The position numbers and the translations under genes are program-made. From IMG/VR virus record IMGVR_UViG_3300007734_000651, positions 1 through 37,456 of that record: DNA of 37,456 nucleotides. One strand, 5' to 3'. The stretch is from a virus. Below the pieces are notes generated by a model, which was given only the letters and a program-made list of their open reading frames with translations, was not told the DNA's origin and searched no databases. Of the stretch, positions 1 through 37,456 are shown one piece after another (position 1 is the first letter of the stretch; each line of letters starts with the position of its first letter).

Positions 1-12
1 ATCTAATCCGCA
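1..12. repeat. Partial copy of intergenic TTTAATCCG motif
   Basis: The window opens with TAATCCGCA at 4-12, the right half of an intergenic motif also found complete at 1345-1367, 3652-3674 and 37422-37444. Together with the copy at the right end, it would form a near-tandem pair if the window is closed into a circle. It lies about 58 nt upstream of the first early gene, so it may be a leader or regulatory element. The function is unknown. Confidence 0.5.
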
Positions 13-69
13 AGTATGCAACATCAACAAATAACACAAACAACTAACAACTAATAAAGGGAGAATAAA

Positions 70-501
70 ATGTCACTTGATTGGGATATCACAAACTGCA
101 AGAACATGGAAGCACTACAAGAAGAAGAAAACGGTGAGTGGGCAATTACAAACGCACTTATCTGGACAACAATGCACACAGATATGGGCAGTATTACCGC
201 AAAAAATGCCGTTGATTTCTACGCACGAACAAAAGTGGTGGAGTTATTTACACCGCTTGTTTTTAAATACAACAATGAAACAGATGAAAGAGAAGATTAT
301 CCAATTTCATTTGGCGACATTGAAAAGCGTATCGGTCTTTCAACTAATGTAATTACTGTACCAATTACTAAATGGTTGAAAAAGATAGAGCGTTACAACG
401 AACAATCTAAATATGAAGTTACAGAAGAACAAATTAAGGCGACATATTACGGCGCTTTAGTTTATATCCAACAACTAGCAAAGGGAGATAACAATGGTTA
501 A
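70..501 (+). CDS. Conserved-looking early phage protein, unknown function
   Basis: This 143-aa soluble protein has no recognised domain. It is mixed alpha/beta, with no signal peptide or membrane segment and an acidic N-terminus rich in Asp and Glu. The ATG is chosen because GGGAGA lies 5-10 nt upstream, a strong ribosome-binding site shared with many genes here. It opens the early operon, and its stop overlaps the next start by 8 nt, indicating translational coupling. Position suggests an early host-takeover or accessory role, but nothing in the sequence proves this. Confidence 0.8.
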   Translation: MSLDWDITNCKNMEALQEEENGEWAITNALIWTTMHTDMGSITAKNAVDFYARTKVVELFTPLVFKYNNETDEREDYPISFGDIEKRIGLSTNVITVPITKWLKKIERYNEQSKYEVTEEQIKATYYGALVYIQQLAKGDNNG

Positions 502-799
502 TACACAGTTAGTTACACGGTCTGTATTTATTGAAGCAAGAGAGTGGACAGATACCACATACGGTAACTCATACTTCTCTGCACGAATATGGGTTGATGG
601 AGAAATCGTTTCCGTACTTCCGTTTCAATACGGATACGGCGACCACTACAAAACAATGGCACATCAAGAGTTAATTGAACTCGGTTATTTCACCGAAGAT
701 GAGTTAATTTCAATTGTGCAAATGGGCAAAAATGCGGGCGTTGATATCTACTGTTCAAAAACCGCAACTAAAAAATCAGATATGTTCAAAAATAACTAA
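494..799 (+). CDS. Small conserved phage protein, unknown function
   Basis: 101 aa. The N-terminal 50 residues are a probable beta-rich unit containing NSYFSARIWVDGE and LPFQYGYGDHY, a pattern I associate with a family of phage conserved hypothetical proteins (recalled, not searched). The C-terminus is helical and Lys-rich. The start overlaps the preceding gene by 8 nt, with AAGGGAG immediately upstream. It belongs to the same early operon as its neighbours. Function is not assignable. Confidence 0.8.
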   Translation: MVNTQLVTRSVFIEAREWTDTTYGNSYFSARIWVDGEIVSVLPFQYGYGDHYKTMAHQELIELGYFTEDELISIVQMGKNAGVDIYCSKTATKKSDMFKNN

Positions 800-818
800 C
801 AATAAAGGGAGATACAAA

Positions 819-1025
819 ATGAACACAGTAACACCAAAATATCCACAAGCAACAGTCCACTTAACACTTACTGAAAATGCGTTTGAGATTATGGGTACAG
901 TTTCAAAAGCACTTAGAAGGGCTGGCGCAAGTAAGGAAGAAATCAGTCAATACACAATGGACAGTATGTCGGGCGATTACGACAACTTATGTAACGCGGC
1001 ACGCAGATGGGTAACAGTCCTATGA
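819..1025 (+). CDS. Small actinophage-type conserved protein, unknown function
   Basis: 68 aa. The ATG at 819 is preferred over an upstream in-frame ATG at 714, because AAAGGGAGA sits just before 819 and the longer form would lie inside the previous gene. The sequence contains NAFEIMGTVSKALRRAG, EEISQYTMDSMSGDYDNL and a closing RRWV, a pattern typical of short conserved phage proteins in which a helix pair is followed by a GDYD turn (family recalled, not searched). No catalytic motif is visible. It lies in the early cluster. Confidence 0.8.
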   Translation: MNTVTPKYPQATVHLTLTENAFEIMGTVSKALRRAGASKEEISQYTMDSMSGDYDNLCNAARRWVTVL

Positions 1026-1046
1026 CCTGTTCAATATGCGCAATTC

Positions 1047-1069
1047 GTGGTAACAGAATTTGTTATCAC
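1047..1069 (+). other. Hairpin GTGGTAACA / TGTTATCAC
   Basis: A 9-bp stem (1047-1055 with 1061-1069, one G-U pair) encloses a 5-nt loop, in the short gap between two early genes. It lacks a T tract, so it is either a weak terminator, an mRNA stabiliser or an operator-like dyad. It lies 28 nt upstream of the next ATG and makes an alternative start at 1047 unlikely. Confidence 0.4.
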
Positions 1070-1097
1070 ATTTCAATCAACGATAAGGAGACAAATT

Positions 1098-1325
1098 ATG
1101 ACCGCAAAAATCATCAAGATACGCAATACAGAGTGTCCTAACTGCCCGGAATTGCAACCAGTAATTGATGTAGATGCAGACTTTGCATTTATTGAATTGG
1201 CTGGTGAAGTATTTGAAAACGCAATTCGGACAAATAACTATTCGTTAGCAATGCAAGTAGCAGACCAGTTACTTATTACCGCTAACAGATTAGGACAATA
1301 CGCCATACACAAATCACATATTTGA
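1098..1325 (+). CDS. Small early protein with CPNC motif, unknown function
   Basis: 75 aa. The ATG at 1098 has AAGGAG 7 nt upstream, which decides it over the longer frame from 1047 that runs through a hairpin. The N-terminus has one CPNC pair near residues 13-16 without a second pair, so a full zinc ribbon is not supported. The rest is predominantly helical (EVFENAIRTNNYSLAMQVAD). It is followed by a 115-nt structured intergenic region. No function can be assigned. Confidence 0.75.
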   Translation: MTAKIIKIRNTECPNCPELQPVIDVDADFAFIELAGEVFENAIRTNNYSLAMQVADQLLITANRLGQYAIHKSHI

Positions 1326-1332
1326 AGGCGAA

Positions 1333-1419
1333 ACACGGTGGAAAAGTCGGCAAAACTTTAATCCGCAGACAATTTCACCGTGTCTAGTGCTAAATGGCAC
1401 TACTGATGAGCCTCATCAG
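1333..1419 (+). other. Structured intergenic region with three hairpins
   Basis: The gap between two early genes holds three consecutive dyads. ACACGGTG (1333-1340) pairs with CACCGTGT (1376-1383) and encloses the shared TTTAATCCG motif in its loop. TAGTGC (1385-1390) pairs with GCACTA (1397-1402). CTGATGAG (1403-1410) and CTCATCAG (1412-1419) form a 17-nt near-palindrome. The arrangement suggests a structured 5' leader, a processing site or a regulator-binding region ahead of the gene at 1441. No T tract follows, so a classic terminator is unlikely. Confidence 0.5.
1345..1367 (+). repeat. Intergenic repeat AGTNGGCA-N4-TTTAATCCG, copy 1
   Basis: AGTCGGCA followed by 13 nt ending in TTTAATCCG, then CA. 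It aligns without gaps to copies at 3652-3674 and 37422-37444, and to the partial copy at the window start. It lies in the loop of a hairpin 20 nt after a stop codon and upstream of an early gene. Recurrence in noncoding gaps only suggests a regulatory element. Confidence 0.6.
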
Positions 1420-1440
1420 CAAATAGTAAAGGGATAAAAA

Positions 1441-1923
1441 ATGAGTACAGAACAAACAACAGAAACACCACTTACAAATCAACAAATTGCAGAAAACACC
1501 GTCAAGGAACTATCGGCAAATGACCTTACAAAAGAGTTACAACGCCTACTTGATGAACTTGATTACTACAAAACAGAAGTAAATTTGGTAAGACAAAGAG
1601 CAAATGAGAAAAATTCAAAGTATCTGGAACTTCATTCAGATATAGAGGAATTTCTTAAAGAGCACATTAAGGATAAGGAAGTTACCGTTGACGACCTTGT
1701 TCAATTAGCCGCCGAACTTGATATCAAAATTACTAAAACAGTCAAAGTTACATTTAATGTGGCTTGTGAATATGAATTTGATGTACCACTTTCATATGAT
1801 GAGACAGATTTTAGTGAACACGATTTTGATATCCGTATTTCATCAAATATTTCAGATGATGATGTTGAAGAAACATCTGAGTCATTTGAAGTGGAAGATT
1901 TTGAGGTTGAAGAAAATGACTAA
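1441..1923 (+). CDS. Acidic coiled-coil protein, unknown function
   Basis: 160 aa. Residues about 25-80 are a strongly charged helical, coiled-coil-like stretch (leucine-rich repeats of LTKELQRLLDEL type). A short beta-rich segment follows (VKVTFNVACEYEFDVPL), and the tail is extremely acidic, with runs of Asp and Glu. The tail is reminiscent of DNA-mimic or protein-binding tails, but this is only an analogy. AAAGGGA precedes the ATG. The stop overlaps the next gene by 8 nt. Confidence 0.8.
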   Translation: MSTEQTTETPLTNQQIAENTVKELSANDLTKELQRLLDELDYYKTEVNLVRQRANEKNSKYLELHSDIEEFLKEHIKDKEVTVDDLVQLAAELDIKITKTVKVTFNVACEYEFDVPLSYDETDFSEHDFDIRISSNISDDDVEETSESFEVEDFEVEEND

Positions 1924-2233
1924 TACAAAAACAATTACAGTTACCGTACAAACAGAAACGGTAATAACTGAGCCAGATACTTGGCTAACAATTAATCCGA
2001 CCAGTTTTTACCACGATGCCTGCGTATCCAAAGGATATTGCACCGCAGAACAGTATCTAGTTATTAACTGGACAAAGTGGATTAAGTGGTATGCAGACTC
2101 AATGAAACACGGTACAAGTTTTATTTCCGTACCGTTTCCAGCATTCGTCGGTGATACTTACGCAATTGCGTTAGCCGTTGCCGCCGAGTTAAATAAACCA
2201 ACCGCACCAACAACAGAAGGGATAAACGCATAA
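1916..2233 (+). CDS. Small early protein, unknown function
   Basis: 105 aa starting at the ATG that overlaps the 3' end of the previous gene. An upstream in-frame ATG at 1718 would put 66 residues of low-quality sequence inside that gene and is rejected. The protein starts with a Thr/Val-rich segment, then has an aromatic middle (YLVINWTKWIKWYADSM) and an Ala-rich end. No domain is recognised. Its TAA shares its A with the next ATG, so translation is coupled to the DUF932 gene. Confidence 0.75.
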   Translation: MTNTKTITVTVQTETVITEPDTWLTINPTSFYHDACVSKGYCTAEQYLVINWTKWIKWYADSMKHGTSFISVPFPAFVGDTYAIALAVAAELNKPTAPTTEGINA

Positions 2234-3243
2234 TGGCACACAGACTAGAGGAATTTGAAGATGGAACTTCCGCCTTCTTTTCCGCACGCGAGGTTGCTTG
2301 GCACAAACTAGGCACCGTTACAGAAGGCGCACTCACCGCAGAGGAAGCCCTTAAAACTGCACAACTGGACTGGCAAGTTATCAAATCTGATGACCCAGTT
2401 TCAACAATGGTTCCAATGTTCGGTAAAAGCGCAATGGAACAAGGTTCAATGGAAGAAATCATATATCCAGATAAGTTTATGACTTATCGTTACCACCCAA
2501 AGACAAAAAATGCACAAGCACTTGGCGTTGTGGGTAACCGTTACACACCAGTACAAAATCTGCAAGCATTTTCTTTCCTAAATGCAGTCGCCGATGAAAG
2601 TGGCGCCGTATTTGAAACTGCTGGCAGTATTGATAACGGTCGCAAAGTCTTTATGACTATGAAAATGCCAGAGGGCTTGCAAATCGGTGGCGTAGATGCT
2701 ATTGACTTATATCTGATGGCGTGGAACACACACGATGGCACTTCATCGTTCAATGTTCTAGTTACTCCTATCCGCGTGGTTTGCCAAAATACGCTAACCG
2801 CCGCAATCGGAAATGCAAAATCTACTTTCACATTACGCCACACACCAAATGTAGATAGCAAAATTCAAGTGGCACGCGAAACACTTAAATTGACTTGGAA
2901 ATACACCGAGTCATTTGAAGAGTTAGCAAATAACCTTCTCAGTCAAAAAATGTCTGATAAGGAATTTTATTCATTAGTTGAAAATGTATTTCCAATTGAT
3001 GACCCTGAAAGTCCACGCGCAGTAACTATGGCGGAAACTGCACGCGGAACACTCGCTGGTTTGTGGAAAGCACCAACACAAGCCAATATTAGCGGTACAA
3101 AGTGGGCGGCATATAACGCCTTTACTGAGTACTCAGACTGGGCAAAACCAGTACGCGATAAAAACCCAGATACTGCTAGGGCTATCAGAATAGTTACTGG
3201 CGCAGGAGATAACTTCAAGAATAAAATCTTGAACCTTCTCTAA
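2233..3243 (+). CDS. DUF932 / TIGR03299 phage-plasmid protein
   Basis: 336 aa, matching the usual length of the DUF932 (TIGR03299) family found on phages and plasmids. Recognisable features are the N-terminal FFSAREVAWHKLG, the MTYRYHPKT and ALGVVGNRYTPVQNLQAF blocks, the central FMTMKMPEG, and LVTPIRVVCQNTL. The family's biochemical role is not established; it often sits near recombination or replication genes, as here. Start and stop are coupled to the previous gene by TAATG. The call is strong at family level and silent on function. Confidence 0.9.
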   Translation: MAHRLEEFEDGTSAFFSAREVAWHKLGTVTEGALTAEEALKTAQLDWQVIKSDDPVSTMVPMFGKSAMEQGSMEEIIYPDKFMTYRYHPKTKNAQALGVVGNRYTPVQNLQAFSFLNAVADESGAVFETAGSIDNGRKVFMTMKMPEGLQIGGVDAIDLYLMAWNTHDGTSSFNVLVTPIRVVCQNTLTAAIGNAKSTFTLRHTPNVDSKIQVARETLKLTWKYTESFEELANNLLSQKMSDKEFYSLVENVFPIDDPESPRAVTMAETARGTLAGLWKAPTQANISGTKWAAYNAFTEYSDWAKPVRDKNPDTARAIRIVTGAGDNFKNKILNLL

Positions 3244-3440
3244 GTCATAGCAAGTCGGTAGGCGGTTTGGTACAAGTCGGGTAATAGATAAGTAACCCCA
3301 ACAAGTGCCAAACCGCCTAATCGTCTGCAGAGCGTGTTTCTACTATTAGGCATAACAATAAATAGATACGCGACTTGCACTTTTAATTACTTGAACTCAA
3401 CAAATAAATCGTTTAATCTAGTTAATGGAGGCAAACCCAA
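3244..3440 (+). other. Intergenic region with nested inverted repeats
   Basis: A 197-nt gene-free stretch. A 15-bp stem pairs TAGGCGGTTTGGTAC (3259-3273) with GTGCCAAACCGCCTA (3305-3319), with one G-T pair and a 31-nt loop. An outer 8-bp dyad pairs GCAAGTCG (3250-3257) with CGACTTGC (3371-3378). The inner stem resembles the hairpin at 34034-34072. Without a T tract it could be an actinobacterial-style terminator for the early operon, or a structured RNA. A possible promoter follows. Confidence 0.55.
3391..3419 (+). promoter_or_regulatory. Weak sigma-70-like promoter candidate
   Basis: TTGAAC (3391-3396) and TAATCT (3414-3419) are separated by 17 nt, 22 nt upstream of the ATG at 3441 and just after a large inverted repeat. 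The match to the consensus is only partial (4/6 and 3/6), so this rests mainly on spacing and position. Confidence 0.3.
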
Positions 3441-3656
3441 ATGATAAACACCGTATTAGGCATTTCATTTTCTTTAATCACCGCAATATCGGTATTGACT
3501 GTAAATACCTTAAATTCAAATCCACTTAAATTAACACTACGCGGTAGGCGTGTTCTATTTGCTATTGCAATTGTAGGTGGATTTTTACTTTACCAATTTG
3601 CAATTCATTTCTTTTGGTATTGCAACGAAAGTGGTTGCATTATTGAATGGAAGTAG
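3441..3656 (+). CDS. Small two-helix membrane protein
   Basis: 71 aa with two hydrophobic segments, at about residues 5-25 (ISFSLITAISVLTV) and 40-60 (FAIAIVGGFLLYQFAIHFF), separated by a basic loop (LRGRRV). The end carries two cysteines. Topology suggests an integral membrane protein with a cytoplasmic loop. GGAGG sits 13 nt upstream of the ATG. The role is unknown; candidates include superinfection exclusion or membrane modification. It stands alone between two structured gaps, so it may have its own promoter. Confidence 0.7.
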   Translation: MINTVLGISFSLITAISVLTVNTLNSNPLKLTLRGRRVLFAIAIVGGFLLYQFAIHFFWYCNESGCIIEWK

Positions 3657-3674
3657 GCAGATTTTTAATCCGCA
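3652..3674 (+). repeat. Intergenic repeat AGTNGGCA-N4-TTTAATCCG, copy 2
   Basis: AGTAGGCA then 13 nt ending TTTAATCCG and CA. It begins at the stop codon of the membrane-protein gene and is followed by a hairpin, ATTTTGCA (3678-3685) with TGCAAAAT (3697-3704). It is spaced identically to the copies at 1345 and 37422. Confidence 0.6.
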
Positions 3675-3677
3675 CGC

Positions 3678-3704
3678 ATTTTGCAGACAAATTGTTTGCA
3701 AAAT
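3678..3704 (+). other. Hairpin downstream of repeat copy 2
   Basis: A perfect 8-bp stem (3678-3685 with 3697-3704) has an 11-nt loop and lies 22 nt upstream of the ATG at 3726. It could be an operator or part of the leader of the recombination operon that starts here. Confidence 0.4.
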
Positions 3705-3725
3705 AAATAACAGGAAGGCAACACA

Positions 3726-3911
3726 ATGGCAAACACAGTAAAGGTACTGGTAGCAATTGAAATACCAACACCAAAATCCTCAGTTGAAAAACTAAAGGGT
3801 GCAGCACTATCAAAAGAGGTACGCGATACTGCCGAAGGCGCAGTATTACACGCATTACAGGACTTCAATCCAGTTGTATTGCGTGTCCGTCTAGCAAGAG
3901 AGAAGGCATAA
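3726..3911 (+). CDS. Small protein upstream of Bet, unknown function
   Basis: 61 aa. AGGAAGG lies 8 nt upstream of the ATG, an ideal ribosome-binding site. The protein is a short alpha/beta unit (VKVLVAIEIP start, central ALSKEVRDTAEGAVLHALQ helix, VVLRVRLAREKA end). It ends directly against the Bet start (TAA then ATG), so it is the first gene of the recombination operon. It could be a partner of the annealase, but no domain supports this. Confidence 0.75.
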   Translation: MANTVKVLVAIEIPTPKSSVEKLKGAALSKEVRDTAEGAVLHALQDFNPVVLRVRLAREKA

Positions 3912-4712
3912 ATGGAAAATAAATCGGCTCTGGCGGTCAATCCTGACCAACAGATGTGGGACAACAAACAGTTAGCCGCGTTGAAACAACTAGGGCTAAC
4001 AAACGCCAGTAATGGAGATTTAGCAGTATTTCTTCATTATGCACAACGAACAGGGCTTGACCCGTTTGCACGCCAGTTATATATGATTGAACGCGGTGGT
4101 AGGTTCACCATTCAAGCATCTATTGACGGGCTACGAATAGTTGCACAACGCTCTGGTGAATATGCTGGACAAGTCGGACCGTATTGGTGCGGTGAAGATG
4201 GCGCTTGGACAGATATTTGGTTGGAAAAAACACCGCCTATGGCGGCAAAGGTTGGCGTATTGCGCAAGGGGTTTGTTGAACCACTTTGGGCAGTCGCTAA
4301 ATTTGATGGTTACAACGCAAATAGTCCGATATGGAAGAAAATGCCAGACTTAATGATTGCTAAATGCGCAGAAGCGTTAGCACTCAGAAAGGCGTTTCCT
4401 AACGACCTATCGGGTATTTACACCGCCGAGGAAATGGAACAGGCAAACACAACACCACTTGCGCCAGTAAGTGCAGTTGTTGAATTATCTGAACCAAAAC
4501 CAGTTGAAATAACGCCAGAAGTATTGGCGGAATTGCGTAAGATTTTAGAACAGGCAGACTCCGCCGATACATTAGAAGTATTAAGGGTCTTGTTCAATTA
4601 CGCTAAAGACAAGTTGGATATTCAGTTTAAGCCAACAGATGCAGATGAGCCAACCACACTCCGCACGGAGATTATGGCTCGTAAAGCAACATTGGAAAAG
4701 GCAAATGGATAA
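3912..4712 (+). CDS. bet: Bet/RecT-family single-strand annealing recombinase
   Basis: 266 aa, normal for phage recombination protein Bet. It anneals complementary single strands during recombination and concatemer formation. Diagnostic blocks are GLDPFARQLYMIERGGRFTI (about 50-69), SIDGLRIVAQRSGEYAGQ (about 71-88), PPMAAKVGVLRKG (about 109-121), and MIAKCAEALALRKAFPNDL (about 147-165), ending in SGIYTAEEM. The last 90 residues diverge and are helical and acidic, as is usual. Its exonuclease partner is probably the Cas4-like nuclease at 6062, five genes downstream. Confidence 0.95.
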   Translation: MENKSALAVNPDQQMWDNKQLAALKQLGLTNASNGDLAVFLHYAQRTGLDPFARQLYMIERGGRFTIQASIDGLRIVAQRSGEYAGQVGPYWCGEDGAWTDIWLEKTPPMAAKVGVLRKGFVEPLWAVAKFDGYNANSPIWKKMPDLMIAKCAEALALRKAFPNDLSGIYTAEEMEQANTTPLAPVSAVVELSEPKPVEITPEVLAELRKILEQADSADTLEVLRVLFNYAKDKLDIQFKPTDADEPTTLRTEIMARKATLEKANG

Positions 4713-5031
4713 TTCAAGTTTCTATATGGAACTTGATTTCAGTACGGAATTAACACCTGCGGAACGATTTGCACAGTTTCACGCAAACAATCCGCAGGTG
4801 TATTCCGCATTGAAGTCTATGACTGCTGAACTTGTAAATCGGGGTCGGCGCAGAATTGGCATCAATATGCTATTTGAAGTATTGCGCTGGAATTACTATA
4901 TGGAAACTGATGACCCTAATTCCGATTTCAAGATAAATAACAATTATGCACCGTATTACTCACGGCTAATAATTGAAGAAAACCCACAATGGGCAAATGT
5001 ATTTGAACTAAGAACAATTAGGAGCAAGTAA
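4705..5031 (+). CDS. Conserved phage protein next to Bet
   Basis: 108 aa, starting at an ATG that overlaps the Bet end by 8 nt. A longer in-frame start at 4639 lies wholly inside bet and is rejected. The sequence has a helical N-terminus (PAERFAQFHANNPQVYSALKSM), then GRRRIGINMLFEVLRWNYYMET and FKINNNYAPYYSRLI, ending in FELRTIRSK. I recognise this as a widespread phage conserved protein of unknown function that sits among recombination and replication genes. The basic patches make nucleic-acid binding conceivable. Confidence 0.8.
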   Translation: MDNSSFYMELDFSTELTPAERFAQFHANNPQVYSALKSMTAELVNRGRRRIGINMLFEVLRWNYYMETDDPNSDFKINNNYAPYYSRLIIEENPQWANVFELRTIRSK

Positions 5032-5267
5032 TGAGAATAAATACAGATAGTAATGAAGAGTGGTTGAATTTTGTTTCTAAAATTGGAACAAAAACAACTA
5101 TTACGCAAAAAAGCGTAACTATTAAGGACAAATCGCAAGAACCGTTAATTTCAATACCGCCAGATAAGTTATTTGAACTGTATGGCAATTTGGTTTTAGC
5201 AGGTTTTTCAGAAGATGAAGCCTTAATTATTGTAATCGGTGTAAGCAGAAATGACTCAAACAGATAA
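5031..5267 (+). CDS. Small early protein, unknown function
   Basis: 78 aa. The ATG overlaps the previous stop (TAATG), with AGGAGC 6-11 nt upstream. It has a beta-strand-rich N-terminus (TKTTITQKSVTIKD) and a C-terminal helix (FSEDEALIIVIGVSR). No motif is recognised. It overlaps the next small zinc-ribbon gene by 17 nt. Confidence 0.7.
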   Translation: MRINTDSNEEWLNFVSKIGTKTTITQKSVTIKDKSQEPLISIPPDKLFELYGNLVLAGFSEDEALIIVIGVSRNDSNR

Positions 5268-5388
5268 TCAACCGTACCGTTGCTGGTATTGCGCTAATTG
5301 GAAACAAAATGAGTTAGCACAATGCACAGTTTGCGGGAATTCCGGAAAGGCAAAACCTAATGGTTACACCACAGGCTATAGAAAATAG
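5251..5388 (+). CDS. 45-aa zinc-ribbon microprotein
   Basis: A short gene overlapping its neighbours on both sides (17 nt upstream, 29 nt downstream). The protein carries CWYC at residues 11-14 and CTVC at 25-28, a complete CxxC-N10-CxxC rubredoxin/zinc-ribbon knuckle, followed by a Lys/Gly-rich tail. GTAAGCAGAA before the ATG gives only a weak ribosome-binding site, so translation is probably coupled. It may bind nucleic acid or a host protein. The spaced cysteines support it being real. Confidence 0.65.
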   Translation: MTQTDNQPYRCWYCANWKQNELAQCTVCGNSGKAKPNGYTTGYRK

Positions 5389-5698
5389 ATTAGCGTCATT
5401 ATCAAAAGAAGTTGATGATGCTCATACATTTCTTGAACAGGCTGAACACGCATATCACAAGGCAAAAACTGAATACGAAATTGAGATTGCTCATAATCGT
5501 ATGAAGTTATCTACCGAAAAAATGCGTGTACAAGATGTACAAGATTTTGCGCTTATTGCTACACAAGAGCAATACCGTCAATTAAATATGGCGGAAGCAA
5601 CTGTAAAGGCGGCAAGAGCAAATGCAACGCGTATCCGCACACAAGTGGATATTGCACGCTCTATCGGAACTTCCGTTAGGGCTTCATTAGAGATATAA
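5360..5698 (+). CDS. Coiled-coil protein, unknown function
   Basis: 112 aa, almost entirely helical with heptad-like spacing (LASLSKEVDDAHTFLEQAEH, then YEIEIAHNRMKLSTEKM), and an Ala/Arg-rich C-terminus. GGAAAGG lies 8 nt before the ATG. It resembles small phage coiled-coil proteins coded among replication genes; an oligomerising accessory or scaffold role is possible. No enzymatic motif. Confidence 0.75.
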   Translation: MVTPQAIENRLASLSKEVDDAHTFLEQAEHAYHKAKTEYEIEIAHNRMKLSTEKMRVQDVQDFALIATQEQYRQLNMAEATVKAARANATRIRTQVDIARSIGTSVRASLEI

Positions 5699-5708
5699 GA
5701 GGGCAAAA

Positions 5709-6062
5709 ATGCAAGTACAGTTAATAAAATCGGTGGTAAAACATTTACCAGATGATGAACAAATCGTTACATTTTGGTTTGATAAAGACCAAGCAAACGA
5801 TATGGCAAAAGATAATGATGCAGAACCGCTAACAGATGCAGAGTGGTTGTTTATATGGGAGAAAATGTCCAGAGATAAACAACTCAATCAAATAGCAGAT
5901 GAAACATTTAATGAATTGTTTTATCAAATGCTTGCAAATAGAAAAGCAAATCAATGCGTTATATGCGGCGGTATTGCAACGCATTTTGAAGCAACTACAA
6001 CCAAGGGGGCTTGCTGCAAATGTTGCGGTGATTGCCCAGAAAACTGCAAAGGGAAAAAATAA
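5709..6062 (+). CDS. Protein with C-terminal cysteine-rich zinc-binding end
   Basis: 117 aa. The N-terminal 80 residues are alpha/beta with a WLFIWEKM helix. The C-terminal 35 residues hold eight cysteines, starting with CVICGG and ending with CCKCCGDCPENC. This is a probable zinc-binding module. The stop shares its last A with the ATG of the Cas4-like nuclease (TAATG), so the two are translated together and it could be a partner of the nuclease. Function is not established. Confidence 0.75.
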   Translation: MQVQLIKSVVKHLPDDEQIVTFWFDKDQANDMAKDNDAEPLTDAEWLFIWEKMSRDKQLNQIADETFNELFYQMLANRKANQCVICGGIATHFEATTTKGACCKCCGDCPENCKGKK

Positions 6063-6979
6063 TGCAAATAGATGAAATGTTAATGAAAGCATTAACAACA
6101 TACGACAATAACCGCGAACGCTCACAACAAAAGCAAATTGGGGTATCTCAAATCGGCGGTTGTCGCAAGCAAGTATGGTTACAAATACAAGATACGCCAA
6201 AGACAAATGAAACACTTAAATTGCCTGCACTTATGGGTACCGCTATTCACAAAATGATTGAAGAAGCATTAGTGAAAGACAATGCGGCTAATTGGGGTGA
6301 ATACTGGTTGGAAGAAGAGGTTGAATATGACGGTTTGAAGGGTCATATTGATTTATATATTCCAAGCGTAGGCGCAGTTGTGGATTGGAAAACCACTAAA
6401 TTGAAAAATCTAAGTTATTTTCCAAGCACACAACAACGCACACAAGTCCAGTTATACGCATATCTACTAGCAAAAAATGGTAATAACCCTAAAACAGTTA
6501 CTCTTGTGGGTATTCCGCGAGATGGTGATGAACGCAATATCAAATTGCACACCGAGGAATACAATGAAGAGATGGCACTTGAAGGTTTGAAGTGGCTAAG
6601 AGAAGTGCAAGATATGGATACTGCGCCAGCACCAGAAAGATACGCCGCGCAATTCTGCAAATTCTACTGTTCATATTACGGTGAAAGTTGTGGTGGCAAG
6701 GGAAAAGAAGTAGCGGAAACTACAATTACAGATAATCAAACTGTTTCCGCTATTGAACGCTACATAACGCTATCTGGACAAATAAAAGAGTTAGAAGCGG
6801 AACAAGATGGCATTAAGGCGCATTTGGAAGGCGTTGATGGTGTTACTCCGAATGGCAATATTGTTAAGTGGAGTCAAATTGCAGGGCGACAGTCAATTGA
6901 CGAAAAAGCCGTTGAGGAAGCGTTAGGTTTCGTTCCTAAGAAACAGGGAGAACCAACAATGAGATTGACGGTGAAATAG
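6062..6979 (+). CDS. Cas4/RecB-like PD-(D/E)XK exonuclease with Fe-S cysteines
   Basis: 305 aa from the ATG at 6062; the extension to 6032 lies inside the previous gene. Nuclease residues are visible in order: H63, D97 in GHIDLYI, D108 and K110 in VVDWKTTK, and QVQLYAY near 128-134. One cysteine upstream (C34 in IGGCRKQVWL) plus three downstream (C199, C203, C210) reproduce the Cas4/AddB-type 4Fe-4S ligand set. In phages such nucleases resect DNA ends for the Bet annealase, a role analogous to lambda Exo. The last 90 residues contain a coiled coil and a small C-terminal domain. It pairs functionally with bet. Confidence 0.9.
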   Translation: MQIDEMLMKALTTYDNNRERSQQKQIGVSQIGGCRKQVWLQIQDTPKTNETLKLPALMGTAIHKMIEEALVKDNAANWGEYWLEEEVEYDGLKGHIDLYIPSVGAVVDWKTTKLKNLSYFPSTQQRTQVQLYAYLLAKNGNNPKTVTLVGIPRDGDERNIKLHTEEYNEEMALEGLKWLREVQDMDTAPAPERYAAQFCKFYCSYYGESCGGKGKEVAETTITDNQTVSAIERYITLSGQIKELEAEQDGIKAHLEGVDGVTPNGNIVKWSQIAGRQSIDEKAVEEALGFVPKKQGEPTMRLTVK

Positions 6980-7797
6980 TGGCGTGGATAAAAATTGACG
7001 ATAGTTTTCCAGACCACCCGAAAGTGGTTGGACTATCTGATAGTGCATTTCGTGTTCATATTAACGGGTTATGTTATTGCGGAAAGTATTTAACCGATGG
7101 GTTAATACCAATGCAAATAGCATCAAGATTTGCTAATAACGATATGTCTGTAATTGTTGAATTAACAAATGCGGAATTATGGCGTGAAGATTTAACAAAT
7201 AACGGTTTCCGTATTCACGATTATCTGGCGCATCAAACTAGCAAGGAACAAGTAGAGGTAAAGCGTGCAAATCTCAGAGAAAGGCAAAAGCGTTACCGAG
7301 AGAAGCAACAAGTACCAGATAACAACGCAGAACCAGTTGATGATGAGTGGGATAACGCGTTAATAACAGAGCCAGAATACAGAATACAGAATACAGAATA
7401 CATAATACAGAATACAGAAGAAAAGAAACTACTTCCTACTCCAAGAGTAGAAAGTGCAAGACAGGCAGTTGAAAACATTAGCAATAAATTAACAGAAGCA
7501 CGCGCTAATGGTATTAACGCTTGGAACTTATCCCGATTAGTTGAAGATGAATGGGATAACTTGCATAACAATAACGATATAGGCGGTTGTATAGCACTAA
7601 CTGCGTGGTATGTAGCAGAACTACAAACACGCCAGTTATCCAGCGTGGAAATTGGGCGCATTGGTCAAATGATAAAGCGGTTTGGTCGTATAGCATTATT
7701 AGCGATTGATGAAGCCGCGAGTAAAGATTTGACGGATTTAGTCAGTTACGCATATCGCGTGGCGCAGAATATGTACAAAGAGAGGCAAGGCAAATGA
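6979..7797 (+). CDS. Winged-helix replication initiation / replisome organiser protein
   Basis: 272 aa with a GTG start overlapping the nuclease stop (TAGTG). The N-terminus (AWIKIDDSFPDHPKVVGLSD, then AFRVHINGLCYCGKYLTDG) matches a common actinophage replication-protein N-domain predicted to be winged-helix DNA binding. A basic linker (RANLRERQKRYREKQ) follows, then an unusual repeat-coded stretch (7374-7415). The C-terminal 100 residues are helical. It probably recruits the host helicase to the phage origin, since no helicase or primase gene is present. Role inferred from family and position. Confidence 0.75.
   Translation: MAWIKIDDSFPDHPKVVGLSDSAFRVHINGLCYCGKYLTDGLIPMQIASRFANNDMSVIVELTNAELWREDLTNNGFRIHDYLAHQTSKEQVEVKRANLRERQKRYREKQQVPDNNAEPVDDEWDNALITEPEYRIQNTEYIIQNTEEKKLLPTPRVESARQAVENISNKLTEARANGINAWNLSRLVEDEWDNLHNNNDIGGCIALTAWYVAELQTRQLSSVEIGRIGQMIKRFGRIALLAIDEAASKDLTDLVSYAYRVAQNMYKERQGK
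7374..7415 (+). repeat. Six-copy AGAATAC heptanucleotide repeat inside a gene
   Basis: Six contiguous 7-nt units: AGAATAC at 7374, 7381, 7388 and 7395, the variant ATAATAC at 7402, and AGAATAC at 7409. They code for a near-duplicate peptide (EYRIQNTEYIIQNTEE) in the linker of the replication protein. Because the unit is 7 nt, loss or gain of one copy would shift the frame; only changes of three copies keep it. Confidence 0.9.
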
Positions 7798-8018
7798 GTA
7801 AAGAGTTACAAGATAAGTTAGATAAAGCGGCAAAAGCATTAGAACCAATACTGGCGGAAATACTAAACGAAATAGAGTCGCCACAGACGATTACAGACTC
7901 GCAAACTTCAGACCCTATATGCGTGATATGTAACGACCCAGCAACCCACCAGAAACTCGGCAGAGATGTTTGTGAGTATCACTGGGATTTATCTAACGAC
8001 CATAAGAGAGGCAGATAA
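7794..8018 (+). CDS. Small zinc-finger protein
   Basis: 74 aa. The ATG overlaps the previous stop (ATGA). The N-terminus is a charged helix. The C-terminus holds CVICNDPATH and later CEYH, a C-C-(H)-C-H pattern suited to one zinc ion, with a basic HKRGR tail. Such finger proteins are common in actinophage replication clusters; DNA binding is plausible but unproven. Confidence 0.75.
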   Translation: MSKELQDKLDKAAKALEPILAEILNEIESPQTITDSQTSDPICVICNDPATHQKLGRDVCEYHWDLSNDHKRGR

Positions 8019-8192
8019 ATGGCAACAGTTAATGATTGGTTTGTTAGCAAATTGGCTGGTGATTTAGGCGTAACAGATAAAGATATAAAAGAAAGCAAAT
8101 ATGCTGGAGAACAAATCCAGCGTTATCTGTACGCAGAAATACATACATATACAGAACTAATTGAAATCCTGCACGGAAAGGTTGGCAAATAG
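8019..8192 (+). CDS. 57-aa protein, unknown function
   Basis: A short gene beginning at ATG 8019 with AGAGAGGC upstream, placed immediately after the previous stop. The translated product is a helical protein (NDWFVSKLAGDLGV, then YAGEQIQRYLYAEIHTYTELIEIL) with no cysteines. It fits the gap exactly and keeps the tight packing of the operon, which supports it being real. No function is evident. Confidence 0.7.
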   Translation: MATVNDWFVSKLAGDLGVTDKDIKESKYAGEQIQRYLYAEIHTYTELIEILHGKVGK

Positions 8193-8193
8193 T

Positions 8194-8490
8194 ATGCAGT
8201 TTTTTAATTTCCGCAGTTGCAAAAAACCGCATTGGTTTGTACAAAATGGCAAACTGTTATTAAAAACCGATACCGTTAAAGAACAAGAATTAGCAAAGCA
8301 GGTAATAACGGTATTGGAAGCGCAAATACGAAATGAAGTTGCAAAAGAGATACTTGCGTGGAACCCAGTTGCTAATCGTAAGGAAATCGTTAAACGGTCA
8401 GGAAGTATTGATAACGCTTTAATAGGCGTACAAGCAATTTGCGCAGATATTGCACTCGGTAACGAAAGGGAAAAAAATGGAAGAGAGTGA
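8194..8490 (+). CDS. Small phage protein, unknown function
   Basis: 98 aa from the ATG at 8194, one base after the previous stop; the in-frame ATG at 8161 is inside the previous gene. It starts with FFNFRSCKKPHWFVQNGKLLLKT and continues as a long helical stretch, ending in a region with RSGSIDNALIGVQAICAD. No domain is recognised. Probably part of the replication operon. Confidence 0.7.
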   Translation: MQFFNFRSCKKPHWFVQNGKLLLKTDTVKEQELAKQVITVLEAQIRNEVAKEILAWNPVANRKEIVKRSGSIDNALIGVQAICADIALGNEREKNGRE

Positions 8491-8647
8491 AAAATTTGAG
8501 TTTATTCAAACTTTGTTACGCAAAGCAAATGAACTCAAATTGCAAATGAACACCGAACCGCCTGCAAACGAATTAGCGTTTGTATATATAACAGGACACG
8601 CCGCAGGAATAGATGATGTAATGAATTTACTAAGAAGGGAGTTGTAA
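8477..8647 (+). CDS. Small phage protein, unknown function
   Basis: 56 aa. GAAAGGG lies 7 nt upstream of the ATG at 8477, which decides it over the ATG at 8450. Helical, ending in a YITGHAAGIDDVMNLLRREL segment. It overlaps the previous gene by 14 nt and ends on the start of the next (TAATG). No motif. Confidence 0.65.
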   Translation: MEESEKFEFIQTLLRKANELKLQMNTEPPANELAFVYITGHAAGIDDVMNLLRREL

Positions 8648-8946
8648 TGGATACAAGATGCCACCGAGTTAATTGTTACTGCACGCATACTGACGGTTGT
8701 GAGAAAGGATATATATGGGTGCGATATAAACACACCGAAAAAAGAGTGCGAGAAGGCAAACAAATTGTGATTGAAACTTGGTATGATGGGGTGCGTTTTT
8801 GCCCCGTCTGCGACCCCGAAAGGGCGCACATACAAAATACATCTACATCAAGTGAGGAAATGGCAGAACGCCTCAGAAATCGCTCAACCCTCAAATCATC
8901 GGACAATTACGATAAAGAAGAAGCGACACGAACCCGAACCCTGTAA
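8647..8946 (+). CDS. Zinc-ribbon-like protein
   Basis: 99 aa. Cysteines near the N-terminus (CHRVNCYCTHTDGC) and a later CPVCDPERA form a probable split zinc-binding ribbon, with a beta strand pair (YIWVRYKHTEKRVRE, IVIETWYDGVRF) between them. The Ser/Thr/Lys-rich tail appears disordered. TAATG-coupled to the previous gene. A protein- or nucleic-acid-binding adaptor is possible. Confidence 0.7.
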   Translation: MDTRCHRVNCYCTHTDGCEKGYIWVRYKHTEKRVREGKQIVIETWYDGVRFCPVCDPERAHIQNTSTSSEEMAERLRNRSTLKSSDNYDKEEATRTRTL

Positions 8947-8957
8947 AGGAGTAGGAA

Positions 8958-9359
8958 ATGCAAAAACAAAATATACAAAAAATCATATTAGCAACTGTTA
9001 CAGGTTTGTTAATAGTAGTAGCAAGTCCAGCCCAAGCAAATGCACCGCTTATGTCTCAAACTGAAATACAGATGCATTTAGCGGTGGAAAATCCTAAAAA
9101 ATACGCTCAAATTGCTATTAAGGCATACAACTGGAACACAAACCAGTTTGTATGCCTTAGTCAATTATGGGACAAAGAGAGTAACTGGAACCACAAATCA
9201 GATAATCCAAAGAGTAGTGCCTACGGTATTGCTCAAATGCTTGGAGAAAAATCTAAGCACCCAAAGAAACAAATTGATAACGGATTGCGGTATATTAAGC
9301 ATCGTTATGAGCAACCCTGTACCGCTTGGAAATTCTGGAAAAGACATCGCTGGTACTAG
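8958..9359 (+). CDS. Secreted SLT-type lytic transglycosylase
   Basis: 133 aa, with an N-terminal signal peptide (hydrophobic ILATVTGLLIVVA, then SPAQA before a probable cleavage near residue 28). The mature domain has the lysozyme-like/SLT signature LSQLWDKESNWNHKS with candidate catalytic Glu, followed by SSAYGIAQML, IDNGLRYIKHRY and a terminal HRW. It would cleave peptidoglycan glycan strands outside the membrane. It is odd here, buried in the replication block and separate from the CHAP endolysin. AGGAG precedes the ATG. Its end overlaps rusA by 53 nt. Confidence 0.85.
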   Translation: MQKQNIQKIILATVTGLLIVVASPAQANAPLMSQTEIQMHLAVENPKKYAQIAIKAYNWNTNQFVCLSQLWDKESNWNHKSDNPKSSAYGIAQMLGEKSKHPKKQIDNGLRYIKHRYEQPCTAWKFWKRHRWY

Positions 9360-9798
9360 CGCGCAATTTTTCGTTGCAGGGCGACCAGTTCCGCAAGGTT
9401 CCCTTAAATTTATTAACGGACACGCAATTCATATGCGTGCACAAGACTTAGCATTATGGCGTGCTGATATTGCGCGTGTTGCTAAGTCTGTAATATGGGA
9501 AAAAGCGGTTGAAAGTGTTGAAGTGCATTTAACATTTACACTTTTGAAGCCCAAAACAGTAAAGCGCAATGAACCGTTTGTTAGACCAGATATTGATAAG
9601 TTAATTCGTGCGGTGTTAGATGGATTAACAGGCGTTGCCTATGATGATGACCAGCAAGTAACAAAAATTACTGCTATCAAAGAATATGGCACGGTGGAAG
9701 GTGTGTTAATACGAATAACAGACAAAGCAAAATTAAGCCGCGAGTTGTTCAACGCTGAAACCATCATTGACGATTATTTCAACACTTATTCCGATTAA
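9307..9798 (+). CDS. rusA: RusA-like Holliday junction resolvase
   Basis: 163 aa. RusA resolves Holliday junctions and branched DNA made by recombination. Characteristic blocks are FFVAGRPVPQGSLKF near the N-terminus and PDIDKLIRAVLDGLTGVAYDDD with the acidic residues of the active site. The only reasonable start is the ATG at 9307 inside the end of the transglycosylase gene; the in-frame ATG at 9112 lies deep inside it. No good ribosome-binding site is seen, so translation is probably coupled. It fits with Bet and the Cas4-like nuclease as a recombination set. Confidence 0.88.
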   Translation: MSNPVPLGNSGKDIAGTSAQFFVAGRPVPQGSLKFINGHAIHMRAQDLALWRADIARVAKSVIWEKAVESVEVHLTFTLLKPKTVKRNEPFVRPDIDKLIRAVLDGLTGVAYDDDQQVTKITAIKEYGTVEGVLIRITDKAKLSRELFNAETIIDDYFNTYSD

Positions 9799-9827
9799 AC
9801 CATCAAAATAATCGCAGAAGGCATCAA

Positions 9828-10178
9828 ATGACTGATTGGAAAGCACTAAGGGAGTTAATTCTTGCACGGTGCCAACACTACTGCGAAAAATGTGGAATAG
9901 GGTTATCAGATAATTTTGCGTTACATCATCGCAAACTGCGTTCGCGTGGCGGTAAAGATACAGTTGATAATCTTGTTGCGTTGCATCACGAATGCCACAA
10001 CTTAGGAACATTATCTGTTCATATGAATATAAAAACTGCAACAGAAACAGGACATATTGTTCCGCAACACGCAGACCCATTTGATTATCCGTTATTGCTT
10101 CCTAACGGTTCAACTGTTAAACTAACTATTGAAGGAACTTACGATTACATTGAAAGGAAAGAAGGCTATGGCTGGTGA
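9828..10178 (+). CDS. HNH endonuclease
   Basis: 116 aa. The HNH core is CEKCG (zinc knuckle), LHHRKLRSRGG (first His pair), DNLVALHHECH (Asn and second His pair). The C-terminal half is a separate helix/beta segment with TLSVHMNIKTATETGHIVPQ. AGAAGG precedes the ATG. HNH proteins near packaging genes can assist terminase cutting, while free-standing ones can be homing enzymes; the location 2.5 kb before the terminase does not decide this. The end overlaps ssb by 11 nt. Confidence 0.9.
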   Translation: MTDWKALRELILARCQHYCEKCGIGLSDNFALHHRKLRSRGGKDTVDNLVALHHECHNLGTLSVHMNIKTATETGHIVPQHADPFDYPLLLPNGSTVKLTIEGTYDYIERKEGYGW

Positions 10179-10566
10179 AATTGTTATTTACGGAGAAGGT
10201 CGCTTAGGTAGCGACCCTGAAATTAAATTAACACCGACAGGAAAAAATGTAACATCTTTTTCAATTGCTAACACACCGCGTGTAAATAAAGATGGCGAGT
10301 GGGTTGATAAGGAAACAATTTGGTTGCGTTGTTTTATCTGGGGCAAAAATGCAACAGGCGCCGCAAATGAATTGCGCAAAGGCACTTTGATTACATTTAA
10401 CGGTTTGCTAACACAAAACTCATATGTTGGTAAAGAAGGCGTTGAAGTTAAATCGTTGGAATGCACTATTAACGGTTATGGTATTGTTCCAAGAAATGTT
10501 GCGGAACCACTTGTACCGCATAATGAAAGACCGATAGAGGACCCAGTTGATGACCCTTGGTCATAG
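10168..10566 (+). CDS. ssb: Single-stranded DNA-binding protein
   Basis: 132 aa with an OB-fold SSB core: EIVIYGEGRLGSDPEIKLTP, then VTSFSIANTPRV, WVDKETIWLRCFIWGKNA, and GTLITFNGLLTQNSYV. The last residues (DPVDDPWS) are acidic with a terminal Trp, resembling the acidic protein-docking tip of SSBs. The start at 10168 has AAAGAAGG upstream; an ATG at 10129 lies inside the HNH gene. It would coat ssDNA for Bet annealing and replication. Confidence 0.9.
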   Translation: MAGEIVIYGEGRLGSDPEIKLTPTGKNVTSFSIANTPRVNKDGEWVDKETIWLRCFIWGKNATGAANELRKGTLITFNGLLTQNSYVGKEGVEVKSLECTINGYGIVPRNVAEPLVPHNERPIEDPVDDPWS

Positions 10567-10580
10567 CAGAAAGGCATAAA

Positions 10581-10781
10581 ATGAGTAATGAAATTCCCGA
10601 AGGTATGGTAGATAGCCATATCGCCGCAGAGATGCTTAACATTTCACATAACAATTTGCGACAATTAGTGTGGCGCAAAATTCTTGTACCGTCAGGTAAA
10701 TATAAAAGAAAATCCTTGTTTAACATCACAGATGTTGAGCGAGTGAAGGCACTTCGCACGCCGTCAATCCCTTCGGCGTAG
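10581..10781 (+). CDS. Small HTH (excisionase/MerR-like) DNA-binding protein
   Basis: 66 aa. It has a helix-turn-helix pattern (SHIAAEMLNISHNNLRQLVWR) followed by a wing (KILVPSGKYKRKSLFNITDVERVKAL), similar to small excisionase-like or MerR-type winged-helix proteins. AGAAAGGC precedes the ATG. As no integrase is present, it more likely acts as a transcription regulator. It is the last gene before the strong terminator at 10789. Confidence 0.75.
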   Translation: MSNEIPEGMVDSHIAAEMLNISHNNLRQLVWRKILVPSGKYKRKSLFNITDVERVKALRTPSIPSA

Positions 10782-10788
10782 CGGAATA

Positions 10789-10835
10789 GAGAGAGGGTGC
10801 TTCTGTCCCTTGGCACCCTCTCTCACTAATTTTTC
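10789..10835 (+). terminator. Rho-independent terminator after the replication operon
   Basis: A perfect 12-bp stem GAGAGAGGGTGC (10789-10800) with GCACCCTCTCTC (10813-10824) has a 12-nt loop, followed by ACTAATTTTTC. GC-rich stem plus T-rich tail on the plus strand make this the best classical terminator in the window. It separates the replication genes from the ParB/ABC-Mom pair. Confidence 0.85.
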
Positions 10836-10847
10836 AGAAAGGCAAAA

Positions 10848-11381
10848 ATGGAACTAGAAATAAAAGTAATTCCGATTGATGATTTAATGCTTGACCCAAA
10901 TAATGCGCGAGCGCATAATCAAAAGAACCTTGATGCGATTGCTAACTCTTTGCAAATGTTTGGACAACGCAAACCAGTTGTAATAACAAAAGATTTAATT
11001 GTTGTTGCTGGTAACGGAACAGTAGAAGCCGCCAGACAAATTGGCTGGAAAGGTTTATCTTGCGTTACCGTGCCTGATGACTGGGATACAGACACAATTA
11101 AGGCATACGCGCTCGCAGATAATCGCACGGCTGAATTAGCATCTTGGAATAGTGAAGTATTGCTTGGACAGTTACGCGAATTGAACACAAATGACTGGTC
11201 GGTAACAGATTTAGGCTTTAAAGGCTTTGATTTGAAAACACGCGAAGAAATTAACACCGATTTGAAGGAAATTGCTGAGCGTTATGAAGTTGTAATTGAG
11301 TGTGATGATGAAAATGACCAGACTGCATTATTGCTTCGGTTATCACAAGAAGGGTTGCGTGTTCGCGCAATCGTTATCTAA
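10848..11381 (+). CDS. ParB/Srx-like N-domain protein
   Basis: 177 aa. The ParB N-terminal nuclease/NTP-binding fold is visible: LDPNNARAHNQKNLDAIANS, FGQRKPVVITKD, and VAGNGTVEAARQIGW, then ALADNRTAELASW. A C-terminal helical part follows, ending in ECDDENDQTALLLRLSQEG. In phages such proteins often sit beside DNA-modifying enzymes and may act as CTP- or DNA-dependent helpers. Here it is directly upstream of the ABC-GNAT fusion and is probably its partner. AGAAAGGC precedes the ATG. Confidence 0.85.
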   Translation: MELEIKVIPIDDLMLDPNNARAHNQKNLDAIANSLQMFGQRKPVVITKDLIVVAGNGTVEAARQIGWKGLSCVTVPDDWDTDTIKAYALADNRTAELASWNSEVLLGQLRELNTNDWSVTDLGFKGFDLKTREEINTDLKEIAERYEVVIECDDENDQTALLLRLSQEGLRVRAIVI

Positions 11382-11395
11382 CAGAAAAGGCAAAT

Positions 11396-12526
11396 ATGAG
11401 TGTTATTAGATTAACCACAGAAATTAACAGAACACCCAGAGTAATGCAGTTAGAGGGTATTTTTGATTTGCAGGCGGCAAAAATATCTACTACTGAAATT
11501 CCTAACAATATTCCAGATTTAGGAACACGCGATTGGAATATAGGGTTAATTGTTGGTCCTAGCGGTGCAGGTAAAACAACAGTCGCCAAAGATATGTTTA
11601 ATCAAGAATTATCAAGTACGGAAACTATGCAATGGGGTCGCAGTAACGCCGTTATTGACGATTTTCCAAAAGAGTTAGCAATTAAAGATATTACAGAGTT
11701 GCTTTCTAGTGTTGGTTTCTCATCACCGCCTGCTTGGTTGCGCCCATATGAGAATTTATCAAACGGTGAAAAGTTCCGTGTGAGTATGGCACGCGTATTA
11801 GCAGAAAGTAAAGAGATTGCAGTTGTAGATGAATTTACATCTGTTATTGACCGCACAGTTGCGCAAATAGGTTCTGCCGCTATTGCTAAAACTGTTAGAG
11901 CGCGCAATCAAAAGTTTGTCGCAGTTGCTTGCCATTACGATATTGAAGAGTGGTTACAACCTGACTGGATTTATCAGCCGCATCTCGGCACTTTCACTTG
12001 GGGGTCGGTTCAACCCCGCCCACAAGTCAATGTTGAAGTCATTTGGGCAAAGTATGAAGCGTGGAGCATATTCAGCAAACATCACTATCTAAGCGATAGT
12101 TTGAATAAATCAGCACAGATTTATGTTGGTTTAATTAAAGACCAACCAGCAGTATTTACCGCTATTTTGCCACTTATTAACGCTAATGTTAAAAATGCTA
12201 GGCGTATTAGTAGAACTGTTGTTCTGCCTGACTATCAAGGTATCGGCTTAGGTGGCAGGTTTGTAGATTATGTATGCGCTGGATTAGCGGCGCAAGGACT
12301 CTCTACATATACGACCACATCTCACCCTGCACGCGTTAGGGCGTTGAATAGAAGCCCGAACTGGGAGATGATAAGAGAACCGTCAAGAGTGGCGCAAAGA
12401 GGCAAAACATCTTCCATAACAGGCAGATTAGGTTTATCGCGTAGCCGTATTACTACTGGTTTCAGATATGCAGGGCAACCTAATGAAGAGATTGCAAAAG
12501 TATTATGCCCACGCCCACAGAATTAA
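11396..12526 (+). CDS. ABC-type ATPase fused to GNAT/Mom-like acyltransferase
   Basis: 376 aa with two parts. Residues 50-200 are an ABC-type ATPase: Walker A GPSGAGKTT (54-62), signature LSNGE (121-125) preceding KFRVSMARVL, Walker B IAVVDE (141-146), and H-loop ACHYD at 179. No membrane segment is present, so it is not a transporter. Residues 215-345 are a GNAT fold: HHYLS (229-233), IYVGLIKDQPAVF, and the acyl-CoA loop QGIGLGGRF (281-289). The HYxS-type start is reminiscent of phage Mu Mom, which modifies adenine. With the ParB-like gene beside it, a DNA hypermodification role is inferred. The C-terminus is basic. Confidence 0.8.
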   Translation: MSVIRLTTEINRTPRVMQLEGIFDLQAAKISTTEIPNNIPDLGTRDWNIGLIVGPSGAGKTTVAKDMFNQELSSTETMQWGRSNAVIDDFPKELAIKDITELLSSVGFSSPPAWLRPYENLSNGEKFRVSMARVLAESKEIAVVDEFTSVIDRTVAQIGSAAIAKTVRARNQKFVAVACHYDIEEWLQPDWIYQPHLGTFTWGSVQPRPQVNVEVIWAKYEAWSIFSKHHYLSDSLNKSAQIYVGLIKDQPAVFTAILPLINANVKNARRISRTVVLPDYQGIGLGGRFVDYVCAGLAAQGLSTYTTTSHPARVRALNRSPNWEMIREPSRVAQRGKTSSITGRLGLSRSRITTGFRYAGQPNEEIAKVLCPRPQN

Positions 12527-12558
12527 TGCTATATTTGTAGTGAATTATGGGAGTGTAA

Positions 12559-12726
12559 ATGCCGATATACGCGTTCAAATGTTTTAAGTGCAATGCACAA
12601 CAAAATGTTTATTTTGGGTTTGATGATAAGCACGAATTAACTTGTGAGTGCGGTAATTTAATGAGCAAAGTTATAGGAGCAACACCAGCCATATTTCGTG
12701 GCGGTGGTTGGGGTGGGAGCAAATAA
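12559..12726 (+). CDS. FmdB-like zinc-ribbon microprotein
   Basis: 55 aa. It begins MPIYAFKC and has CFKC (8-11) and CEC (29-31), followed by a Gly-rich end IFRGGGWGG, which fits the FmdB/CxxC_CxxC_SSSS regulatory ribbon family (P-x-Y-x-F-x-C start and the PAxxFxGxGW end). The second knuckle is shortened to CxC. Families of this type are common in actinophage genomes next to terminase genes. GGGAGTG lies upstream. Its stop shares the A of the small terminase ATG. Confidence 0.75.
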   Translation: MPIYAFKCFKCNAQQNVYFGFDDKHELTCECGNLMSKVIGATPAIFRGGGWGGSK

Positions 12727-13160
12727 TGGGAAGAAGTAAAGTCAAACCAGAAACCTTGGAGAAGGAACGCAAGGTTCTGGAATTTAGGCGCGGTGGATTA
12801 ACATTTGATTTAATCGCAGAGCGTTTAGGTTACGCAAGTGCATCTGGCGCGCATAAGGCATATTTGAGTGCGTGTAACAGAATTGTTTATGAAGATGTAG
12901 TTGAAGTGCGCAAATCTGAAATGGATAGATTAGATATTGCGCAAGCGGCTATATGGGGAGATTTAACAGATACGGTAAACACAGATGCTAATACTCGCGC
13001 ACGATTAGTGTTAGCGTTGATTAAGATTATGGAAAGGCGTGCCAGATTGCTTGGTCTGGATATGCCTACGAAGGCACAAGTTGAGGTAAGTATCTATGAC
13101 CGAGACACAATTGATGCAGAAGTCCAGCGACTTGTCGCTATCCTTAATAGCCAGCCGTAG
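12726..13160 (+). CDS. Terminase small subunit (probable)
   Basis: 144 aa from the ATG overlapping the previous stop. The N-terminus (KERKVLEFRRGGLTFDLIAERLGYASASGAHKAYLSA) is a helix-turn-helix typical of small terminases, which bind the packaging site. The C-terminus is a helical oligomerisation segment (ARLVLALIKIMERRARLLGLD). Its position directly before the large subunit, with a 65-nt overlap, supports the assignment. Confidence 0.82.
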   Translation: MGRSKVKPETLEKERKVLEFRRGGLTFDLIAERLGYASASGAHKAYLSACNRIVYEDVVEVRKSEMDRLDIAQAAIWGDLTDTVNTDANTRARLVLALIKIMERRARLLGLDMPTKAQVEVSIYDRDTIDAEVQRLVAILNSQP

Positions 13161-14442
13161 AGTTAGATGGGTTAGTCAGTTAGCACGACCTGAACAATTA
13201 CCGACTGAAGATACATCTTGGACAACTTGGCTATATTTGGCAGGGCGTGGTGCTGGTAAGACACGCACGGCAGCAGAGTGGTTGGCTTATGAAGCATCTA
13301 GTAAGCCCAGAACACGCTGGGCAATAGTTGCGCCTACTTATGGAGATGCACGCGATACTTGCGCAGAAGGTGAAAGCGGTATTGTTAATATCTTGCGTCA
13401 ATATGGCACGCTAAAGGACTACAATCGTTCAATCGGTGAAATCTTTTTAACAAATGGCTCACGCATTAAATTGTTTTCTGGCGAAGAACCAGAGCGTTTG
13501 CGTGGACCACAACATCACGGCGGTTGGTTTGATGAGTTAGCCGCATTTAAGTATCCAGAAGCGTGGGACCAGTACCAATTCGGTTTGCGCTTAGGTGAAT
13601 TCCCACAAACTATTGTTACAACTACACCAAAGCCAATTAAGTTAATCAAAGAGTTAATAACACAAGACAATGTAAAAATAGTGCGTGGTTCAACATTTGA
13701 TAATGCGGCTAACTTGGCTGAAAGTGCCTTAGCGCAGTACAGATTGCGTTATGAGAACACGCGCCTTGGAAGGCAGGAACTTTACGGTGAAATACTGGAC
13801 AATGTAGATGGTGCGCTATGGACTCGCAAACTAATTGACGATGCACGGGTGGATAGCGCACCACCACTTGTTCGCGTTGTAGTTGCTATTGACCCTGCGG
13901 TTACTGGTAACGCTACTAGCGATGAAACAGGCATAGTTGCGGCTGGAATTGCATCAAATGGTGAGTATTACATACTTGATGATAAATCTATTCGTACAAC
14001 GCCAGATGCTTGGGCAAGAGTGGCAGTTGAGTTGTATCACAAACACAATGCAGACAAAATCGTTGCCGAAACAAACAATGGCGGTGATATGGTTATTTTG
14101 CTATTAAAGCAGGTAGATGCATCTGTTGCGACAAAAAAGGTAACTGCTACTAGAGGTAAACAATTACGCGCCGAACCTATAAGCAGTTTGTATGAGCAAG
14201 GCAAAGTGCATCACATTGGATACTTCTCTGAACTTGAAACGCAAATGTGCGAATGGACTCCAACATCGGCAGAAAGCCCAGATAGATTAGATGCATTAGT
14301 GTGGGCATTAACAGAATTAAACTCTGGCGGTGCTAGTATGCTTGCCTTAGCAAATATGGCATTATTATGTACAGTTTGCGGTATGCCATCACCGAAAACG
14401 GCTAGCATTTGTTCTAAATGCGGAAACAATTTGAGAGGTTAA
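13096..14442 (+). CDS. terL: Terminase large subunit with C-terminal zinc ribbon
   Basis: 448 aa. The motor ATPase has Walker A AGRGAGKT (49-56) and a Walker B region GGWFDELAAF. The nuclease domain shows AIDPAVTGN, AETNNGGDM and SPDRLDALVWA, the acidic residues of the headful-type RNase H fold. It packages concatemeric DNA into proheads. The last 24 residues carry CTVC (425-428) and CSKC (439-442), a zinc ribbon that I do not recall in most TerL proteins. ATG at 13096 has GAGGTAAG upstream and overlaps the small subunit. Confidence 0.95.
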   Translation: MTETQLMQKSSDLSLSLIASRRVRWVSQLARPEQLPTEDTSWTTWLYLAGRGAGKTRTAAEWLAYEASSKPRTRWAIVAPTYGDARDTCAEGESGIVNILRQYGTLKDYNRSIGEIFLTNGSRIKLFSGEEPERLRGPQHHGGWFDELAAFKYPEAWDQYQFGLRLGEFPQTIVTTTPKPIKLIKELITQDNVKIVRGSTFDNAANLAESALAQYRLRYENTRLGRQELYGEILDNVDGALWTRKLIDDARVDSAPPLVRVVVAIDPAVTGNATSDETGIVAAGIASNGEYYILDDKSIRTTPDAWARVAVELYHKHNADKIVAETNNGGDMVILLLKQVDASVATKKVTATRGKQLRAEPISSLYEQGKVHHIGYFSELETQMCEWTPTSAESPDRLDALVWALTELNSGGASMLALANMALLCTVCGMPSPKTASICSKCGNNLRG

Positions 14443-14446
14443 TGTA

Positions 14447-16264
14447 ATGGGTTTGATAGACCGATTTGCAGAAAGAGTTGCAAAAGAGATTACTAAAGCA
14501 CCTAATTTACCAGTAGGTTCAATAGCACTAACAGAAACACAAATGCGCAATAACATTGGGCAAACAACAACATACGGACAAACAGATGCACTACCACGCA
14601 ATCCAAATCTTGCAACAGTTCCTTTTGCCCCTGGTATGCCAATTGTTCCGGGCGCAATAAATCCGCCTAATCCAGATAGCGGCAGACCAGACCCACGCAG
14701 ATATGAATATCAAGTTGCGCAAAATATAAATATTACAGAAACACGCTTAACACCTTTCAAAACATTACGCGCCGCCGCAGACCAAATTGATATCTTGCGC
14801 AGATGTATTGAAGTTACTAAATCAAAAATACTTGGATTGAATTGGGATATTACATTAGGCGAAGATGCCGCAGAAAAGATTATTAGCGAAATTGGTGGCG
14901 CTCGCGTACGCGCTATGCAAACTGCGCGAGATAACTTCACCGAAGATATTAGCCGAGTAAGACAATTCTGGGAACAACCAGATAAGGCAAACGGATTATT
15001 ATTCTATGACTGGTTAAATATTGCACTTGAAGAGATATTAGTGCTAGATGCTTGGGCTATATGGCCGCAAAAGAGTGTTGGCGGTGATTTGTTTGGATTA
15101 CAAATTCTTGATGGTTCAACAATTAAGCCATTGATTGATGATAGAGGTATGCGACCAATGCCGCCTTATAGTGCATATCAGCAAATCTTGTTTGGTTTTC
15201 CTCGCAGCGAATTTACTGCACCGACAGAAACAGAAGAAGCAGATGGCGAATTTACAAGTGATGAATTGGCATATCTAATCAAGAACCGCAGAACAACTAG
15301 CGTGTATGGATATGGACCAACTGAACGCGCATTACCACTAGCAGATATTTACTTGCGCCGTCAGCAATGGCTTCGTGCAGAATATACAGATGGCGTTACA
15401 CCAGAACTGTTAATGAAAACAGATGCAAACTTTGGTAATAACCCAGACTTGTTACGCGCATATGAAAACATTTTCAATAGCGATTTAGCAGGACAAACAG
15501 AACAACGCAAGCGTGTTCGCTTACTGCCAGTCGGTATGGAACCAGTGCAGTTTGATGGTTACGGCGAGCGCTTTAAGGACACACTTGACGAATATCTAGT
15601 CAATAGCATTTGCGGACACTATGGCGTACAACCTTCTGAAATTGGATTTAGTCCTAAAGGCGGTTTGGGTGGTTCAGGTTTTCAATTAGGTCAGGCAGAA
15701 AGTAGCGAAGTGCTTGGCGCAATTCCGTTAGCAAACTGGGTTGCAAAAATGATTTCGCAATTGTCTTATGTGTTCCTCGGTATGCCACGCGAACTTGAAT
15801 TCAAGTTTATGGAAAGTGGCAGAGAAGATACAGAAAGTAATGCACGCACAGTTGATATAAATATCAAATCTGGAACATTAACGCTAAATGAAGCACGCTC
15901 ACGCTCTGGTTTGCCTTTAATTGAAGCGCCAGAGGCAGATGTTCCTATCTTCACAACCGCAACTGGTTCATATCTTGTAACAGAAACAGGTATGGTGTTA
16001 ATTGACGGCACACAAACGCTAACAGAAGATGGTGAAGCAGAAGCAGAAGTGCCTGCAATTGAAGATACGCCAGAGATAGATGTAACCGATGCAGTAAAAG
16101 CACAACAGGAATTAAAAAAGTTCCTGCGGTTCTTAACAAAAGCGCCAGATAGGACTTTCCGTTTCCAAGATGTGCCAGTTGTCTATGCAGATGTGTTAAA
16201 CAAATTTGTTTCTGCAAAAGATTACGATAGCGCTCGCTGGTACGCTGAACGCTATTTAGCATAG
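14447..16264 (+). CDS. Portal protein
   Basis: 605 aa. Portal features are an N-terminal Pro/Asn-rich arm, then TPFKTLRAAADQIDILRRCIE, WPQKSVGGDLFGLQILDGST, YGYGPTERALPLADIYLRRQ, MEPVQFDGYGERFKDTLDEY and LNEARSRSGLPLIEAPEADV. It forms the dodecameric DNA gateway at the capsid vertex. It follows terL by 4 nt and precedes the gp7-like protein, the standard order. The long C-terminal part (about 540-605) is helical and acidic, with a final DYDSARWYAER. Confidence 0.92.
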   Translation: MGLIDRFAERVAKEITKAPNLPVGSIALTETQMRNNIGQTTTYGQTDALPRNPNLATVPFAPGMPIVPGAINPPNPDSGRPDPRRYEYQVAQNINITETRLTPFKTLRAAADQIDILRRCIEVTKSKILGLNWDITLGEDAAEKIISEIGGARVRAMQTARDNFTEDISRVRQFWEQPDKANGLLFYDWLNIALEEILVLDAWAIWPQKSVGGDLFGLQILDGSTIKPLIDDRGMRPMPPYSAYQQILFGFPRSEFTAPTETEEADGEFTSDELAYLIKNRRTTSVYGYGPTERALPLADIYLRRQQWLRAEYTDGVTPELLMKTDANFGNNPDLLRAYENIFNSDLAGQTEQRKRVRLLPVGMEPVQFDGYGERFKDTLDEYLVNSICGHYGVQPSEIGFSPKGGLGGSGFQLGQAESSEVLGAIPLANWVAKMISQLSYVFLGMPRELEFKFMESGREDTESNARTVDINIKSGTLTLNEARSRSGLPLIEAPEADVPIFTTATGSYLVTETGMVLIDGTQTLTEDGEAEAEVPAIEDTPEIDVTDAVKAQQELKKFLRFLTKAPDRTFRFQDVPVVYADVLNKFVSAKDYDSARWYAERYLA

Positions 16265-16271
16265 GCATAAA

Positions 16272-17114
16272 ATGAATAAAGTATGGAAGAAAAGGCAGGG
16301 CGCAAAAGTACGCCTTGCTGCTCGGCGCGCAAAACTTGTAAGAGATGCTTTGCGTGCTTCCATAGATGTTGATGCCGTTGTAAATGATTTTTTTGCTATG
16401 GCATTTACATCAACTACAACGACAGAAGAAACACGCGCTTATGCGCGTATTCATATACGCCCAAATAGCAAAGAATTATTTAATGCTTTACAAACTGTTT
16501 ATGTGGACAGTTACACGCTTGGGCAAGATATTGCTATGAGCGCATTGGCTAAAGCAAAGATAAATAAAGCACCATCAAAGGCAGACTTACAACGCGCAAT
16601 GGGCATCAACTGGGATACTTGGAGACCGGGCAATCGCGCCGCCGCTAATCTGTTAAAGCCACCTCGCGGATTATCTGATTTGTTAGATAGGCGCGGTGTA
16701 ACAATTCAAAATGTAAATAGAACCACACTTGACCGAATTGGAACGCTTTTAGGCAGAGCATTAGCAAAAGGTGAAACGCCAGCAAGTGTGCGTGAAGAAT
16801 TGGAAGATTTGCTAGACGATAGCGAGCGCGCACTTACTATTGCGCAAACTGAAATGAGTAGTGCCGTGTCTATTGCTTCCAGAGAGTTATATGAAGAAAG
16901 CGGTGCGGAACTGGTAGAGTGGTTAGTCGCAGACCCTTGTGATTTATGCCAAGAAAATGCAGATGTATCACCTATCGGTATTGGTGATGTATTCCCAAGC
17001 GGAGATACCGAACCACCTGCGCACCCTAATTGTGTTTGCGATATTGCGCCATATGTAGTAGATACTCGCGATATTGGGCAAGATGCATTAGATTATATTT
17101 TGAACGGAGAGTAA
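16272..17114 (+). CDS. SPP1 gp7 / Mu F-like head morphogenesis protein
   Basis: 280 aa. The C-terminal domain has the family signature ALTIAQTEMSSAVSIASREL, then DLCQENADVSPIGIGDVFPS and PPAHPNCVCDI with conserved cysteines. The N-terminal half is long and helical, as is usual. Such proteins are minor head components that bind the portal and may help DNA ejection or prohead assembly. Start ATG at 16272 follows TAGGCATAAA with a modest AGG. Confidence 0.9.
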   Translation: MNKVWKKRQGAKVRLAARRAKLVRDALRASIDVDAVVNDFFAMAFTSTTTTEETRAYARIHIRPNSKELFNALQTVYVDSYTLGQDIAMSALAKAKINKAPSKADLQRAMGINWDTWRPGNRAAANLLKPPRGLSDLLDRRGVTIQNVNRTTLDRIGTLLGRALAKGETPASVREELEDLLDDSERALTIAQTEMSSAVSIASRELYEESGAELVEWLVADPCDLCQENADVSPIGIGDVFPSGDTEPPAHPNCVCDIAPYVVDTRDIGQDALDYILNGE

Positions 17115-17116
17115 CA

Positions 17117-17395
17117 ATGGCACAACCACAAATAGGTCATCAAACAACAACAGTTACTGGAACTGCAATTATGTTATTTGAAGCGCCAACTACTTACGGC
17201 AAAATAAATCTGTATATTGCAAATGAAGGCGGAAGTAAGGCATATTTAGGTGATGCATCTGTAACTACTACTGGCGCAGATGAAGGATATAACTTAAATA
17301 ATGGAGCAACTTTAAGTATGGAATTGAACGGCGGAGAACAAATCTGGTGCGTAAGCGCGGCATCATCAAAAATGTGCTTACTTTGGACTTTGTAA
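17117..17395 (+). CDS. Small beta-rich structural protein (possible head decoration)
   Basis: 92 aa from ATG 17117 with GGAGAGTAAC upstream; an ATG at 17030 lies inside the previous gene. The protein is rich in short beta strands (TTTVTGTAIMLFEAP, KINLYIANEGGSKAYLGD, GATLSMELNGGEQIWCVS), suggesting a small beta-sandwich. Position between head morphogenesis and protease genes fits a capsid decoration or spike protein. No homology is recalled, so the role is inferred only. Confidence 0.7.
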   Translation: MAQPQIGHQTTTVTGTAIMLFEAPTTYGKINLYIANEGGSKAYLGDASVTTTGADEGYNLNNGATLSMELNGGEQIWCVSAASSKMCLLWTL

Positions 17396-17396
17396 A

Positions 17397-19745
17397 ATGG
17401 CAGATAAACCAGATTACGAAAACATTAATCAAGGCGGCGGTAATTCCGAGCCTTCTGATACTGATTTGTATAACAGAATAAAGCGTGAAGCAAAAGAGAA
17501 GTTTGATGTGTACCCATCGGCAGTCGCTAATGCTTGGGTTGTTCGTGAATACAAAAAGCGTGGCGGCGGTTATCGCAAAGAAACCAGCAAAATGATTTTG
17601 AAAGAAGATGGGTTTGTACCGCCTAAAGGCGCACAAGAAAATGCTCGCAGAGGCTTAGAATTACGCGAAGAGTTTAAGCGTGGCGGCACTATGGTTGGCG
17701 TTGCGCGTGCTAGAGATTTATCAAATGGTAAATCATTACCGTTAAAAACAATTAATCGTATGGTATCCTATTTTGCACGACACGAAGTTGATAAAAAAGG
17801 AAAGGACTGGGGTAACGCCTCAAATCCTTCTCGCGGTTATATTGCGTGGCTACTATGGGGTGGCGATGCAGGAAAAACTTGGGCAGATAGTATTGCAGAG
17901 AGAGAAAAGAAAAAGGATAAATCAATGACCACAGACTTAGCACATTCATACGCGCAAATCATTAAGCAAGAAAAGCAAGAAGATGGAACGCTATTGGTGT
18001 ATGGCAAGGCAACTGATGATGCATTAGATATTGACCAACAGATTTGTGATGCAGGTTGGTTAGAAAAAGCGATGCCAGAGTGGTTCAAAACAGGCGGTAA
18101 CATTAGAGAACAACACAGCAATATTGCGGCAGGTGTTGCAAAAGAATTAGATAGCAAAGAAGATGGGCATTACATTTCTGCATTAGTTGTTGACCCAGTA
18201 TCGGTAAAGAAAGTTGAAACTGGTGTGCTAAAAGGTTTCTCAATCGGTATTCGTGCGCCACGCATTATTAGAGATACAAAAGCCGCTAACGGTAGAATTA
18301 TTGAAGGACAAATTGTAGAAATCTCATTAGTTGATAGACCAGCAAACCCTAATGCAAAACTAATGTTGGCTAAATCTGATAACGCTGGTGATTTGCAACA
18401 AGTTGAAGAATTTATTGAAAAGGAACAAGAGCGCGATGAAAGAGGGCGCTTTGGTTCTGGCGGTGGCGATAGTTCAAGTTCAGAGCGCGATAGTTCCGAA
18501 AGAGAAGAAGATTACAGAATTAACTCAGATGCAAGAAATGACTCTCTTGTTAGTGAAGAGTTTGATAATTTAGGTGATGCTGCAGACCGTTGCGAAGATT
18601 TGCGAGATGAAATCATTAATGCAGAAGGCAAAGAAACAAAAGAGTCAAGAGCCGCTGACTCTGCAGTACAACATATAAATGATGCTGGAGCAAAATTAAA
18701 TGATGCTGCAGAAACAAAAGATGATGCTGAACACGAAAGATTAGTTAATGAAGCAAGAGAGCATTTACAAGAAGCGGCAAATCAATTATCCAGAATTGAT
18801 AGGAATGATGCTGACGATATTATGGATAGATTAGGTGATACAGATATGGCTTTGGAAGAATATAGTGATGAATTATTAGATAAATCTGCAACAAAAACAA
18901 CTACACTAAAGGAGCGTGCAATGGCGCGTACAAAAAGAATAACAAAATCTATGCACGAAGAAGAAGAAAAAGCCGTTGCTGAAAAGCCTTCAAAAGAAGA
19001 AATGCTAAAGCGTTATGAAGAAGCAAAGTCTGCTTATATGGCGGCTCAAAAAGCACTTGACGAATGCAAGTCAATGTGTAAAGAGGCTGGCGTTGAACTT
19101 GATGAAGATGAAGAAAAGGAATATGGCGAAACCGCAGAGGAAGAAACCGAAGAAGGTTCAAAGCCAGAAGCCGCACAAGAAGAAGTTGAAGAAGCAGAAG
19201 GCAAGAAGCCTTTGGATAAGTCAGATACCGCTAAGTGCCTAGAGTGTGGTTGTGATAAGCCAGCAGATGCGCACGGTCGTGATGATGTATCAACTGCAAC
19301 TATGGTTTCACCAACTGAAACTCCTAAGTCGCTAGACACAATTATTCCACGCATTGATGTAGATGGAAATGATGTTGCCGATGATGGCACAGATGAGAAT
19401 TCCTCAGATGATGAGGATTTGTCTAATAAGACAATTACTGCAATCATTGAGAAAGCCGTAAAGAGTGCAAAAGATGCTATAACTACAGAGGTTATTTCCT
19501 ATCAAGAGGAAATTAACAAGTTAAATGCAGAATTAGCAACGGCAAAAACAAAAGCAGTAGCAGGCGGACCAAAGCGTTCCGTTATTAAGCCAGCAGTAAT
19601 TGCCGAACTTGGCGACTTACTACAAAAAGCGGCTGAATATCGCGCAAAGTCCGCAGTAACCGATGATAAAGATTTAGCACGCGGTTACAAAGAATTGGCA
19701 TCAGATTTTGAAGCCAAAGCACTAGCAATACAAGCCAACAAATAA
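17397..19745 (+). CDS. Prohead protease fused to N-terminal domains and scaffold-like coiled coil
   Basis: 782 aa, much longer than a normal prohead protease. Residues 25-60 match the DUF5872-like FDVYPSAVANAWVVREYKKR. Residues 85-165 form a second phage module (RARDLSNGKSLPLKTINRMV, RGYIAWLLWGGDAGKTWADS). Residues 190-325 are the serine protease, with His240 in NIREQHS and Ser282 in LKGFSIG, plus EISLVDRPANP. DERGRFGSGGG near 347-357 is a linker. The rest is a very acidic coiled coil with a GCDKP-type cysteine pair, probably the scaffold. The protease would process the head, including this scaffold. No split or frameshift is seen. Confidence 0.85.
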   Translation: MADKPDYENINQGGGNSEPSDTDLYNRIKREAKEKFDVYPSAVANAWVVREYKKRGGGYRKETSKMILKEDGFVPPKGAQENARRGLELREEFKRGGTMVGVARARDLSNGKSLPLKTINRMVSYFARHEVDKKGKDWGNASNPSRGYIAWLLWGGDAGKTWADSIAEREKKKDKSMTTDLAHSYAQIIKQEKQEDGTLLVYGKATDDALDIDQQICDAGWLEKAMPEWFKTGGNIREQHSNIAAGVAKELDSKEDGHYISALVVDPVSVKKVETGVLKGFSIGIRAPRIIRDTKAANGRIIEGQIVEISLVDRPANPNAKLMLAKSDNAGDLQQVEEFIEKEQERDERGRFGSGGGDSSSSERDSSEREEDYRINSDARNDSLVSEEFDNLGDAADRCEDLRDEIINAEGKETKESRAADSAVQHINDAGAKLNDAAETKDDAEHERLVNEAREHLQEAANQLSRIDRNDADDIMDRLGDTDMALEEYSDELLDKSATKTTTLKERAMARTKRITKSMHEEEEKAVAEKPSKEEMLKRYEEAKSAYMAAQKALDECKSMCKEAGVELDEDEEKEYGETAEEETEEGSKPEAAQEEVEEAEGKKPLDKSDTAKCLECGCDKPADAHGRDDVSTATMVSPTETPKSLDTIIPRIDVDGNDVADDGTDENSSDDEDLSNKTITAIIEKAVKSAKDAITTEVISYQEEINKLNAELATAKTKAVAGGPKRSVIKPAVIAELGDLLQKAAEYRAKSAVTDDKDLARGYKELASDFEAKALAIQANK

Positions 19746-19771
19746 TTCAAACTCTTTACGAAAGGAAACAA

Positions 19772-21481
19772 ATGGCTCTAGCACCAGTTAAAGCAACTGA
19801 CTTGTTCGGCGATGCCACTTCTGCAAAAGATGCAGCAGTGCGTATGGACGAATTTACAGATGCTTTCAACAAGTCTGTTGGACAGTCTATTTCAGACCCA
19901 TCAGCAATTATGGCTATCAAGTCAGGTACATCAACATTTGCTCAGGCATCTGGCGACCCAGTATCAACACTTGAAGCCCTAGCAACAAACAAATCTCTTT
20001 CACCAGATGCAGTCGGCGCGCTTAATAACGCACTTGCTTCACAACGCCTTGCTATGCAGGACATTCAGAAAGACATCACACTCACAAGCCCACTTAGCAC
20101 ATCTTTTGCGGCTTTTGACCTTGAAGCACCTTCTAAGTTGCTCACACCACGCCCAACACCATTGCGTAACAAGATTGCACGCAAGAAGGGTGTCGGTACA
20201 TCTCACCGTGTAAAGCGTATTAACGGATACACAGGTACAGGTACAGGCGGAGTAGGAAACATCTGGCCCGGAATTACAGAAAGCACAACAACTGCTTTCG
20301 GTTCAATTAACTACGAGCGCGGTCCAAAGATTGCTTATGCTGCTGACGACCTAGTGTTGCCATACAACTCATACTCACTATCTGACTCAGTATCATTTGA
20401 TGCTAACTTCTCAGGTATGGGATATCAGGACTTGCGCCAACTCTCATCAACTTCAACACTTTATGCAACAATGTTGATGGAAGAGCGTATGATGCTTATG
20501 GCACGCGGAACTGCATCAGGATATTCTGGCGCACTTTCAGCACCTACATTCACAAAGGCTTCACCAGTCGCATCAGGTTCACAGACTGCACTTGCAGCAA
20601 ATACCTACTACATCAATGTAACTGCTGATGCTGGTATTTCTTCATCAGGCTTTGGTGAGTCAATTCTTGGAACTGAAGTTTCAGAAACAGTTGCCGCAGG
20701 TGATGTTCTTACTGTTACAGTTTCAACCGCAGTAGCAGGCGCACTTGGTTACAACATTTATGTTGGAACTGCAACAGGCGCAGCAAACCTAAAGTATCAG
20801 GGAACACTCCGTGGTACTGGAACATTTACAATTCAGGGTGCAGGCGCATCTGGTCTAACAGGTAACAACGCCGCATTTACAACAACAGGTGCCGCCGCAT
20901 CTCGCGCAACCGCAGACACATCTGCATATGCAACAGGTTATGACGGAATTTTGCCTACTGTTCTTGGTTCATCAAGCGGTTACAACAACTCAATCAACTC
21001 AACATTCTCAACCTCTAACCCAGGAAATGAATATCAGGTTGTATTTAGCAACCTTTACGACAATGTAAAGGCTGACCCAGATGAGATTTTCCTAAACGGC
21101 GCAGACCGTAAGCAACTCTCAGATGCAATTAAGAACGGCTCAACTGCTAACTACCGTATTAACCTTTCACAAAATGAAGTGGGAGATTATGTTGGTGGTG
21201 CAGTTATCGGCGCTCTACACAACGAAATTACTGGCAAGATGGTTCCACTAACCGTTCACCCTTGGCTTCCACAGGGTGTATCACCAGTGCTTTCATACAC
21301 ACTTCCAATTCCAGACACAGAGGTAACAGATGTTTGGGCTAACTTTATGGTTCAGGACTATATGGGCATTCAATGGCCTGTAACTCAGTTCGCATATGAG
21401 TTCAGCACATACTTCCGTGGCAACTTCTTCTGCACCGCTCCTGCTTGGAACGGCGCAGTATCAGGAATTGTTAAGGCTTAG
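19772..21481 (+). CDS. Major capsid protein (HK97-fold) with Ig-like insertion
   Basis: 569 aa, large for an HK97-type capsid protein. The N-terminal part resembles a delta/N-arm region, then TPRPTPLRNKIARKKGVGTSHRV and YDLV-type strands. Residues about 260-365 form a separate Ser/Thr/Gly-rich beta domain (APTFTKASPVASGSQTALAA, YINVTADAGISSSG, VTVSTAVAGALGYNIYVG) resembling an Ig/fibronectin-like insertion. The shell domain resumes at YDGILPTVLG. Codons are enriched for C-ending forms (AAC, ATC, GAC), consistent with very high expression. AAAGGAAA precedes the ATG; a hairpin terminator follows. Confidence 0.88.
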   Translation: MALAPVKATDLFGDATSAKDAAVRMDEFTDAFNKSVGQSISDPSAIMAIKSGTSTFAQASGDPVSTLEALATNKSLSPDAVGALNNALASQRLAMQDIQKDITLTSPLSTSFAAFDLEAPSKLLTPRPTPLRNKIARKKGVGTSHRVKRINGYTGTGTGGVGNIWPGITESTTTAFGSINYERGPKIAYAADDLVLPYNSYSLSDSVSFDANFSGMGYQDLRQLSSTSTLYATMLMEERMMLMARGTASGYSGALSAPTFTKASPVASGSQTALAANTYYINVTADAGISSSGFGESILGTEVSETVAAGDVLTVTVSTAVAGALGYNIYVGTATGAANLKYQGTLRGTGTFTIQGAGASGLTGNNAAFTTTGAAASRATADTSAYATGYDGILPTVLGSSSGYNNSINSTFSTSNPGNEYQVVFSNLYDNVKADPDEIFLNGADRKQLSDAIKNGSTANYRINLSQNEVGDYVGGAVIGALHNEITGKMVPLTVHPWLPQGVSPVLSYTLPIPDTEVTDVWANFMVQDYMGIQWPVTQFAYEFSTYFRGNFFCTAPAWNGAVSGIVKA

Positions 21482-21486
21482 TTAGC

Positions 21487-21528
21487 AATAAATAGATGCC
21501 GTGCAGGAAGGCGCACGGTGTTTATTTA
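21487..21528 (+). terminator. Hairpin terminator after the capsid gene
   Basis: AATAAATA (21487-21494) and GCCGTGC (21498-21504) pair with GCACGGT (21513-21519) and TTTATTTA (21521-21528), giving a two-part stem with an 8-nt loop and an A/T-rich base. Probably attenuates transcription, raising capsid mRNA above that of later genes. Confidence 0.7.
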
Positions 21529-21545
21529 CTAAAAGAAGGAAACAA

Positions 21546-21827
21546 ATGACTAAATTGGTTGGACCACAAGGGTTGCGTGGCGTTGATATAACTACATCTC
21601 GCGGTGTACGCAAGTACAATCAAAACAAAAAAGGCATTGTTGAAGTTTCAAATGCAAAAGATGCAAAGGCGCTAAAGGCGGAAGGTTTTTTTGAAGCAAG
21701 TTTGATGGGTACGACAAACGATATGTCGCTTGGCTTTACCTGTAACGAGTGCGGTTTTGGTAGTTGGTTCAAAAAATGTGGTCGTTGTGGACACGAAAGT
21801 AACACACCGCCGAGAGATGGGGAATAA
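21546..21827 (+). CDS. Small head protein with C-terminal zinc ribbon
   Basis: 93 aa. The ATG at 21546 has AAGGAAA upstream; an ATG at 21501 lies in the terminator hairpin and is rejected. The N-terminus is basic (TKLVGPQGLRGVDI). Residues about 63-82 carry CNECG and CGRCG, a CxxC-N-CxxC zinc ribbon. Sits between capsid and connector genes. May help stabilise the head or be a head-tail joining part; the role is open. Stop shares the A of the next ATG. Confidence 0.7.
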   Translation: MTKLVGPQGLRGVDITTSRGVRKYNQNKKGIVEVSNAKDAKALKAEGFFEASLMGTTNDMSLGFTCNECGFGSWFKKCGRCGHESNTPPRDGE

Positions 21828-22717
21828 TGGCTACGGGTATTACAAATCAAACCGTATTTAGCGAAGTTCCTTATTTAACGGTTGCAGAATACAAAAATGC
21901 GCCAACATCTATTGACTACGATAACCTTGTTGTTGGCGGTAACGCAACTGCACAAGATGCCGAATTACTTAAAGTTATTAACCGCGCAAGTTCATTTATG
22001 GACGAATACCTAAATCAAAATCTTGTGGCATCTACATTAAATGAAAATCAGCGTACCCGATTTACGCCAGATGGTTATGTAACGCTACACCCAAATCACA
22101 CACCTGTTATTTCATTGCAAAGTTTTTCATATGGATTTGACCCAAACAATTTGGTAACACTTCCAGATTGTTCTATTACTTGGTTTGAAGACCAGCAAAT
22201 TATTATTCCAGTCTCAAGTACCGCAACCACATATTCAAGTGCAGGACCGCTTTCATTTGGCGGCGGCGGAAGTAGTCGCAATCAGTTATTTACAAAATAC
22301 ACTTACACGGCTGGATATGTAAACAACGCTATTGCCACCGCAACTGCTGGTCAAACTTCAATGACTGTTCTAAATGCAACAGGCGTTGTTGCAGGTCAAA
22401 CATATAGAATTTCTGATGGCGCAAATAGTGAGACAATAACAGTAGCCAGTAATTACACCTATGGTTCAACAACAGTTCCGTTAGCATCTGCTTTACTTTA
22501 TACACACGCAAGCGGAGTTACCTTTGGTAACCTTCCAGCCGCTATTAAACAAGCCTGTATTTTGATTACAACGGCATTTATCAAAGTGCGTGGTGATAAC
22601 TCTATGACTATGCAAATCACCACAAGCCCAACCGCAAATGTTACTGGCGCAAATCGTTGGGGCGGAGATATTGCTCTTGCTCTTGAAATGGTACAACTTT
22701 ACCGCAGGGTCAGATAA
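21827..22717 (+). CDS. Head-tail connector / adaptor with beta insertion
   Basis: 296 aa, longer than the 100-200 aa usual for gp6-type adaptors. The outer parts show YLTVAEYKNAPTSID with NRASSFMDEYLNQNLVAS at the N-terminus, and a C-terminal AAIKQACILITTAFIKVRG and IALALEMVQLYRRV helix pair, both typical of connector proteins. A Gly/Ser/Thr-rich beta segment (residues about 125-235, with FGGGGSSRNQLF) is inserted. It links the portal to later neck proteins. Assignment is by order and helix pattern. Confidence 0.75.
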   Translation: MATGITNQTVFSEVPYLTVAEYKNAPTSIDYDNLVVGGNATAQDAELLKVINRASSFMDEYLNQNLVASTLNENQRTRFTPDGYVTLHPNHTPVISLQSFSYGFDPNNLVTLPDCSITWFEDQQIIIPVSSTATTYSSAGPLSFGGGGSSRNQLFTKYTYTAGYVNNAIATATAGQTSMTVLNATGVVAGQTYRISDGANSETITVASNYTYGSTTVPLASALLYTHASGVTFGNLPAAIKQACILITTAFIKVRGDNSMTMQITTSPTANVTGANRWGGDIALALEMVQLYRRVR

Positions 22718-23205
22718 TGGCAGGGCGCACAGGAGTCCGTGCCACTTTGGCATCATTTTTAACAACACCACAAATAACCACACTAAATCAAGTATTCACT
22801 TCTTTTCCCAAGCGCATAAACTTTCAGGTTAATTCAACGGCTGGTCAATTATCGCGTGCCGCAGTTGTGGTATTTATTCAGTCTGAAAATGAAACACGCT
22901 TAGCAATAGGTGGTGCAACTAATGGTTGGAAGCGTGTAGATTACTCAATAGTCTTACAAGTTTTTCATCACTCGTTACATAAAAATGCAGAAGATGCAAT
23001 GACCGATTTTGATACACTTATTGATAACATTAAGACAAGATTGCGTTCAGACCACAATTTTGGGGATACAACAGGAACATTGGTTTGGCAAGGTGCCGAA
23101 CCTATTATCAATGCTACTTATGGTGAACCAGCAACGGTTGCCGAAGGAGCAACGGAAACATACGCTGAACTTCAGTTTGATGTTACCGAAATGATACAAG
23201 CATAA
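22717..23205 (+). CDS. Head-tail joining / tail completion protein (probable)
   Basis: 162 aa, coupled to the connector by TAATG. It has a helical N-terminus (RATLASFLTTPQITTLNQVF), a beta core (AAVVVFIQSENETRLAIGG, YSIVLQVFHHS) and a closing YAELQFDVTEMIQA. The alpha/beta layout and position between connector and tail tube fit a tail terminator or neck protein (gpU-like). No specific motif; inference from synteny. Confidence 0.65.
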   Translation: MAGRTGVRATLASFLTTPQITTLNQVFTSFPKRINFQVNSTAGQLSRAAVVVFIQSENETRLAIGGATNGWKRVDYSIVLQVFHHSLHKNAEDAMTDFDTLIDNIKTRLRSDHNFGDTTGTLVWQGAEPIINATYGEPATVAEGATETYAELQFDVTEMIQA

Positions 23206-23214
23206 GGAGAACAT

Positions 23215-23391
23215 ATGGCAAAGTATAAATACACGGGAACAGACGAGCGTGTGTTCCCTTCGCTTGCAATTGTTGTGGCACCAAATGATGAATTTGATGC
23301 GCCAGATGATTTCAATGCATATGAAGTTATTAGTGTTAGTGCTAAGATTTCAACCAAACCAACAACCATTACACCGCAGGAGAGTGAGTAA
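23215..23391 (+). CDS. 58-aa small structural-region protein
   Basis: A short gene with AAGGAG 5 nt before the ATG and a stop that directly abuts the next ATG. The product (KYKYTGTDERVFPSLAIVVAP, DEFDAPDDFNAYEVISVSAK) is acidic with beta-strand propensity. Its place between the neck and tail-tube genes suggests a tail or joining component. Many phages carry such a small gene here. Family unknown. Confidence 0.7.
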   Translation: MAKYKYTGTDERVFPSLAIVVAPNDEFDAPDDFNAYEVISVSAKISTKPTTITPQESE

Positions 23392-24378
23392 ATGGCAGTC
23401 CAAAATTCCGTTCGTTCCTATATAGGAATTGCAAAAGAAGTAACAAAAGGTACTGCGGTTGCACCGACAGATTACCTTCTAGTCAATAAAGATACTGTAA
23501 AACCAGTAGATGTAATTGACCCATTGTATGACCAAGGACTTCGCGGTGCTATGGTTGAAAATTACAACTATATTCCGGGCAGAACACGCTCTACATTTGA
23601 TATGGGCGGCGTTGTCTTTGCTGATGGCATTGGTTATGCATTAACAGGTATTATGGGTGCTTGTGCTACAACTGGCGCATCTGCTCCTTATACGCACACA
23701 ATCTCACTAAAGAATAGCCTTGCGGCATCTTCAGATGTTCAACCACTTTCATATACGCTTACAGACTTTTATGTTGCTGGTGTTCGCACATATGCAGCGC
23801 AACAGTTCCACGATGTAACATTAAAGTTTAGCGCAGATGGTATGTTGGAATTTGATGCAAAATCTACAGGCAATTTATCCGCTACGACAACTGCTCCATC
23901 ACCATCATTTAGCACAGTATTGCCAACACCAGTTTGGCAGGGAACTGTAAGCATTGGTGGAAGTACCATTACAAACGGTATTAGTGGTTCAATTTCAATG
24001 AAGCGACCAGTTACACCAATTTACGGCATCTCACAAACACAAAATCCATTTAGCGTATTTGTTGGTGCTCTTGATGTTACTGGGGATTTTGAGTTTATTA
24101 TGGAAGCGGATACAGAACTAACACGCTACCTAACAAACACACAACCTGCCATTGTCCTTAACTGGGCTTACGGCGCAGGTGCAACTGCATTACAAATTCA
24201 AGCAACTCTTACAAAGGGTGCTTATACTGCCGCCGCTTATGACCGTGGAGATGATTTTGTAAAAATTAGTTGCTCTATTAACGGATTAGGAAATACCACA
24301 GATGCAGGTGCTTCTGGCGGATTTGCTCCTATTAAGTGGGTACTACAAAATGCAAAGGCTTCTGGTACTTATATCTAA
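23392..24378 (+). CDS. Major tail tube protein
   Basis: 328 aa. The sequence opens VQNSVRSYIGIAKEVTKGTA, with FDMGGVVFADGIGYAL and TLTDFYVAGVRTYAAQQFHDV, and ends in a Gly-rich run; these match the tube-protein fold used by siphoviruses (gpV-like). Beta-rich with repeated short strands. Its location right before the tail-assembly chaperones is the expected one. A large terminator hairpin immediately follows, consistent with high expression of this gene. Confidence 0.85.
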   Translation: MAVQNSVRSYIGIAKEVTKGTAVAPTDYLLVNKDTVKPVDVIDPLYDQGLRGAMVENYNYIPGRTRSTFDMGGVVFADGIGYALTGIMGACATTGASAPYTHTISLKNSLAASSDVQPLSYTLTDFYVAGVRTYAAQQFHDVTLKFSADGMLEFDAKSTGNLSATTTAPSPSFSTVLPTPVWQGTVSIGGSTITNGISGSISMKRPVTPIYGISQTQNPFSVFVGALDVTGDFEFIMEADTELTRYLTNTQPAIVLNWAYGAGATALQIQATLTKGAYTAAAYDRGDDFVKISCSINGLGNTTDAGASGGFAPIKWVLQNAKASGTYI

Positions 24379-24385
24379 GTAACAG

Positions 24386-24454
24386 AACAAATGTGCTAGG
24401 GGGTCGGTTGTAGCAGTCGCCTTCCCTGCTCCCGCCCCCTAGCACCTATTTGTT
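24386..24454 (+). terminator. Large hairpin terminator after tail-tube gene
   Basis: AACAAATGTGCTAGGGGG (24386-24403) pairs with CCCCCTAGCAC (24435-24445) and ATTTGTT (24448-24454), leaving a 2-nt CT bulge. The loop holds a second small stem, AGCAG (24412-24416) with CTGCT (24426-24430). The GC-rich core and total length are striking, and the tail downstream is A-rich. Function as a terminator is inferred from position and stability. Confidence 0.8.
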
Positions 24455-24493
24455 GTAAAATTGGAAGGCAAACAACTATCGGAAGGAAACAAA

Positions 24494-24850
24494 ATGACAC
24501 AAAAGAAAATTACATTACCTAGTGGCGCAACGGTTACTTTGCGCGACCCATCAGCGTTGCGTGTAAAAGACCGCAAAAAGATTTATGCAAACGCAGGTAA
24601 AGCAGATGAAGGTATTATGCAAGCACTCTCATTAACAGATGGATTGCTTGCGGTACTTATTGAGGACTGGTCGCTTGATTTAATTATTCCGTCAATCAAA
24701 ATTGAGTCGCTAGATGAACTTGAAATGGCTGATTACGATTTTCTTGTGGAAGAAACAAAAGAAGCACAAAAGGTTCTATTCCCAGCACTTGCCAATACAG
24801 AAGCAAATGAAAAGGATGCCGAAAGCCCTTTCGGAAAGTCCAGCGACTAA
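24494..24850 (+). CDS. Tail assembly chaperone, short form (gpG-like)
   Basis: 118 aa from ATG 24494 with GGAAGGAAA upstream; the ATG at 24461 lies at the terminator and is less likely. The protein is alpha/beta (KKITLPSGATVTLRDPSALRV) with a helical C-terminus and an acidic end. It occupies the standard gpG place between tube and tape-measure genes, and the CCCTTTC slippery heptamer lies 18-24 nt before its stop. It helps load the tube protein on the tape measure. Confidence 0.82.
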   Translation: MTQKKITLPSGATVTLRDPSALRVKDRKKIYANAGKADEGIMQALSLTDGLLAVLIEDWSLDLIIPSIKIESLDELEMADYDFLVEETKEAQKVLFPALANTEANEKDAESPFGKSSD

Positions 24851-25044
24851 GGTGGTTGCTTGAAGGTGGTGAAAGACACGAAGCCTTTACATATCCAGAT
24901 GATGAATGGTTTTATTACATTTGTGCAAAGGACTTTGGTTGGACACCGCTAGAAGTAGATGAACAACCTGCGGCATTATTGGATTGGATAATTGCAATTT
25001 CTGCGTTAGTAAAAAAGGTTGAAAGTGATAACATCAAATCTTAA
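24494..25044 (+). CDS. Tail assembly chaperone, frameshifted long form (gpGT-like)
   Basis: A -1 frameshift at CCCTTTC (24826-24832) joins residues coded by 24494-24832 to those from 24832-25044, about 183 aa. The C-terminal part in the -1 frame has FTYPDDEWFYYICAKDFGWT and LDWIIAISALVKKVE, with no independent ATG. This is the known conserved G/GT arrangement of long-tailed phages. The slip heptamer has perfect X XXY YYZ form and is in register with frame 0 (AGC CCT TTC). Expression ratio of the two products is not visible. Confidence 0.85.
24826..24832 (+). promoter_or_regulatory. -1 frameshift slippery heptamer CCCTTTC
   Basis: CCCTTTC in frame AGC CCT TTC fits X XXY YYZ. The upstream ORF ends at TAA 18 nt later, and the -1 frame is open to 25044. 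Downstream sequence (GGAAAGTCC and following) shows no clear pseudoknot by eye; many phage G/GT sites lack one. Confidence 0.85.
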
Positions 25045-25456
25045 AATGGTTCGCCAAGCGTTAGAAAAGGCTGGCGCAAATATGGATAAAGGCGCTATGG
25101 CGGCGCGTGATGAAATGATGCTTACACTAATTCAATTATCAAAAGAACAAATTGAAGGGCGCAGACCGAAAGGCGAAAAGGCTACATCTGGGCAACCGCC
25201 TATGAACCGCACAGGTAATTTGCGCCGTTCCATACGCGGTGAGAAGTTTCGCAAAGGTTTTGCAAGTTATTCTGCTATTGTAGGTCCAACAATTATTTAT
25301 GGGCGCGCCGTAGAATTAGGCGGACAATGGGCGCCTGACTCTTGGAGAGGAACTTCTGCTATGGCTGGATTTCCTTATATGAAGCCAGCATTTGTAAAAT
25401 TCCGTACAGTCGCGCCTGCAATTATTGCTAAACACATTGGCAAGGTGGTCAAATAA
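25025..25456 (+). CDS. HK97 gp10-like / minor tail morphogenesis protein
   Basis: 143 aa if the GTG at 25025 is used, with AAAAAGG 6 nt upstream. A TTG at 25019 and an ATG at 25046 are also possible; ATG 25046 lacks a clear ribosome-binding site. It has a helical N-terminus, then RRPKGEKATSGQPPMNRTGNLRRSIR and a TIIYGRAVELGG motif ending AGFPYMKPAF, the pattern of HK97-gp10-like phage proteins involved in head-tail joining or tail completion. It lies unusually after the chaperones. Coupled by TAATG to the tape measure. Confidence 0.75.
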   Translation: MITSNLKMVRQALEKAGANMDKGAMAARDEMMLTLIQLSKEQIEGRRPKGEKATSGQPPMNRTGNLRRSIRGEKFRKGFASYSAIVGPTIIYGRAVELGGQWAPDSWRGTSAMAGFPYMKPAFVKFRTVAPAIIAKHIGKVVK

Positions 25457-28083
25457 TGGCATTTTTACCACCAGCAATATTTGAGATTAAAGCAGTAGCA
25501 GATAAGGCTATTGCAGAATTTAAGCAAGTTAATAATGAACTAGGCAAGATGGAAGGTCAGGCTCAAAAGGCTGGCGGTTCAATTAGCGGTATTGATAAAG
25601 CAAGTCGTATTGCAAATGCTGGTCTTTTGGCTATGGGCGCGGCGTTTGCTGGTTTTGCGGCAATCGGTATTAAAGAGGCTATGGAAGCCGAAACCGTTAT
25701 GACCAAATTAAATACCACATTAGCAAGTCAAGGATTAAATACTGCTAAGACAAGAAATGAAATTGATAAACTTTCTAGCAGTTTTGTAAAACTTGGGTTT
25801 GATGATGAAGCCGCCGCCGCAAGTATGCAGATTTTAATTCAATCAACTGGTGATTTAACAAAGTCAAAACAATTATTAGCAATGTCCGCCGATTTAGCAC
25901 GCGCTAAATCAATAAGTTTAGAGTCTGCATCTCAAATGCTTGTAAGAGCAAATATGGGCGCAGGTAAAGTATTTAAGCAATTTGGAATTGTTTTAGACTC
26001 AACTTTGCCTAAAGCAGAAGCAACTTCAAAAGCGATGCAAGAATTGAAAGACAAGTTAAGCGGTCAGGCAGAAAAAGCAACAAAAACATTTAGCGTTCAA
26101 TTACAAATTCTTAAAGAACAATTTAACAATGTTGCTCAATCTTTGGGTGAAGTGTTAATGCCTTATCTGAAAAAAGCATTAGAAATATTTAATAGTGCCA
26201 TTGAGTTTGTAAAGAAAAATTCAACTGCGTTTCAAATCTTTGGCGGAATTGTTTTAGTTGTAACAGTTGCCTTAGCATCTTACGCAGTAACACTTAAAAC
26301 AATAACTGCGGTTACAAAAGCATATGCAGTAGTTCAAGGTATTGCCAAAACCGCAACTATGTTACTTACAGGACAACAGATTGCTCTTAATGGCGCTATG
26401 GCAATTAACCCTATTGGTCTTGTTGTTGCGGCAGTTATTGCGCTTATAGGCGTATTTGTAATTCTGTGGAATAAATCTGAAACTTTCCGCAAAGGCGTAA
26501 TTGCAATGTCAAAGGCGGCATTAAACGGTATTGCTGCAATTATTCCTATTGTTGTTGATGCTGGATTGTCGCTTGTTCAATTTTTCTTAAATCCTTTGAA
26601 ATTAATTTTAACCGTGTTATCCAAATTGCCTGGTGTTGGTAAATATGCAAAAGCAGGTTTGGATTTAATGAGCAAAGGGTTTGAAGGGGCTGCTAATTTT
26701 GCAGATAAAGCGGCTGCAAAAGCAAAATCACTTTCTGATGGTTTGGATAAATTAAATAAACCAGTCAAAGTAAAATTATTAACAACCGCAGAAACTGAAT
26801 TTGGTAATAAAGTAGGTGGCAAAGGCAAAGGTTTAACACCTGAACAAATTGCTGCTCAAAAAGCCGCTAAAGAAGCGCAAACAAAAGCCAATGAAGATTA
26901 TATGAAGATTGTTGGCGACTTAAATGAAAAGATAGGTTCTGCGCAAACTAAATTTACTGAAAAAATGGCTAGTATTGATAAGACATATAAAGAAAAACTT
27001 GCCAATGCGCAAACCGCTTTTAACGACAAGATGGGCGAACTTAACGCTAAAAAGTCAGAAGATTTGCTAAAAGCAGAACAAGATAATGCTAAAAAAGTAA
27101 ATGATATTTACAAGAATTATTATGCAAAACTAGAAAGCATTGTAAAGCAATCTGTAGATAGATTGCGTGATGCCTTCCGTAAAGGCACAGAGTTTAGTCC
27201 TGTTGAACTATTTAAGGGCTTGGCTGAGGCTGGCACAGTAAGTGTTAATGAACTAATAAAACAAATGCAAGGAAAACTTGCGGCCGCTAAAAATCTTGCT
27301 GAAAATGCCGCTTTTCTTCAAGCAAATGGATTTTCACAAACATTTATTGAACAAGTTGTTTCTGCTGGACCAGAAGTTGGTAATCAATTAGCAGAGTCAA
27401 TTCTTAATTCATCACCTGCAACAATGAAAGAGTTACAAACCCTTTATGTTGATATGGAAAAAACAACTCAACACGGCGTAGATGGTCTTGCAAACCAAAT
27501 GAGTAGATTTGGCAAACTTGCTACCGATGAACTTAATGATGCTTATGCGCAAGCAGGTATTGACCTTGCAGAAGCGTTAGGAAACCAAGCACAAGCGTTT
27601 GCAGATGCTCAGACTGAAATAAATAGCAATTTTGATAAAGCGATGGCAGAAGCAGAAAAGATTAGAGATAGCGCTATTGCTGAAGCATACAAAGATATGG
27701 TAGATGCACAAGAAGAAGCGCGCAAAGAATTAGCAAGTACGCTTGCAGATATTGAAAAAGATATGATTGAAAAACTTGGTTCAATAACAAATGCTACAAA
27801 CGCAACAATAAGCGCAATTCAAGCACTTGGCGCGGCTTTAAGTAATGCTAAAAATTCCACACAACCACAAATTCCTGCACAAAGCGACTCTGTTGCAAGT
27901 TATACAATGGCAGATGCAATAAAGAAAACAGGCGCGGCAAGCGAAGCAGAATATATGCGTGAAAGTGGCGGTAAGAATTTGGTGATTAACGCACCCGTTA
28001 CAAATTACAATACCACCAGTCCAGAAGATATAGGTAACACTTTTGTAAGACTTGCTAAATACGGATTGGTGGTAACTGAATAA
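25456..28083 (+). CDS. Tape measure protein
   Basis: 875 aa, the longest gene, predicting a tail of roughly 130 nm at 1.5 angstrom per residue. The N-terminus is helical with a membrane-like stretch near 55-75 (AGLLAMGAAFAGFAAIG). Three further hydrophobic segments lie near residues 250-390 (FGGIVLVVTVALASYAVTL, AINPIGLVVAAVIALIGVFV, AAIIPIVVDAGLSLVQFFL). The second half is a long charged coiled coil. It sets tail length and probably passes through the host envelope. It is placed directly before the distal tail protein. Confidence 0.93.
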   Translation: MAFLPPAIFEIKAVADKAIAEFKQVNNELGKMEGQAQKAGGSISGIDKASRIANAGLLAMGAAFAGFAAIGIKEAMEAETVMTKLNTTLASQGLNTAKTRNEIDKLSSSFVKLGFDDEAAAASMQILIQSTGDLTKSKQLLAMSADLARAKSISLESASQMLVRANMGAGKVFKQFGIVLDSTLPKAEATSKAMQELKDKLSGQAEKATKTFSVQLQILKEQFNNVAQSLGEVLMPYLKKALEIFNSAIEFVKKNSTAFQIFGGIVLVVTVALASYAVTLKTITAVTKAYAVVQGIAKTATMLLTGQQIALNGAMAINPIGLVVAAVIALIGVFVILWNKSETFRKGVIAMSKAALNGIAAIIPIVVDAGLSLVQFFLNPLKLILTVLSKLPGVGKYAKAGLDLMSKGFEGAANFADKAAAKAKSLSDGLDKLNKPVKVKLLTTAETEFGNKVGGKGKGLTPEQIAAQKAAKEAQTKANEDYMKIVGDLNEKIGSAQTKFTEKMASIDKTYKEKLANAQTAFNDKMGELNAKKSEDLLKAEQDNAKKVNDIYKNYYAKLESIVKQSVDRLRDAFRKGTEFSPVELFKGLAEAGTVSVNELIKQMQGKLAAAKNLAENAAFLQANGFSQTFIEQVVSAGPEVGNQLAESILNSSPATMKELQTLYVDMEKTTQHGVDGLANQMSRFGKLATDELNDAYAQAGIDLAEALGNQAQAFADAQTEINSNFDKAMAEAEKIRDSAIAEAYKDMVDAQEEARKELASTLADIEKDMIEKLGSITNATNATISAIQALGAALSNAKNSTQPQIPAQSDSVASYTMADAIKKTGAASEAEYMRESGGKNLVINAPVTNYNTTSPEDIGNTFVRLAKYGLVVTE

Positions 28084-28940
28084 TGCCTGTTGTTACCGCT
28101 AGTTATTCATTTTCATTTAATGGTCTTACATTTGGCGGTTCAGCCACGCCTTATCAAATACTTTCGGTAGATGGTTTGGAAGGCATACCACAAATTCGTA
28201 ATCAAGACGACAATCGCGGATATGCAGATGGTATGTTTTCTGGACAAGATTTTCTTGGTGGTCGTAATATAACAATTACATTTTTAACACTTGCAACTAG
28301 CGGTGGTAACTCAGCGCAAACAAATCATAATTTAATTCAAAATGTTTTATTGCCACAAACATCAGGAACTACGCCGCTTTATTTTATTTTGCCACCATCG
28401 GGAGAACAATTCATAAATGCGCGTGTTCGGTCTTTTATTACAAACATTGACCCAAATTACACTTATGGTTATATAACATCACAAGTAACATTTTTTTGTC
28501 CTAATCCCACTTATTACGATAGCACTTTACAAAGCGGAGTGTTATCAGTATCAAACCCGTTGGGTCGCACATATAACCGTACATATAATTTGGTCTATGG
28601 TGGCGGTTCTACGGCAGTAACTACAACAGTAACAAATAATGGTAGATGGGCTGCATATCCAACAATTACGCTAAATGGACCAATTACAAACCCCACTTTA
28701 GGTAATACAACACAAAATAAATATCTTACATTTACTGGTACTTATACAAATACAGATAGTCTAGTAATTGATTTGTACAATAAACTTGTAACACTTAACG
28801 GAGTTACCGCCAGAAATCTACTTACATCAGGCGACTGGTTTTGGGCGCCAGTCGGAACATCACAATTTTATATGACAGGCACAAACACAGTACCATTAAC
28901 TACCGCCGCTACGGTAGTATGGTACAACACATACATCTAG
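28083..28940 (+). CDS. Distal tail protein (Dit-like)
   Basis: 285 aa, TAATG-coupled to the tape measure. The N-terminal belt domain has YQILSVDGLEGIPQIRNQDD, ADGMFSGQDFLGGRNITITF, and a middle region ending ITSQVTFFCPNPTYYDS, as in siphovirus Dit proteins. The C-terminal galectin-like part is beta-rich. It forms the hub at the tail tip. Position between tape measure and fibre genes is standard. Confidence 0.85.
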   Translation: MPVVTASYSFSFNGLTFGGSATPYQILSVDGLEGIPQIRNQDDNRGYADGMFSGQDFLGGRNITITFLTLATSGGNSAQTNHNLIQNVLLPQTSGTTPLYFILPPSGEQFINARVRSFITNIDPNYTYGYITSQVTFFCPNPTYYDSTLQSGVLSVSNPLGRTYNRTYNLVYGGGSTAVTTTVTNNGRWAAYPTITLNGPITNPTLGNTTQNKYLTFTGTYTNTDSLVIDLYNKLVTLNGVTARNLLTSGDWFWAPVGTSQFYMTGTNTVPLTTAATVVWYNTYI

Positions 28941-28948
28941 GAGAATAA

Positions 28949-29971
28949 ATGGCACTACGCACACCGCCCAGTTGGTTACAAAACGGTTCGCACCCTGCCG
29001 AAAATGACCGCCTTTCAATGCAAGGTATTATTGCAACTACTGGCATCATTGGTACATCTTCTTGCGCAGTAACTCAGAACTCTCCTGCTGGTATGTCTGT
29101 ATTGGTTGCGGCTGGTTGGGGCGCAATCGTTGGTACAACCCAAGCAAATATGGGCGTGTACCAATTTTACAATGATGCTTCTGCCATTGCCACAATTACA
29201 ACTGCAAACCCTTCAAACCCTAGAATTGATCGCGTTTGTATTACAGTTTCAGATGCTTATTACACAGGCTCACTTAATCAAGTTGCTATAAATGTAGTTG
29301 CTGGAACTCCTGCGGCTTCACCTACCGCACCTGCAATACCTGCTAACTCAATTTCATTAGCGACTATTGCAGTTGCTGCTGGTGCTACTTCAATTTTAAC
29401 TGCAAACATTACAGATACACGCGTTAATGTAACTACAAATCTTCCTGTTGGTGATATAACTGATGTTAATGGTGGTACAGGAATAACGGTAACTAATAGT
29501 ACGGGACCAATCCCTGTTGTTGCTATTGACTCAACAGTTGTAACTTTAACTGGCGCTCAAAATCTTTCAAACAAAACGCTTATTTCTCCAGAGGAACGCA
29601 CAACCGTATCAGCAACAGCCGCAACTGGAACTATTAACTATGACGCTTCAACTCAAGGCGTTCTTTATTACACAACAAACGCAAGCGCAAACTGGACTTT
29701 GAATATACGCGCTAGTTCAAGCGCAACACTCAGTTCAATTCTTGCCGTAGGAGATGCAATTACTGTAACTCATCTTGTAACTAACGGGGCAACCGCTTAC
29801 TATAACAATGCTTTACAAATAGACGGATCTTCAGTAACGCCAAAATATCAAGGCGGAACAGCATGGAGCGCAGGCAACGCCTCAAGCATTGACGCCTATG
29901 TTTACACAGTCGTCAAGACAGCGGCAACGCCCACATACACCGTATTCGCAAGTCAGACGAAATTTGCATAA
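28949..29971 (+). CDS. Tail fibre / minor tail protein (receptor-binding candidate)
   Basis: 340 aa. The N-terminus (LRTPPSWLQNGSHPAENDRL) and the block MSVLVAAGWGAIVGTTQ followed by NPRIDRVCITVSDAYYTGSL are typical of actinophage baseplate/fibre proteins. The C-terminal half is a Ser/Thr-rich beta segment. GGAGA precedes the ATG. It opens the cassette where almost all GATC, TCGA and ACGT sites lie. Probably host adsorption; the exact receptor cannot be told. Confidence 0.8.
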   Translation: MALRTPPSWLQNGSHPAENDRLSMQGIIATTGIIGTSSCAVTQNSPAGMSVLVAAGWGAIVGTTQANMGVYQFYNDASAIATITTANPSNPRIDRVCITVSDAYYTGSLNQVAINVVAGTPAASPTAPAIPANSISLATIAVAAGATSILTANITDTRVNVTTNLPVGDITDVNGGTGITVTNSTGPIPVVAIDSTVVTLTGAQNLSNKTLISPEERTTVSATAATGTINYDASTQGVLYYTTNASANWTLNIRASSSATLSSILAVGDAITVTHLVTNGATAYYNNALQIDGSSVTPKYQGGTAWSAGNASSIDAYVYTVVKTAATPTYTVFASQTKFA

Positions 29972-29974
29972 CCA

Positions 29975-30547
29975 ATGAGTCCAATACTTGGAGCAATGGG
30001 CGGATTAGCCGCAAGAGCATACGGCTGGGGTGTAGGTGGTGGCGTTGCTACGGACTATGAGTCAATAGCGACTATTAATGGTAACGGTTCCACCGCCACA
30101 ATTACCTTTAGCAGTATTCCTAGCACATATACCCACCTTCAGGTGCGAGTCATGGCTAGAGTTGCCGCAGGTGGCGAGGATTTATCCGTTCGCTTTAACG
30201 GTGATACTGGGGCAAATTATTCACGCCATAGAATTACAGGTTCAGGCACAGCCGCCGCTTCAGCAGGGAACGCATCAGTCAACCAAATTACAACACTTGG
30301 CAGCGCTGGTATGCCGTCCGCTGCTAACACTTATGCCGTCTCCATTATCGATGTATTAAATTACACAAATACTAATATTTACAAGACCGCCCGAATGTTA
30401 TCTGGTCAAGATAGCAACGGAACAGGCGGTATAGAAATGACTTCAGGCGCTTGGCTTAATACGGCAGCAGTAACTTCCCTAACTATCTTTTCTAACTCAT
30501 CAAACTATCCAACTGCTGCATCTTTCGCTCTGTATGGGATTAAATAA
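29975..30547 (+). CDS. Tail-tip paralog A (putative receptor-binding protein)
   Basis: 190 aa. After a Gly/Ala-rich N-terminus, it contains YESIATINGNGSTATITFSS, then TYTHLQVRVMARV, VRFNGDTGANYSRHRITGSG and WLNTAAVTSLTIFSN, ending FALYGIK. The same layout recurs in the two following genes, so the three are paralogs. Beta-rich and Thr/Ser/Asn-rich like adhesive tail-tip proteins. Translated almost directly after the fibre gene. Function inferred. Confidence 0.75.
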   Translation: MSPILGAMGGLAARAYGWGVGGGVATDYESIATINGNGSTATITFSSIPSTYTHLQVRVMARVAAGGEDLSVRFNGDTGANYSRHRITGSGTAAASAGNASVNQITTLGSAGMPSAANTYAVSIIDVLNYTNTNIYKTARMLSGQDSNGTGGIEMTSGAWLNTAAVTSLTIFSNSSNYPTAASFALYGIK

Positions 30548-31042
30548 ATGGCTACTACTTACGAACCAATAGCGACTACAACACTTGGCAGCGCGGCTGC
30601 GGATATTACCTTTTCATCTATCAGCGGCGTTTATACCGACCTTCGCCTAATCTTTCAAGGTTTAGCAGTATCGGCTGGCGTTGATATTTATTGCCAAGTT
30701 AATGGCGATACCGCGACTAACTATTCACACACACGCCTTACAGGTAACGGAACAGCCGCTTCATCATCTCGTGGTTCAACCCTTGCTTTTATGCGTTTTA
30801 GCGATGGCGGTTCACCTGAAACGACTAATGCTTCTTTGACTAAAGTGGACTTCATGAATTACAGCAACACAACAACTTATAAGACAGCAATAAACCGAGC
30901 CGATAACGCTAATCGCGGAACAGATGCGGTAGTTAATCTCTGGCGCTCAACCGCTGCTATCACTTCGATTAAGTTATATCTATCCTCTGGCAATATCGCT
31001 AGCGGCGCTACTGCTACTTTGTATGCGATTAAGGCGGCATAA
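30548..31042 (+). CDS. Tail-tip paralog B (putative receptor-binding protein)
   Basis: 164 aa. Same core as its neighbours: YEPIATTTLGSAAADITFSS, VYTDLRLIFQG, CQVNGDTATNYSHTRLTGNG, then NLWRSTAAITSIKLYLSS and a final ATLYAIK. The ATG directly follows the stop of paralog A (TAAATG). Divergence is highest in the middle, as expected of receptor-contact loops. It probably forms part of the same tip complex, or is an alternative specificity module. Confidence 0.75.
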   Translation: MATTYEPIATTTLGSAAADITFSSISGVYTDLRLIFQGLAVSAGVDIYCQVNGDTATNYSHTRLTGNGTAASSSRGSTLAFMRFSDGGSPETTNASLTKVDFMNYSNTTTYKTAINRADNANRGTDAVVNLWRSTAAITSIKLYLSSGNIASGATATLYAIKAA

Positions 31043-31551
31043 TGGCAACTACATTCGTCAAAATTGCTAGCGTAACCGTGGGCGCTGGTGGCGCTTCTTC
31101 GATGGATTTTAATTCAATTCCCAGCACTTACACAGACCTTTTAGTATTGGTCAGTTCTCGTAACTCTCGCGCAAACGATAACGATGACCTTTTAATGAGG
31201 TTCAATGGTTCAAGTACTTCATATAGTAATAAAAGTATTTACGGAACAGGCTCTGCAATAGCAAGTAACTCGCCGTTTACCACTTACATTTACGGCGGCT
31301 CTAATAATGGCAATACTTCAACTGCTTCAACCTTTTCAAGCAACTCGTTATACATACCTAACTATGCAGGGTCAGCATATAAATCTGTTTCCGTTGAAGG
31401 TCTTCAAGAAAACAATACGTCACAGGCTTTTATGAATTTAATTGCTGGTCTATGGTCAAACACAGCAGCCATTACTTCCATATCTTTGCTTTCTGGCGCT
31501 AACTTCGTTCAATACTCAACAGCAACCCTTTACGGCATATCCAAATCATAA
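31042..31551 (+). CDS. Tail-tip paralog C (putative receptor-binding protein)
   Basis: 169 aa. Core layout FVKIASVTVGAGGASSMDFN, TYTDLLVLVSSRNSR, LLMRFNGSSTSYSNKSIYGT, LWSNTAAITSISLLSG, ending ATLYGIS. TAATG-coupled to paralog B. With A and B it forms a tandem array. Shares N- and C-terminal pattern with them but has a distinct central loop with SGAN-type repeats. No catalytic motif is seen. Confidence 0.75.
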   Translation: MATTFVKIASVTVGAGGASSMDFNSIPSTYTDLLVLVSSRNSRANDNDDLLMRFNGSSTSYSNKSIYGTGSAIASNSPFTTYIYGGSNNGNTSTASTFSSNSLYIPNYAGSAYKSVSVEGLQENNTSQAFMNLIAGLWSNTAAITSISLLSGANFVQYSTATLYGISKS

Positions 31552-31562
31552 GGAGACAAACA

Positions 31563-31793
31563 ATGGCAGATACAAAGATAATCGTGAACTGCGAGACAGG
31601 TGAAGTCTCCGAAGTTGAACTAACCGCTGAGGAAATCAAGCAGCGCGAAGCAGATGCTATCGCTTACGCGAAGGCTAAAGCCGATGAGGATGCAAAGGCG
31701 CAAGCGCTCGCAACCCTCAAAGCCAGCGCCAAAGCAAAGTTGATCGCAGGGCAACCTTTAACTGCGCAAGAAGCCGACACACTGATAATCTAG
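31563..31793 (+). CDS. Small tail accessory protein (XkdW-like style)
   Basis: 76 aa. AAGGAG precedes the ATG. Sequence opens KIIVNCETGEVSEVELTAEE and continues as a long charged, Ala-rich helix ending PLTAQEADTLII. Proteins with this pattern are found next to tail-fibre genes of many phages, where they may help fibre folding or attachment. One of the few GATC sites lies in it at 31742. Closes the imported-looking cassette. Confidence 0.75.
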   Translation: MADTKIIVNCETGEVSEVELTAEEIKQREADAIAYAKAKADEDAKAQALATLKASAKAKLIAGQPLTAQEADTLII

Positions 31794-31797
31794 CGGT

Positions 31798-32892
31798 ATG
31801 GCTACCACATACCGTTATTTATTTGCTGATTTGCTTACAAATAACATAATTGCAGAGTTGCCTTTAACAAGTGTTTCATTTACTCAACAATTAAATCAGG
31901 CTGGAACTTTAAGCGGACAACTGCTTTTATCTGGTCTTAATGCAAATACTTTTAATGTGCTTAATGCAACTATTCCTGCAAAAACAGGTATTTATGTTGA
32001 TAGAAATGGCACACTTGTTTGGGGCGGTGTAATTTGGGGCAGACCGTACAGTAGCGATAGTCAAACTTTAAGCATAGAAGCAAGAGAATTTGAAAGTTAT
32101 TTTGAACGCAGAAAAATAACTACAACAACCGCATTTACAAATATAGACCAATTATCTATTGCGCAAAACTTAATTACGCAAGCACAATCTGCGGTTTATG
32201 GAAACATTGGCGTAACGGTAGGCACAGAAACATCTGGCGTTTTGCTTAGCCGTACATATTATTCGTATGAATACAAACAGGTATATGGTGCAATACAAGA
32301 TTTGGCAAGACAAAATAACGGTTTTGATTTTAATATCAAAGTAAGTTATGACGGTTCAGGCAATCCAGCAAAAATACTGCAATTAGGTTATCCGCGTATT
32401 GGAACAGTTTATAGTGCAAATTCTATAACTGCACCAGTATTTGAGTTGCCAGCAAGCAATATTGTTTCTTATAGTTTAAGCGAAGATGGTTCGGCTTCTG
32501 CAAATACCATTTACGCTTTAGGGGCAGGTTCTAATGAAGGAAAGTTAATAGCAACCGCGCAAGATACAACTAAATTTGCAAGCGGTTATCCACTACTTGA
32601 AGAACAAGTCAATTATTCTGAAATAACCGATAGTACATATTTGGAGCAATTAGCAACAGGACAAGTATTATCCGTTAGTAATCCAATTACAATTTTTAGA
32701 GTAACGGTTCCTGCTTATGTGGAACCTCAATTTGGTACATACTCTTTAGGAGATGATGCGCGTTTAAGAATTACCGATAGCCGATTTGTTACAACGCTTG
32801 ATAACATTTATCGCATTGTTGGACTTACAGTAAGTCCGGGCGAAGATGGTCCAGAGCGTGTAGTCTTAACTTTAACAAATACAACAAACTAG
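31798..32892 (+). CDS. Tail-tip hub protein (Siphovirus ReqiPepy6 Gp37-like)
   Basis: 364 aa. Segments resembling the Gp37-like tail protein family include YRYLFADLLTNNIIAELPLT, GIYVDRNGTLVWGGVIWGRP, TLSIEAREFESYFERRKI, LARQNNGFDFNIKV and RIVGLTVSPGEDGPERVVLT. Such proteins form the central hub below Dit and carry other tip proteins. The base composition differs from the cassette immediately upstream, fewer C-ending codons. No ribosome-binding site is obvious. Confidence 0.8.
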   Translation: MATTYRYLFADLLTNNIIAELPLTSVSFTQQLNQAGTLSGQLLLSGLNANTFNVLNATIPAKTGIYVDRNGTLVWGGVIWGRPYSSDSQTLSIEAREFESYFERRKITTTTAFTNIDQLSIAQNLITQAQSAVYGNIGVTVGTETSGVLLSRTYYSYEYKQVYGAIQDLARQNNGFDFNIKVSYDGSGNPAKILQLGYPRIGTVYSANSITAPVFELPASNIVSYSLSEDGSASANTIYALGAGSNEGKLIATAQDTTKFASGYPLLEEQVNYSEITDSTYLEQLATGQVLSVSNPITIFRVTVPAYVEPQFGTYSLGDDARLRITDSRFVTTLDNIYRIVGLTVSPGEDGPERVVLTLTNTTN

Positions 32893-32898
32893 GTACAA

Positions 32899-33114
32899 AT
32901 GGCATATATAAATCAACCACCAGATTTACGCAGTATGTTTGCTGATTTGGACTCGCGTTTGCGCAAACTGGAAACCGCTACCAGATTTACCTTTCCTAAT
33001 GTAACATCAGACCCTAGCAATCCGCGCAAAGGTGATGCTTGGTTGAATACAACAACCAACCAAGCCAAAATCGTAGATGCAAATGGAACTGTACGCATAC
33101 TGACTTGGACATAA
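32899..33114 (+). CDS. Small tail-tip protein
   Basis: 71 aa. N-terminal coiled segment (MFADLDSRLRKLETATRF), then GDAWLNTTTNQAKIVDANG, a typical short C-terminal motif of phage minor tail proteins. It directly precedes the lysis genes. Probable tip or fibre connector; no firmer claim possible. Confidence 0.7.
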   Translation: MAYINQPPDLRSMFADLDSRLRKLETATRFTFPNVTSDPSNPRKGDAWLNTTTNQAKIVDANGTVRILTWT

Positions 33115-33115
33115 A

Positions 33116-33310
33116 ATGACTGTTGAACAATGGGTGGGGTTATCTGTTGGCGTTTGCACTTTAATTGGTGCAGTTGCAATGGGAGTACGGCATCTTGTTA
33201 AGTATTACCTTGCAGAATTAAAACCGAACGGTGGAAGTAGCATAAAAGACTCAATAACAAGATTAGAACAAAGAGTTGATGATTTATTCAAACTGATGGC
33301 GGAGAAATAA
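33116..33310 (+). CDS. Single-helix membrane protein with coiled coil (holin-like)
   Basis: 64 aa. One membrane segment near residues 6-25 (WVGLSVGVCTLIGAVAMGVR), then a Lys-rich linker (YYLAELKPNGGS) and a coiled coil (ITRLEQRVDDLFKLM). Its size and topology, with location directly before the endolysin, fit a holin or antiholin/spanin-like partner. Whether it or the downstream 80-aa protein is the true holin is not settled. Confidence 0.65.
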   Translation: MTVEQWVGLSVGVCTLIGAVAMGVRHLVKYYLAELKPNGGSSIKDSITRLEQRVDDLFKLMAEK

Positions 33311-33766
33311 ATGATAGATGTGGCGGCAATAGCAAAATCACAAATTGGTTATACAGAAACAGGCAATAACGACACTATGTACGGTAAATGGTACGGTTTG
33401 AATAACCAACCTTGGTGTGCAATGTTTGTTTCTTGGTGTTACGCACAGGCAGAACAAGTACAAAAAGTTTCCGCTAGTACAAAAAAGGGATTTGCTAGTT
33501 GTGATGCAGGGCTTAAATGGTTTGCAAAAAACAATAAATTAGTACCAACGGGGCAGGCTAAATCTGGCGATATTGTGTTTTTCCAATTTGATACAGATGC
33601 ACAACCAGACCACACGGGTATTGTGGTTAAAAATGATGGTAAAAAATATCTTTGGTGTATTGAAGGAAATACCGCAAGCGACAATAAAGGTTCTCAGTCA
33701 AACGGTGATGGTGTGTATTTGAAAAAACGCGCATATTCACTTGTTATGGCTGTGGCACGCCCTTAA
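33311..33766 (+). CDS. CHAP-domain endolysin
   Basis: 151 aa consisting of a CHAP amidase/endopeptidase domain: catalytic Cys in NQPWCAMFVSWCYAQ, then SGDIVFFQF, and the catalytic His in PDHTGIVVKND followed by CIEGNTASDN. No signal peptide and no cell-wall binding domain, so it needs a holin to reach peptidoglycan. Directly follows the membrane protein and precedes the holin. Start ATG adjoins the previous stop. Confidence 0.92.
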   Translation: MIDVAAIAKSQIGYTETGNNDTMYGKWYGLNNQPWCAMFVSWCYAQAEQVQKVSASTKKGFASCDAGLKWFAKNNKLVPTGQAKSGDIVFFQFDTDAQPDHTGIVVKNDGKKYLWCIEGNTASDNKGSQSNGDGVYLKKRAYSLVMAVARP

Positions 33767-33784
33767 CAATTGGAAGGAGAAATA

Positions 33785-34027
33785 ATGAGTTACAAAATGA
33801 AATCAATGCTTAAATCCTATTTACGAGGTGTTATTACCGCTATTACACCGTTACTTGCAACCAGTATCACCGACTGGCGCGCATACGCAGTCGCAATTGT
33901 TTCTGGTGTTATTGCGCCAGCAATTCGTGCGATGGATAAAAATGACCCTGCTTTTGGCGCAGTTGCGGATACTGTAGAAAATGCAATAATTGTCGCTGCT
34001 AGCAAAAGCAAGAAAAAAACTAAATAA
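33785..34027 (+). CDS. Holin (r1t-type-like)
   Basis: 80 aa from ATG 33785 with AAGGAG upstream; ATG 33770 would read through that site. Two hydrophobic segments (VITAITPLLATSI and AVAIVSGVIAPAI) separated by TDWRAYA, then a MDKNDPAFG motif and a basic C-terminal KSKKKTK tail. This matches the r1t-like holin pattern seen in actinophages. It would form the membrane lesion that releases the CHAP endolysin. A hairpin terminator follows. Confidence 0.82.
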   Translation: MSYKMKSMLKSYLRGVITAITPLLATSITDWRAYAVAIVSGVIAPAIRAMDKNDPAFGAVADTVENAIIVAASKSKKKTK

Positions 34028-34033
34028 CGCTTT

Positions 34034-34072
34034 GGCTAGGTGGTTGTATCGGGGAAGTGCAACCGCCTAGCC
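34034..34072 (+). terminator. Hairpin terminator after lysis genes
   Basis: GGCTAGGTGGTTGTA (34034-34048) pairs with TGCAACCGCCTAGCC (34058-34072), a 15-bp stem with G-U pairs and a 9-nt loop. No strong T tract. Its arms resemble those of the inverted repeat at 3259-3319, suggesting a shared element. Confidence 0.65.
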
Positions 34073-34085
34073 TTAGAATATACAA

Positions 34086-34478
34086 ATGAATATTGAAGGC
34101 AGATTTCACTTAAAATATACAATTACAAATGAGTGCTGGTTATGGCACGCTTCTAAATTGGAAAATGGTTACGGTTTATTTACTGACGAATATGGAAAAA
34201 CTATTACTGCGCATCGCTGGTCGTTTCAATTCTTTAATGGTGCTATTCCGCAAGGGTTGGTAATTGACCATATATGCCGCAACCCTAGTTGTGTTAATCC
34301 AAAACACTTACAGGCAATAACTCAATCAGATAATATAAAGAGAAGTTTGATTGTGAAGGCAAGAAGCGCCAGAACCCATTGCAAACACGGACACGCTTTT
34401 ACGCCAGAAAATACTCGGTATGTACGCGGACAAAGAGGCCGTAGGTGTGCCACTTGCGCCAAAATAAGTAAAGGCTAA
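34086..34478 (+). CDS. HNH endonuclease (HNH_3 type)
   Basis: 130 aa. ITNECWLWHASKLENGYG and AHRWSFQFFNG at the N-terminus, and IDHICRNPSCVNPKHLQAI with the HNH His-Asn pair, then a C-terminal zinc knuckle (HCKHGH and CATC). This is the pattern of free-standing HNH homing-type nucleases in phages. It sits alone between two hairpin or gap regions, which suggests an inserted mobile gene. No obvious ribosome-binding site. Confidence 0.88.
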   Translation: MNIEGRFHLKYTITNECWLWHASKLENGYGLFTDEYGKTITAHRWSFQFFNGAIPQGLVIDHICRNPSCVNPKHLQAITQSDNIKRSLIVKARSARTHCKHGHAFTPENTRYVRGQRGRRCATCAKISKG

Positions 34479-34543
34479 TTTGCGTTTAACAATACGAATA
34501 CCGTACTTTTGTGTGTATCATTTACTTAACGAAAGGCGGAAAA

Positions 34544-34783
34544 ATGAGTCTCGCAGATAAATTATCAAATGCTGCAAACAGAAGAAAACCAGATACTTTT
34601 TGCCCGTATCAATTTATGTACGACAATTTAACGCCAGAAAACAAAAAAGCATTAGATGATGCGTGGGCAAAAGGGTTATCTGCAAATGTTATTTTAAGTG
34701 CGCTTAGGTCGGAAGGTATTAAAAGCAGTAATGAAGCGATAAGAGCGCATAGAAACGGCGTATGTAAATGTCCGAAAAAGTAA
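34544..34783 (+). CDS. Small protein with Cys-pair C-terminus, unknown function
   Basis: 79 aa. Start ATG 34544 has GAAAGGCGG upstream; the ATG at 34511 is too far. Central KPDTFCPYQFMYDNLTPENK and LSANVILSALRSEGIKSSNE form two helices of an HTH-like look, and the end has a CKCP pair. Could be a small DNA-binding or regulatory protein. Overlaps the next gene by 16 nt. Confidence 0.7.
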   Translation: MSLADKLSNAANRRKPDTFCPYQFMYDNLTPENKKALDDAWAKGLSANVILSALRSEGIKSSNEAIRAHRNGVCKCPKK

Positions 34784-35019
34784 AGAAAATTCTTGAAGAT
34801 AGACAAACAATACACGGTGATGCGCACGAAAACTTTGCGCGTACTGGTCGCGGTTGGGGCGCAATACTAGGCATTGACGATATTCCAGCGTGGCAGGTTG
34901 CGTTAATGATGGACTTTTTTAAGTCTGTGCGGTGCGTAGCAAATCCGTTACACGAAGATAACTGGTTGGACAAAATAGGTTACACACAACACGGTATGGA
35001 GATATCTGATGAGTCTTAA
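34768..35019 (+). CDS. DUF6378-like phage protein
   Basis: 83 aa. Pattern DRQTIHGDAHENFARTGRGW, then VALMMDFFKSVRCVANPLHE and DNWLDKIGYTQHGM matches, from memory, the DUF6378 family (also written as a nucleotide-metabolism-like helical protein) of phages. No enzyme activity is established. Overlaps both neighbours (16 and 11 nt). Call moderately strong at family level. Confidence 0.6.
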   Translation: MSEKVKKILEDRQTIHGDAHENFARTGRGWGAILGIDDIPAWQVALMMDFFKSVRCVANPLHEDNWLDKIGYTQHGMEISDES

Positions 35020-36043
35020 AGATAGATTTGAAGAGTTACCAGAAGATATTGAGTCAAGTGATATTACCGAATTACGCAAGGCGTTAATACGCACTCAAAA
35101 ACAACTTAAAGAAGCAAAGAACCGCACCGAAGAATTAGTTGAAGTAACAATACAAGCAACCAAAGATGCAACGCTTGCAATGGGCGCAGTCAAACCCGTA
35201 CAAGTTCCTGTACAAGATAAACGCAAGAAATCTACGGAAGTTGCGTTATGGCATATGACGGATTGGCAAGGCAGTAAAAAAACCACTACATACAATTCAG
35301 AAGTAATGCGCAAACGCGTTATGGACTTTGTAGATAAAGCATACAAAATCACAGAGATACAAAGAGCAGACCACCCTGTAAAAGATGTAGTTGTGTTATT
35401 TGGCGGAGATATGGTGGAAGGTTTATTTAACTATCCAGCGCAGTTGCACGAAGTTGATGCGACTTTATTTGAACAATATGTAACGGTATCAAGACTTATT
35501 ACAGATGTTATTAGAAAAGCATTAACAATGTACGAAAATGTATTAGTGGTTGCAGAGTGGGGTAATCACGGGCGTATCGGTAACAAACGCGCAGATGTAC
35601 CACGCAACGATAACATTGACCGTATGTGTTACGAATTAGCACGACAGTTATTAGCAGATGAAAAGCGTTTAACTTGGCAAGACTGTCCAGATGATGTACA
35701 AAGAGTTGAAATAGGTAACTACCGCGCATTGTTAATACACGGTGATGAAGTCGGTAGAAACGGGTTTGCATCACCTACTGCCATTGTTCAACACGCAAAT
35801 CGTTGGCGTAGCGGTGCGTATCCTTGGGAATTTAGAGATGTTTATGTGGGGCATTACCACACACACGCTTGTTGGCCAATGGCTAACGGATTAGGAAGTA
35901 TTTACCAAACAGGTTCAACTGAGAGTGATAATCGGTATGCACGCGATTTATTAGCTGCTAGCGCTATCCCAAGCCAACGCCTGCACTTTATTGACCCAAT
36001 TAAAGGAAGAGTTACTGCGGAATACAAAATTTGGTTGGATTAG
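35009..36043 (+). CDS. Metallophosphoesterase (calcineurin-like)
   Basis: 344 aa. The metal-binding motifs are present in order: MTDWQGSKKT (Asp), LFGGDMVEG (GDxxE-type), EWGNHGRIG (GNH), LIHGDEVGR (His/Asp) and VGHYHTHACW (GHxH). N-terminal 80 residues are a coiled coil (LRKALIRTQKQLKEAKN). Could act as a phosphodiesterase or nuclease on DNA or signalling nucleotides. The last large plus-strand gene; its 3' end overlaps a minus-strand gene by 32 nt. GGAG precedes the ATG. Confidence 0.88.
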   Translation: MSLKDRFEELPEDIESSDITELRKALIRTQKQLKEAKNRTEELVEVTIQATKDATLAMGAVKPVQVPVQDKRKKSTEVALWHMTDWQGSKKTTTYNSEVMRKRVMDFVDKAYKITEIQRADHPVKDVVVLFGGDMVEGLFNYPAQLHEVDATLFEQYVTVSRLITDVIRKALTMYENVLVVAEWGNHGRIGNKRADVPRNDNIDRMCYELARQLLADEKRLTWQDCPDDVQRVEIGNYRALLIHGDEVGRNGFASPTAIVQHANRWRSGAYPWEFRDVYVGHYHTHACWPMANGLGSIYQTGSTESDNRYARDLLAASAIPSQRLHFIDPIKGRVTAEYKIWLD

Positions 36044-36116
36044 TTTCCGCTTCATCAACCGCATCATCAATACTGCGTGTATGTTCTTTAGCGCAATCTC
36101 CGCAAATTCGGCACAT
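36012..36116 (-). CDS. 34-aa cysteine-rich microprotein (minus strand)
   Basis: Reading the minus strand, ATG at 36116-36114 overlaps the stop of the upstream minus gene (TAATG). The product begins CRICGDCAKEH, a three-cysteine plus histidine zinc-like knuckle, followed by an acidic stretch and a late cysteine. It overlaps the end of the metallophosphoesterase gene by 32 nt in antiparallel direction. Short and so uncertain, but the coupled start and cysteine spacing favour a real gene. Confidence 0.5.
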   Translation of the reverse strand: MCRICGDCAKEHTRSIDDAVDEAETNPTKFCIPQ

Positions 36117-36346
36117 TAATCTTCATCATCATAATCATCACCATAATCTGTGGTGATTAGGCGCATATTTGCTATATCAACGCCATTATCTTTTACTGTT
36201 TGGCACGCTTCTTTGAATACATTTAGCGCACGGTTAGTTAAATCATCAACCATGTCTGGGTATTCGGTTTCAGTTCCTAATTCAACAACTAAACCGCCAC
36301 AACGGATTGTGATTTGCGAATAACTTGATTTACCAGTTTGTGCCAT
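36116..36346 (-). CDS. Small acidic minus-strand protein
   Basis: 76 aa on the minus strand. Sequence SYSQITIRCGGLVVELGTET, then MVDDLTNRALNVFKEACQTV and a final run of Asp, Glu and Tyr (DYGDDYDDED). Looks like a typical compact alpha/beta phage protein. It reads convergently toward the late plus operon and divergently from the plus genes at 37243. No strong ribosome-binding site is visible, AGGCAT being weak. Opposed orientation suggests early expression from the divergent region. Confidence 0.7.
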   Translation of the reverse strand: MAQTGKSSYSQITIRCGGLVVELGTETEYPDMVDDLTNRALNVFKEACQTVKDNGVDIANMRLITTDYGDDYDDED

Positions 36347-36597
36347 AACCGAAGTGTATGCCTATCTATGTTTATGTATGCAAGTGTTACAAATGATGTG
36401 TCGGGATTAAAAAACTGCCTACTTTTCCACAAGGCGTGTAAGGCTATTTGCGGACATTTGAATAGCAATTGCATATAGATGTATCACTTGTACATATGCG
36501 TGTCTCTACGGGCTTGTAACGGGGTTAAAAACACCCTCTAAAACCCATCTCGGCGTGGGGTGATACCATTGAAGGGTAGTTTAAGAACGGGTCGTCC

Positions 36598-36609
36598 ATT
36601 CGTACGAAT
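36598..36609. promoter_or_regulatory. Perfect 12-nt palindrome ATTCGTACGAAT
   Basis: A perfect dyad in the noncoding divergent region, suited to a dimeric repressor or replication-initiator site. No second full copy was seen nearby, so this remains a candidate operator. Confidence 0.35.
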
Positions 36610-37037
36610 ACAACCCCAGTAATTTACCTACCAGTACATTTACAACTAAATATCTACAAAAATCTCGGTGAAGGCATCGGATTAACGCTTACGCACCGCA
36701 CCGCTCTGGCGAGAATAATAAGTAGATATTGACACATAGGAGATATATACGGTAAGCAAAATCGTTATTTAGTTTGCACCGTTCAGAGTATCCAGTAACA
36801 AATTGCAAGTCCGAATTATAGCCAGCACAATCTGTTAGTCGCTGTTAATCACACTAATAGTAATTAGGCACACTTTCGGTATTCTACAAGGTACGCAATT
36901 AGTAGATATAACACATTGCAAAAAGTTATGACACGCAAATAAGGGAACGCACGCAACGGATAAGTCCTAGGCAGTGACAGGAACAGGCACCCACAGTAGT
37001 TGCTAATCAGCGCACTCCAAATAAGGCGGAAGTCGGC

Positions 37038-37133
37038 ATGGAGAATTTATCTCAGAGGTCGGTTTGGCACACCGATAGTGGGTATCAAGTTCAACACAAT
37101 GAATTTGGTATTTGCAAAAATATAAATAACTAG
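37038..37133 (+). CDS. 31-aa small ORF in the noncoding region
   Basis: ATG 37038 to TAG 37133. The peptide (SQRSVWHTDSGYQVQHNEFG, then ICKNINN) looks protein-like, with aromatic and polar residues and no low-complexity run. GCGGAAG lies 5-11 nt upstream as a weak ribosome-binding site. A hairpin at 37152-37180 follows and could be its terminator. The length leaves it doubtful. Confidence 0.35.
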   Translation: MENLSQRSVWHTDSGYQVQHNEFGICKNINN

Positions 37134-37151
37134 GGACAAACAATTTCCGAA

Positions 37152-37180
37152 ACGGCGCTTGCACTAAAAGTAAGCGCCGT
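37152..37180 (+). terminator. Hairpin ACGGCGCTT / AAGCGCCGT
   Basis: A perfect 9-bp GC-rich stem (37152-37160 with 37172-37180), with an 11-nt loop that can form a small inner stem ACT/AGT. Precedes the gene at 37243 by 62 nt. No T tract; could be a terminator or a leader hairpin. Confidence 0.55.
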
Positions 37181-37242
37181 CTAACCGCTTAGGCAACGGT
37201 TACTGATGATGGTACGCCTATCACATAAAAAGGGAGACACAA

Positions 37243-37419
37243 ATGGACAAAAAAGTATATAAGGCTTTCTGCAACTGTGGTTGGAAAACCGCAGATAAGA
37301 AAACCGCAAAAGAAGCAAAAGATTTACTCGGTAAACACAAACACAAAGTCCGAGTAATTGAATACACAGTTACAAAAAGCAAGTATATGACCACATATAC
37401 AGGCAAAAAAATTGCATAA
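37243..37419 (+). CDS. 58-aa basic protein with C-x-C and H-x-H pairs
   Basis: ATG 37243 with AGGGAGA upstream, a strong ribosome-binding site. The product starts KVYKAFCNCGWKTADKK and continues GKHKHKVRVIEYTVTKSKYM. The cysteine pair (10, 12) and histidine pair (32, 34) are placed as in a small zinc finger, and the protein is basic, so nucleic-acid binding is plausible. It faces the early genes that begin at the window start and may be the first gene of that operon. Confidence 0.75.
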   Translation: MDKKVYKAFCNCGWKTADKKTAKEAKDLLGKHKHKVRVIEYTVTKSKYMTTYTGKKIA

Positions 37420-37421
37420 AT

Positions 37422-37444
37422 AGTAGGCATAACTTTAATCCGTA
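37422..37444 (+). repeat. Intergenic repeat AGTNGGCA-N4-TTTAATCCG, copy 3
   Basis: AGTAGGCA followed by 13 nt ending TTTAATCCG and TA. It sits just after the stop of the 58-aa gene and 13 nt before the window end. If the ends join, it would be directly followed by the partial copy at 1-12 to form a tandem pair ahead of the gene at 70. Confidence 0.6.
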
Positions 37445-37456
37445 AGTGCAAACCGT

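What the first reader, a model, noticed from the sequence alone, without database searches (positions are those of the whole stretch)
28949..31797. Palindrome GATC, TCGA and ACGT occur only in the tail-fibre cassette
Reading the whole window by eye I found GATC at 29228, 29826 and 31742, TCGA at 30348, 30965 and 31099, and ACGT at 31417, and none elsewhere. For random sequence of this composition each should appear on the order of 130 times. AGCT was seen only once (35953), and CATG about six times. All but the AGCT and three CATG sites lie in a 2.9-kb region coding for fibre and tail-tip proteins. Most of the genome therefore seems to have lost these sites under host restriction pressure, while the receptor-binding cassette was imported recently from a different source. 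CTAG, GTAC, TGCA and GCGC are not avoided.
Basis: seen in the sequence. Interest (0 to 1): 0.9.

Follow-up and report, generated by a model that had tools for sequence, protein, structure and literature searches.

The report
Phage purged of restriction sites, except fibres
This lake-type virus of bacteria has erased almost every copy of at least fourteen short DNA words that bacterial DNA-cutting enzymes probably recognise, mostly by silent changes, and the leftover copies cluster in a swapped-in set of cell-binding genes, so its sequence records which bacterial defences each of its parts has met.

Summary
The counts are exact: GATC (3), TCGA (3) and ACGT (1) occur only at 29228-31742; AGCT occurs once and CATG six times. 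With amino acids and codon usage held fixed, the backbone has GATC 0/83, ACGT 0/78, TCGA 0/51, AGCT 1/111, CATG 1/65 (observed/expected), in all three codon frames, plus at least seven non-4-bp words (GAWTC 0/51, ACAGC 2/63, GGATG 1/31 and others).

The window is one member of a large family of actinobacterial phages known from metagenomes. Each member avoids its own set of words, and relatives about 89% identical switch: a relative has 70 GATC sites where the window has none, most differing by one silent base. Residual GGCC sites are mostly Trp-Pro codon pairs, which cannot be changed silently (98 of 142). This fits type II restriction pressure best.

The fibre cassette has its own signature: GATC, TCGA, CATG and ACAGC tolerated, AGCT/CCGG/GGCC still avoided. 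Its F2-F4 alleles differ from the nearest relative's, and F4-F5 nearly match an otherwise unrelated phage. Twelve of 54 family cassettes break their own genome's rule. Import is well supported; direction and age are not.

The parts
28949..31793 (+). Fibre cassette F1-F5: the only region with GATC, TCGA, ACGT; also 9 of 11 coding ACAGC/GCTGT sites
28949..29971 (+). F1, 340 aa virion/fibre-base protein; holds GATC 29228 and 29826, CATG 29862
   Evidence: PHROG 3398/5906; GATC 29228 shared with relative G001
29975..30547 (+). F2, paralogue of F3/F4; CATG 30151, TCGA 30348
   Evidence: 46% identical to the allele in the nearest relative although the flanks are 95%; paralogy
30548..31042 (+). F3, predicted beta-sandwich domain; CATG 30853, TCGA 30965
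   Evidence: AlphaFold mean pLDDT 92.9; Foldseek viral matches TM up to 0.90, several named tail fibre/Stf-repeat proteins
31042..31551 (+). F4, paralogue; TCGA 31099, ACGT 31417; 97% aa identical to a gene of the otherwise unrelated phage L219
31563..31793 (+). F5, small protein; GATC 31742
28083..28940 (+). Dit-like minor tail protein, left border of the cassette; no GATC in the window, 3 in relative G001
   Evidence: PHROG 5577/33
31798..32892 (+). Tail-tip protein, right border; its relatives in cultured phages are all actinobacteriophages (218 records)
15063..15066 (+). Residual GGCC = Trp-Pro (TGG CCN) in portal
20265..20268 (+). Residual GGCC = Trp-Pro in capsid gene
21375..21378 (+). 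Residual GGCC = Trp-Pro in capsid gene
35874..35877 (+). Residual GGCC = Trp-Pro in exonuclease gene
35953..35956 (+). Only AGCT; an AGCT in this gene is also present in relatives G001 and G031
13096..14442 (+). Terminase large subunit used to find the family

Best explanation
This is a tailed phage of an actinobacterium whose lineage has been filtered by many type II restriction-modification systems. Each system removes genomes carrying its site, so sites are lost, mainly by single synonymous substitutions, until little more than those forced by the protein sequence remains. Host strains differ in their enzymes and swap them, so the avoided set is combinatorial and changes within close phage lineages. 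The receptor-binding cassette is exchanged between phages. A newly acquired allele brings the signature of its former genome and still carries sites the recipient lineage had purged, until these are purged too. Shown: the depletion, its frame independence, the synonymous switches, the Trp-Pro floor, allele replacement of F2-F4, the near-identical F4-F5 in another phage, and the cassette's distinct signature, with similar mismatches in other family members. Inferred: that the words are recognition sites of host enzymes, and that the cassette arrived after the purge.
For: Codon-preserving null: GATC 0/83, ACGT 0/78, TCGA 0/51, AGCT 1/111, CATG 1/65 outside the cassette, in all three frames. Relatives differ in avoided set, with at least 44 avoid/tolerate switches over ten words on a 59-row terminase tree. 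Against G031 (88.6% nt identity) there are 70 GATC sites in it and 0 in the window, 53 of 70 synonymous, while about half or more of control-word sites are shared. 98 of 142 residual GGCC are Trp-Pro; eight or more genomes have no other GGCC. Cassette versus backbone: GATC P=3e-4, TCGA 8e-4, CATG 1e-3, ACAGC 3e-6 for excess, while AGCT is 0/17. Identity drop over F2-F4; F4-F5 match to L219. Family-wide: 132 avoided pairs, 0.045 sites/kb outside versus 0.192 in the cassette, 12 of 54 loci break the rule; the cassette is the densest region. C5 methyltransferases are patchy in the presumed host order (37 of 201 genomes) with NgoPII-family (GGCC) and HpaII-family (CCGG) endonucleases next to some.
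Against: The host is not proven. The order was reached through a single MAG contig whose tip protein is 58% identical. DpnII-, TaqI- and HaeIII-family enzymes were not found there (0/296, 0/201, 0/201), and GGCC and CCGG enzymes are rare (1/185, 2/181). No known enzyme was matched to ACAGC or TGWCA. Codon usage of the cassette is only mildly different. L219's own copy of F4-F5 also looks site-poor, so the direction of exchange is unknown.
Confidence: 0.8

Rival explanations
1. No import: the cassette is native, and its sites survive because receptor-binding genes mutate fast or are under relaxed purging.
For: F1 and F5 are homologous to those of the nearest relative, and one GATC (29228) is shared. 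F2-F4 divergence could be fast evolution.
Against: AGCT 0/17, CCGG 0/6 and GGCC 0/4.5 are still purged inside the cassette while ACAGC is 9/12, so purging works there but for another word set. F4-F5 are nearly identical to an otherwise unrelated phage. 97 of 132 avoided pairs have no site in the cassette where 685 would be expected.
Confidence: 0.12
2. The depletion reflects codon-pair, mutational or compositional bias rather than restriction.
For: Composition is AT-rich and some non-palindromic words also deviate.
Against: Amino acids and codon usage were held fixed and the words are still absent, in all three frames. The affected words differ between relatives of about 89% identity with a similar background. 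The Trp-Pro floor points to selection on the word itself.
Confidence: 0.02
3. The window is a chimeric assembly with a foreign fibre region.
For: It is a metagenomic contig, without overlapping ends, and F4-F5 match another phage.
Against: G001 and other independent contigs have the same gene order, with F1, F5, Dit and Tip homologues at the same place. Cassettes breaking their genome's rule occur in 12 loci.
Confidence: 0.04
4. Another sequence-specific defence (type III, BREX or similar) rather than type II restriction causes the avoidance.
For: Several avoided words are asymmetric (ACAGC, GGATG, GACGC).
Against: Most avoided words are 4-bp palindromes or symmetric 5-bp words typical of orthodox type II enzymes; avoidance of type III sites is reported to be very rare (PMC6286503). 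GGATG and GACGC match type IIS specificities (FokI, HgaI; general knowledge).
Confidence: 0.1

Closest known systems
Restriction-site avoidance by phages (surveyed in PMC6286503)
   Same: Complete or near-complete loss of short type II-like sites in a dsDNA phage genome.
   Different: At least fourteen words at once, a different set in each close relative, site removal down to the Trp-Pro floor, and a defined gene cassette that escapes. The survey reports near-complete elimination in about a tenth of viral genomes.
Modular (mosaic) exchange of receptor-binding genes in tailed phages
   Same: Tail-fibre genes are replaced between backbones with flanks conserved.
   Different: Here the swap is also visible as a mismatch of restriction-word signature between cassette and backbone.
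Avoidance of R-M targets in plasmids (PMC10359461)
   Same: Mobile DNA tunes its sequence to the R-M systems it meets.
   Different: There mostly 6-bp targets and statistical trends; here near-absolute loss of 4-5-bp words.
Phages of 'Ca. Nanopelagicales' (PMC10202952)
   Same: About 39-kb genomes with whiB, as in about half of this family; GC in the 40s.
   Different: Those isolates were not compared directly here, and no WhiB motif was found in the window itself.

Membership tests
Restriction-site avoidance (anti-restriction by site loss) | Sites significantly under-represented against a composition-aware null | tested here: met
Restriction-site avoidance (anti-restriction by site loss) | Loss by changes that keep the protein | tested here: met
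   53 of 70 GATC differences synonymous; Trp-Pro floor
Restriction-site avoidance (anti-restriction by site loss) | Host lineage encodes R-M systems of matching specificity | tested here: inconclusive
   GGCC (NgoPII family) and CCGG (HpaII family) enzymes found in the presumed host order; DpnII, TaqI, HaeIII families not found; host itself uncertain
Restriction-site avoidance (anti-restriction by site loss) | Restriction of phage carrying the site in the host | not testable with these tools
   needs a host strain
Recent import of the fibre cassette | Sharp identity drop against the nearest relative with conserved flanks | tested here: met
Recent import of the fibre cassette | Near-identical sequence in a different backbone | tested here: met
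   F4-F5 in L219; not found for F2, and F3 only at 88% aa identity (L208)
Recent import of the fibre cassette | Distinct word signature | tested here: met
Recent import of the fibre cassette | Distinct codon usage | tested here: inconclusive
   distance 0.134 against 0.096 +/- 0.021; 6.7% of other stretches as far
Actinobacterial phage | whiB gene in the family / relatives only in actinophages | tested here: met
   WhiB-like motif in about half of the family contigs; all 218 cultured relatives of the tip protein infect actinobacteria. The window itself has no WhiB motif match.

The most novel reading that the evidence does not exclude
In this phage family each genome module carries a readable barcode of restriction exposure, and the receptor-binding cassette is recurrently out of step with its backbone. 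The family would record, module by module, host jumps followed by purging of sites, giving a natural series from which rates of site loss and the order of defence encounters can be measured without culture.
Probability: 0.5. Interest if true: 0.75.

Novelty: new variant of a known kind. Interest (0 to 1): 0.66.

Why it matters
Restriction-site avoidance is usually a weak statistical trend over one or a few sites. Here it is near-absolute, covers at least fourteen words, differs between close relatives and differs between modules of one genome. That makes open questions measurable from sequence alone: how fast phages shed sites, which restriction enzymes wild uncultured bacteria carry, and whether a new receptor-binding gene (a host jump) comes before the purge of sites. 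The words could also help pair uncultured phages with host strains that have no CRISPR arrays.

Tried and rejected
Microcystis as host, suggested by a terminase match to phage Mae-JY09, was dropped: the tail and WhiB evidence is actinobacterial, and Mae-JY09 itself shows no such avoidance. Terminase search of GTDB genomes gave nothing. DpnII, TaqI and HaeIII enzyme families in the presumed host order: none. I considered whether residual CCGG reflects a longer recognition site (flank bias); not resolved. A type III orientation bias for ACAGC was considered (9 ACAGC and 0 GCTGT in the cassette) but GCTGT is expected only 2-3 times there. Literature searches for the module-level mismatch found no direct precedent in the open library, which is weak evidence because subscription papers are missing. 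Codon-usage contrast is only mild.

Full report
Observation. GATC, TCGA and ACGT occur seven times in 37,456 bases, all between 29228 and 31742; seven random sites would fall within such a span with probability 6e-7.

Better null. I kept every protein and the genome's codon usage fixed and shuffled synonymous codons. Outside the cassette the backbone has GATC 0 of 83, ACGT 0 of 78, TCGA 0 of 51, CATG 1 of 65, AGCT 1 of 111. Longer words are also lost: GAWTC 0 of 51, ACAGC/GCTGT 2 of 63, TGWCA 4 of 55, GTSAC 1 of 29, CASTG 4 of 36, GACGC 2 of 33, GGATG 1 of 31. The 4-bp zeros hold in all three codon frames, so this is not a codon or codon-pair effect. Several words match well-known type II specificities (for example MboI, AluI, NlaIII, TaqI, HaeIII, HpaII, TfiI, FokI, HgaI; general knowledge); ACAGC and TGWCA I could not assign.

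What it is. The window is a virus record with terminase, portal, tail and RecT/exonuclease genes. It has no megablast match in 50,697 phage records for its first 25 kb, but a large family exists in IMG/VR: 66 loci by terminase and 301 by tail-tip protein. In cultured phages the tip protein has relatives only in actinobacteriophages (218 records), and about half of the family contigs carry a WhiB-like motif. The only GTDB hit is a contig binned in an Actinomycetes MAG, whose order has small genomes, mostly 1.0-1.5 Mb. By inference the hosts are streamlined freshwater actinobacteria of the Nanopelagicales type; this is not proven.

Combinatorial avoidance. Across 33 genomes each avoids its own one to eight 4-bp palindromes: AGCT in 23, GGCC in 23, CCGG in 17, ACGT in 16, GATC in 16, and TCGA, CATG, TGCA, GTAC, ATAT, GCGC in fewer. 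One genome has GCGC 0 of 190, another ATAT 0 of 91. Phages from one metagenome (G001, G013, G015) differ. On a terminase tree of 59 rows at least 44 avoid/tolerate changes are needed over ten words. Against relative G031 (88.6% nucleotide identity over 15.6 kb) the window lacks all 70 GATC sites; 49 differ by one base and 53 are synonymous; control words are largely shared. Three other phages used as a yardstick show nothing comparable.

The Trp-Pro floor. TGG-CCN is a codon pair in which GGCC cannot be removed silently. In 23 GGCC-avoiding genomes, 98 of 142 residual GGCC sites are Trp-Pro, and at least eight genomes have no other. In the window four of six are. Selection has removed nearly all that can be removed without touching the protein.

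The cassette. Between the Dit-like and tip genes lie F1, three paralogues F2-F4, and F5. F3 folds confidently (mean pLDDT 92.9) as a beta-sandwich found in many phage proteins, some named tail fibres or Stf repeats; PDB matches are weak. Receptor binding is therefore likely but inferred. The cassette tolerates GATC (3 of 5.7), TCGA (3 of 5.1), CATG (3 of 5.0) and ACAGC (9 of 12.1), yet still avoids AGCT (0 of 17.3), CCGG (0 of 5.9), GGCC (0 of 4.5) and TGWCA (0 of 5.2). So it was shaped by restriction too, but by a different set.

Import. Identity to the nearest relative G001 is about 0.9 in Dit and Tip and falls to 0.6-0.7 across 30.0-31.5 kb. F4-F5 are almost identical (F4 97% aa) to L219, a phage locus with no match to the window's Dit, Tip or lysis genes. 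F3 is 88% identical to one in L208, which tolerates GATC, TCGA, CATG and ACGT but has AGCT 0/17 and CCGG 0/10, much like the cassette's signature. One site, GATC 29228, is shared with G001. G001 shows the same principle elsewhere: most of its GATC sites sit in the tape-measure-to-p71 segment.

Generality. Over 54 family loci and 132 avoided locus-word pairs, residual sites are 0.045 per kb outside and 0.192 per kb in the cassette; 12 loci have a cassette that breaks their genome's rule, for example TGCA 7 inside and 0 outside in G026, ACGT 6 and 1 in G010, GATC 5 and 0 in L141. Of all gene positions the cassette is the densest in residual sites. Yet 97 of 132 pairs have none in the cassette, so cassettes are normally purged as well.

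Host enzymes. In the presumed host order, C5 methyltransferases occur in 37 of 201 genomes, D12 in 8 and N6/N4 in 17: patchy, as swapped defences should be, and MAGs often lose such islands (general knowledge). Next to three of them are an NgoPII-family enzyme (GGCC) and two HpaII-family enzymes (CCGG). DpnII, TaqI and HaeIII families were not found. This is a partial match only.

Verdict. Restriction-driven site loss with a fibre cassette of different history is the best explanation. The phenomenon is known in kind, but the number of words, the switching between close relatives, the Trp-Pro floor and the module-level mismatch are unusual.

Noticed in passing
L002/L068 (G001, IMGVR_UViG_3300023174_000339), tape measure to p71: The nearest relative carries most of its GATC sites in this tail segment only, although Dit and Tip there are 95% identical to the window: a second mosaic visible by word signature.
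   Followed up: partly
window 11396-12526: ABC-type ATPase joined to a GNAT-like domain (PHROG 11143, unknown function), found in the near clade and missing in most distant relatives.
   Followed up: no
window 28949-31793, ACAGC sites: ACAGC/GCTGT is avoided in the backbone (2 of 63) but at 9 of 12 in the cassette; no known enzyme assigned.
   Followed up: partly
G008 (L052, L160-L161) and G028 (L139, L198-L199): G008 has GCGC 0 of 190 expected and G028 has ATAT 0 of 91, palindromes not avoided in most of the family.
   Followed up: no
window 36044-37456: Stretch without an evident plus-strand gene at the right end; holds two of the three CATG sites outside the cassette.
   Followed up: no
L258, L269, L271: Methyltransferase genes with adjacent NgoPII-family (GGCC) or HpaII-family (CCGG) endonucleases in small-genome actinobacteria.
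   Followed up: partly
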